Positions 1-43,554 of a stretch of DNA of 43,554 nucleotides are shown piece after piece. Position 1 is the stretch's first letter; each line of letters opens with the position of its first letter. The notes below the pieces were generated by a model. The model was not told the DNA's origin. It did no database searches and saw only the letters and a list, made by a program, of their open reading frames with translations. Location: positions 1-43,554 of the forward strand of contig JAKOVW010000063.1 in the NCBI GenBank assembly GCA_029781865.1, read 5' to 3'. A program made the translations under genes and the position numbers. Source of the DNA: Bacteroidota bacterium. GTDB lineage: Bacteria; Bacteroidota; Bacteroidia; Chitinophagales; Saprospiraceae.

Positions 1-2268
1 AATGATGATATCACCTGGCCAGGAAACTGTACAGGTCAGGCAACAACAATACCAGGTTGTGGAGCAGCAGACGTAAGTCCGGACAATCCACAATTGGGCA
101 GACCAGTAGTTGAAAACAATGCAGATGATCTTTGCGCATTGATCAGTATTGAGTATGTAGATGAAATCTTCACAATTGAACCGGATGCATGCTTCAAGAT
201 CTTACGTCATTGGACAGTAATTGACTGGTGCCAGTACGATCCAAGTATCGATCCAACAAAAGGAAGATGGGAATATCTGCAAATCATAAAAGTACATGAT
301 ACAGATAAACCAGTAATCAGCATCAATGTAGGTCCATGTGAACCAGCAGTTAAAAATGCAACAGACAACATTTGTTACGGTCATTTGAGTTTAACAGCAG
401 ATGCAACTGATAACTGTAGCCCATTGGATTGGTTATTCTACGATTACAAAATTGACTTGTTCAATGATGGAATAGGAATCTATTCAGGCTTTGATGTAAA
501 ATCAGGTCCATTGACCAGAAAAGACTTCGCAGCAGGAAAGACACCGCAATTCCATGATAATCCATTTGCAGATGATGAAAACAATCCGTTTGATGCAAGT
601 GGAACCTATCCGGTAGGTGTACATAAGATCTGTTGGTATGTAGAAGATGGTTGCGGAAACATTGCAGCACAATGTCAGTTATTTGAAATCAAAGACTGTA
701 AAGCACCAACACCGTATTGTTATACTGGTGTAATTACAGTTCCAATGCCAGTAAATGGATGTATCACAATTTGGGCGAAGGATCTTGACAAAGGAAGCTT
801 TGACAATTGTACAGATGCAGCGAATTTGAAATTCTACTTCAATGGCGACCCAACGAAAACAAGCATTACAATTTGTTGTGATGACTTCGTAGCAGCAGGT
901 GCAAATGACGAATTAATCGTTGATGTGCAAATGTGGGTTGAAGACGAAGAAGGAAATACGGACTACTGTAAAACGGTTATTATTGTTCAGGACAATCAGG
1001 ATGTATGTCCAAATACCGGATCTGCTAAAGGACGTGTAACCGGAGAGCTTAAAACAGAAAATGGAGATCCTACGGAATTAGCTGAAGCACAAATATTCCA
1101 ATCCTCTACGCAGATGAAACATCTGACTACCAATGGAACAGGAGGCTATTTGTTTGGAGATCTAATTCCCGGAGATTATAATGTAAAAATGGAACGTACA
1201 GATAATCCGGTAAATGGAGTAAGTACTGCAGATATTGTCAGAATTCAAAGACATATTCTTGGTCTTGAATCATTGACAAGTCCTTATAAATTAATTGCAG
1301 CAGATGTAAACGCAACAAAAAATATTACCGCATCTGATATTTCTGAGATCAGAAAATTGGTCTTAGGTATTATTGGCAAATTCAGCAAAGTTGATTCATG
1401 GACATTTGTTCCTAAATCTTATCAATTCTCCAATCCTGCATCTCCCTGGAATGCACCAAGAGAAGTGAACATAAGTATTTTGGATAAATCAGATTTGAAG
1501 GAAGACTTTGTTGCTATAAAAATGGGAGATGTCAATGATAATGCCAGGGCACATAACATGAATGCAACAACAGTGAGAAGCAATGGCAAATTGCATTTTG
1601 AAATTGATAACAATCCATTAATCGCCGGTGAATCCTACAAAATGGAATTCAAAGCAGGCGACTTCAAAAACATTACAGGTTATCAGTTTACGTTGAAGTT
1701 TGATCAGCAAGCATTAAGTTTTGTCGATGTGCAATCAGGAATTTTGGAACTCGACGAATCCAATTTTGGAACGAATCGAATCAATGAGGGAATACTAACA
1801 ACAAGCTGGAATGGAAAAACAGCTCAGAGTGTTGATGCTAATTCAACTTTATTTACAGTCACATTCCGTGCAAGCCGAAATGCAGCTATAAACGGATTGG
1901 TTGCAATTACAAGTGATGTAACATCAGCGGAAGCTTATGATGCCGGATTGAACATAAAAGAAGTTAGCCTTGGAATTCGCTCAGGAAAAGAAGTTGCTGA
2001 GACAAGCATCTTTGAATTATACCAGAATACACCAAATCCTTTTGATAAGGAATCCGAAATATCATTCAGATTGCCGGAAGCCGGAGCTTACAAACTTACT
2101 ATTTACGACGCAACCGGAAAGGTCATCAGAGCTTTTGAAAAAGCAGGTCTTAAAGGATTGAATTCTATTAAGATATCAAAATCAGAGCTCAATGCATCCG
2201 GAGTGATGTATTATCAATTAGATGCAGCAGAACATACCGCTACTAAGCGAATGGTGGTAATAGAATAA
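1..2268 (+). CDS. Giant T9SS-exported surface protein with dockerin and cohesin-like domains (5' end outside the window)
   Basis: The frame is open from base 1 with no credible start, so this is the C-terminal 755 residues of a larger protein. It closely parallels the second half of the next gene, so the two are tandem paralogues. Visible in order: Cys-rich repeats of the HYR/immunoglobulin-like kind; a short carboxypeptidase-regulatory-like fold near residues 340-400; a dockerin-like pair of motifs (GVSTADIVRIQRHILG, then ADVNATKNITASDISEIRK) near 405-455; a cohesin-like beta domain near 540-655; and a T9SS type A sorting domain from about 670 (ELYQNTPNPF, ending KRMVVIE). Proteins with such tails are exported across the outer membrane and attached to or released from the surface. 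An adhesive or matrix role is inferred. A TTG at 94 is in frame, but matching sequence continues upstream of it, so it is not the start. Confidence 0.85.
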   Translation, partial: NDDITWPGNCTGQATTIPGCGAADVSPDNPQLGRPVVENNADDLCALISIEYVDEIFTIEPDACFKILRHWTVIDWCQYDPSIDPTKGRWEYLQIIKVHDTDKPVISINVGPCEPAVKNATDNICYGHLSLTADATDNCSPLDWLFYDYKIDLFNDGIGIYSGFDVKSGPLTRKDFAAGKTPQFHDNPFADDENNPFDASGTYPVGVHKICWYVEDGCGNIAAQCQLFEIKDCKAPTPYCYTGVITVPMPVNGCITIWAKDLDKGSFDNCTDAANLKFYFNGDPTKTSITICCDDFVAAGANDELIVDVQMWVEDEEGNTDYCKTVIIVQDNQDVCPNTGSAKGRVTGELKTENGDPTELAEAQIFQSSTQMKHLTTNGTGGYLFGDLIPGDYNVKMERTDNPVNGVSTADIVRIQRHILGLESLTSPYKLIAADVNATKNITASDISEIRKLVLGIIGKFSKVDSWTFVPKSYQFSNPASPWNAPREVNISILDKSDLKEDFVAIKMGDVNDNARAHNMNATTVRSNGKLHFEIDNNPLIAGESYKMEFKAGDFKNITGYQFTLKFDQQALSFVDVQSGILELDESNFGTNRINEGILTTSWNGKTAQSVDANSTLFTVTFRASRNAAINGLVAITSDVTSAEAYDAGLNIKEVSLGIRSGKEVAETSIFELYQNTPNPFDKESEISFRLPEAGAYKLTIYDATGKVIRAFEKAGLKGLNSIKISKSELNASGVMYYQLDAAEHTATKRMVVIE

Positions 2269-2285
2269 ACTAAACATCAAAACTC

Positions 2286-2319
2286 GAGGGGATGGAATTT
2301 ATTTCATCCCCTTTTTTTT
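2286..2319 (+). terminator. Rho-independent terminator after the first surface-protein gene
   Basis: GGGGATG (2288-2294) pairs with CATCCCC (2305-2311), the stem extends inward through GAA/TTT, and eight T follow directly. It lies 18 bases after the stop codon. Confidence 0.9.
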
Positions 2320-2585
2320 GGCATGATTTTAGTTTTACATATGTTGTTGAATCGAGCAGACCATTAGAATCTCACCATGCGGTCTGTATTACTATAAAGA
2401 GGTAGGTTGATATAATATCAATTTATTTAATTTCATCAATTTTCATATTTAAAATTTCTTAGGGGTTAAAATGTTTAATTAGCCCATTCCATCAGCGTTT
2501 AAATATCTCACATAAAAAAATGTATTTATTTTCTTGCAGCGCGCTTACAAATGAGTGATCATTGTGTGCTCAGAAAAACTCTACA

Positions 2586-2612
2586 TGAATAATTAGTCAT
2601 TCATATTATTCA
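2586..2612. repeat. Perfect 8-bp inverted repeat in the leader region
   Basis: TGAATAAT (2586-2593) and ATTATTCA (2605-2612) are separated by 11 bases. The repeat lies about 160 bases before the 2770 start. It could be an operator or a leader hairpin. It is AT-rich, so chance is possible. Confidence 0.45.
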
Positions 2613-2621
2613 ATGAGGGCA

Positions 2622-2647
2622 TGTTAAGAATCTAGCACTTCTTAACA
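2622..2647. repeat. Perfect 9-bp inverted repeat in the leader region
   Basis: TGTTAAGAA (2622-2630) and TTCTTAACA (2639-2647) flank an 8-base spacer. It sits 9 bases after the preceding inverted repeat. No T-run follows, so it is not a normal terminator; an operator or mRNA leader hairpin is more likely. Confidence 0.5.
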
Positions 2648-2769
2648 AAACCAAACATTTAATACCAGTCTACTCATCACTCCTTCTTGGGGTCACAGCA
2701 TTCTTTTGTCGATCCGGAGAAAGATGAAGCAATTATTGAATTTATCAAATAAATCCAAATTTCTATTGT

Positions 2770-5700
2770 ATGAATAGACGATGCTTACTACGTATGAAGA
2801 GACGATTTGAATTAAATTGTCTAATGATTTTACTGGTATTGTTTTCGGCGAACTTAGGTAAAGCCGCTAACGAACCAAGAGAGATTGTCCTTGTAGGACA
2901 ATTGGTGTGCCATGATTTGATTCAGATCAGTTTGGACGAACACTGTGTAGCCACAATAAGACCACAACACTTATTGGAGCAGGCAGGTCCTAATTATCTG
3001 TATGAAGTGATTGCGCGTGATTGGGTAACCAATGCTTTAGTGGATAATGATCCAAATCAACCATTTGTGCAGATCGGACAAGCGCAAATTGGAAAATGTT
3101 TAAAGATTACAATCAAGGAAATTTCTACAGGAAATTCTTGCTGGGGAAAAGTTTGTGTTGAAGATAAGCTTCCTCCAATCATGAAATGCCCTGAAGATAT
3201 AACAATTGAGTGTTATCAGAGTACAGATCCGATTAAAACTGGGCAACCTAATGTAATCGAAGAGTGTGGTTTTTATTATCCTTCTTATTATGATGTCGTA
3301 TCCAAAGGATCATGTGCATTAGGTTATGATAAAATCATTACCCGCTTCTTTATTGCAGTGGATGAATCAGGAAACAAAGATACCTGTTCTCAAAAGATTA
3401 CTGTAAAACTTGGGGACTTAAATAGTCTGACTTATCCTTTAAACTGGGATGGTCTGAATCTACCGGGTCATACTCGTGCTTTGAAGTGTGATGAGAAGAT
3501 TGATAGAAATCTGAATGTTGCATCTCACATATTGCCCTGGACCAATTGTGTAGATAATTGGATTCTCGATACTGCCATTTTTAATAATTTAGGGATAAGG
3601 CTGCCCAGAACATTAGGATGGAATTGTATTGATCAAGGAGAATACAGTGGTCACCCAAGTCCATATTCAATTTATTATCCTGCAAATTATCAATGTTGGG
3701 ATGATAATCAAATCGTTTTATGGGAAGGTACAGGTACACCTGCGAGTGCTGGTTGTTCTAATATTGCAACTACATTTAGAGATATAAAAATTGATATTGC
3801 TAAACCAGGCTGCAATGCAGGACCGGTTGGTTGTTATAAAATACTCCGTATTTGGACTTTATTAAACTGGTGTACCGGTGAAGTAAAGGACACAAATCAA
3901 ATTATTAAAGTGATGGATAACGTTCCACCACAAGTGCTTTACCCGGATAGTCTGATCGTTAATACTGATCCATGGAGATGCGAAGGTCGTTGGGATGTGG
4001 CTCCAGCATGGATAGTCGACAATTGCTCAGTAGAAGTACATTATTCAATTCGCGTTGATAATGGTACTGTGTTGGGCAGTGATGTTTCAGGTTATGTCGT
4101 GGTAAATCTTCCTCTTGGTATCCAAAACGCTTATATTGTTGCAGAGGACTGCTGCGGTAACATTACCGAAAAGCGGGTAATCCTCAATGTTCAAGATAAT
4201 ACTCCTCCAAATGCAGTTTGCGATCAAAAAACTGTTGTTACAATTACAGGAAGTCAAAGTCCTGGTCAGAATTCTGCAAAAGTGTATGCAGAAACTTTTG
4301 ATGACGGTTCATTTGACAACTGTTCTTCACATTTATATTTCAAAGCAATCTGCATGGACGACTTATTGGGAACCAATAATGGAAGTACAAAAGATGGTAA
4401 AGCTTGCTGCAATGGATTGAATGGTGATGATGATTTATCCATTGATGGTAATCAGGTTTACTTCGATGATTATGTTCTGTTCTGTTGCGCAGATGTTGGT
4501 AAAACAGTTAGAGTAGTTTTCCGTGTCTTCGATAAAGATCCCGGAACTGGTCCAATCAGACCAAGATTTATGGATCAGGGCGGATACTTGTTCGGTCACT
4601 ATAGCGATTGCATGGTGGAAGTTGAAGTTCAGGATAAAAGTATTCCTACTGTCGTTGCTCCTCCTGATATTGTTGTGAGCTGTGGATTCTGGTTTGATGT
4701 TAATAATTTAACAAACCCAGCAGATCCAACATTTGGTAAGGTAGTTAACGACCTTGCATGGAGATCTAAAGTAACAACTACAGACGTAGTATGTAATTAC
4801 TATTGTGTAAAAAATAATATTACCGGCTATCCGGGATATCAAACTGGTTTGCCGCCACAGGCACAACCGGCAAACAATAAGGCTTGCGATTACTTCAATA
4901 CTTTATTTGATGCCAGTCATCCGGATAAAACATTTAATCTGGTATGGGGATTTGATGGATATGTTCTGTCCTCCTGTTCTGCAACACCAACAATTAATGT
5001 TAGAGATCTAAGAGTTTGCGGTCAGGGACGTGTACTTAGAGATGTTACTGCCAAAGGACCTAATGGTGTTTTGGTAAGTGCAACTCAAACGATTTGGGTG
5101 GTCAATTGCGATCCATTCTATGTAAACAGAAATGACTATTGCGATCCGAATGATGATATCATTTGGCCTGATTGTGCAGGTAATGGAACACATATTGATG
5201 GTTGCGGAGCTGATGTAAGTCCTGACAATCCATTATTAGGCAGACCTCAGGTTGTCAATGGTGCAAGAAATCATTGTAATCTGATCGCTATTGAAAATTT
5301 CGATGAGATATTTACAATTGAACCTGATGCTTGTTATAAAATCCTGCGTAAATGGGTTGTGATTGACTGGTGTCAGTATGATCCAAATGTGAATGGCGAA
5401 ATCGGAAGATGGGAATTTACTCAAGTTATTAAGGTCAGAGATTTGGTAAAACCAACAGTAACATGTAATGTTGGGGTTTGTGAGCCTGCAGTATTTAACA
5501 ACACGTTGAATAGCTGTGTAGGTCATCTCAGATTAACCGTTACAGCTACTGATTCCTGTACGCCTACTGACTGGTTGTTGAGTGAATACAAAATTGATTT
5601 ATTCAATAATGGTACGTTTGACTATAATGTGGGTAAACTTACTTTGAAGGAGTATTCACAGGGAATTAAACCAGCTATACATAACAATCCTTATGCAGAC

Positions 5701-7401
5701 AATCCAAATAATCCTTTTGACGCCAGTGGAACTTATCCAATCGGTGTTCATAAGATTTGCTGGTATGTCGAAGATGGCTGCGGTAACCTGGGTCAATGCT
5801 GCACCTTGTTTGAAATCAAGGATTGCAAAGCACCTACACCATATTGTTTGACCGGAATCATTACCGTGCCAATGCCATCTTCAGGATGTGTCGATATCTG
5901 GGCAAAAGATCTCAATCTGGCCAGTTTTGATAATTGTACACCACAGAATAAACTGAAATACTATTTTAATGGAGATACCAGCAAGAAAAGTATTCGTGTT
6001 TGTTGTGATGATTTTGTAAAGAATCATATATCTGATGAATTGGTCGTAAATGTGCAAATGTGGGTTGAAGATGAAGAAGGAAATAAAGATTATTGCGCAA
6101 CTACTATAATTGTTCAGGATAATCAAAATATCTGTCCTAATCCGGTTACAGTTACCAGTGGTAATGTGAATGGATTGGTTAAAACAGAAAATGGAGATTT
6201 AACTGCCAAGGCGGACGTAGAATTGTATTCCAATAACGCATTGTCTAGGCAAGTGACAACCGGAAATACCGGATACTATTTGTTTGGTGATTTGGTTTTA
6301 AACAAAGAATATGTTGTAAAATCAAAGAGAAATGATGATGCTATTAATGGCGTATCTACTGCGGATATTGTGAAGATTCAAAGACACATCCTGGGTATTG
6401 AAGAATTGTCCAGTCCATACAAATTATTAGCGGCTGATGTCAACAAAACCAATACGATTACCGCATCGGATGTTTCTGAAATCAGAAAACTCATCCTTGG
6501 CGTGAATGCTGAATTTACGAAGTCACCATCCTGGTTGATGGTTCCTGCTGATTATGTATTCTCAGATCCGAAAAAACCATGGGATTTTCAATCTGATAAA
6601 AATGTAATTGTTGTGAAAGAATCCAATAAGGCTGATTTCATTGCAGTGAAAATGGGAGACGTAAATAATTCAGCTAATGCGAGTGCGTTGAATAGCAATG
6701 TGAATTCAAGAACAGCACAAGCTTTAAACTTCTTTATTGATGAGGCTACATTGAAATCTGGTGATGTATATACCATGAAAGTAAAGGCTTCTGATTTTAA
6801 AGACGTAGCAGGATTCCAGTTTACCCTGAATTTTGATGCTCGTAATCTGGTGTTTGAAGGTGTAGAGGCCGGAGCACTTCAGGTGGATGAATCCAATTTT
6901 GGAATCAATAGAATCGACAAGGGTATCCTTACTATGAGCTGGAATGCAAAAGCAGGACTTACCTACACCGATCGTGATGTGCTGTTTAGTGTAAACTTCA
7001 GAGTGCAAAACAGTGGTGCTGCAAGCAAGTTGTTTGCGATCACCAGTGATGTAACTGCAGCTGAAGCATACCGCTCAGACTTACAGATAACTGACGTAAA
7101 ATTGAATGTTCGTTCGAATAAAGTGGAAGAAGAAGCAGGTATATTTGAATTGTACCAGAATGCACCAAATCCATTTGAAAAGGAAACAGAAGTCAGTTTC
7201 AGATTAAGTCAGAATGCTAATGCTAAATTGAGCATTTATGATGTAACTGGAAAAGTAATCTATCTTACGACTATTCAGGCTAATAAAGGTTTGAATACGG
7301 TAAAAATAAAGAGAGATGACTTGCGCGGATCCGGAATGTATTTTTATCAGCTGGATTCAGGAGATCAAACTGCAACCAGAAGGATGATCATACTGGAATA
7401 G
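2770..7401 (+). CDS. Giant T9SS-exported surface protein, 1543 aa, with HYR-like repeats, dockerin and cohesin-like domains
   Basis: A complete paralogue of the gene at the window start. The N-terminus is a signal peptide (MKRRFELNCLMILLVLF..LGKA), better placed if translation starts at the second ATG (2794) than at 2770. Cys-rich HYR-like modules follow (CPEDITIECY near residue 138). The C-terminal half has the same order as the neighbour: a regulatory-like fold near 1135-1190, a dockerin-like pair (GVSTADIVKIQRHILG; ADVNKTNTITASDVSEIRK) near 1195-1245, a cohesin-like domain near 1325-1435, and a T9SS type A sorting domain from about 1460 (ELYQNAPNPF, ending RRMIILE). The many paired cysteines suit a disulfide-stabilised exoprotein. 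Role unknown; adhesion or extracellular matrix is inferred. Having dockerin and cohesin folds in one chain would allow self-association, which is speculative. Confidence 0.88.
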   Translation: MNRRCLLRMKRRFELNCLMILLVLFSANLGKAANEPREIVLVGQLVCHDLIQISLDEHCVATIRPQHLLEQAGPNYLYEVIARDWVTNALVDNDPNQPFVQIGQAQIGKCLKITIKEISTGNSCWGKVCVEDKLPPIMKCPEDITIECYQSTDPIKTGQPNVIEECGFYYPSYYDVVSKGSCALGYDKIITRFFIAVDESGNKDTCSQKITVKLGDLNSLTYPLNWDGLNLPGHTRALKCDEKIDRNLNVASHILPWTNCVDNWILDTAIFNNLGIRLPRTLGWNCIDQGEYSGHPSPYSIYYPANYQCWDDNQIVLWEGTGTPASAGCSNIATTFRDIKIDIAKPGCNAGPVGCYKILRIWTLLNWCTGEVKDTNQIIKVMDNVPPQVLYPDSLIVNTDPWRCEGRWDVAPAWIVDNCSVEVHYSIRVDNGTVLGSDVSGYVVVNLPLGIQNAYIVAEDCCGNITEKRVILNVQDNTPPNAVCDQKTVVTITGSQSPGQNSAKVYAETFDDGSFDNCSSHLYFKAICMDDLLGTNNGSTKDGKACCNGLNGDDDLSIDGNQVYFDDYVLFCCADVGKTVRVVFRVFDKDPGTGPIRPRFMDQGGYLFGHYSDCMVEVEVQDKSIPTVVAPPDIVVSCGFWFDVNNLTNPADPTFGKVVNDLAWRSKVTTTDVVCNYYCVKNNITGYPGYQTGLPPQAQPANNKACDYFNTLFDASHPDKTFNLVWGFDGYVLSSCSATPTINVRDLRVCGQGRVLRDVTAKGPNGVLVSATQTIWVVNCDPFYVNRNDYCDPNDDIIWPDCAGNGTHIDGCGADVSPDNPLLGRPQVVNGARNHCNLIAIENFDEIFTIEPDACYKILRKWVVIDWCQYDPNVNGEIGRWEFTQVIKVRDLVKPTVTCNVGVCEPAVFNNTLNSCVGHLRLTVTATDSCTPTDWLLSEYKIDLFNNGTFDYNVGKLTLKEYSQGIKPAIHNNPYADNPNNPFDASGTYPIGVHKICWYVEDGCGNLGQCCTLFEIKDCKAPTPYCLTGIITVPMPSSGCVDIWAKDLNLASFDNCTPQNKLKYYFNGDTSKKSIRVCCDDFVKNHISDELVVNVQMWVEDEEGNKDYCATTIIVQDNQNICPNPVTVTSGNVNGLVKTENGDLTAKADVELYSNNALSRQVTTGNTGYYLFGDLVLNKEYVVKSKRNDDAINGVSTADIVKIQRHILGIEELSSPYKLLAADVNKTNTITASDVSEIRKLILGVNAEFTKSPSWLMVPADYVFSDPKKPWDFQSDKNVIVVKESNKADFIAVKMGDVNNSANASALNSNVNSRTAQALNFFIDEATLKSGDVYTMKVKASDFKDVAGFQFTLNFDARNLVFEGVEAGALQVDESNFGINRIDKGILTMSWNAKAGLTYTDRDVLFSVNFRVQNSGAASKLFAITSDVTAAEAYRSDLQITDVKLNVRSNKVEEEAGIFELYQNAPNPFEKETEVSFRLSQNANAKLSIYDVTGKVIYLTTIQANKGLNTVKIKRDDLRGSGMYFYQLDSGDQTATRRMIILE

Positions 7402-7430
7402 TTTTTCTGTTAGGTTTAATATAAATGATA

Positions 7431-7468
7431 AACAGTCTTCTCATTCATTTGGGAAGACTGTTTTTTTT
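7431..7468 (+). terminator. Terminator between convergent genes
   Basis: AACAGTCTTC (7431-7440) pairs with GAAGACTGTT (7453-7462), then a T-run to 7468. It serves the plus-strand surface-protein gene. The minus-strand sppA ends at 7531 and may share it, although its T-run on that strand is broken. Confidence 0.88.
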
Positions 7469-7530
7469 ATGATCAATTAATCGATATGATGCTGTGCGTG
7501 GAGGTTTACAGTAAATTATGTATCGGTTGT

Positions 7531-9312
7531 TTAAATCCTGCAATCCATAATCAACCTCATCTGAAGCCCCTGATTGTTACGGTAAAATTGTACTTGTTTA
7601 TACCAGTTGTAATATGATCCCAGTTCACTTTTTAAGTACATTTCCTGAATCCTGCTGCTTTGGTCTTCTTTGTTGCCTTGCATCATGTCAAACAATTTTT
7701 GCAGAGGATCTTTTTGACTTGGGAATTCACTGGTTCTGTATTTGTCTACTGAAGCCATTCGGGCTGCACAAGAAATAGCATCTTGTAATGTGCCCGTTTT
7801 ATTTACCAATCCTATTTCAATGGCTTTTTGCCCGGTCCAGATTCTTCCTTTGGCTATTTCTTTAACTTTTTCCTTATCTAAGTTTCTTCCGGTCGAAATC
7901 ACAGAAATAAAACGATCATAAGTATGTTCTATGTTCTCCTGAAAAATATCAGATTCATCTTTGCCCCAGGGTAACATCACATTGAATTTATTGGCCATGG
8001 GTCCGGTTCCGACGGTATCCACATCAATGCCGATTTTATCTCCTGTCAGTTTATTGAAATTGGGAATCAGGGCAAATACACCGATTGATCCGGTTAAGGT
8101 ATAAGGACTTGCAAAAATGCTGTCTGCATGACAGGCAATATAATATCCGCCGGAAGCAGCATATTCGCCCATGCTGACCACAACAGGTTTGCCTTGTGCT
8201 TTGATCAGGTCGACTTCTTTTAATATTTCATCGCTTAATAGTGCCGAACCTCCTGGCGAATTAATACGCAGCACGAGTCCTTTAATGCTTTTTGTCGTTT
8301 TAATATCTCTTAAAATTTTAAGATACTTTCTGCCGATTTCTCCTTCTTTTCCCGAACCTTCAGTGATATCTCCTTCTGCGAATAACACGGCAATCCGATT
8401 CGAACTGGAGTAATTTTCATTGAGCTCCTTGACTTTCTCATAATAATCTTCCATTCGTACAAAATTAATTTTGTCATTCTCGGGTAAAGAGAGGGAGTGC
8501 TGAATGCTTGCAAATGCATCGTCTTCATAACCGATGGAGTCAACCAGTTTATTTGATAACGCTCTTTCCGGTGAATGCGAAGCAAACTGATCGAAATCAG
8601 CTTTTAATGTTTCGTAAGGAATATGGCGGGATTCAGAAACTTCATCTATATAAAGATGATACTGACTGTCAATGTACTCTTTCAGTTGTAATCGGTTTTG
8701 AGGGCTCATTTTATTGAAACGGAATGGTTCTGTAGCACTCTTGAATTCTCCCGCATAATACACATTGAAGTCCAATCCGATTTTATCCAGGAATTCTTTA
8801 AAATAGGGAATGGCAATTCCAAATCCTTTTAAATCAATATAGCCTAGCGGATGTAAGTAAATTTTGTCGCTAGCTGAGGCAATGTAATAGTTTTTGTGAT
8901 CCAAAAAATTGGTGTAACAGATTACAAATTTTCCATTGCTTTTAAATTCTTGTAATGCGTCGCGTATCACTTTTAAAGTAGCATAGCCATGATTGAAGGA
9001 GCTTCCTTTCAGATAAATTCCTTTTATTTTTGAATCTGTAGCTGCATGCTTAATTGTTTTAGCTAAATCGTGAAGACCGATTACTCCATTGTCAAATGAA
9101 AATTTTGAAAAATCAAGATCGGAATTATTGGTTTGCTCTGGCAGCAGGGCAGGTATTTCCAATTTCAAAACAGAATTATCCGAAATGTGAACTTCCGATT
9201 TGTTTTTGAGAACCATTCCGGAACCTATGGCTCCAAGAATGAAAATAATTAAGAATAATGCCAGGATGGTCCCCAGACAAGACGAAAAAATGGACGAAAT
9301 AAAGTTTTTCAT
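7531..9312 (-). CDS. sppA: Signal peptide peptidase SppA, 67K type (family S49)
   Basis: A membrane-anchored serine protease that degrades signal peptides left after secretion. The 593-aa length fits the long two-domain form. One N-terminal membrane helix lies at residues 10-34. The general-base lysine is K191, in EFKSATEPF (the E. coli TYKSAVEPF site). The nucleophile is S387, in GEYAASGGYY, and the following TGSIGVF loop is conserved. The gene ends a six-gene minus-strand unit and starts one base after the deoxynucleoside kinase stop. There is no truncation. Confident family call. Confidence 0.95.
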   Translation of the reverse strand: MKNFISSIFSSCLGTILALFLIIFILGAIGSGMVLKNKSEVHISDNSVLKLEIPALLPEQTNNSDLDFSKFSFDNGVIGLHDLAKTIKHAATDSKIKGIYLKGSSFNHGYATLKVIRDALQEFKSNGKFVICYTNFLDHKNYYIASASDKIYLHPLGYIDLKGFGIAIPYFKEFLDKIGLDFNVYYAGEFKSATEPFRFNKMSPQNRLQLKEYIDSQYHLYIDEVSESRHIPYETLKADFDQFASHSPERALSNKLVDSIGYEDDAFASIQHSLSLPENDKINFVRMEDYYEKVKELNENYSSSNRIAVLFAEGDITEGSGKEGEIGRKYLKILRDIKTTKSIKGLVLRINSPGGSALLSDEILKEVDLIKAQGKPVVVSMGEYAASGGYYIACHADSIFASPYTLTGSIGVFALIPNFNKLTGDKIGIDVDTVGTGPMANKFNVMLPWGKDESDIFQENIEHTYDRFISVISTGRNLDKEKVKEIAKGRIWTGQKAIEIGLVNKTGTLQDAISCAARMASVDKYRTSEFPSQKDPLQKLFDMMQGNKEDQSSRIQEMYLKSELGSYYNWYKQVQFYRNNQGLQMRLIMDCRI

Positions 9313-9313
9313 T

Positions 9314-9964
9314 TTAGTGATTTACAATTTTAATATGATGCAATCCGGGAGTGAATTGCGTGAATAGAATATGTTCAATTTCCTTAAACAGGGTGGGGTC
9401 TTTTGTAAAATCCTGATCATTGAGATCGGCGACTACAACAGGTATTACAAACTGGCTCTTGAAAAAATCAAAATAACTTTCCTGAATTTTAAAAAGATAT
9501 TCATTAGTGATTTCATTTTCAAATAGCCGTCCTCTTTTCGAAATATTACTTTGTACGATTTCAGTTTCTCTGTGGAGATAAAGAATCAGATCAGGTTTTG
9601 GCAGATTTTGAGTTAGCGCCAGATAGATTTTATAAAACAATTTATATTCTTCAGGTGACAGGTTGGCTCTGGCGAATAACAAACTTTTTAAAATGCTATA
9701 ATCAGAAACGATAAAGTTGTAGAACAAATCGGATTGTACCGCTTCCAGTTCTATTTGCTTTTGCCTTTCTGCCAAAAAAAACAATTCAACCGGGAAAGCA
9801 TACCGGAGCGGATCCTTGTAAAAATATTCAAGAAAGGGATTTTCAGAAAATTCTTCAAGGATCAATTTGCAGTTGTATTCCAGAGCAATCATCTGGGAAA
9901 GAGTGGTTTTCCCGGCTCCAATATTGCCTTCAATACAGATATACCTGTTAGGGTTTGATTTCAT
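9314..9964 (-). CDS. Deoxynucleoside kinase (dNK/thymidine kinase 2-like)
   Basis: Phosphorylates deoxynucleosides for nucleotide salvage in the cytoplasm. The 216-aa protein opens with a P-loop, GNIGAGKT at residues 13-20, followed by the LEEFSENPFL region typical of the family. FLAERQKQ matches the conserved helix with the ER motif after the substrate site. The start overlaps the end of folK by 17 bases and the stop is one base before sppA, so translation is probably coupled. The exact base preference (dA, dG, dC or T) cannot be read from the sequence. Confidence 0.88.
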   Translation of the reverse strand: MKSNPNRYICIEGNIGAGKTTLSQMIALEYNCKLILEEFSENPFLEYFYKDPLRYAFPVELFFLAERQKQIELEAVQSDLFYNFIVSDYSILKSLLFARANLSPEEYKLFYKIYLALTQNLPKPDLILYLHRETEIVQSNISKRGRLFENEITNEYLFKIQESYFDFFKSQFVIPVVVADLNDQDFTKDPTLFKEIEHILFTQFTPGLHHIKIVNH

Positions 9965-10454
9965 GGGTCCTGAGTTTTTTTACAAAAGAAGAGTCTGTAC
10001 ATTTATTTAATAACTCTTTCATGCTTTGATTAAATACCGGATGAATGAGATCCGGTGCAATTTCCGTCATTGGGATTAATATGAATTTTCTTAAGTGCAT
10101 TCTTGGGTGCGGAATGTGAATGCTTTCATTGAGGATGATTTTTGATCCATAGAGCAATATATCAATATCAATAATTCTTGGAGCATTTCGAACGGTGCGT
10201 ATTCGTCCCATTTTCTTTTCTATTTCTAAAAAAAGATTTAACAGGATTGCAGGTTCATGTGGGCTTTCTACGGCGATGACTTGATTTAAAAATGGATCCT
10301 GTGCAAAAGTTCCCCAGGGTTCAGTTTCATACAGGGAAGAAGCTGAGCTCAGCGATCCGCATACGGATTGTATTTCAAGAATGGCTTTTTCAAGATTCTT
10401 AAACTGGTCTCCTATATTTGAACCAAGTGAAATATAGATCAAATCAGAATCCAT
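9948..10454 (-). CDS. folK: 2-amino-4-hydroxy-6-hydroxymethyldihydropteridine pyrophosphokinase (HPPK)
   Basis: Transfers pyrophosphate from ATP to the pterin in folate synthesis. The 168-aa protein has the family signature: SLGSNIGD at the N-terminus, YETEPWG, FLNQV, and RxxPRxIDIDIL (RTVRNAPRIIDIDILLYG), then IPHPRMHLRKFILIPM. It is a single-domain HPPK, not fused to FolB or FolP. It overlaps the M28 peptidase gene by 11 bases and the kinase gene by 17. Together with thyA nearby it links this locus to folate and thymidylate metabolism. Confidence 0.95.
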   Translation of the reverse strand: MDSDLIYISLGSNIGDQFKNLEKAILEIQSVCGSLSSASSLYETEPWGTFAQDPFLNQVIAVESPHEPAILLNLFLEIEKKMGRIRTVRNAPRIIDIDILLYGSKIILNESIHIPHPRMHLRKFILIPMTEIAPDLIHPVFNQSMKELLNKCTDSSFVKKLRTHEIKP

Positions 10455-12000
10455 GAATTAAAATTTTTTGGGTTTCTTTTCCATTCGGATAATGAATACT
10501 TAAAAAGTATAAGCCTGGTTCCAATTCGGAACATTTTAATCTGGAGATGGTATCTGAAAGTAAATTCATTTTCTCATGGCACACAGAATTGCCATTAATG
10601 TCAATCAAATCGATTTGAATATTTTGACGGTTCCCTTTTGATTTAATCAAAATATCATTGTGATCTGCAGTTGCATAAAAAGAATTTCTGTTTAAATTAG
10701 TTGTTAGTGTAGAAAGATCTAATTGAATTTCAGTAGAGCTTCCATGTTCAATACCTGCCAGATCAATCATAGTGGCTATAGTAGCTTTGGTAACATTTGC
10801 CATAAAATTAAAATTGAGGTAGCTAACTGAGTCTTTGGCGGTGTGGTAATTTTTATTTCTAAAGTTTGCACCATCTGTAATCATAACAGCTGGAATGTTT
10901 TTGTCCCAGAACACAGCATGATCACTTCTTCTTAGATCAGGAGCTATGGTGCCTGTGCCAAAAACTTCTAAAGAAATGACCTTGAGATCAGGAACATAAG
11001 TGGATGCATTCGTTTGAAAAGCTGTTTTCAACGCTGATGAACCTGTGCAACCTACGTTTGTGATAAAATCTCCGCGGTTGTTATTTGCAGCAACCGTATT
11101 ATAAGCATCAGGAAATAAAAGATTAAAACCGGAAGGAAAGCTTTGAGAATTGGGTTGGTCAGAATAGAATCCGATCATTTCGAAGTTGAGAACTGCTTTG
11201 ATACTGTCTCTTTTGTCAAGCTGGTAGCTAGTGTAAATAGAACTCCCAACAAGCCCCAGCTCTTCCAGGTCAAAGAACAAAAATCGAACTGACTTTTTAA
11301 AAGCGTATTCAGAAAGGATGCGGATTGCTTCAATGACACCAACGACCCCTGAGCCATTATCATCAGCTCCCGGAGAAATAGGAACGGAATCATAATGAGC
11401 GTCCATTATGATGATGTTGGATGGTTGTTCATGACCTAATTTGGTGGCTTCAAAATTAATGCAATTGGTTTGGTTGTATTTGTAGGATAAAGTTTTTATT
11501 GGAATATACTTTGCCGATTGATCAGTGATATAGGACCTCGAAGCATCATAATGAACCTGATCTGAGCTGTTTCTTTTGCCCTGGATCTGCCGAAGATTAT
11601 TTTCTAAATTAACCGGATCTACTTGCGACAGAATAGCATTGATGTCTATAGGTTCTTTGTCAATAGCAGTTAAGACAATGATGAGATTCGATTGATTTAC
11701 GGCTAAATCAAAATAAACACTAATCTGTTTATTGATTCCCTGTTTAACCGGGAAGCCAACATCGCCATCCAACTTTTGGGGTATTATTTCTTCATATTTT
11801 TTATCGACAGTCAAATTATATATTCTGCATTGTATATCCAGATCTTCATTGTCCGGATCCAAAACATCAAATGAAATATCAACGCGATTGTCATTCTTGT
11901 TTATTTGTATATTATTCCTGGTGATCTTTGGAATAGCATTCTGACTATACAGCGACAGAGTGGTAATTGAGACAAGTGCGATGCAGACGATTTTATTCAT
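10444..12000 (-). CDS. Secreted M28-family zinc metallopeptidase with T9SS sorting domain
   Basis: Predicted extracellular aminopeptidase-like enzyme. From the ATG at 12000 (518 aa) the protein begins with a clean signal peptide (MNKIVCIALVSITTLSLYSQ). An ATG at 12009 touches the rsmF stop but would add MFY in front of it, so 12000 is preferred. The M28 zinc ligands are visible: H202 in MDAHYDS, D213/D214 in ADDNGSG, the catalytic EE at 246-247 in FDLEELGLVGS, and a late H in KNYHTAKDS. The last 80 or so residues form a T9SS type A tail (LEPGLYFLSI..QKILIHGF). It lies inside a housekeeping-type operon, overlapping folK by 11 bases. Substrate unknown. Confidence 0.9.
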   Translation of the reverse strand: MNKIVCIALVSITTLSLYSQNAIPKITRNNIQINKNDNRVDISFDVLDPDNEDLDIQCRIYNLTVDKKYEEIIPQKLDGDVGFPVKQGINKQISVYFDLAVNQSNLIIVLTAIDKEPIDINAILSQVDPVNLENNLRQIQGKRNSSDQVHYDASRSYITDQSAKYIPIKTLSYKYNQTNCINFEATKLGHEQPSNIIIMDAHYDSVPISPGADDNGSGVVGVIEAIRILSEYAFKKSVRFLFFDLEELGLVGSSIYTSYQLDKRDSIKAVLNFEMIGFYSDQPNSQSFPSGFNLLFPDAYNTVAANNNRGDFITNVGCTGSSALKTAFQTNASTYVPDLKVISLEVFGTGTIAPDLRRSDHAVFWDKNIPAVMITDGANFRNKNYHTAKDSVSYLNFNFMANVTKATIATMIDLAGIEHGSSTEIQLDLSTLTTNLNRNSFYATADHNDILIKSKGNRQNIQIDLIDINGNSVCHEKMNLLSDTISRLKCSELEPGLYFLSIHYPNGKETQKILIHGF

Positions 12001-12009
12001 ATAAAACAT

Positions 12010-13344
12010 TTAAAATGAAAGTATTCGTTGATGGATAGGAAAATAATTTTTGATTCCGCTTCCACTTGATTTGAGCCAACCTAGTTTCGCCGACTTATAT
12101 GCCGCAATCAACCACCTGGTTTGGGATTGAATTGGGTAGGAAGGAGTCATTGCTCTCAAATAGTCAAGTGCCTGTGCGGAATTCATTTGAAATTTATGGA
12201 TTTCAGAATGAAGGCATATAGACTGACTTAATCCATGTGCAGGATAAAATTCTTTACCTTTTTGATTTCCAAGTGGAATTCCCAGGTAGCTTGTTGAAAT
12301 GGATTGAACAATGTTTTGAAAAATAAAATAGTAATCCTGATGAATCGCATACCACTTGTCTTTAAAAGTAGTAGTAGCATAGTTATGATGATCGTTCAGC
12401 CAGTTTTCAGCATGGCATTCACCAATTGGTTTTAAGTTGCTCGGTTTATTAGCATTGTCAGGATTGATGGTTGCTGATCCTTCTTTTCTGAGTACACTTA
12501 CAGTATATCCTTCGCCTGAAATTTTGTGTGGAAAAAAGCGGTAGGTATATGTTGGATTTTGTGTTTCTGTGATGTTAAAAGCTTGTTCGATCTTAACCGA
12601 TTGATACTTGTTATCTTGAATATAAGATTCCAGAATCTGTTCATTTTCATTGCGATTCCAGGTGCATGTTGAATAAATTATATAGCCATTGTCTGCGCAT
12701 AAACTGTCTGCAACATTCATAATATTATTTTGCAGGTTGCAACAATGATTGATTTTTTTTGTATTCCATTGTTTTAATGCATCCGCTTCTTTGCGAAACA
12801 TGCCTTCTCCACTGCAGGGTGCATCAATCAGTATGAGATCATATTGATAGTCTAATCGTTCAAGTTGATGTAACGAACCATAGGTGATTATCACATTGGG
12901 ATAACCCCAGCGTTCAATATTTTGTTTTAATATTCCCATTCTGAAAGGATCGAACTCATGACAATGAACAAATCCCTGGTTAGCAAGATGAGCTAATAAC
13001 AAAGTGGACTTGCCGCCAGGTGCACTGCACAAATCCAGGATCCTCGGATTTTTCTTTAACTTGAGTTTTTTTAGAATGGTATCAATAAACATGGATGATG
13101 CTTCCTGTACATAATAATGCCCCGCATGAAAAAAAGGATCTAGAGTAAACACTGGTCTGCTTTCCAGGTAGTATCCGTCAGCACACCAAGGAACTTTTTG
13201 TGAAAGATTGAATTCGTTTTCAGTCTTGGATGGATTGATTCTTATACTTACAGAAGGTTGCTCGTGGAGGGATGCTTCGAAATCAGAATATTCTGATCCG
13301 AGTAAATTTTTCATTTGATTTATAAAGTCCGCGGGTAGCGTCAT
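12010..13344 (-). CDS. RsmF/Nop2/Sun-family rRNA (cytosine-C5)-methyltransferase
   Basis: Uses S-adenosylmethionine to methylate a cytosine in rRNA. The 444-aa protein shows the SAM loop LDLCSAPGGKS (residues 104-113), motif IV DAPCSGEG with C177, and motif VI YSTCTWNRNENE with the catalytic C227. The C-terminal third resembles the RsmF PUA-like RNA-binding domain. Its start overlaps the ubiD-family stop by four bases (ATGA), and its stop abuts the M28 gene. The target position, such as 16S C1407 for E. coli RsmF, is not certain here. Confidence 0.9.
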   Translation of the reverse strand: MTLPADFINQMKNLLGSEYSDFEASLHEQPSVSIRINPSKTENEFNLSQKVPWCADGYYLESRPVFTLDPFFHAGHYYVQEASSMFIDTILKKLKLKKNPRILDLCSAPGGKSTLLLAHLANQGFVHCHEFDPFRMGILKQNIERWGYPNVIITYGSLHQLERLDYQYDLILIDAPCSGEGMFRKEADALKQWNTKKINHCCNLQNNIMNVADSLCADNGYIIYSTCTWNRNENEQILESYIQDNKYQSVKIEQAFNITETQNPTYTYRFFPHKISGEGYTVSVLRKEGSATINPDNANKPSNLKPIGECHAENWLNDHHNYATTTFKDKWYAIHQDYYFIFQNIVQSISTSYLGIPLGNQKGKEFYPAHGLSQSICLHSEIHKFQMNSAQALDYLRAMTPSYPIQSQTRWLIAAYKSAKLGWLKSSGSGIKNYFPIHQRILSF

Positions 13345-15170
13345 TGTATTATTTTTTTTAAAACGGGATTTTTAAAAACAATATCATCTACTTTTTTTAC
13401 TGCATCCGGATCAGGTTCAAGCACAGGTGCATGATGCTGTTTTGTCCTTGCATCAATAATTAAACTGTGGCCACAGGACCAATGTTTGAATTGAACCTTT
13501 GACTGGACGCCATAGATATCATGCGATGGATTGCTTCTGGTAAAAGTGGTCCAGATAAAATTGGAAAAATCCGAAGCCAGAAAATTACTGTCATCACAAA
13601 TCACGATCAATGGAAAATTCTGAAACCGTTCAGGTGTTAGATAATCAATTAATTCTTTCAATTGATTTTCTGATTGTCTATAGGATTCAAATCCGGGTCC
13701 TTGAATAGCAACTATTCCATTTTGAATCAATCTGACATTCGAGAATGAATCCGGAAGGTTTTGAAATTTAGTCAAATCACGGTCTAATTCTCTTAGTTTG
13801 TCCCGGTTGCATGCAATGACTACTTTGGAGCCTGCATTCCAATCGCTACCTGAATAATCAAGCGTGTCTATTGTTGTATTGGTGTAAAAATGTAAATCGA
13901 ATCTCCAGTCGATTCGTTCCAATATATAATTGAAGAATGACGGAATGTTTTTTACGTCAAGTGTACCATTCGCTTCTTCAGCCGCGATGAAAAGATATTT
14001 CGCCAGTGAAGTTTGTCCTTTGCCTAATAGCAAATTAGCCGAGGTTAATATTTCTTCCGGCTTTCGCGATCTGAATGGCATATAGCGTTCACTTCCTACT
14101 GCAAGCAATAAGGGATGAACACCGGCAGCATCAACCGCATGCAATTGTTTAATACCTGGAAATTCAAATGAAGTGAGAGAGGAAACCATTTGGTGAATCA
14201 GATGTCCGAATGAGGAATCTTCCTGGGGTGGTCGACCCACAACGGTGAATTGCCAAATTGCATCTTTTTTATGATACACCTTTACCTGCTCCAGGAAAGG
14301 AAAAGGATGCGCCAGACTGTAATAGCCCAGGTGATCGCCAAAGGGCCCTTCGCTTTTCAATGTTTTGGTATTCACCAGGCCGGTAATGCAAAAGTCAACG
14401 TCCTGTGGTATAAAGTTTCCGTCACTTACTGAATAGTGATACCTCCTGTTGTTTAATAATCCGGTGAATAAGATTTCACTGAGGCCTTCAGGAAGAGGAA
14501 AAATGGAAGCTAAGGTGTTGGCAGGCGGTCCTCCGATTCCGATACTTATTCTAAAATCTTTATTTCGCCGTAAATATTCCAGATGATGAATGCCAATCCC
14601 TCGGTGTAGTTGATAATGCAATCCTATTTCTTCGTTCTGCTTGTATTCATTGCCATCGAGTTGTATGCGATACATTCCGACATTCGCCATTTTCGGATTC
14701 ATTTGATCGGGAGGAAAGCTGATGACCTGCGGTAAGGTAACAAAGGATCCGCCATCCAATGGCCATGACTTAATGTGTGGCAGATCTAAAATCAGGCAAT
14801 TTTGATTCAGTGTATTCTTATTCAATTTTTTGGGTAGGGCGGAAATAAGAAAGGAACTGTTTTTTAAACTTTGAATTGGACTTTTGACCAATTGCATCGG
14901 ATCCATTTTTATTTGAATCAACCATTCCAATTTTTTTAAAACATCTTTAAAAAGGTATTCTGAACGTTGGGTGGTTCCGAACAAATTGGAAACTGCAGGA
15001 AATTTAGTTCCTATAATATTTTCAAAAAAGAGCGCCGGACCTTTTGAAGCATAAACTCTGCGGTGTATCTCGGGAATAATCAAATTCGGATCCAAAGGCT
15101 CTTTAAGCCTGATCAGCATTCCATTGCGCTCCAAATCCAGGCAGCATTCCTTGAGACTGAGGTAAGTCAT
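13341..15170 (-). CDS. UbiD-family decarboxylase (prenylated-FMN dependent)
   Basis: A 609-aa protein matching the UbiD/Fdc fold throughout. MYRIQL..LHYQLHRG is the flavin and metal region, GGPPANTLASIFPLPEGLSE the middle, and E-GPFG-D-H, near residue 275, carries the acid/base pair that corresponds to E277/E282 in Fdc1. VVGRPPQEDSSFGHLI also matches UbiD. The family decarboxylates aromatic acids in ubiquinone synthesis or in the futalosine menaquinone route. A role in menaquinone synthesis is likely in this phylum and would supply the quinol used by the act operon, but that is inference. First gene of the minus-strand operon; the prenyl-FMN synthase partner (UbiX) is not in the window. Confidence 0.88.
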   Translation of the reverse strand: MTYLSLKECCLDLERNGMLIRLKEPLDPNLIIPEIHRRVYASKGPALFFENIIGTKFPAVSNLFGTTQRSEYLFKDVLKKLEWLIQIKMDPMQLVKSPIQSLKNSSFLISALPKKLNKNTLNQNCLILDLPHIKSWPLDGGSFVTLPQVISFPPDQMNPKMANVGMYRIQLDGNEYKQNEEIGLHYQLHRGIGIHHLEYLRRNKDFRISIGIGGPPANTLASIFPLPEGLSEILFTGLLNNRRYHYSVSDGNFIPQDVDFCITGLVNTKTLKSEGPFGDHLGYYSLAHPFPFLEQVKVYHKKDAIWQFTVVGRPPQEDSSFGHLIHQMVSSLTSFEFPGIKQLHAVDAAGVHPLLLAVGSERYMPFRSRKPEEILTSANLLLGKGQTSLAKYLFIAAEEANGTLDVKNIPSFFNYILERIDWRFDLHFYTNTTIDTLDYSGSDWNAGSKVVIACNRDKLRELDRDLTKFQNLPDSFSNVRLIQNGIVAIQGPGFESYRQSENQLKELIDYLTPERFQNFPLIVICDDSNFLASDFSNFIWTTFTRSNPSHDIYGVQSKVQFKHWSCGHSLIIDARTKQHHAPVLEPDPDAVKKVDDIVFKNPVLKKIIQ

Positions 15171-15277
15171 TGAGTTTGATTCCGTGTAAAATTACGCCCT
15201 TTGGAACGAGTAAAGAAATTATTGGAAAAATTATATTATAAAAAATTAAATATGTTTCTTTGCGCTGAATTACAGCA

Positions 15278-16072
15278 ATGCAGGCATATCTGGATTTACT
15301 GGAGAAAGTTTACAAGGAAGGCACTTTAAAGTCCGATCGGACCGGAGTCGGTACCCGAAGCCTGTTCGGCTATCAATTCAGGTTTGATCTGGCTGATTCT
15401 TTTCCTTTGCTGACCACGAAAAAGCTGCATATTAAATCCATTATTTACGAATTGCTTTGGTTTTTGAAAGGAGATACCAATACAAAGTATCTCAAGGAGC
15501 ATGGAGTAAGCATTTGGGATGAATGGGCAGATTCCAACGGGAATCTCGGGCCTGTCTATGGGAAACAATGGAGAGCCTGGCAAACGGAAGACGGAAAAAG
15601 TATTGACCAGATCAGTCAGGTAATTGAAATGATTCGGAAAAATCCGGATTCCAGGAGACTGATCGTGTCCGCCTGGAATGTCGGCGAGTTGCCTAAAATG
15701 GCCCTAAATCCTTGTCATTGCCTGTTTCAATTTTATGTGGCTGATGGCAGGCTTAGCTGTCATTTATATCAGCGTTCAGCTGATGTTTTTCTTGGCGTAC
15801 CATTTAATATAGCCTCGTATTCCCTGCTCACAATGATGATGGCCCAGGTTTGCAATTTGAAACCAGGCGAATTCATCCATAGCTTCGGAGATGTCCATTT
15901 GTATTTGAATCACATGGAGCAAGCTGCTCTGCAATTATCGAGAAATCCGTTACCCGGGCCCACAATAAGCCTGAATCCGGATGTAAAAGATTTGTTTTCC
16001 TTTCAGTTTGAAGATTTTCAACTTTTGAATTATCAATCTCATCCAGCAATCAAAGCCCCAATTGCCGTCTGA
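15278..16072 (+). CDS. thyA: Thymidylate synthase
   Basis: Converts dUMP and methylene-tetrahydrofolate to dTMP. The 264-aa length equals the E. coli enzyme, with the nucleophile C146 in LNPCHC. Other landmarks are SDRTGVGT near 19-26, YGKQWRAW near 94, RRLIVSAWN near 126, and the C-terminal APIAV. It is transcribed divergently from the ubiD-family operon across a 107-bp gap. An imperfect -7 box (TATGTTTC, 15251) lies in the gap, but no well-spaced -33 was found. No dihydrofolate reductase gene follows, unlike in many genomes. Confidence 0.97.
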
Positions 16073-16131
16073 TTTTTAATTGATATGGGAAATAACTTAA
16101 CTCATTTTTAACGGCAAGAGGAATAGCGCAG

Positions 16132-16278
16132 ATGAACTTTTTTCCGGATCATATAAAACTAATTGAAAAGATGTTTTGGAAAACGCGTTTCGTGGGTATT
16201 TTTGCAGGCAGAAAGCCAATGATTAAAGGTATATTATTTTTCAAAAACTATATTCAATTATCTTTCAATATTTTATGA
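16132..16278 (+). CDS. Possible 48-codon ORF overlapping the actA start
   Basis: The ORF begins at an ATG preceded by a purine-rich stretch (AAGAGGAATAG) and runs 48 codons. Its TGA overlaps the actA ATG (ATGA), an arrangement common for coupled genes. The peptide is basic and Phe/Ile-rich with no recognised domain. Against it, the best promoter match for actA (16175-16204) lies inside the ORF. It may be chance. Confidence 0.2.
   Translation: MNFFPDHIKLIEKMFWKTRFVGIFAGRKPMIKGILFFKNYIQLSFNIL
16175..16204 (+). promoter_or_regulatory. Predicted Bacteroidota-type promoter of the act-cox operon
   Basis: A -33 element TTTG (16175-16178) is followed after 18 bases by a perfect -7 box, TATTTTTG (16197-16204). 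The actA start is 70 bases downstream. Confidence 0.6.
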
Positions 16279-17684
16279 GCTACAAAAGCTTAATTTGCTG
16301 CATTGTTTCTCTCCTGTTTACAGTTGGGACTCTCTCTTCCGCTCCGGATATTGAAGCTGGAAAAAACTCTTTTAAAAACAATTGTGCATCCTGCCATAAT
16401 AAAAATATGAAGGATGCTCTGACGGGACCAGCTCTCGGAGGAGTTGGTGAACGCTGGGCTTCATTCCCAAAGGAAGATCTCTATTCCTGGATTCGCAATT
16501 CTCAGGGCCTTATAAAAGCAGGGCATCCACGAGCAACGGAATTATGGAATCAGTTCAAACCGACGGTCATGACTGCCTTCCCCAATCTGTCTAATGATGA
16601 GATTGAAAGCATACTGTTGTATGTGGATGGTGTTTATAAAGGCACCTACGGCCCCAAGGTTGCAGCAGGACCAAGTGGAGCCGCAGCCTCAAATGCCGGT
16701 CAGGAGAGTGGATTTTCATTTTGGCTCTATCTCATATTTGTCTTGTTGATCGTAATTGCTTTGTTCTTATGGAACCTGATGTCAGATCTGGATTTTCAGT
16801 TGAAGCGCAAAGCAGGCGATACCACTGCAGTCAGAACATCCATATGGAAATTACTGACCAGCAAAGCCATTGTAACCTTTATCATTTTTGCTTTGGTTTT
16901 ATTCGGTGGATATACTACCGTAAATAATGCCATATCGTTGGGAAGACAGCAGAATTATGCTCCAGATCAACCAATCAAATTCAGCCATGCAACCCATGCC
17001 GGCCTCCATAAAATTGATTGTAATTATTGTCATGATGGTGCAAGAAGATCCAAACAATCCATCATTCCTGCGACAAACACCTGTATGAATTGTCATGCAG
17101 CCATTAAGAAAGGAAGTAAATACGGAACTGCTGAAATCACCAAAATCTATGCATCAATAGGCTTTAATCCGAATACCGACAAATACATTGAAAACTATGA
17201 GAGTCTTTCCGAATCAGAAATAGAAGCCATTTACAAGAAATGGATTGGAGATAATTATGTGAAAGATAATAAACTCGGTTCAGCAACCCAGGGTTCACAA
17301 CAGGAAACCGACTCACAATGGAATATGATCAAGGAATCATTAACCAGTGATACTAAATCTGCTATTCCTGGTGCAATCGAATGGAAGCGGATTCATAACC
17401 TTCCGGATCATGTTTATTTTAATCATTCACAACACGTAACCATTGGTAAAATTGCATGTCAGCAATGTCATGGTAAAGTAGAAGAAATGCAGGTGGTTAA
17501 ACAATATGCGCCGCTGTCAATGGGCTGGTGTATTAATTGTCACAGGCAGACCGATGTAAAATTTGCGGATAACAAATATTACGACAGTTATAAAACCTAT
17601 CACGATGAAATTAAAAGTGGCCAAAGGCAGTCTGTGAAAGTAAGTGATATCGGTGGATTGGATTGTCAAAAATGTCATTATTGA
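16275..17684 (+). CDS. actA: Alternative Complex III subunit ActA, multiheme cytochrome c
   Basis: Multiheme c-type cytochrome of the quinol:cytochrome c oxidoreductase ACIII. The 469-aa protein has six CxxCH sites. One is in an N-terminal monoheme domain (CASCH at residue 37) behind a signal-like segment. Five are in the C-terminal part: CNYCH near 250, CMNCH near 270, CQQCH near 395, CINCH near 419 and CQKCH near 464. Two membrane helices separate these parts (about 147-169 and 193-212). The classical description of ActA is pentaheme, so the N-terminal heme domain is extra. It could relay electrons toward the oxidase encoded downstream. First gene of a long operon, 10 bases before actB. Confidence 0.93.
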   Translation: MSYKSLICCIVSLLFTVGTLSSAPDIEAGKNSFKNNCASCHNKNMKDALTGPALGGVGERWASFPKEDLYSWIRNSQGLIKAGHPRATELWNQFKPTVMTAFPNLSNDEIESILLYVDGVYKGTYGPKVAAGPSGAAASNAGQESGFSFWLYLIFVLLIVIALFLWNLMSDLDFQLKRKAGDTTAVRTSIWKLLTSKAIVTFIIFALVLFGGYTTVNNAISLGRQQNYAPDQPIKFSHATHAGLHKIDCNYCHDGARRSKQSIIPATNTCMNCHAAIKKGSKYGTAEITKIYASIGFNPNTDKYIENYESLSESEIEAIYKKWIGDNYVKDNKLGSATQGSQQETDSQWNMIKESLTSDTKSAIPGAIEWKRIHNLPDHVYFNHSQHVTIGKIACQQCHGKVEEMQVVKQYAPLSMGWCINCHRQTDVKFADNKYYDSYKTYHDEIKSGQRQSVKVSDIGGLDCQKCHY

Positions 17685-17694
17685 TTAAGCAGCA

Positions 17695-20600
17695 ATGAAG
17701 AAACAAATGAAACAAAGTGAAACAACTTTCTGGATTGATGATCAGGATTTGACAAGAGATCCGGAATTTTTAGCGAAAGTTGAATCCGAATTATCTCCGG
17801 TCGCCATTGAATCCATATTGACTGATGAACGCGCAGGAGTCTTTGAAACCAACCGCAGGGATTTTTTAAAAGTCCTCGGTTTTGGTATAGGAGCTGCCAC
17901 TTTAGCATCTTGCGAAATACCGGTTAAAAAAGCGATTCCCTATGTGATTAAGCCGGATACCATCGTGCCTGGAATAGCCAATTATTATGCATCCAGTTAT
18001 GTAAATGGAGGGGATTATTGCTCTGTCCTGGTGAAAACCAGAGAAGGAAGACCTATAAAGATTGAAGGAAACGCGTCTTCTGCAATTACGAATGGAGGAA
18101 CGAATGCCAGGGTTCAGGCAGCCGTTCTTAGTTTGTATGATTATAACCGGATCAAACAACCATCAAAAAATAATCAGGGTCAGTTAACTGCTTCCGATTG
18201 GAAGACAATAGATGAAGAAATAAAAGCTGCCCTCGGATCTGGAGGAAAAATCCGGATTTTAAGCAGCACGATGATGAGTCCTACTGCCCTTAAAGCGGTT
18301 AGTGAATTCACAACAAAATTTCCGGGTGCAAAACATGTAATGTATGATGCAGTATCATCATCTGCTTTACTGGATGCTGCACAGCAATGCTTTGGTGAAC
18401 GCATGATTCCGGATTATCGATTCGATCTTGCCGATACAATTGTAAGCTTTAATGCAGATTTTCTGGGTACCTGGATTTCTCCAATAGAGTATGCAGGTCA
18501 ATATGCAAAACGCAGAAGAATTCATATGGATTCTGTATCGATGTCGCATCATATTCAGATAGAATCCCATATGTCTTTGAGTGGATCAAATGCAGACAAT
18601 AGAATTCTGGTAAAGCCTTCAGAGCAAAGTAGTGCCATTGCACAGTTATATAATGAAGTCAGTTCTAAAACCGGCGGAGCAACTATTTCCGTATCCGGAG
18701 TAAATGATAAAGCAAAGTCTGCAATTTCAAAAGTTGCAGAGTCTTTATTGAATCAAAAGGGAAAATCATTAGTGATTTGCGGCAACAATAATCTGGGTGA
18801 CCAAATTCTTGTTTTTGCAATCAATAATTTATTGAATAATATTGGCTCAACGGTTCAATTTGACAGAGCTTCCAATCAACGCAAGGGTAGTGATGCCGAT
18901 TTGAATCAGTTGATGACAGATATGAAGTCATCTAATGTAGATGCATTAATTATCTGGAATGCTAATCCTTGTTACGATACGCCATTTGCCGCTGATTTTG
19001 GACAAGCCATGGCGAATGTAAAAACTAAAATCAGTTTGAATACGACACTGGATGAAACATCCATGTTGTGCAATTACATCTGTCCTGATCATCACAATCT
19101 TGAATCATGGGGTGATGTTGAAGCGAAAAGAGGATCATTTAGTTTTATTCAACCTACAATCAATCCAATTTTTAATACCAGGCAAGTTCCTCATTCACTC
19201 CTCGTTTGGTGTGATAGTAAAAATTTAAATACTACGGCAGAACAACCCTATTATGAGTATTTAAAAAAATGCTGGCAGGACAAGCATGGCGAATTAAAAT
19301 TATCGCCATCTGACTTTCAAACTTTCTGGGATGAAAATATACACAATGGCGTATTTGAAATGCCTGCTGCATCGAAATCAGTTGCATTCAAAGGAGATGT
19401 AAATATGGCAGCCGGAAAATTGACTAAACCTTCCAATGCTCCGGTAGAAATTGCGTTTTTTGAGCCGGTTGCAGTCGGAGGTGGCATGTATGCTTCCAAT
19501 CCATGGTTGCAGGAAATGCCAGATCCGGTTACGCGTTGTTCCTGGGGCAATTACTTAGCTGTTCCAATTAGTTTTGATGGAGACCGCCGATTCATCAGTT
19601 TCAACAATATCAAAGAAAACGGTGAGGAAGTAGAATTAACCATAAGTGGAAATAAAACAAAAATAGGAGCTATAAAGCAATTTGGTCAAATGGCCGGAAC
19701 GGTTGCCATAGCTCTTGGTTATGGTAGAAGAAATGCCGGAGATTGTGGTACGGGAATCGGTACTGATTTTAATTCCTCCTGTAAATGGGTGGATGGTTAC
19801 ATTCAGTATTTTAATACAGAAGTAGAAGTTTCAAATAGTTTAGGCAGTATAGAAAAGCACTTTGCCTGTGTACAGCATCACCATACCATGGGTGTGACTT
19901 CCATTGAAAAATCAACCGGAAAAAAATTCAACGCCGACGAAGCAGCTTTAGTAGATGATGCATTCAAAGGTCTGACCAAAGGATATCAGGGATCATTGAC
20001 AGACAGATCAGTTATCCGTCATAGCCATTTAAATGAGGTTAAAGAAAAAGTTGAACTTCTAAAGGAAGAACGAAAAGATCATCAGAAATTAAATTCATAT
20101 ACGCTTTATCCCAGTCATGACTATAAATACAATGCTGGTCATCATTGGGGTATGCACATCGATTTGAATTCGTGTATTGGATGTGGAACCTGTACGATTG
20201 CCTGTATGGCCGAAAACAATGTTCCGGTAGTTGGTAAAAAGGAAGTTTCAAGGCATCATGAAATGTCGTGGTTGAGAATTGACCGCTATTATTATGGCGA
20301 TGTAGAGAATCCGAATGTAGTTTATCAGCCGATGATGTGTCAGCATTGCAATAATGCACCTTGTGAAAATGTCTGTCCTGTAAATGCGACAAACCATTCT
20401 CAGGAAGGATTAAATCAGATGGCTTACAATCGTTGTGTTGGAACCCGTTATTGTGCAAACAATTGCCCTTATAAAGTAAGAAGATTTAACTGGTATGATT
20501 ATACCACTGCGGATCTGTTCCCAATGAATCAGTATAATCTTGCAGCCGAAAAAACGCAACCATTTTATTCTGATAATCTGGTCAGAATGGTTTTGAATCC

Positions 20601-20907
20601 TGATGTAACCGTTCGTTCAAGAGGTGTTATCGAAAAATGTTCTTTCTGTGTACAACGGATACAGGAAGGTAAATTAACGGCAAAGAAAGAAGACAGAACA
20701 TTGTCTGACAATGATGTTAAAACGGCTTGTCAGACGGCATGTCCTACCAATGCAATTACATTTGGAGATATGAATAATAAAGAAGGAAATCTTTTTAGAA
20801 AACTGGAGAACCCTCTGAATTATATTGTATTGGAAGAAATCAATGCGAAGTCTGTTGTGAATTATACTATGAAAGTGAACAACCGTAACGAAAATTTAGA
20901 TGCCTAA
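17695..20907 (+). CDS. actB: Alternative Complex III subunit ActB, molybdopterin-oxidoreductase-like and iron-sulfur fusion
   Basis: The 1070-aa peripheral subunit of ACIII. A Tat motif (NRRDFLKVLGFG, R54-R55) leads into a perfect lipobox (LASC, C73), so the mature protein is probably exported folded and lipid-anchored. The large middle region resembles molybdopterin oxidoreductases, which in ACIII lack the cofactor. The C-terminal ferredoxin part starts near residue 826: CIGCGTCTIAC, then CQHCNNAPCENVCP, then CVGTRYCANNCP, then CSFC/CQTACP. In the third motif the second Cys is Thr, which fits one 3Fe-4S cluster among 4Fe-4S clusters, as known for ActB. A start at 17707 is also possible. Confidence 0.95.
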   Translation: MKKQMKQSETTFWIDDQDLTRDPEFLAKVESELSPVAIESILTDERAGVFETNRRDFLKVLGFGIGAATLASCEIPVKKAIPYVIKPDTIVPGIANYYASSYVNGGDYCSVLVKTREGRPIKIEGNASSAITNGGTNARVQAAVLSLYDYNRIKQPSKNNQGQLTASDWKTIDEEIKAALGSGGKIRILSSTMMSPTALKAVSEFTTKFPGAKHVMYDAVSSSALLDAAQQCFGERMIPDYRFDLADTIVSFNADFLGTWISPIEYAGQYAKRRRIHMDSVSMSHHIQIESHMSLSGSNADNRILVKPSEQSSAIAQLYNEVSSKTGGATISVSGVNDKAKSAISKVAESLLNQKGKSLVICGNNNLGDQILVFAINNLLNNIGSTVQFDRASNQRKGSDADLNQLMTDMKSSNVDALIIWNANPCYDTPFAADFGQAMANVKTKISLNTTLDETSMLCNYICPDHHNLESWGDVEAKRGSFSFIQPTINPIFNTRQVPHSLLVWCDSKNLNTTAEQPYYEYLKKCWQDKHGELKLSPSDFQTFWDENIHNGVFEMPAASKSVAFKGDVNMAAGKLTKPSNAPVEIAFFEPVAVGGGMYASNPWLQEMPDPVTRCSWGNYLAVPISFDGDRRFISFNNIKENGEEVELTISGNKTKIGAIKQFGQMAGTVAIALGYGRRNAGDCGTGIGTDFNSSCKWVDGYIQYFNTEVEVSNSLGSIEKHFACVQHHHTMGVTSIEKSTGKKFNADEAALVDDAFKGLTKGYQGSLTDRSVIRHSHLNEVKEKVELLKEERKDHQKLNSYTLYPSHDYKYNAGHHWGMHIDLNSCIGCGTCTIACMAENNVPVVGKKEVSRHHEMSWLRIDRYYYGDVENPNVVYQPMMCQHCNNAPCENVCPVNATNHSQEGLNQMAYNRCVGTRYCANNCPYKVRRFNWYDYTTADLFPMNQYNLAAEKTQPFYSDNLVRMVLNPDVTVRSRGVIEKCSFCVQRIQEGKLTAKKEDRTLSDNDVKTACQTACPTNAITFGDMNNKEGNLFRKLENPLNYIVLEEINAKSVVNYTMKVNNRNENLDA

Positions 20908-20924
20908 ACATTAAAATAAAAAGC

Positions 20925-22355
20925 ATGTCAGGAGGAATTGTAGCACCGGTTAGAAAGCCACTTATAGAAGGACATAAAACCTATCATCAGATTACGGAAG
21001 ATTTGTGTTCTCCAACGGAACGCACTCCGAGCAGGGCATGGATAATAGCTTTTATTGTAGCTTCTTCTACGCTTGCATTCGGTGTATTCTGTATTTTATG
21101 GACCATCTGGATGGGAATCGGATCCTGGAATCTTAACAGGACCATCGGTTGGGGTTATGATATAACCAATTTCGTTTGGTGGATCGGTATTGGACATGCC
21201 GGTACCCTCATTTCTGCCATCTTATTGTTATTCCGTCAGAGATGGCGTACCGGGGTGAATCGTGCCGCGGAAGCTATGACCATATTTGCGGTAATTTGTG
21301 CGGCATTATTTCCTGCTATTCACGTCGGAAGAATCTGGGTTGTTTTTTACTTTTTTCCATATCCAAATACCAGAGGTGCCCTTTGGCCAAATTTTAATTC
21401 ACCATTGCTCTGGGACGTATTTGCGATATCTACCTATTTCTCTGTTTCACTGTTGTTTTGGTATACTGGTCTGGTACCTGATTTTGCTTCAGTACGAAAC
21501 CGTGCAAGCGGATTCAGAAAAAAAATATATAATGCATTATCATTCGGATGGACAGGTTCTGCTAAACATTGGCAGAGATGGGAGTCTTTGTCTTTAGTTC
21601 TGGCCGGACTTTCGACACCTCTTGTACTCTCCGTTCACACCATAGTAAGTTTTGACTTTGCAACGTCTGTAATACCCGGATGGCATACGACTATTTTCCC
21701 TCCGTATTTCGTTGCAGGAGCTATTTTTTCAGGGTTTGCCATGGTGCAAACCTTAATGGTGATGACTCGCAAAATTTTAAAACTGGAACAGTATATAACA
21801 TTAGAGCATATTGAATCAATGAATAAAGTTATTCTGGTTACCGGTACGGTAGTTGGGGTTGCTTACTTAACCGAGTTATTCATTGCCTGGTATTCTGGAT
21901 ATGTATATGAGCAATTTGCTTTTTTCAACAGAGCCATGGGTGTTTACTGGTGGTCCTATTTTGGAATGATGTCCTGTAATGTGATATCACCCCAGTTGTT
22001 TTGGGTTAAGAAATTAAGACGCAGCGTTTTCTTTACATTCTTCATGTCCATCTTTGTTAATATAGGAATGTGGTTTGAGCGATTCGTGATTATAGCCACA
22101 ACTTTAGCGCGGGATTATCTTCCTTCTTCTTGGAGTTATTACAAGCCAACCTGGGTTGAGATTGGAATATTTGTAGGCACACTTGGTTTATTCTTTACTT
22201 TTTATCTGATTTTCGTCAGAGTTGCTCCTGTAGTTGCAATTGCCGAAGTAAAGCATATCTTAAAAGTTGGAGGTGATCAATACATAGGTGAGAATGCCAT
22301 ACACAGACACAAAGATGAACACGCAACTCATCACGATCATCATCAGCATCATTAA
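20925..22355 (+). CDS. actC: Alternative Complex III subunit ActC, NrfD-like quinol-binding membrane protein
   Basis: A 476-aa polytopic membrane protein of the NrfD/PsrC family with about ten helices. In ACIII, ActC and ActF are the two related membrane subunits, and the quinol site lies in ActC beside the ActB clusters. The sequence is hydrophobic throughout, with helices such as AWIIAFIVASSTLAFGVFCI near residue 38, and ends in a His-rich tail (HATHHDHHQHH). It lies 17 bases after actB and shares its fold with the actF product further down. Confidence 0.94.
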   Translation: MSGGIVAPVRKPLIEGHKTYHQITEDLCSPTERTPSRAWIIAFIVASSTLAFGVFCILWTIWMGIGSWNLNRTIGWGYDITNFVWWIGIGHAGTLISAILLLFRQRWRTGVNRAAEAMTIFAVICAALFPAIHVGRIWVVFYFFPYPNTRGALWPNFNSPLLWDVFAISTYFSVSLLFWYTGLVPDFASVRNRASGFRKKIYNALSFGWTGSAKHWQRWESLSLVLAGLSTPLVLSVHTIVSFDFATSVIPGWHTTIFPPYFVAGAIFSGFAMVQTLMVMTRKILKLEQYITLEHIESMNKVILVTGTVVGVAYLTELFIAWYSGYVYEQFAFFNRAMGVYWWSYFGMMSCNVISPQLFWVKKLRRSVFFTFFMSIFVNIGMWFERFVIIATTLARDYLPSSWSYYKPTWVEIGIFVGTLGLFFTFYLIFVRVAPVVAIAEVKHILKVGGDQYIGENAIHRHKDEHATHHDHHQHH

Positions 22356-22380
22356 ATAAGTAAGTTCAAAGGAATAGTCA

Positions 22381-22902
22381 ATGAGACAGTTAAATAAAAA
22401 TGTGATATACGGAATCTATTCGGATGAAGAATTACTGCTAAGTGCAGTAAGAAATGCTAAAAGCAAGCATCTCGAAGTTATGGATGTATTTACTCCTTTT
22501 CCGGTGCATGGAATGGATCAGGCTTTGGGTCTGGAAGAATCCCGTTTGCATCAGGCTGGATTCGTTTATGGTGCAATAGGTACCTTAACGGCATTCCTCG
22601 GAATGACCTGGATTATGACCAGTGACTGGCCGATTATTTTTGGAGGTAAGCCTTATTGGCCGGTACCTTCTTATATTCCAATTGTATTTGAATTGACTGT
22701 CCTGTTTGCATCCTGGGGAATGACTATTACATTTTATACCATTTGCGGATTATGGCCAGGGGTATCTAATCCTCAATTGGATTTGCGTACGACGGATGAT
22801 AAATTTTGTCTGGCATTCGACAAAAATGATGTGTCAGAATCTGTTGCCAGGGCTTTTTTTAATGAAACCGGAGCAGAAGAAGTGAATACCAAAAGCATAT
22901 GA
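22381..22902 (+). CDS. actD: Alternative Complex III subunit ActD (DUF3341)
   Basis: A 173-aa small membrane subunit of ACIII. It begins with a soluble alpha/beta segment (GIYSDEELLLSAVRNAK) followed by two transmembrane helices (residues about 60-82 and 98-122), the standard DUF3341 plan. Its stop overlaps the actE start by four bases (ATGA), so the two are probably translationally coupled. The subunit is structural and binds no cofactor. Confidence 0.93.
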   Translation: MRQLNKNVIYGIYSDEELLLSAVRNAKSKHLEVMDVFTPFPVHGMDQALGLEESRLHQAGFVYGAIGTLTAFLGMTWIMTSDWPIIFGGKPYWPVPSYIPIVFELTVLFASWGMTITFYTICGLWPGVSNPQLDLRTTDDKFCLAFDKNDVSESVARAFFNETGAEEVNTKSI

Positions 22903-23714
22903 AAATGAAAACCACACTTTATAGTATCGCTGTCATTTTTATTACACTGTTTTTCATTCAGTGCAGTCCGGCAGGAGGTAATGAAACAGGACATGAATAT
23001 ATGCCTGACATGTCTCATTCGATTGCATATGAAGCAAACGTGAATAGTTATTACTATTATCACTCCTGGGGCAGTAAAGAAGAAATAGACAGAATGTCTA
23101 CGCCAAGAAAACCAGTCAAAGGAACTATAGCCAGGGGAAGTCTGCCATCTTCTGCAAATCATATGATGGATTCAATGATGAATGGTTCTTTAAATGGAAA
23201 TGCCATTCGCATACCAATGAATGGATCAGTTGCTTATTATTATGGAAATACAGAAGATGAGCGCAACAGGGCGATGAAGGAAATTGTAGCCAATCCGGTA
23301 AAGCTTACTGACGCGGCTCTTGCTAAGGGTAAAAATTTATACACGATCAATTGTGCAATCTGTCATGGCGATTTAGGTGATGGTGCCGGTTATTTGGTAA
23401 GGGATGACGGAGGAAAGTATCCTGCACAACCTGCTAATTTCTTAAAAGATGATTTTATAGCAAGCAGTGAAGGCAGATTTTATCATTCCATCATGTATGG
23501 TAAAAACATGATGGGTTCTTATGCGGATAAACTTTCTTATGAAGAAAGATGGGATGTAATTCATTACATCAGATCCTTACAGGCCAATTCCAAAAAATTA
23601 AAATATAGCGAGAAAGAAAATACGTTTAGTGGTTCACAGGCTGTGCTTGACGCAAAGAAAGCAAGTAGCGCACCTGCGGCGCCAGTTGCTCCAAGCAGCA
23701 ATGTGAAAAAATAA
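22899..23714 (+). CDS. actE: Alternative Complex III subunit ActE, monoheme cytochrome c lipoprotein
   Basis: A 271-aa periplasmic cytochrome. The N-terminus is a lipoprotein signal ending FFIQC, with the lipidated Cys near residue 25. One CxxCH (NCAICHGDLGDGAG, near 151) lies in a cytochrome c domain, with candidate axial methionines in the MYGKNMMGSY segment near 205. The tail is a low-complexity Ala/Pro/Ser stretch. In ACIII, ActE works with ActA to pass electrons out to the acceptor, here probably the CuA subunit two genes downstream. Confidence 0.94.
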   Translation: MKMKTTLYSIAVIFITLFFIQCSPAGGNETGHEYMPDMSHSIAYEANVNSYYYYHSWGSKEEIDRMSTPRKPVKGTIARGSLPSSANHMMDSMMNGSLNGNAIRIPMNGSVAYYYGNTEDERNRAMKEIVANPVKLTDAALAKGKNLYTINCAICHGDLGDGAGYLVRDDGGKYPAQPANFLKDDFIASSEGRFYHSIMYGKNMMGSYADKLSYEERWDVIHYIRSLQANSKKLKYSEKENTFSGSQAVLDAKKASSAPAAPVAPSSNVKK

Positions 23715-23747
23715 TTATTTTTTGATTGAAGTAAAGATAAACGATAG

Positions 23748-25082
23748 ATGAGCTCAATACAATTACCATCCCGCGACAAGACGATACTTGGAGTCATGGG
23801 ATTCATTGGAATCATTTCCTTGGTTTCAATAATCAGAAGTGATGATCCTCTGTATACGAGGTTTTGGAGTAGCATACTTCACAATAGTGTATATTTTACA
23901 CTCATCGCAATGATGGCTATCTTTTTTATATGTATCAACAGAACAGCTTATGCAGGCTGGGCTGTGGGATTCAAAAGAGTTTGGGAAGCCATGTCGCAAT
24001 TTCTATGGGTTGGTTTTGCACTGATGTTCTTTATCGCATTAGGCGTTTATTTTGGATGGCATCATTTATATCATTGGTCTGATGCAGAAGTTGTGGCTAA
24101 AGATTCCGTTCTGAAAGGGAAATCTTCGTTCTTAAATAAAAATTTCTACGCTATTGTTGGTTTAGGTATTCTGGCTTCATGGATATTCTTTGCACACAAG
24201 ATGAGATCATTGAGTATTGAAGAAGATTATCATGATGATCCGAAACATACTCGTTATGAAAAAATGAAATTTTGGGCAGCTATTTTTCTTCCTGTCGCAG
24301 GATTTTCAAGTGCTGTTGTAATATGGCTGTGGTTAATGTCAGTGGATCCTCATTGGTATAGTACCATGTTCGCATGGTATACCGGGGCAAGTTGCTTTGT
24401 TAGTATGATAGCCCTGACTATTTTATTTCTAATTTATTTGAAATCGAACGGACATTATCACAATGTCAATATGGAACACTTCCACGATTTAGGAAAATTT
24501 ATGTTTGCATTTTCTGTATTCTGGACTTACCTGTGGTTTTCTCAGTATATGTTAATTTGGTATGGAAATATCGGAGAAGAAACCGTTTATTTTCAAACGC
24601 GAATCAGGGAGTATCCTGTTTTATTTTATGGGAACCTGGTATTGAATTTCGTGCTGCCATTTTTAATCCTGCTTAGAAATGATACAAAGAGAAAATATGG
24701 AACCTTAATCGTGGTTTCTATGATTGTTTTCTTCGGTCATTGGTGGGATACATTCCAAATGGTAAAACCCGGTACACTGCATACATCTCATGAGGTTATC
24801 ATGGATTCAAATCATGCTTCAACAAGCAATGTCAAAGAAATAAAGCCTTCAGAAGGAAGTAGCGAACATTCAAAAACAGAACCGGCCTCGGAAGGGCACG
24901 AAGAAGCACATAATGACGGGGTTCCTGTGGTAGGCTATTTTATTCCCGGCCTTGCGGATATCGGAGTTATGTTGGGATTTCTCGCATTATTCTTTTCAAC
25001 AACGCTGTTCTTTCTTTCCAGGGCAGCTTTGGTTCCTAAGAGTGATCCGTTTTTACAAGAGAGTTTACATCATCATGTGTAG
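23748..25082 (+). CDS. actF: Alternative Complex III subunit ActF, NrfD-like membrane protein
   Basis: A 444-aa polytopic protein related to ActC, with about ten helices. A charged His/Glu/Ser-rich loop (about residues 345-388, with SEGSSEHSKTEPASEGHEEA) precedes the last helix. ActF completes the membrane part of ACIII. The gap to coxB is only 21 bases, so the oxidase genes are part of the same transcript. Confidence 0.93.
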   Translation: MSSIQLPSRDKTILGVMGFIGIISLVSIIRSDDPLYTRFWSSILHNSVYFTLIAMMAIFFICINRTAYAGWAVGFKRVWEAMSQFLWVGFALMFFIALGVYFGWHHLYHWSDAEVVAKDSVLKGKSSFLNKNFYAIVGLGILASWIFFAHKMRSLSIEEDYHDDPKHTRYEKMKFWAAIFLPVAGFSSAVVIWLWLMSVDPHWYSTMFAWYTGASCFVSMIALTILFLIYLKSNGHYHNVNMEHFHDLGKFMFAFSVFWTYLWFSQYMLIWYGNIGEETVYFQTRIREYPVLFYGNLVLNFVLPFLILLRNDTKRKYGTLIVVSMIVFFGHWWDTFQMVKPGTLHTSHEVIMDSNHASTSNVKEIKPSEGSSEHSKTEPASEGHEEAHNDGVPVVGYFIPGLADIGVMLGFLALFFSTTLFFLSRAALVPKSDPFLQESLHHHV

Positions 25083-25103
25083 TAATATTAAAAGTATCAA
25101 CTA

Positions 25104-26609
25104 ATGACAGCATTAATTACAATATTATCCATTATACTTCTATTTGTCGTCTTACTGCAAATAGCTAAGATAAATGAGATAACAGCAGAAATGAAAGGGG
25201 AGGAGGAGTATCTTACCAAATCTGCTGAATTAAATGGGAAATGGCTGATTATCTTTTGCGTCCTTTTCCTTGGATCTTTTGCATGGAGCGCCATGTATTA
25301 CGCGAACCGCTTGATGGGTTACGGACCATTGAAGGCAGCTTCAGAACATGGAAGTGCAATAGATTCTATGTTCAATGTAACGTTGATTTTTACCGGAATC
25401 GTTTTTGTGATTTGTCACATTGTACTTTTCTGGTTTCCCTATAAATTCAGATATCAGAAAGGAAAGAAGGCGTTGTTTCTTCCTCATGACAACCGACTGG
25501 AGATTATCTGGACTGCATTACCGGCTCTGGTAATGACCATACTGGTGGTACAGGGACTGGTCACATGGAATAAAGTTATGTCTGATGTAAAGTCGGGCGA
25601 TGAATACATGGAAATTGAAGCTACTGCATGGCAGTTTGCCTGGAATCTCAGATATCCCGGTGCAGATGGCAAATTGGGAGTTAAAGACTTCAGATTAATA
25701 AAACCAGGCATAAACGAATTGGGACAAGACTGGAATGATGAACGCAATCTAGACGATTATAATGCAGATGAATTGGTTTTGCCAAAAGGTAAAAAAGTCA
25801 GAGTGCGTATAATTGCCAGAGATGTTTTGCATAATTTCTATTTGCCGCATTTCAGAGTAAAGATGGATGCAGTTCCGGGCATTCCTACTTATTTTATTTT
25901 CACTCCTATTAAAACAACTGAAGAGTTTAGACAGGAATTGAGAAAATATCCGGAATATCAATTGCCTTCCGATCCAAATGATCCAAATAGCGAACCTAAA
26001 TGGAAAGTCTTTAATTATGAACTGGCTTGTGCGGAATTATGCGGAAAGGGCCATTACAGTATGAGAAGATTGGTTAAGGTAGTTACACCTGAAGAGTGGG
26101 AAAAATGGAACAAGGCACAAAAGTCTTATTACTTTACTTCGATTCGAAATACAGATGATGATCCGTTCAAAGGCAAACCAATTAAAGCTGAATTGATGAT
26201 GAAAGGCGAAGAGATGAAAAGCATGTTGAAAAAAGCGTTGGACACATCAAATACAAATACCGCAGATAAAACCTTGCGTTTGGATAATGTTTATTTTGAA
26301 ACAGGATCATCCAAATTAAGCAGTGAGTCTGAGATCGCATTGGACATTTTAAAACAAACCTTTGATCAGTATCCTAAATTGCATGTAGAGATCGGCGGAC
26401 ATACGGATAATGTTGGTGATTTGCCGCTGAATTTGAAGCTATCACAAGACCGAGCCAATGCAGTTAAAGATTATTTAGTTAGCAAAGGAATTGCTGCAGA
26501 TAAAATTGTATCCATCGGTTATGGTCCAAACAAACCGGTAGACTCTAACGACAGTGATGCAGGAAGAACTAAAAACAGAAGAATTGAATTTAAAATTTTA
26601 TCTTTTTAA
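25104..26609 (+). CDS. coxB: Cytochrome c oxidase subunit II (CuA) fused to a C-terminal OmpA-like domain
   Basis: A 501-aa electron-entry subunit of the terminal oxidase. Four hydrophobic helices (about 1-22, 47-66, 91-115 and 134-155) precede the cupredoxin domain, one or two more than in typical subunit II. CuA ligands are complete: His near 241 (DVLHNFYLP) and CAELCGKGHYSM near 308-319. A linker then leads to an OmpA-type domain at about 389-501 (VYFETGSSKL, GGHTDNVGD, LSQDRANAVKDYLVSKG). The Asp and Arg that bind diaminopimelate in E. coli OmpA are kept (HTD and DRA). In caa3 oxidases this C-terminal position holds a cytochrome c. Here it suggests attachment of the oxidase to peptidoglycan. 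Confidence 0.95.
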   Translation: MTALITILSIILLFVVLLQIAKINEITAEMKGEEEYLTKSAELNGKWLIIFCVLFLGSFAWSAMYYANRLMGYGPLKAASEHGSAIDSMFNVTLIFTGIVFVICHIVLFWFPYKFRYQKGKKALFLPHDNRLEIIWTALPALVMTILVVQGLVTWNKVMSDVKSGDEYMEIEATAWQFAWNLRYPGADGKLGVKDFRLIKPGINELGQDWNDERNLDDYNADELVLPKGKKVRVRIIARDVLHNFYLPHFRVKMDAVPGIPTYFIFTPIKTTEEFRQELRKYPEYQLPSDPNDPNSEPKWKVFNYELACAELCGKGHYSMRRLVKVVTPEEWEKWNKAQKSYYFTSIRNTDDDPFKGKPIKAELMMKGEEMKSMLKKALDTSNTNTADKTLRLDNVYFETGSSKLSSESEIALDILKQTFDQYPKLHVEIGGHTDNVGDLPLNLKLSQDRANAVKDYLVSKGIAADKIVSIGYGPNKPVDSNDSDAGRTKNRRIEFKILSF

Positions 26610-26620
26610 TACATTAAATT

Positions 26621-28471
26621 ATGTCAGATACTCATACCACTCATGTTGAAAAAGATAAACTGATCCAGGAATTGGGTTACGATGATCATTTTCATGAACA
26701 TCATCATGGGGATAAATACCAAACCAACTTCCTGACTACGTATATTTTCTCACAGGACCATAAAATGATTGCCAGGCAATTTTTAATTACGGGTATTTTC
26801 TGGGCAGTCATAGGTGCTTCGATGTCTATTATTTTCAGATTGCAATTGGGATTTCCCGATGCAGATCTGTCCTGGCTAAAGCCATTGCTGGGGCAATGGA
26901 TAACAATCAATGATGCAGGTATTGGAAGATTGGATCCTGAGTTTTACTATGCATTGGTCACGATGCATGGTACTATTATTGTATTTTTCGTTCTTACCGC
27001 TGGTCTGAGTGGAACATTCAGTAATTTACTGATTCCGCTTCAGGTTGGAGCAAGAGATATGGCGTCTCCTTTTCTGAATATGCTTTCCTATTGGTTCTTT
27101 TTCTTGTCTTCCGTTGTGATGTTTTACAGCTTGTTTATAAGCACTGGACCTTTTGCAGGAGGATGGACGGCTTACCCGCCTTTAAGTGCATTGCCACAGG
27201 CATCATCAGGAAGTGGAGCCGGTATGACTTTATGGACGGTTTCTCTGGTTTTGTTTGTAGTTTCTGTACTCCTTGGAGGAATGAATTATATTACGACTGT
27301 GTTGAATCTTCGCACCAAAGGAATGAGTATGTGGAGAATGCCTTTGACTATTTGGGCATTTTTAGTGACTGCTATTCTTGCATTGTTGTCTTTTCCGGTA
27401 TTGGCATCTGGCTTCTTTTTGTTGTTGTTCGACAGAGGCTTAGGAACTAGTTTTTATTTATCTGATATTTTCATAAATGGACAGGCTTTGGATAGAATTG
27501 GCGGAAGTCCGATTTTATATCAGCACCTTTTCTGGTTTTTAGGTCATCCGGAAGTTTACATCATTATTCTCCCTGCAATGGGTATAGTATCTGAGGTACT
27601 TTCTGTACACGCCAGGAAACCAATTTTTGGCTATCGTGCAATGGTTTATTCCATTCTCGCCATCGGATTTTTATCATTTATCGTTTGGGCGCATCACATG
27701 TTTATGTCCGGAGTGAATCCATTCATATCAAACTTTTTTGTCGTATTCACTTTGATTATCGCAGTGCCTTCAGCGGTTAAGGTATTCAATTGGATAAGTA
27801 CTTTGTATGGGGGTAATATCAGGATGAATACCGCAATGTTGTTTTGTATCGGCTTTGTATCCATGTTTATTTCCGGAGGTTTAACAGGAATATTTTTGGG
27901 GAACTCGTCCATTGACATTCAACAACACGATACGTATTTCGTCGTAGCGCATTTTCATATTGTAATGGGAGTGGCTGCTTTTTTTGGAATGTTTGCAGGA
28001 GTTTATAATTGGTTTCCGAAGATGTTCGGACGATTCATGAATGAAACATTAGGCAAAATTCATTTCTGGGTTACGATGATCGGGGCCTACGCAGTATTTG
28101 GTCCTATGCATTATATTGGAATGGCTGGAGTGCCAAGAAGGTATTACCGCTTTGATAATTTTGATGCATTTAAAGATTTTGATGATTTGAATAAATTCAT
28201 CACGGTAGCTGCAATTATTACTTTTTTTGCACAGATATTGTTTGTAGTGAATTTTTTCTGGAGTATGTATAAAGGAAAGAAAATGACAGAGCAAAATCCA
28301 TATGGTTCAAATTCACTCGAATGGACTACGCCAATTGAAACCGGACATGGTAACTGGCCAGGTAAAATCCCAACGGTGCAAAGATGGGCTTATGATTATG
28401 GCAAAGATGACAAAGAATTCATACCACAACATACACCACTTGCTGAAGGTGAAGAGCACAGCAGTCATTAA
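26621..28471 (+). CDS. coxA: Cytochrome c oxidase subunit I, aa3 type
   Basis: A 616-aa catalytic subunit that reduces oxygen and pumps protons. GHPEVY near residue 309 holds a CuB His and the Glu of the D-channel, which marks an A1-type heme-copper oxidase. Further ligands are WAHHMF (CuB pair) and the QQHDTYFVVAHFHIVMG block with the heme a and a3 histidines. RDMASPFLNMLSYW is the usual helix III start. The His-rich N-terminus is a family-variable extension. It sits between coxB and the heme O synthase gene, 11 bases after coxB. Confidence 0.96.
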   Translation: MSDTHTTHVEKDKLIQELGYDDHFHEHHHGDKYQTNFLTTYIFSQDHKMIARQFLITGIFWAVIGASMSIIFRLQLGFPDADLSWLKPLLGQWITINDAGIGRLDPEFYYALVTMHGTIIVFFVLTAGLSGTFSNLLIPLQVGARDMASPFLNMLSYWFFFLSSVVMFYSLFISTGPFAGGWTAYPPLSALPQASSGSGAGMTLWTVSLVLFVVSVLLGGMNYITTVLNLRTKGMSMWRMPLTIWAFLVTAILALLSFPVLASGFFLLLFDRGLGTSFYLSDIFINGQALDRIGGSPILYQHLFWFLGHPEVYIIILPAMGIVSEVLSVHARKPIFGYRAMVYSILAIGFLSFIVWAHHMFMSGVNPFISNFFVVFTLIIAVPSAVKVFNWISTLYGGNIRMNTAMLFCIGFVSMFISGGLTGIFLGNSSIDIQQHDTYFVVAHFHIVMGVAAFFGMFAGVYNWFPKMFGRFMNETLGKIHFWVTMIGAYAVFGPMHYIGMAGVPRRYYRFDNFDAFKDFDDLNKFITVAAIITFFAQILFVVNFFWSMYKGKKMTEQNPYGSNSLEWTTPIETGHGNWPGKIPTVQRWAYDYGKDDKEFIPQHTPLAEGEEHSSH

Positions 28472-28502
28472 GATTTATTGTAAAAATTAATAATAGGAAT
28501 CA

Positions 28503-29393
28503 TTGAAATCAATTCATAAAACATCAATTCAGTATTCATTTATACACGACCTTGGTATATTGGTTAAGTTTAAGCTTAGCTTAATGGTTGTTATATCATC
28601 TGCATTGAGTTATATTATTCTTGCAAAGAGTCAATTTCAACTTCCTGTATTTCTATTGCTTTGCTCGGGTGGATTGTTTATCACATTTGCGGCTAACGCG
28701 ATCAATCAATGTTTAGAACGCGACTATGATAAATTAATGAAAAGAACGGCGTTGCGACCGGTTGCAGATGGACGAATGACGGTGTCGTCTTCCGTTCTCA
28801 TTTCAGGATTGTTATGTGCATTTGGTGTTATTTTGTTAGCGATGATTAACCAGGGTGCTGCATTACTTGGAATGCTTTCCTTTATATCTTATGCATTTAT
28901 TTATACCCCATTAAAAAGATATTCAACTATCGCTATCCCGGTTGGTGCCATTCCTGGTGCATTGCCTACTTTAATTGCAGGTGTGGCAGCATCGCAAGGT
29001 TTAACCTGGGAAGGTTTGTGCTTATTTGGATTGCAATATTTATGGCAGTTTCCTCACTTTTGGTCTATTGCCTGGTTAGGACATGAAGATTATAAAAAAG
29101 CTGGATTTAAATTAATTAAAGATGTTGACGGCAAACCGGACCCCAAATACGGATTATATGCTTCTATCTATTCTTTGTTGAGCCTGGTCTTTCTTTTTAT
29201 TTTCATTATTAACAATCAACTCAATTTCTTTGTTTCGATTGGTCTTGTACTCAGTATTCTTGGTTATACCATTCTTGGATTGAATTTATACCGGAGCAAT
29301 AATGAAAGAGCAGCAAAGACGTTGATGTTCGGTTCAATTATTTATCTTCCAATTATCTTGTTTTTGTTTTTACTAAACAATTTTCTGATCTGA
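28503..29393 (+). CDS. ctaB: Protoheme IX farnesyltransferase (heme O synthase), TTG start
   Basis: Adds a farnesyl chain to heme B to make heme O, the precursor of heme A needed by CoxA. The 296-aa UbiA-family protein has about nine helices and the prenyl-binding signature NQCLERDYDKLMKRT near residue 75. The first in-frame ATG is residue 29, after the conserved KFKLSLMVV helix has begun, and an in-frame TAG lies 9 bases upstream of the TTG at 28503. TTG is therefore the only sensible start, with AGGAA just upstream. Its stop overlaps the next ATG by one base. No heme A synthase (ctaA) is in the window. Confidence 0.92.
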   Translation: MKSIHKTSIQYSFIHDLGILVKFKLSLMVVISSALSYIILAKSQFQLPVFLLLCSGGLFITFAANAINQCLERDYDKLMKRTALRPVADGRMTVSSSVLISGLLCAFGVILLAMINQGAALLGMLSFISYAFIYTPLKRYSTIAIPVGAIPGALPTLIAGVAASQGLTWEGLCLFGLQYLWQFPHFWSIAWLGHEDYKKAGFKLIKDVDGKPDPKYGLYASIYSLLSLVFLFIFIINNQLNFFVSIGLVLSILGYTILGLNLYRSNNERAAKTLMFGSIIYLPIILFLFLLNNFLI

Positions 29394-29974
29394 TGCCAAT
29401 CATACAAATGATCGATAAAAATCTGGAGCCAAGCCGTTATCAGGCTCTGCGATTCGCTTTGTGGATTGGTATGGGTACCATTGCCATGATGTTTGCTTCT
29501 CTTACGAGTGCTTATCTCGTAAGAAAGCCTGCAGGGAATTGGTATGAATTCAAATTGCCCTTTCAGTTTTTTATTAGTACGCTAATCATTATTGCGTCAT
29601 CCATTACGATAGAATGGGCATATAAGAGTTTTAAGAAAGGGAATGAAAACAAATACAAATGGGGGATCTTTATTTCATTCTGTCTGGGGATGGCATTTAT
29701 GGTTTCGCAAATTGCCGCATGGAAAATATTAAGTGCAAGTGGCGTTACCATTGATTTAACTGTATCTGGATCATTTTTATATGCACTTACCGGAATACAT
29801 GCCGTGCATGTATTAGGAGGTATTGCCGTTTTAAGCGCAAGTTTGATTATTTCCTGGATGACCAAGTTCGAAGTAACATCTATGCGTATATTAAAATTAA
29901 ATCTCGTACGCCAATATTGGCATTTTGTGGATATACTTTGGATATACTTACTTTTATTTTTAATACTACAATAG
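29393..29974 (+). CDS. Cytochrome c oxidase subunit III-like protein (short, first of two)
   Basis: A 193-aa, five-helix protein of the CoxC family. It ends in the conserved RQYWHFVDILWIYLLLFLIL, equivalent to YWHFVDxVWxxLF of subunit III. Overlaps ctaB by one base. It is followed by a second, longer subunit III gene, a pairing often seen in this phylum. Which of the two is the stoichiometric subunit cannot be decided from sequence. Confidence 0.88.
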   Translation: MPIIQMIDKNLEPSRYQALRFALWIGMGTIAMMFASLTSAYLVRKPAGNWYEFKLPFQFFISTLIIIASSITIEWAYKSFKKGNENKYKWGIFISFCLGMAFMVSQIAAWKILSASGVTIDLTVSGSFLYALTGIHAVHVLGGIAVLSASLIISWMTKFEVTSMRILKLNLVRQYWHFVDILWIYLLLFLILQ

Positions 29975-29984
29975 ATAAAAACTA

Positions 29985-30827
29985 ATGGCAGCTGAACATA
30001 CTTTGCATGCACCTGAAATTCATGAAGGCGATTCCGTTTGGTCCGGTGGCAAGGAACCTTTCAAAGCGAGTTATGGTAAACTGATGATGTGGTATTTCTT
30101 ATTATCAGATGCCTTTACATTTGCAGGCTTTTTAATTTCATATGGTACGTTGCGATTTAGCAGTCCAACCTGGCCCGTACCTGATTTCGTGTTTTCGAGT
30201 TTGCCAGGTGGTTTTACGCATAAGCCATTAATCTTTGTTACATTCATGACTTTTGTTTTGATTGTGAGTAGTGTAACGATGGTTCGTGCCGTACAGGAAG
30301 GACACCGTTACAATAAAAAAGGAGTAGTGTTTTGGATGTTGCTGACCATACTTGGCGGATTGTGTTTTCTGGGTTGTCAGGCCTGGGAATGGACCACCTT
30401 AATGGGTGGTGAGCACATGACCATTCGCAGGAATCCATTTGGAACCCATATTGAATCTGGCGTTTACCTGGAAGGAGATGGGCATGATATAAAGGCCGGT
30501 GACACATTTGAAAAAGGCCACACCTATCTGATTCATAAACATGAAGATGTATGGAAACCATTATCGTATAAAACAGAAACCGGCGAAATTAAGGAACAGC
30601 AATTCGGGCCGAAGGCATTTGGTGCTTTGTTCTTTTTTATTACTGGATTTCATGGTTTTCACGTACTCAGCGGAGTGATATTTCTTTTAATTATCATGTT
30701 AAATGTGGCTAGTGGTCTTTATTCACAGCGAAAAAATCATTATGAAATGGTAGAGAAAATAGGGCTCTATTGGCATTTCGTGGATCTTGTATGGGTATTT
30801 GTGTTTTTAGTTTTTTATCTACTTTAA
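29985..30827 (+). CDS. coxC: Cytochrome c oxidase subunit III with a hydrophilic insert
   Basis: A 280-aa subunit III. The core helices and the closing YWHFVDLVWVFVFLVFYL are standard, as is the GFHGFHVLSG helix. Between helices, at about residues 142-208, there is a polar insert (with GEHMTIRRNPFGTHIESGVY and later FEKGHTYLIHKHEDVW) that most subunit III proteins lack; it probably folds outside the membrane. It begins 10 bases after the shorter coxC-like gene. Confidence 0.92.
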   Translation: MAAEHTLHAPEIHEGDSVWSGGKEPFKASYGKLMMWYFLLSDAFTFAGFLISYGTLRFSSPTWPVPDFVFSSLPGGFTHKPLIFVTFMTFVLIVSSVTMVRAVQEGHRYNKKGVVFWMLLTILGGLCFLGCQAWEWTTLMGGEHMTIRRNPFGTHIESGVYLEGDGHDIKAGDTFEKGHTYLIHKHEDVWKPLSYKTETGEIKEQQFGPKAFGALFFFITGFHGFHVLSGVIFLLIIMLNVASGLYSQRKNHYEMVEKIGLYWHFVDLVWVFVFLVFYLL

Positions 30828-30851
30828 TTTAATAAACAACAGAGGAGTAAA

Positions 30852-31337
30852 ATGGCACATTTAAATTACGAAGAAGGAAAAAAAGTCGTTTTTAAAGGTT
30901 TTGTAATCTTAGGTATTGTGACGATTGCCGAAGTTATGGTTGCATTGGTAGGTAAGGGATATATTATCGATGGATTTCATCTTCCCCGCTTTATCATGTA
31001 TTCTCTAATGATTACAATGTCTTTTTACAAAGCTTTTTATATTGTTTTTGAATTTATGCACATGCGATATGAAGTGCCCGGTTTGGTAAGGAGTGTATTA
31101 ATGCCTACTTTATTACTTATTTGGGCTGTAATTGCTTTTTTCTCCGAAGGAAACACCTGGTATCATTGGAGAAAGAAAGTCAATGACCGGCCAATATCTC
31201 AATTTTCAAGGGCGGCGTCATCGCACAGTGAAAATTCACTTTACCATATTATGGATACTAAAAATCAAGCTCAGGAGAAACCCATGCACGCCGAATCAGA
31301 AAAGAAAGACAGCACACTTGAAAAAACCCACAAATAG
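30852..31337 (+). CDS. Cytochrome c oxidase subunit IV family protein
   Basis: A 161-aa small oxidase subunit with three helices (about 14-36, 46-68 and 78-99), then a long hydrophilic C-terminal tail (about residues 105-161) rich in Ser, Glu and Lys. It matches the prokaryotic COX IV (CtaF/CyoD-like) plan. It has one of the few clear Shine-Dalgarno sequences here, AGAGGAG at 30841-30847, four bases before the ATG. Confidence 0.85.
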   Translation: MAHLNYEEGKKVVFKGFVILGIVTIAEVMVALVGKGYIIDGFHLPRFIMYSLMITMSFYKAFYIVFEFMHMRYEVPGLVRSVLMPTLLLIWAVIAFFSEGNTWYHWRKKVNDRPISQFSRAASSHSENSLYHIMDTKNQAQEKPMHAESEKKDSTLEKTHK

Positions 31338-31406
31338 TATTTTATTGAAATTTGTAATTCGAATGGTCGGATTGCGATCTAATGCTTTCTATCTATAAGA
31401 TCAAAA

Positions 31407-31991
31407 TTGAAAAAGTATCTTAATTATTTATTTCTTTCTATAATATTGGTAGGCCTTCCTTTGTATGCATGGTATTATTTATCCAAAGGCACTCAAATGA
31501 GGAAAGAGGCTATGGCTGAATTACAGCCAAAGGCTGAAGTAGGACATTTTCAAAGCGTTACGGATGCTGATTCGATGTTCTATTCTGAAAGCTTTAAAGG
31601 AAAAAAATGGATCGTTGGTATCATCGGAGCGGATTCTGCGAGAATTAAGCATGTGACTGTACTCAAGAATATTTTTAAACAGGCTAAGGAAGAGTTTTCT
31701 GTGAATGTATTTACCATAATTGGCTTGTATTCCGGAGAGTTAATTGGTGATATGGGTAAGAAATTGGATATACCCAGAAATGGAAATTGGGTTAAAACCT
31801 ATATGGCGGCACAGCATATTTTTATTTTTTCGGAAGATGCATTTGCCATTCCGGAGTTTTATAAAAATAAAAGTCTTGTTGTTTTGGTAGATGAGAATGA
31901 AAAAATCAGAAAATACTATTCGCTTGCCGATGAAAATGAAATTAAATTCATGGCTCGCCAGATACCCGTCTTCCTTAGTTTGAAACAATAG
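31407..31991 (+). CDS. SCO1/SenC-like thioredoxin-fold protein lacking the copper-binding cysteines, TTG start
   Basis: A 194-aa protein with an N-terminal membrane anchor (residues 5-27) and a thioredoxin-like body (GKKWIVGIIGADSARIKHVTVL). Genes in this position usually encode SCO proteins that deliver copper to CuA. Here the CxxxC is replaced by ADSAR, no later ligand His is evident, and no cysteine remains in the domain. It may keep a chaperone or scaffold role without metal. An in-frame TAA at 31380 lies upstream and no ATG intervenes, so TTG at 31407 is the start. Two bases before the DUF420 gene. Family assignment is by fold and context, not strong identity. Confidence 0.65.
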   Translation: MKKYLNYLFLSIILVGLPLYAWYYLSKGTQMRKEAMAELQPKAEVGHFQSVTDADSMFYSESFKGKKWIVGIIGADSARIKHVTVLKNIFKQAKEEFSVNVFTIIGLYSGELIGDMGKKLDIPRNGNWVKTYMAAQHIFIFSEDAFAIPEFYKNKSLVVLVDENEKIRKYYSLADENEIKFMARQIPVFLSLKQ

Positions 31992-31993
31992 CA

Positions 31994-32527
31994 ATGCCCT
32001 GGTCAGATAAATCGATTAAAAGAATAAATAATACCGCAACCGGGTTAAGTATCATTATTTTATTGTTTGTGGTGTTTATGCGTAAAATCCATTTGGATCT
32101 TTCAATGGATTTCTCATTCCTGCCAAAAGTATATTCTACCTTAAATACCATTTGTGCAATAGTTCTGATTTCTGCTTATATTCAAATCAGAAAAGGTAAC
32201 ATTCAGAATCACAAAAAACTAATGACTACGGCCATAATCATTTCTTTTGTTTTTCTACTTTGTTATGTGCTTTATCATATTACCAGCGAAGAAGTGAAGT
32301 TTTGTGGTACAGGAGCTATTAGGATATTTTATTTTGTTTTGCTGATCAGTCATATCGTCCTTTCCGGAATCAGTTTTCCGTTTATTTTATTTACCTATAT
32401 CAGAGGACTGACAGATCAGGTTCAAAGGCATAAAAGGATGGCCAAAATAATTTTCCCTATCTGGTTGTATATTTGCATGAGCGGGCCGCTTTGTTATATT
32501 CTGATTTATCCGTGTATTGGAAAGTAA
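31994..32527 (+). CDS. DUF420 membrane protein, CtaM-like
   Basis: A 177-aa membrane protein with about five helices and the conserved histidines of DUF420: NHKKLM, CYVLYHIT, SHIVLSG and RHKRMAK. In Staphylococcus aureus the DUF420 protein CtaM is required for a working aa3 oxidase, so a role in oxidase assembly fits this position after the cox genes. Confidence 0.88.
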   Translation: MPWSDKSIKRINNTATGLSIIILLFVVFMRKIHLDLSMDFSFLPKVYSTLNTICAIVLISAYIQIRKGNIQNHKKLMTTAIIISFVFLLCYVLYHITSEEVKFCGTGAIRIFYFVLLISHIVLSGISFPFILFTYIRGLTDQVQRHKRMAKIIFPIWLYICMSGPLCYILIYPCIGK

Positions 32528-32575
32528 ATGAAAACAGAGCAAATAACCGGGAGGCCTTAAAATCAGGTGTAAACT

Positions 32576-32812
32576 TTGAAAAAGTATAGCTACATATTCA
32601 TTTTAGTTCTTATTGTCCTTCTCCTGTTGGACAATCAGGGGATTGCGCAATGTCCAATGTGTAAAATGGCTGCAGAATCAAATATGAAAGAGGGAGGTTC
32701 GGTTGGGAAGGGACTCAATACAGGAATTCTATACCTGTTGGCAATGCCTTATTTAGCCGTTTTTACACTCGCCATGCTCTACAAAAGACATCAAAAGAAA
32801 ATCAATGCATAA
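32576..32812 (+). CDS. Small membrane protein with a CPMCK motif at the end of the oxidase operon, TTG start
   Basis: A 78-aa protein. It has a signal peptide (MKKYSYIFILVLIVLLLL..GIAQ) directly followed by CPMCKMAAES, a Gly-rich linker, one helix (about 50-68) and a basic end (YKRHQKKINA). The CxxC at the mature N-terminus would face the periplasm. It could bind copper or take part in disulfide exchange, which is inference from motif and location. An in-frame TAA at 32570 and no ATG make TTG the start. Last gene before the terminator. Confidence 0.75.
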   Translation: MKKYSYIFILVLIVLLLLDNQGIAQCPMCKMAAESNMKEGGSVGKGLNTGILYLLAMPYLAVFTLAMLYKRHQKKINA

Positions 32813-32840
32813 AAAAAGCCGCTTCGAAGAGCGGCTTTTT
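32813..32840. terminator. Bidirectional terminator between the oxidase operon and the outer-membrane protein gene
   Basis: AAAAAGCCGCT (32813-32823) and AGCGGCTTTTT (32830-32840) form a perfect 11-bp stem with a 6-base loop, with A and T runs on both sides. It begins at the base after the small CPMC gene ends and sits 20 bases from the convergent gene. Confidence 0.93.
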
Positions 32841-32859
32841 AATTGAATGCTTTTATTTT

Positions 32860-33363
32860 TTACTTAAAGGTGTAACGAACTGCAATTCCACCATTCTCTC
32901 CTGTAAAGCCATCACCATATCCCGTTATCACAAAAGAGGGGATCCAGTCTACACTTAAATTGATAGGAGTATCCCTGAATTTATAATCCAAACCGAGGCA
33001 ACCTGCAAGTCCGATATAAGTGGATGACTTGCTTCCTGAATAATAGTCATTAAAATGTCCGCCATAAAAACCGACGAAGGCACCACCACCATAATACCAG
33101 GTTAGTCCCTGGGCGGTAGATGAAAGGTCATTGTGCAATTCATAAAGGCCGGTAATCCTTAAATAATTATATCCTAAATCGAGGTAAGAGTAGTTCCTGT
33201 AATTTAAAATGCCTTCAATTGCTGCCCGGTCATTGGTAAAAAATTTACCTGTTAGTCCCCATCCCCAGGCCAATCTCAGACCTGCTGCAGCTTTGTAGCT
33301 TTGTGCATGGATGTTTACAGACAATGCTATAAAAGCGAGAATGATTAAATTTTTGAGTTTCAT
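32860..33363 (-). CDS. Small outer-membrane beta-barrel protein
   Basis: A 167-aa protein with a signal peptide (MKLKNLIILAFIALSVNIHAQ). The rest alternates aromatic and Gly residues in short strands, fits an eight-stranded barrel, and ends with a terminal aromatic (GIAVRYTFK). It resembles the OmpW/OmpX-type or OMP_b-brl families. No function can be given. It has its own promoter (33395-33424) and ends at the bidirectional terminator. Confidence 0.75.
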   Translation of the reverse strand: MKLKNLIILAFIALSVNIHAQSYKAAAGLRLAWGWGLTGKFFTNDRAAIEGILNYRNYSYLDLGYNYLRITGLYELHNDLSSTAQGLTWYYGGGAFVGFYGGHFNDYYSGSKSSTYIGLAGCLGLDYKFRDTPINLSVDWIPSFVITGYGDGFTGENGGIAVRYTFK

Positions 33364-33394
33364 TGTTTGAATTATTTAAAGGTTTATAATGGCT

Positions 33395-33424
33395 CAAATA
33401 TATTCGTTTTATTTCATATACGAA
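33395..33424 (-). promoter_or_regulatory. Predicted promoter of the outer-membrane protein gene
   Basis: On the minus strand a perfect -7 box, TATATTTG, occupies 33402-33395, with TTCG as a weak -33 match 18 bases upstream (33424-33421). The gene start at 33363 is about 32 bases further on. Confidence 0.5.
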
Positions 33425-33426
33425 AA

Positions 33427-34104
33427 TTATTCGGCAAGCTGCCAGTCAATCTGGCTTATTTGAAATTTAGCCAAATAGGAATTGCACTTCGAGAAATGGC
33501 CATTGCCAAAAAATCCGCCACCGGCCAAAGGAGATGGATGAGGGCTCTCCAAAATCAAATGTTTTTCCGGATTTATGAGGATTTTCTTGGACCTGGCAAA
33601 ATTGCCCCAGAGCATAAATACCAAATGTTCTTTTTTGTCAGACAAAATGGAGATGACTTTGTCGGTAAACTGATGCCAACCAATGTGTTTGTGGGAATTG
33701 GGTGATTTTTGGAGCACCGTGAGGCTTGCATTTAACAACAGGACACCCTGGCGGGCCCATTTGGAGAGATCGCCGGATGCCGGTATCGGGTAGTCAAATT
33801 CGCGCTTTAATTCTTTGAATATATTGAGCAGGGAAGGAGGTATGGCAACACCTTTGGGTACAGAAAAGCTTAAACCCATTGCTTCTCCGGGGCCATGATA
33901 TGGATCCTGACCTATTATGACTACCTTTGCATCATCGAAACTGGTAGAATTGAAAGCGTTAAAAATCAATGAACCTGGAGGATAGATTATTTTACCTGCT
34001 GATTTTTCAGCTTTGATTTGATCGATGATTTTCTTAAAGTATTCACTTTCAAACTCTTTACTCAGGATTTCTTTCCAGGATTCGTTTATTTTTACTTCAA
34101 TCAT
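33427..34104 (-). CDS. ung: Uracil-DNA glycosylase, family 1
   Basis: Removes uracil from DNA. The 225-aa protein has every family 1 motif: GQDPYHGPGEAMGLSFSVP (catalytic Asp), LLLNASLTV, HIGWHQFTD, LWGNFA and HPSPLA (catalytic His). Its length matches E. coli Ung. It is transcribed toward the outer-membrane gene but that gene has its own promoter. The divergent T9SS gene begins 73 bases away. Confidence 0.96.
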   Translation of the reverse strand: MIEVKINESWKEILSKEFESEYFKKIIDQIKAEKSAGKIIYPPGSLIFNAFNSTSFDDAKVVIIGQDPYHGPGEAMGLSFSVPKGVAIPPSLLNIFKELKREFDYPIPASGDLSKWARQGVLLLNASLTVLQKSPNSHKHIGWHQFTDKVISILSDKKEHLVFMLWGNFARSKKILINPEKHLILESPHPSPLAGGGFFGNGHFSKCNSYLAKFQISQIDWQLAE

Positions 34105-34177
34105 GCTAATTTTGGCATAGTCTTTAATCTATAAATGCGAATTTAAGCTGTTTTCTATTCTTTAAATTTATGTGATC

Positions 34178-36268
34178 ATGAAACCAATATATTTTCTTCT
34201 ATCCATTCTGGTATTACAAATGACAGGTAATCCTGTTTTGTCTGCACAACCTAAGAAGTTGTGGAGCAAAATATATGGAGGCAATAATTCAGACGTCTGC
34301 AATTTCATAGCGCCTTATAACGACACTATGCTCATCTCAGTAGGTAAAAGTTCATCCACCAACATTGGAGGCAACAAGGGAGTGGATGATTATTTAATTT
34401 GTCAATTTAAGCCAAATGGAGATCTTATCCGGCTTAAGACCTTTGGAGGGCCTTCGTCGGATCAGGCAAATGCATTCACAACATTGCCGAATGGAAATAT
34501 TCTTATTGGTGGTTTTGCAAGCGGAAAAGGCGGTGATGTCGCTAATATTTATGCATTATCCGATGCCTGGGTAGTTGGATACAATCCCAATAACGGGACT
34601 AAACTTTGGGAGAAGAATTACGGAGGTACAAATAGTGATTTGATCAATGATATATTTTTTCTGGAGAGCGGAAGAGTGTTTTTTGCAGGTTATACAAAAT
34701 CTCTGGATAAGGATCTGGTGAGCACGCCTACCAAAGGCGGAAACGACGTTTTTATTTCTTCTATTGACGAAAATGGAGGCCTTATTAAAGCGTTTACTTT
34801 TGGCGGCACCAAAGATGAAACCGCTAAAAAAATCTTGCGTGCTGAATCATTTGGTGGTCAAATGCTGGTTTTTGGTGAGTCAGAATCCAATGATATGGAT
34901 TTTAATGGATTGAACAATGGGAAAAAGGATGTTTTTATTTTAAAAATAAACCGTAACATCAACAAAGTGTTCCTTACAAACATTGGCGGACCTGGAGACG
35001 ATCTGTTTGCAGATGCTATCAATCTGGGCGATAATGGAATTATCATTTTTGGTACTGTAAATACGGTTGGCGGGCAGGTGGATAGTCTTAAAGGTCAAAA
35101 AGATATCTGGATGGCCAAAGTAGATAAAAATGGGGTATTTCAGTGGTCAAAAAATATTGGCGGAAAGAATGATGAAACTGCAATCAAAGCTCATCTGAAC
35201 GCAAATAATGAAATTATACTATTGGCAAACTCAAGTTCTAAAGATCAGGACATCACTGCAAATTATGGCAGTGCCGATGTCCTGGTAATGAAACTGGATA
35301 CATCAGGAAATATCTTATGGCAAAAAAATTATGGCGGCACAGGAGGCGAAAATGCTGGAGCATTAAGTGTGTTGGATAATGGAAGTATTTATTTTGCTGC
35401 GCAAAGTTTCAGCACCAATAATGATTTGCCTTCGACAAATACGGCTGCTCCTGATTTCTGGACTGTTAAACTAGCCGATTGTTCTAATCTGGTTCCAACC
35501 AATGTGAATTTACAGGCCTGCACGGGAGATACGCTTTTGTTTAACGGAAAGAAATTATATGAAGGCCGAAATACAGATACGATAAGATATACAACCAGTG
35601 CTTGTGACAGCATCGTAATTATTACAGTTCAGTTTTCCGGTAAAACCAGTGAATTGATCAAAGACAGCTTATGCAATGAAGCAACGATGACAATTAACAA
35701 TGTCATTTTTGATAAATCACATCCATCGGATACATTTCATTTGATTAATTATTTGGGTTGCGATAGTTTGCTGACCGTGGATTTGTTTTTTGCAACTCCT
35801 TTAGTCGTAAAAGACACGATGATTACAAAGGACAACGGAACCGGATCCGGTTGTATTCGAATTACGATGGAAGGTGGATGCAAGCCTTATGTTTATGAAT
35901 GGAGTAATGGCGGCACAACCAGTGAGGTGTGCAATTTAACTACCGGCGTTTATAAAGTAGTAGTCAGTGATTGTCAGAATTGTTCAAAAGAATTTCAATT
36001 CATGGTTGGTACTACCGTTTCCACACAGAATGGTGCTTCAGATTTTAAACCGGTGATTGTTTATACTGAAAATGATATCATAATCAAATGGGAATCGGAA
36101 GAGATTACAGCTGCTTCATTATTTAATGTAGCCGGGCAAAAAGTGATGTCATTAAAACCAACTGCAAACCAGATTAAAATTCAAAAGAGTGCATTGCCGG
36201 GTGGAGTTTATTTTGGCGATCTGAGCAGAAAAAATGGTGATCATTACAGATTCCAGATTTCCAATTAA
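34178..36268 (+). CDS. T9SS surface protein with repeated beta-propeller-like modules
   Basis: A 696-aa protein from the ATG at 34178; a GTG two codons earlier is less likely because the signal peptide (MKPIYFLLSILVLQ..LSAQ) starts at the ATG. Several repeats share the form KxYGGxxxDxxxxIxxxxxGxxxxxGxS, typical of kelch- or SBBP-like propellers, over residues about 20-430. Two Cys-containing SprB-like modules follow. The end is a T9SS type A sorting tail (LFNVAGQKVMSL..PGGVYFGDL). Likely exported to the cell surface; ligand unknown. Confidence 0.85.
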   Translation: MKPIYFLLSILVLQMTGNPVLSAQPKKLWSKIYGGNNSDVCNFIAPYNDTMLISVGKSSSTNIGGNKGVDDYLICQFKPNGDLIRLKTFGGPSSDQANAFTTLPNGNILIGGFASGKGGDVANIYALSDAWVVGYNPNNGTKLWEKNYGGTNSDLINDIFFLESGRVFFAGYTKSLDKDLVSTPTKGGNDVFISSIDENGGLIKAFTFGGTKDETAKKILRAESFGGQMLVFGESESNDMDFNGLNNGKKDVFILKINRNINKVFLTNIGGPGDDLFADAINLGDNGIIIFGTVNTVGGQVDSLKGQKDIWMAKVDKNGVFQWSKNIGGKNDETAIKAHLNANNEIILLANSSSKDQDITANYGSADVLVMKLDTSGNILWQKNYGGTGGENAGALSVLDNGSIYFAAQSFSTNNDLPSTNTAAPDFWTVKLADCSNLVPTNVNLQACTGDTLLFNGKKLYEGRNTDTIRYTTSACDSIVIITVQFSGKTSELIKDSLCNEATMTINNVIFDKSHPSDTFHLINYLGCDSLLTVDLFFATPLVVKDTMITKDNGTGSGCIRITMEGGCKPYVYEWSNGGTTSEVCNLTTGVYKVVVSDCQNCSKEFQFMVGTTVSTQNGASDFKPVIVYTENDIIIKWESEEITAASLFNVAGQKVMSLKPTANQIKIQKSALPGGVYFGDLSRKNGDHYRFQISN

Positions 36269-36287
36269 AGAAATTCAATCAGAATTT

Positions 36288-36295
36288 TATCTTTG
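36288..36295 (+). promoter_or_regulatory. Predicted -7 box of the tRNA-Arg promoter
   Basis: TATCTTTG matches TAnnTTTG exactly and lies 51 bases before the tRNA. The -33 position has only TTA (36265-36267). Confidence 0.5.
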
Positions 36296-36346
36296 CATTT
36301 TTTTATAAAGAAAGATACACACTCACAGACATACCCGCGCCAAACT

Positions 36347-36420
36347 GGTCCCGTAGCTCAATTGGATAGAGCAACTGCCTTCTAAGCAGTAGGTTACACG
36401 TTCGAACCGTGTCGGGATCA
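36347..36420 (+). tRNA. tRNA-Arg (anticodon TCT)
   Basis: A full cloverleaf of 74 bases. The acceptor stem GGTCCCG pairs with CGGGATC, with discriminator A at 36420. The D arm is GCTC/GAGC. The anticodon stem ACTGC/GCAGT has loop CTTCTAA with TCT at 36381-36383. The T arm carries GTTCGAA. CCA is not encoded. The sequence after it is AT-rich accessory DNA, so this is a likely integration site. Confidence 0.97.
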
Positions 36421-36796
36421 CTAATACACCCTGTAACTCATTGATTTACTTGAGTTAATTAAATTGAGGTCTCAAATGGGTCTCAATTCCCTTAAACCTA
36501 TAAAAACTTCAATGAACTTTAATCAAAGATAGATTCATCTTTATTAAAATACAATATAGCATTTGTTTTCACTGATCTTAGATTCTTATTCCAGATTTGG
36601 TTTGCAGTAGTTCTTAGTGACGTAAAATTAAATTTTAGCTATATTATATATGTGGCAAAATAGAGTAGGGAAGTGGGGTTTAAATGAGATTTATTTTGTG
36701 GGTATTTTCATTCCTCTTAAAATAAATTCCTCCTGGATATTTTACTTTGGTATAGGAAAGGCCTGTTTAATAAACCTTGGTCTAATTTAGAAATCC
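36421..36796. other. Gene-free stretch next to the tRNA, with short GGTCTCAA repeats
   Basis: 376 AT-rich bases without a supported gene. Two GGTCTCAA copies lie 11 bases apart (36468-36475 and 36479-36486), and the first is half of TTGAG-GT-CTCAA (36464-36475). They could be integrase arm sites or remnants of an attachment region. No copy of the tRNA 3' end was found elsewhere in the window. Confidence 0.4.
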
Positions 36797-37126
36797 CTAA
36801 CTCAAATCACCAATACCTGATCCATTAGCATTATTTTTTACTGATTCCACTCCTTTGTTCCTGGAGGATTCTTCATTGTGCAATTCACTAGTACCCACTA
36901 TCTGCCCATTGGAGGCTTTCAGGTTAAAATAGAACTTTCCATTCTTAGCTGTTTTAAGCTCAAATCTGGAATCCACCTGAGAGTTCTTCTTTACAGATTC
37001 AATACCATTTAAACAGCTCTTTTTAGCCTTATATCCCTCACTGGTTAATATTACTTGACCATTAGAAGCCTTGAGGTTAAACTGGTATTCCCCATTCTTG
37101 CGCTTTGTGATTTCAAATTTACCCAT
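36797..37126 (-). CDS. DUF1508 (YegP-like) protein, two tandem repeats
   Basis: A 109-aa protein made of two similar halves (about residues 1-50 and 51-103). Each has the pattern FxxxxxKNGxxxFNLKASNGQ followed by TSE..GIESVK or TSE..GVESVK. This is the double DUF1508 fold of E. coli YegP, whose role is not settled. It is transcribed away from the HEPN gene, with a perfect -7 box (TATTTTTG, minus strand 37150-37143) 16 bases before its ATG. Confidence 0.88.
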   Translation of the reverse strand: MGKFEITKRKNGEYQFNLKASNGQVILTSEGYKAKKSCLNGIESVKKNSQVDSRFELKTAKNGKFYFNLKASNGQIVGTSELHNEESSRNKGVESVKNNANGSGIGDLS

Positions 37127-37142
37127 AATAAATTAATTGCTT

Positions 37143-37191
37143 CAAAAATATAAACTTTATTATTGAAATCATAATTCTATTATTATTTTTA
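37143..37191. promoter_or_regulatory. Overlapping divergent promoters for the DUF1508 gene and the HEPN-PIN operon
   Basis: Minus strand: perfect TATTTTTG at 37150-37143 for the DUF1508 gene, without a clear -33. Plus strand: TTG (37163-37165), 18 bases, then TATTTTTA (37184-37191), seven of eight matches, 19 bases before the HEPN ATG. The area is very AT-rich, which raises the chance of accidental matches. Confidence 0.4.
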
Positions 37192-37210
37192 TCAGTATTT
37201 GATAAATCTT

Positions 37211-37885
37211 ATGCCTTCCAACTCATTTCTGGATTTCTTGATACTCTTAGAGGATGTAAATAAGCTAAGAGAAACTCATTTTAAATATAGTCAAGGTCAA
37301 AGAGGTAGAAAAAATTTGGGATTTTTAACAAGAAGTGCAATTGTAATGTTATGTGCAGCATGGGAAAGATATAACGAAAATTTACTATTAGAATGTTTAG
37401 ATCTTATATTAGATACCAAAATTCAAGCGAAGCAACTTTCAAATCATATAAAAGAATATTTAAGTTTGAAAGTAAGGGAAAATAAGAATGTTATTTACCC
37501 AATAGAATTAGCTGATGAGGGTTGGAGGAATCTCTGGAAAGGATTAGCAACTAATGACACTGATTTATTAAACACTCCAAATTCGGAAAACTTAAATAAA
37601 TTATTTAAAAGATATTTAGGTATACCTGACTACACAAGGATGTGGAAGTCAAATTCAATAAATAAAATAAATGATTTTATAAGAACAAGAGGGCATATTG
37701 CACATAATGGAACAAAAGCTAAATATGTGAGATTTCACATATTGTTAAAGCAAATTGACTTAATCATTGATAATTCAATAGAAATTGATTCTAATATTTC
37801 AAGATTTTTAGAATTAGAATATTCAATACTAAATTCATGGGAAACACGCTATTTCAGGAATATAAGATCTTACAAAAATAGATAA
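37211..37885 (+). CDS. HEPN-domain protein, RiboL-PSP-HEPN type, putative ribonuclease
   Basis: A 224-aa all-helical protein. The ATG at 37211 is chosen over an upstream TTG (37199). AAWERYNENLLLECLD (residues 49-64) and RTRGHIAHNG (158-167) match the RiboL-PSP-HEPN group. The second block gives the Rx4-6H motif (R160-H165 or R158-H165) that is catalytic in HEPN RNases. HEPN proteins of this kind occur in toxin-antitoxin and phage-defence loci. The PIN-like gene starts 23 bases later on the same strand, so they form an operon. Target RNA unknown; the neighbouring tRNA-Arg is not evidence of a substrate. Confidence 0.72.
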   Translation: MPSNSFLDFLILLEDVNKLRETHFKYSQGQRGRKNLGFLTRSAIVMLCAAWERYNENLLLECLDLILDTKIQAKQLSNHIKEYLSLKVRENKNVIYPIELADEGWRNLWKGLATNDTDLLNTPNSENLNKLFKRYLGIPDYTRMWKSNSINKINDFIRTRGHIAHNGTKAKYVRFHILLKQIDLIIDNSIEIDSNISRFLELEYSILNSWETRYFRNIRSYKNR

Positions 37886-37908
37886 ATTATTTTTTGATAA
37901 AGTAAAAT

Positions 37909-38721
37909 ATGATACTAGCTAATGGAAATCATTACAAAGTATATCTTTTAGATACCAATATAGTAAGTCAATTACTAAAGGACAAAACTAATATTGGAAG
38001 TAATGTGATTAATCATGTTTTAAATGACGGAGTATTTTGTTTTTCTCCCTATACAATTTGGGAATTAAAGGCAGCAGAAAATTTATATAAAGAATTTAAA
38101 GAAATATTTTTTGCTATACCATCCTTAATTATTTTGAACTATCCAGAAATAGTGAAATTGGAAAAGGGTAATTATAAAATGGGAAAGTTAAACCTAAAGG
38201 ATGTTTTTGTATTTTTAAATAGAGGGTATTTTAACAAGGGAGGCATTAGTCTTGAAGATCTAATTGATAAATATGTTAAAGAAGATAAATTAAAAGAGTT
38301 TAGAAATTCACAAGATGAGGTTTATTCGCAATTTTCTAGACAAGATTCTATTGGATTCATGGAAAAGGCCAACTCCGCAACTATAAAAGATATTGATAAT
38401 AGCGTCTTGTTAACCGCCTATCAACTAATTGCAGCACAAGAAATTGAATTTGCAAAAGAAATTAGAAATAAAAAAGAAGTGCTAGATGTATTCCAATTTC
38501 CATCAGTTATGTCATTAAGTTATTTGTATCATTATAAGTTTGGTACAAGAAGGAGGAAAGGAGAGGCTTCAGATATCTCTGACATTTTAATTTCATCTGC
38601 ACTTCCATATGTTGATTGTTTCATAACTGAAAAAAATGTTGCATATCATTTAAAACAAATTGGAATAAAACACAACTACCTTAAGACTCTAGAAATATTC
38701 ACAATGAAAGATTTTACTTAG
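37909..38721 (+). CDS. PIN-like domain protein, putative nuclease partner of the HEPN protein
   Basis: A 270-aa protein with a PIN pattern: YLLDTNIVSQLL (D15) at the start, WEL (E52) and, near the end, SDISDILISSALPYVDCFIT (D222, D225, D236). These would form the acidic metal site of a PIN RNase. The region between (about 60-215) is a helical insertion much longer than in VapC toxins. No small antitoxin lies beside it; the HEPN gene is its only operon partner. An inverted repeat covers its stop codon. The PIN call is moderately sure, the function unknown. Confidence 0.68.
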   Translation: MILANGNHYKVYLLDTNIVSQLLKDKTNIGSNVINHVLNDGVFCFSPYTIWELKAAENLYKEFKEIFFAIPSLIILNYPEIVKLEKGNYKMGKLNLKDVFVFLNRGYFNKGGISLEDLIDKYVKEDKLKEFRNSQDEVYSQFSRQDSIGFMEKANSATIKDIDNSVLLTAYQLIAAQEIEFAKEIRNKKEVLDVFQFPSVMSLSYLYHYKFGTRRRKGEASDISDILISSALPYVDCFITEKNVAYHLKQIGIKHNYLKTLEIFTMKDFT

Positions 38722-38738
38722 TTAATAGTAAAATCTTT
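38707..38738 (+). terminator. Perfect 12-bp inverted repeat over the PIN gene stop, probable terminator
   Basis: AAAGATTTTACT (38707-38718) and AGTAAAATCTTT (38727-38738) flank an 8-base loop that begins with the TAG stop. The stem ends in TTT but no long T-run follows. It lies between convergent genes. Confidence 0.55.
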
Positions 38739-38783
38739 ATTTGAACTAAAGTAAATAATAAGAACATTAATTCTCTTGTTAAA

Positions 38784-39215
38784 TCACCCCCCCTGGTCAG
38801 CCATAGAATAATACCCATCACCAATAATCAAATGGTCCAACACCTGTATATCAAATAACCCTGCAGCTTCTATTATCTTCTTTGTTAACTCAATATCCTG
38901 TTCACTTGGTTTGGTGTTTCCAGAAGGATGATTGTGGACCAGGATAATATTACAGGCATTAACTTTAAGAGCAATTCCAATAACCTGTTTAACACTGACA
39001 ACAGTACCAATATCAGAGCCAATGGAGTGAATATGATATCCTAGTACCCTGTTCGATCTGTTGAGATAAAGCAACATGAAAATCTCCTTGTATTGGAGTA
39101 TATCTTCGTTATACAGAGGTTTTATTAGTTCATAGGCATCCTGACTGGAATTAATCAAAGGCTTATCACAGGTCTTTGGATGATAACTGACTTGAATTTC
39201 TGATAGTGTTTTCAT
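38784..39215 (-). CDS. Short RadC-family JAB/MPN protein
   Basis: A 143-aa protein with the JAMM metal motif: E44, H94-N-H96 and D107 in HNHPSGNTKPSEQD. It lacks the N-terminal helix-hairpin-helix part of chromosomal RadC, as is usual for copies carried on Bacteroidota plasmids and integrative elements. The biochemical role of this family is not established, and an old DNA-repair assignment is doubtful. The first 52-nt repeat lies 26 bases upstream of its ATG. Confidence 0.9.
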   Translation of the reverse strand: MKTLSEIQVSYHPKTCDKPLINSSQDAYELIKPLYNEDILQYKEIFMLLYLNRSNRVLGYHIHSIGSDIGTVVSVKQVIGIALKVNACNIILVHNHPSGNTKPSEQDIELTKKIIEAAGLFDIQVLDHLIIGDGYYSMADQGG

Positions 39216-39240
39216 ATTGGAATGGTTTAATAAGGATAAG

Positions 39241-39292
39241 TGTCATCACTTTGAGAACTTTTATTAGGGAATGAAATGTGAATCTGGTGACA
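39241..39292. repeat. 52-nt palindromic repeat, copy 1
   Basis: Begins TGTCATCACTTT and ends TCTGGTGACA. By eye it has 41 of 52 positions identical to copy 2. The central TTTATTAGGGAAT is the same in all three copies. Its terminal arms pair over about eight bases. Confidence 0.85.
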
Positions 39293-39527
39293 ATCAAAAA
39301 TCCCAGTGCTTCAATAAGTGGATCTAGGGCTTCAATCAGTCTTTACTGGTATTTTGATCTGTTTATAGAGGGTGATAAAATTCCAGTTACCTCAAATAAT
39401 CCATGAGAATTTCCTAGTCCAAATGAAAAAAGCTATATTTGGATGGAAATTCGAGTATGGGATTAGGTGTTTCTCTGAGTATACAAAATCTTCTAGAATT
39501 TTCATTTAACAGGATGGAGCCATCAAA

Positions 39528-39573
39528 GGGTGGTCAATTTGCTCCAGCGAGGGTTGGTCAGTTTGAACGGAAT
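39528..39573. mobile_element. Possible insertion-sequence end remnant (IS21-like tandem motif)
   Basis: GGGTGGTCAATTTG (39528-39541) and GGGTTGGTCAGTTTG (39551-39565), the latter followed by AACGGAAT, are tandem copies about 23 bases apart. The pattern resembles multiple transposase-binding repeats near IS21-family ends in Bacteroidota. No transposase gene is present, so this would be a scar. Confidence 0.35.
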
Positions 39574-39669
39574 TTGCAATAATGAAATAATGACTCTATT
39601 TGACGACTTACCGAGTAGAGTTTATTTATTAGAAATTAGAACTAAGAATAATACTAAGTTTAAGAAAAT

Positions 39670-41376
39670 ATGTATTATAAAATAGATAAATATTATTTGT
39701 TTATTTTTTTGTCTATTCAATTTTTTATTGACATAAATATTTATTCACAAGGGTTCTATGTTAAAAACTCAGTTTGTGGGTCGATTTCAGCTACAGATTA
39801 TGCATTTGATAAAGAAGGAAATTTATTTTCTATAGTAAGATTGGATCTTCCAGATTCATTATGGTTGAACAATTCAAATTTTGATGTTTTGCCAATTAAG
39901 CCTAATAATAGCGATTTCAAAACAGCAGTTCTATCTAAATTCAACAAGAGAAATGACCTACTGAGTTCTCTTCAAATATATGGAACAACGTTGGAAGGGG
40001 TATCTATTAAATTAGATGAATTTGGATCATGTTATATTGTGTTTAGTTCTGGATCAGATTCATTATATATAAATAATAACCTAAAAACTGACAAGAATTT
40101 CAAAAATTCTTTAATATTAATGAAATTTGACTCTAATCTTAACTTTTTAAAATTAAAAGTAATCAAAAATGTATTTCCTCTCAAACCTGAAATTTTAGTA
40201 TCAAATGATGCTGTTGTTATAGTATCTGCTTATCGCAGAGGAATTCTAAGAGTTGATAATGACTCTTTAGTGTGCCCTCCATTTTCGGAGTACGATTTTT
40301 TTATTTGTAATTTAAACTATAACTTTGACACAATTAATTACCTTAAATCAGTGGCTGGAAAAGGGTATGAATTTGTTTATGATGTAAAATTAGACGCAAG
40401 GGGTAATGTATATTTTTGTGGTGTATCCACTGGCAGTGCGTATTTAATAGTTGGATCTGATAGTTTTAAACAGTCTAATTCAAAATATCCAAGTAATTAT
40501 TTTATTGGTAAATTAAACAAGACAGGAAGCCTTGATTGGCTTAATCAGAGCCCATGTGGGAATTTTGACAAGCTAACTTCTATTACAATATCAAAAGAAG
40601 AAAATTTAATAGTTACCGGAATATTTTCTAGTTCGGAAATAACTTTTGGTACTCAAGTTTTATACAATCCCTATATAAATGTAAATGGTAATTCATCTTT
40701 CTTATTAATATTAAACAAGAATGGAGAAATTACTAAAATAAATGAGTATTGGAAAAATGGAAGAATCGATCTTTATGAACTTAAAATTGATTACAATCAA
40801 AAAATTTGGGCATATTTTGTTGCGTGGGATTCACTTTACGATTCTAAAGGAAATAGTTACTATGGTGGTACTTATTTTTGTGAACTAGACAATAATTTTG
40901 ATATTTCAAGTGCTAGTTATTTCAGTAGCTCTAAAGGATGTTCATTGTTAAATACATACTCAAATTGGAATAATGAATTATTCATGAGTATTTATTATTC
41001 CGATGAGGATACGTTATTATTTAATGGTTTAATTGCGGTTGATAAAAATGAAAGAAAATGGTTAAAAATTTTATTACTGGGTTTTGATACTTTGACTACT
41101 AATACAAGTAATCATAATAAAAAGATTGGTATTATAGACATCTATCCAAATCCATCTTCAGGGAAATTGGAATTATTTTTTAGTGAAGATCTAAATAAAG
41201 TTGATAATATAATTATTAAAGGATTGCTATCCGAATATATTCTTACAATACCTATAAATTTTCTGAATGAGATTTCAATACTCAACCTTAAATCACTAGA
41301 TCAAGGAATTTATTTAATTTATTTTTATAGTGGAAGAAATGTGATTGCTGTTAAAAAATGGATAAAAATTAATTAA
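39670..41376 (+). CDS. Secreted T9SS-sorted protein of the island, propeller-like
   Basis: A 568-aa protein. It has a signal peptide (residues about 9-26, ending NIYSQ), then SBBP- or propeller-like repeats with phrases such as LDARGNVYFCGVS, ISKEENLIVTGIF and KFNKRNDLLSSLQIYG. A T9SS type A tail starts near residue 487 (IIDIYPNPSSGKLELFF, ending AVKKWIKIN). Codon use is far more AT-rich than in the similar protein at 34178, so it was probably acquired with the island. A weak -7 match (TAAGTTTA) lies 8 bases before the start. Confidence 0.8.
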   Translation: MYYKIDKYYLFIFLSIQFFIDINIYSQGFYVKNSVCGSISATDYAFDKEGNLFSIVRLDLPDSLWLNNSNFDVLPIKPNNSDFKTAVLSKFNKRNDLLSSLQIYGTTLEGVSIKLDEFGSCYIVFSSGSDSLYINNNLKTDKNFKNSLILMKFDSNLNFLKLKVIKNVFPLKPEILVSNDAVVIVSAYRRGILRVDNDSLVCPPFSEYDFFICNLNYNFDTINYLKSVAGKGYEFVYDVKLDARGNVYFCGVSTGSAYLIVGSDSFKQSNSKYPSNYFIGKLNKTGSLDWLNQSPCGNFDKLTSITISKEENLIVTGIFSSSEITFGTQVLYNPYINVNGNSSFLLILNKNGEITKINEYWKNGRIDLYELKIDYNQKIWAYFVAWDSLYDSKGNSYYGGTYFCELDNNFDISSASYFSSSKGCSLLNTYSNWNNELFMSIYYSDEDTLLFNGLIAVDKNERKWLKILLLGFDTLTTNTSNHNKKIGIIDIYPNPSSGKLELFFSEDLNKVDNIIIKGLLSEYILTIPINFLNEISILNLKSLDQGIYLIYFYSGRNVIAVKKWIKIN

Positions 41377-41533
41377 ATATAAAAGTTGGAGAATTTTGCT
41401 TTAATGTTCTAGCACTAAAAGGCCTACTCAGCTTCCCATCAATCATTAGCTTCTAATAAATATGGTAATTTGCCAAATTAATATAATTTGCAACATCTAT
41501 TTCCGGACAGCTTTCTTATTTGCTAAACAATAC

Positions 41534-41585
41534 TGTCACCACTTTCACATCCTTTATTAGGGAATTAAACCTGAAAGTGATGACA
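41534..41585. repeat. 52-nt palindromic repeat, copy 2
   Basis: TGTCACCACTTTCA at the left and TGAAAGTGATGACA at the right form 14-bp arms with one mismatch. It differs from copy 3 at three positions only. Confidence 0.9.
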
Positions 41586-41654
41586 AATTGATTACAGAGT
41601 TTCAACAGCTATTGAAATTACCCTGCAAAACACTTCCAGATCCAATTAAATTTC

Positions 41655-41682
41655 TTGTTCCAGAAACAATATGCTATATTTG
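41655..41682 (+). promoter_or_regulatory. Promoter-like element in the shared 43-base segment
   Basis: TTG (41655-41657), 17 bases, then a perfect TATATTTG (41675-41682). The next gene starts 277 bases downstream, so any leader would be long. The -7 box is also present in the other copy (39434-39441), where the TTG is not. Confidence 0.35.
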
Positions 41683-41959
41683 AATGAAAATCCTGTTGTG
41701 ATATTAAAATGTGTATGCTGAATTTTCTGGCTTCTTTTGATAGCATTGAGATGAGAAAGGTGAAGTCTGGTGATGTGACTTTGGTGAGGTAAGGGCTTGC
41801 GGATTCCAGAATTTATTATTTCAGTTAATAGAATCTTTATACTATGTTTGGTAAACAATTTGCTGAAGATTTACAATTCAAAGTCTATTTTAATTATTTC
41901 TTTAATTTTATTAACTTAGTTATAATTGGGATTAACTAAAATAATATCAACTATAAATT

Positions 41960-42796
41960 ATGAAATATAAATCCAAAATGTCTTCAATTTTAAGTATTTT
42001 CATAATTTTAACTAATAACTTATGCTTATCCAGTCAAAAATTTGAAGTACTTTATCAATTAGAAACATTATGCAAATGCAATTACTATAAATATCCCGAC
42101 TCTATAATCCAAAATGAAATATTAAGTAATTCAGAATTTTTTTTAGGTAATTCAAGGAATACCATCTTGACATTAAATTTTTATGTATTTAAAAGCAATA
42201 AAGAAAAAATAAAGATGTGCTTGGAAAAATTGTCTGAATTCGGATTTGAAATTGATAAATCTATTTTAAGTCGGTGTAACCATTTTATTAATTTTGATAC
42301 TATAAACTATTCTCAGAAGAAATACGATTCAACAGATATTATAAAAATAACAAAAATGTTTGATACCGAACAAAATATCAGAACATTATATAAACCTATT
42401 TTTGGTTTCAACTCTATTAAGAACGTAATGATAACAATTGATTCTCTTAATATGAGATTTATTGATTCGATATATATTAAAACTAATATTTTTCCGAGTG
42501 AATCAAATATTTCATCAATAATCTTTTATAAGTTATTTCTAATTTTATTCCATAATGTTAATAATTTAAATGAATATAAATGGAATGAAATTCATAATTA
42601 TTTATATTCATTGTTAGAGAAAGGCATATTAAATAACAATTTTTATTCTATGCTTGTAGATCGTTATTTAGAAAAAAATGGGCTTCAAGTTAATTACGGA
42701 GAAGGTATATCAAAAATTAATAATAATAGAATAGGTGAAATTAATAGTAACCGAGTTAAGATAGGTCTCAAGGAATTATATGTTGGATGTGATTAA
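41960..42796 (+). CDS. Secreted DUF6624-like protein
   Basis: A 278-aa protein with a signal peptide (residues about 8-26, ending CLSS). The C-terminal part (about 175-250) follows the DUF6624 pattern: IFYKLFLILFHNVNN, then LLEKGILNNNFYSMLVDRYL, then GLQVNYGE, equivalent to the family's LxDRxxxxxGxxQxYG. The N-terminal half is not recognised. It is very AT-rich and stands alone between two 52-nt repeats. Function unknown; domain assignment is from memory of the motif. Confidence 0.5.
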   Translation: MKYKSKMSSILSIFIILTNNLCLSSQKFEVLYQLETLCKCNYYKYPDSIIQNEILSNSEFFLGNSRNTILTLNFYVFKSNKEKIKMCLEKLSEFGFEIDKSILSRCNHFINFDTINYSQKKYDSTDIIKITKMFDTEQNIRTLYKPIFGFNSIKNVMITIDSLNMRFIDSIYIKTNIFPSESNISSIIFYKLFLILFHNVNNLNEYKWNEIHNYLYSLLEKGILNNNFYSMLVDRYLEKNGLQVNYGEGISKINNNRIGEINSNRVKIGLKELYVGCD

Positions 42797-42906
42797 ATTC
42801 ATATCTTATGGTTCTGATAATTTCAGAGAAATTTAATTTCACAACACAAGAATTAAGTCCAAAAATCACATCACCTTAATACAGCATTTCATTTGCGCCA
42901 AGAAAC

Positions 42907-42958
42907 TGTCACCACTTTCACATCCTTTATTAGGGAATCAAGTCTGAAAGTGATGACA
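42907..42958. repeat. 52-nt palindromic repeat, copy 3
   Basis: Same length and arms as copy 2, with three substitutions in the right half of the core. Similarity with copy 2 extends about 14 bases to the left (TTTGC..AA..ACTG). Confidence 0.9.
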
Positions 42959-42988
42959 AATTCCGTTTTTGCATATTTACCTACATAC

Positions 42989-43063
42989 CCAAAATGCAAT
43001 TTTGGAATACCCCAGCGCAAGAGCGCAGAGCGCAATCCACATATATAGTAAATTGCGCTTGCG
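42989..43063. repeat. Hairpin cluster downstream of copy 3
   Basis: CCAAAAT-GCA-ATTTTGG (42989-43005) is a perfect short palindrome. Next come three AGCGCA copies (43014, 43022, 43029). The last is part of AGCGCAAT (43029-43036), which pairs with ATTGCGCT (43052-43059). The cluster lies between convergent genes, so termination is one possibility, although no T-run follows. Confidence 0.6.
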
Positions 43064-43076
43064 GTCATTATGTAAT

Positions 43077-43554
43077 CTAATCAAGATACCAACTCTGTCT
43101 TCTGTATTCCATAGATCCTTTCAATTCTTCCATTATAAGCTCACCATTAGCAGCTCTATCCAGAAATCCATCTATATAAGAGCTCTTATTAGCATCAGTA
43201 ATCAGGTTATACAGATTCCATAAACTGATCTCTGAATCTTTAGCTCCAAAATGTGTATCTGAATAATATCCCTTCACAACAGAATTAACCTGAGAATCAG
43301 TAATCATCAACTCCGGAATCTGTGCTTTATCTGGTAAATGCTGATACATCCTGCACCTACCAATAAAATGAGCAAATTGTGATTCTGATAAGCTGTAATT
43401 ACCCAGATTCTCTAACCATCTCAAGTGTCGATCAGGAGAATAAGTCTCCACCATTAGCTTTATTTGCTGCGCTATCATGCTTAATGAAGTGGTTTTAAAA
43501 TCCAATACAACACCATCACTGGATACACAGAGATTAGAACATACCCATACCTGA
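43077..43554 (-). CDS. DUF3871-family protein, C-terminal part (5' end outside the window)
   Basis: Open to the right edge with no start; the TTG at 43505 is internal because the matching sequence continues (VCSNLCVSSDG). The visible 158 residues match the C-terminal half of DUF3871 as I remember it: VCSNLCVSSDG, RHLRWLENLGNYSLSESQFA, FIGRCRMYQHLP, and LWNLYNLITDANKSSYIDGF. The family occurs on Bacteroidota plasmids and integrative elements and its function is unknown. It supports the mobile nature of this end of the window. Confidence 0.78.
   Translation of the reverse strand, partial: QVWVCSNLCVSSDGVVLDFKTTSLSMIAQQIKLMVETYSPDRHLRWLENLGNYSLSESQFAHFIGRCRMYQHLPDKAQIPELMITDSQVNSVVKGYYSDTHFGAKDSEISLWNLYNLITDANKSSYIDGFLDRAANGELIMEELKGSMEYRRQSWYLD

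Follow-up and report, generated by a model that had tools for sequence, protein, structure and literature searches.

The gene considered here lies in the window, by which we mean the whole stretch of 43,554 nucleotides that was analysed, and encodes an oxidase subunit II (COX2) that ends in an OmpA-type domain. Its frame runs uninterrupted from an ATG at 25104 to a stop codon ending at 26609 on the forward strand (501 aa, zero internal stops). The gene, its parts, and its neighbours are as follows, with the source of each call in parentheses.

16275..17684, + strand: ActA (6btm_A, 266 bits)
17695..20907, + strand: ActB (6btm_B)
20925..22355, + strand: ActC (6btm_C)
22381..22902, + strand: ActD (6btm_D)
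22899..23714, + strand: ActE, monohaem cytochrome c of ACIII, without an OmpA domain here (6f0k_E, 6btm_E)
23748..25082, + strand: ActF (6btm_F)
25104..26609, + strand: COX2-OmpA fusion gene (open reading frame, Pfam, alignment)
25104..25577, + strand: membrane part, residues 1-158 (Pfam, predicted model)
25596..26138, + strand: CuA periplasmic domain, residues ~165-345 (Pfam, model, Foldseek)
25830..25832, + strand: CuA ligand H243 (invariant, 22 sequences)
26028..26063, + strand: CuA ligand cluster C309, E311, C313, H317, and M320 (invariant, 22 sequences)
26139..26273, + strand: linker, residues 346-390 (~45 aa), with a predicted helix at 361-378 (model)
26274..26606, + strand: OmpA-type domain, residues 391-501; the Pfam match spans 26292-26579 (Pfam, model, Foldseek)
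26406..26408, + strand: D435, equivalent of the diaminopimelate-binding Asp (alignment, motif, cited spacing)
26451..26453, + strand: R450, equivalent of the diaminopimelate-binding Arg (alignment, motif, cited spacing)
26621..28471, + strand: COX1, oxidase subunit I (PF00115)
28503..32527, + strand: CtaB-like, two COX3-like, COX4-like, SCO-like, and DUF420 genes (DUF420 by Pfam)

The names CtaB-like, COX3-like, and COX4-like are ones that we presume from the usual gene order of such clusters, and the SCO-like frame has no match in Pfam or NCBIfam.

The six genes upstream of the fusion are those of ACIII, each matching its own chain, A to F, of the Flavobacterium johnsoniae ACIII-aa3 structure (6btm), with which the window operon has all six ACIII subunits in common. 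ActA to ActF and the aa3 genes share one cluster, which is the gene arrangement of an ACIII-aa3 assembly. Passages of PMC8552683 describe ACIII isolated together with aa3 from F. johnsoniae and with its caa3 oxidase from Rhodothermus; by homology with F. johnsoniae, ACIII and aa3 would form one particle in the window's host as well. Two further COX1-family frames lie elsewhere in the same genome (G000:C43:37372-38655 and G000:C37:90817-92163), so this is probably not the host's sole terminal oxidase.

Three Pfam families score above their cut-offs in the fusion (COX2_TM at residues 77-149, COX2 at 221-259, and OmpA at 397-492), and the NCBIfam equivalog CoxB stays below its own (123.1 vs 147.7). 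The AlphaFold2 model of the whole protein has a mean pLDDT of 82.5, and Foldseek places its non-OmpA part on COX2 chains. In the membrane part the model has helices at 2-31, 33-65, 81-114, and 130-158, that is, two extra predicted helices ahead of the usual COX2 pair; unfused COX2 matches in our phylum sample also often begin at residue 1-10. Residues H243, C309, E311, C313, H317, and M320, which we take to be the CuA ligands, do not vary across 22 aligned full-length sequences (that of the window and those of 21 relatives), and the original prediction was right to call the CuA site intact.

The COX2 of caa3 oxidases carries an extra C-terminal domain, a cytochrome c. The window protein resembles the caa3 subunits of Thermus (2yev) and Rhodothermus in having an extra domain at this end, but that domain is OmpA and not cytochrome c: Pfam finds no cytochrome c domain in the fusion, there is no CxxCH in the 501-aa frame, and the protein thus lacks the fused cytochrome c domain by which a caa3 oxidase is recognised.

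Forms of COX2 with a CxxCH do occur in other families of the class. In 11 (L217-L227) of 18 loci fetched from these, COX2 is 488-562 aa long and has an N-terminal CxxCH, as in L217 at 797-2302 (- strand). The N-terminal part of the L217 protein matches the N-terminal haem domain of the window's ActA (27% over 208 aa), as though a single cytochrome domain were passing between ACIII and the oxidase. In the six of these 11 loci for which gene order was listed, ACIII genes went unmatched, save for a weak ActE-like frame in L225.

The C-terminal domain is a complete one. PF00691 is matched over profile positions 1-98 of 98 with 71.4 bits (cut-off 27.2), block means of pLDDT are 85-95 over residues 391-501, and Foldseek superposes the OmpA part of the model on 5wtp_B, the OmpA domain of Capnocytophaga gingivalis, with an rmsd of 1.4 Å over 105 columns. 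D435 and R450 are invariant in the same 22 sequences. They stand 15 residues apart, as do D271 and R286 of Acinetobacter baumannii OmpA, which passages of PMC6572160 describe, from isothermal titration, as critical for association with diaminopimelate. The claim that a full OmpA-type domain with this Asp and Arg follows COX2 is therefore upheld, and the C-terminal part of the predicted model has a confident OmpA topology. The pair is retained in 62 of 63 distinct COX2-borne domains and in 20/20 distinct domains borne by ActE, the alternative carrier discussed below. For the COX2-borne set, a strict pattern found 57/63 and the other six were judged by eye, five having the pair and one (L163) lacking it. 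All 18 OmpA-bearing frames of the last fetched loci also hold the Asp and Arg, a count that is not deduplicated against the 63 and 20.

Any such fusion invites the question of whether two genes have been joined by a frameshift, a chimera, or a binning error, and most of the named records that carry it are indeed metagenome-assembled. Among 60 relatives searched, however, there were 36 other genomes of the window's own family (f1, presumably Saprospiraceae), and the full fusion is present in 24 of them; seven of the others have a COX2 without the domain, one a COX2 fragment, and four no COX2 match. In a wider survey of the family, 351 of 398 genomes gave a COX2 match. The best 150 of the 351 all reach residue 497 or beyond and the 120 lowest-scoring are a mixture of fused and unfused. 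The 81 between them are known by E-value (2.3e-157 or better), and because these values beat that of the best match ending before residue 400 (7.4e-155, G539), most of these genomes are probably fused too. The fusion is also found in records with strain titles, namely Lewinella sp. W8, Neolewinella antarctica DSM 105096, Membranihabitans marinus CZ-AZ5, and M. maritimus C281. Since the identical single-frame fusion recurs in two-thirds of the family genomes searched and in these four named strains, and the window frame is itself single, we regard an artefact as next to impossible, and the frameshift that the original prediction named as one possible refutation is not the case.

Three wider samples were also searched. 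A phylum sample gave matches in 91/395 genomes, with the fusion in the 6 of f1 only, and a class sample gave 82/247, with the fusion in 3, all f1. In an order sample (146/179 matched), it is present in all 28 f1 genomes among the matches listed and in 5 genomes outside f1, from families f4, f8, and f19; one of the 5 is truncated at the end of its contig. The named carriers are mainly Saprospiraceae metagenome-assembled genomes, together with Lewinella, Neolewinella, Membranihabitans, Aureispira, and one Cytophagaceae metagenome-assembled genome; Phaeodactylibacter xiamenensis has no COX2-OmpA. One locus titled Thermoanaerobaculia (Acidobacteriota; L035) has a Saprospiraceae-type operon and is probably a mis-binned contig.

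A domain that is present may still do little. It could be a nearly neutral tail that arose early in the family and has since been tolerated and often decayed or lost, and the sequence comparisons offer this reading something. Identity of the OmpA domain to the window in six relatives is 0.68, 0.64, 0.61, 0.55, 0.58, and 0.59, and that of the linker in the same six is 0.71, 0.64, 0.53, 0.64, 0.38, and 0.40, so that conservation of the domain does not clearly exceed that of the linker in the four nearer relatives; in the two farthest it does so by a wide margin. Within the genus the rate at which the domain evolves is two to three times that of the CuA part. Its within-genus pN/pS of 0.32-0.40 nevertheless speaks for purifying selection (the CuA part has 0.11-0.15; synonymous sites are near saturation), and near-universal retention of the motif also argues against neutrality.

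The history of the domain is one of frequent change. In a COX2 tree of 148 rows, which leaves out rows with a COX2 core of <260 aa and 15 repeats, the COX2-OmpA label changes 24 times, at least 11 of these changes being forced by well-supported branches; in a larger tree, of 164 rows, equally short reconstructions give 5-15 gains and 8-18 losses. This, too, is what a tolerated tail would leave behind, as are the decayed copies. In L163 the OmpA domain is still recognisable and the Asp and Arg are lost. Three further COX2 frames (L064, L066, and L158; 485-488 aa) have a tail of OmpA-like length with no motif and look decayed. In all four the decay has come without apparent harm. Separately, COX2 in L113, L188-L190, and L195 has tails of ~110-150 aa in lineages near those with an OmpA domain on ActE. 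In sister lineages, the long tails of COX2 other than OmpA appear by eye acidic, Ala/Thr-rich, or helix-like and gave no OmpA match.

As for the number of origins, four groupings were put to p-AU tests on a short alignment of 112 columns. A single clade of COX2-borne domains is rejected (p-AU 0.006), as is a single origin of all fused OmpA domains (p-AU 0.0175), which makes more than one recruitment likely. The ActE-borne domains as one clade are not rejected (p-AU 0.417), nor are all fused domains once the three COX2-OmpA rows that lie outside the family (L114, L115, and L074) are removed (p-AU 0.225). The COX2 OmpA domain of genome G054 groups (99/81) with an OmpA protein, L203, of the window's own genome, which we take to be of the DUF937-OmpA type. 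Judging from these trees, COX2 probably acquired an OmpA domain at least twice. That two subunits of one assembly have each recruited the domain, and that this has happened in other families of the order as well, counts against the neutral reading, which overall we consider improbable.

The second of these subunits is ActE. Scans of whole operons showed that in some lineages with a bare COX2 an OmpA domain is fused to ActE, with a linker of similar length (median 36 aa, compared with 38 on COX2). The profile of this ActE-OmpA protein matches both OmpA chains and 6btm_E (87.7 bits), which identifies the carrier as a genuine ActE; the F. johnsoniae chain has 162 aa and is matched solely by the ActE part. 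All 16 aligned sequences have a Cys at the lipobox position. In the predicted model the cytochrome half is of low quality (mean pLDDT 67.2), and structure comparison was confined to the OmpA half. In the family survey at least 21 genomes have an ActE match to residue 348-350 of 350, which means that it runs through the OmpA domain, and fetched loci add two more (L180 and L183). In all 23 the COX2 match is without the domain (in G751 this was a two-piece match, confirmed at the locus). In the order sample, the ActE-OmpA query matched 40/179 genomes, and in 7 the match extended through the OmpA domain (six of f12 and one of f131); six of these have a COX2 match, always bare. Fetched loci add ActE-OmpA in G047 and G1103 of f12.

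In 139 distinct operons COX2 and ActE are both readable. Among these, the OmpA domain is on COX2 only in 40, on ActE only in 27, on neither in 72, and on both in 0; as operons without a fusion were fetched deliberately, this split is not a frequency. An ingroup of 106 operons of our own choosing (without L076, L078-L081, L083-L091, L093-L109, and L217-L234) contains 39 with the domain on neither subunit, L251 and L253 included. Fisher's test of exclusivity, which ignores kinship, gives p 7e-5 for the 139 and 3e-7 for the 106. Significance is lost once kinship is counted, in tests that themselves have little power: ActE-OmpA differed in only 0 or 1 of 11 independent pairs, and in the 164-row tree, of 8-9 gains of ActE-OmpA, ~1.5 fall under a COX2-OmpA parent, a state that makes up 34% of the branch length. 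The absence of double carriers is a fact of this sample, and selection may be its cause; on the neutral reading, to which the low power of these tests leaves room, the either/or pattern is ancestry.

Some labels need explanation. In the trees, loci with COX2-OmpA and no ActE in reach are counted as COX2-OmpA, and L112, whose haem region is masked, is labelled ActE-OmpA by hand. L107, with broken frames, is left out of the tables. Apart from L107, no separate OmpA gene replacing the fusion was found in the listed loci of the neither type; the shorter loci were scanned with OmpA, ActE, and COX2 profiles. L251 and L253 were candidates for such a gene and were rejected: in each, the OmpA and ActE frames overlap and reach into a stretch of N, for which reason the two loci stand as "neither" in the table, and the 164-row tree alone has them as ActE-OmpA.

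It is worth asking whether the domain grips another protein and so aids the cohesion or maturation of ACIII-aa3. In the scanned operons its only carriers are two subunits of the two partner enzymes, as might be so for such a protein-protein module, and some lineages with ActE-OmpA or with neither fusion have other long tails on COX2. An unrelated contact, however, would not require the Asp/Arg pair that nearly all copies keep, and the joint isolation of ACIII and oxidase from F. johnsoniae and Rhodothermus cited above may also count against it. We think this explanation unlikely, about on a par with the neutral one.

Binding to the wall would have parallels. MotB and TssL anchor machines of the inner membrane to the wall, and a tether on the oxidase would resemble the MotB, Pal, or TssL anchors in mechanism; MotB, Pal, and TssL/TagL share the OmpA fold of the fusion, and none of them is a respiratory enzyme. 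A wall-binding motif on PsaB of Gloeobacter has reportedly been noted by others. This photosystem I protein (7f4v, chain aB) has an OmpA-type C-terminal stretch at residues 752-864 of 872 and is, like COX2, a core subunit of an energy complex of the plasma membrane, although of a photosystem and not of an oxidase. The structure paper models PsaB residues 3-727, and its main text does not contain the words OmpA or peptidoglycan (PMC9000952). PsaB of Gloeobacter is the nearest precedent that we found for an OmpA domain on an energy-converting complex. The original prediction had stated that no characterised example was known; this stands for oxidases, in that a literature search limited to open-licence papers found no description of a COX2-OmpA or ActE-OmpA fusion, and is to be qualified by the existence of the PsaB analogue.

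We therefore favour, with reasonable though not full confidence, the view that the OmpA domain is a peptidoglycan tether for the ACIII-aa3 supercomplex as a whole. The C-terminal domain would act as a non-covalent clamp, which COX2 would hold on the periplasmic side, over the CuA site, by a linker some 40 residues long. The Asp and Arg of the clamp would grip the diaminopimelate of wall peptides, which the wall of the window's host would be expected to contain, and the supercomplex would thereby be moored to the wall. In related lineages it is ActE of ACIII that carries a domain of this kind; by homology the C-termini of COX2 and ActE are both periplasmic, and the particle held would be the same in both cases. 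A single tether for each supercomplex would suffice, which implies selection on the assembly and not on a single protein. The benefit may lie in less diffusion, a fixed position, or stability. The earlier suggestion that the fusion fixes ACIII-aa3 to the wall thus survives as the best reading, given that fold and Asp/Arg pair are intact and kept and that, in relatives with a bare COX2, ActE bears such a domain. It has to be amended in two respects: the domain is dispensable, being on neither subunit in 72/139 operons, and it is no property of COX2 alone.

Respiratory complexes are usually imagined as drifting freely in the membrane. Whether these bacteria possess a cell-wall-moored respirasome, whose clamp is kept on ACIII-aa3 as a unit and has been shifted between COX2 and ActE by evolution, is to our minds evenly balanced. 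If they do, the gain or loss of one domain would let a cell fix the lateral mobility, position, and assembly of its respiratory chain, and the three kinds of related operon (clamp on COX2, clamp on ActE, no clamp) would provide a ready natural experiment. A clamp that moves between subunits of two enzymes would also be evolutionary evidence that these enzymes work as one particle, and would extend the genetic case for the ACIII-aa3 supercomplex beyond the few species from which it has been purified.
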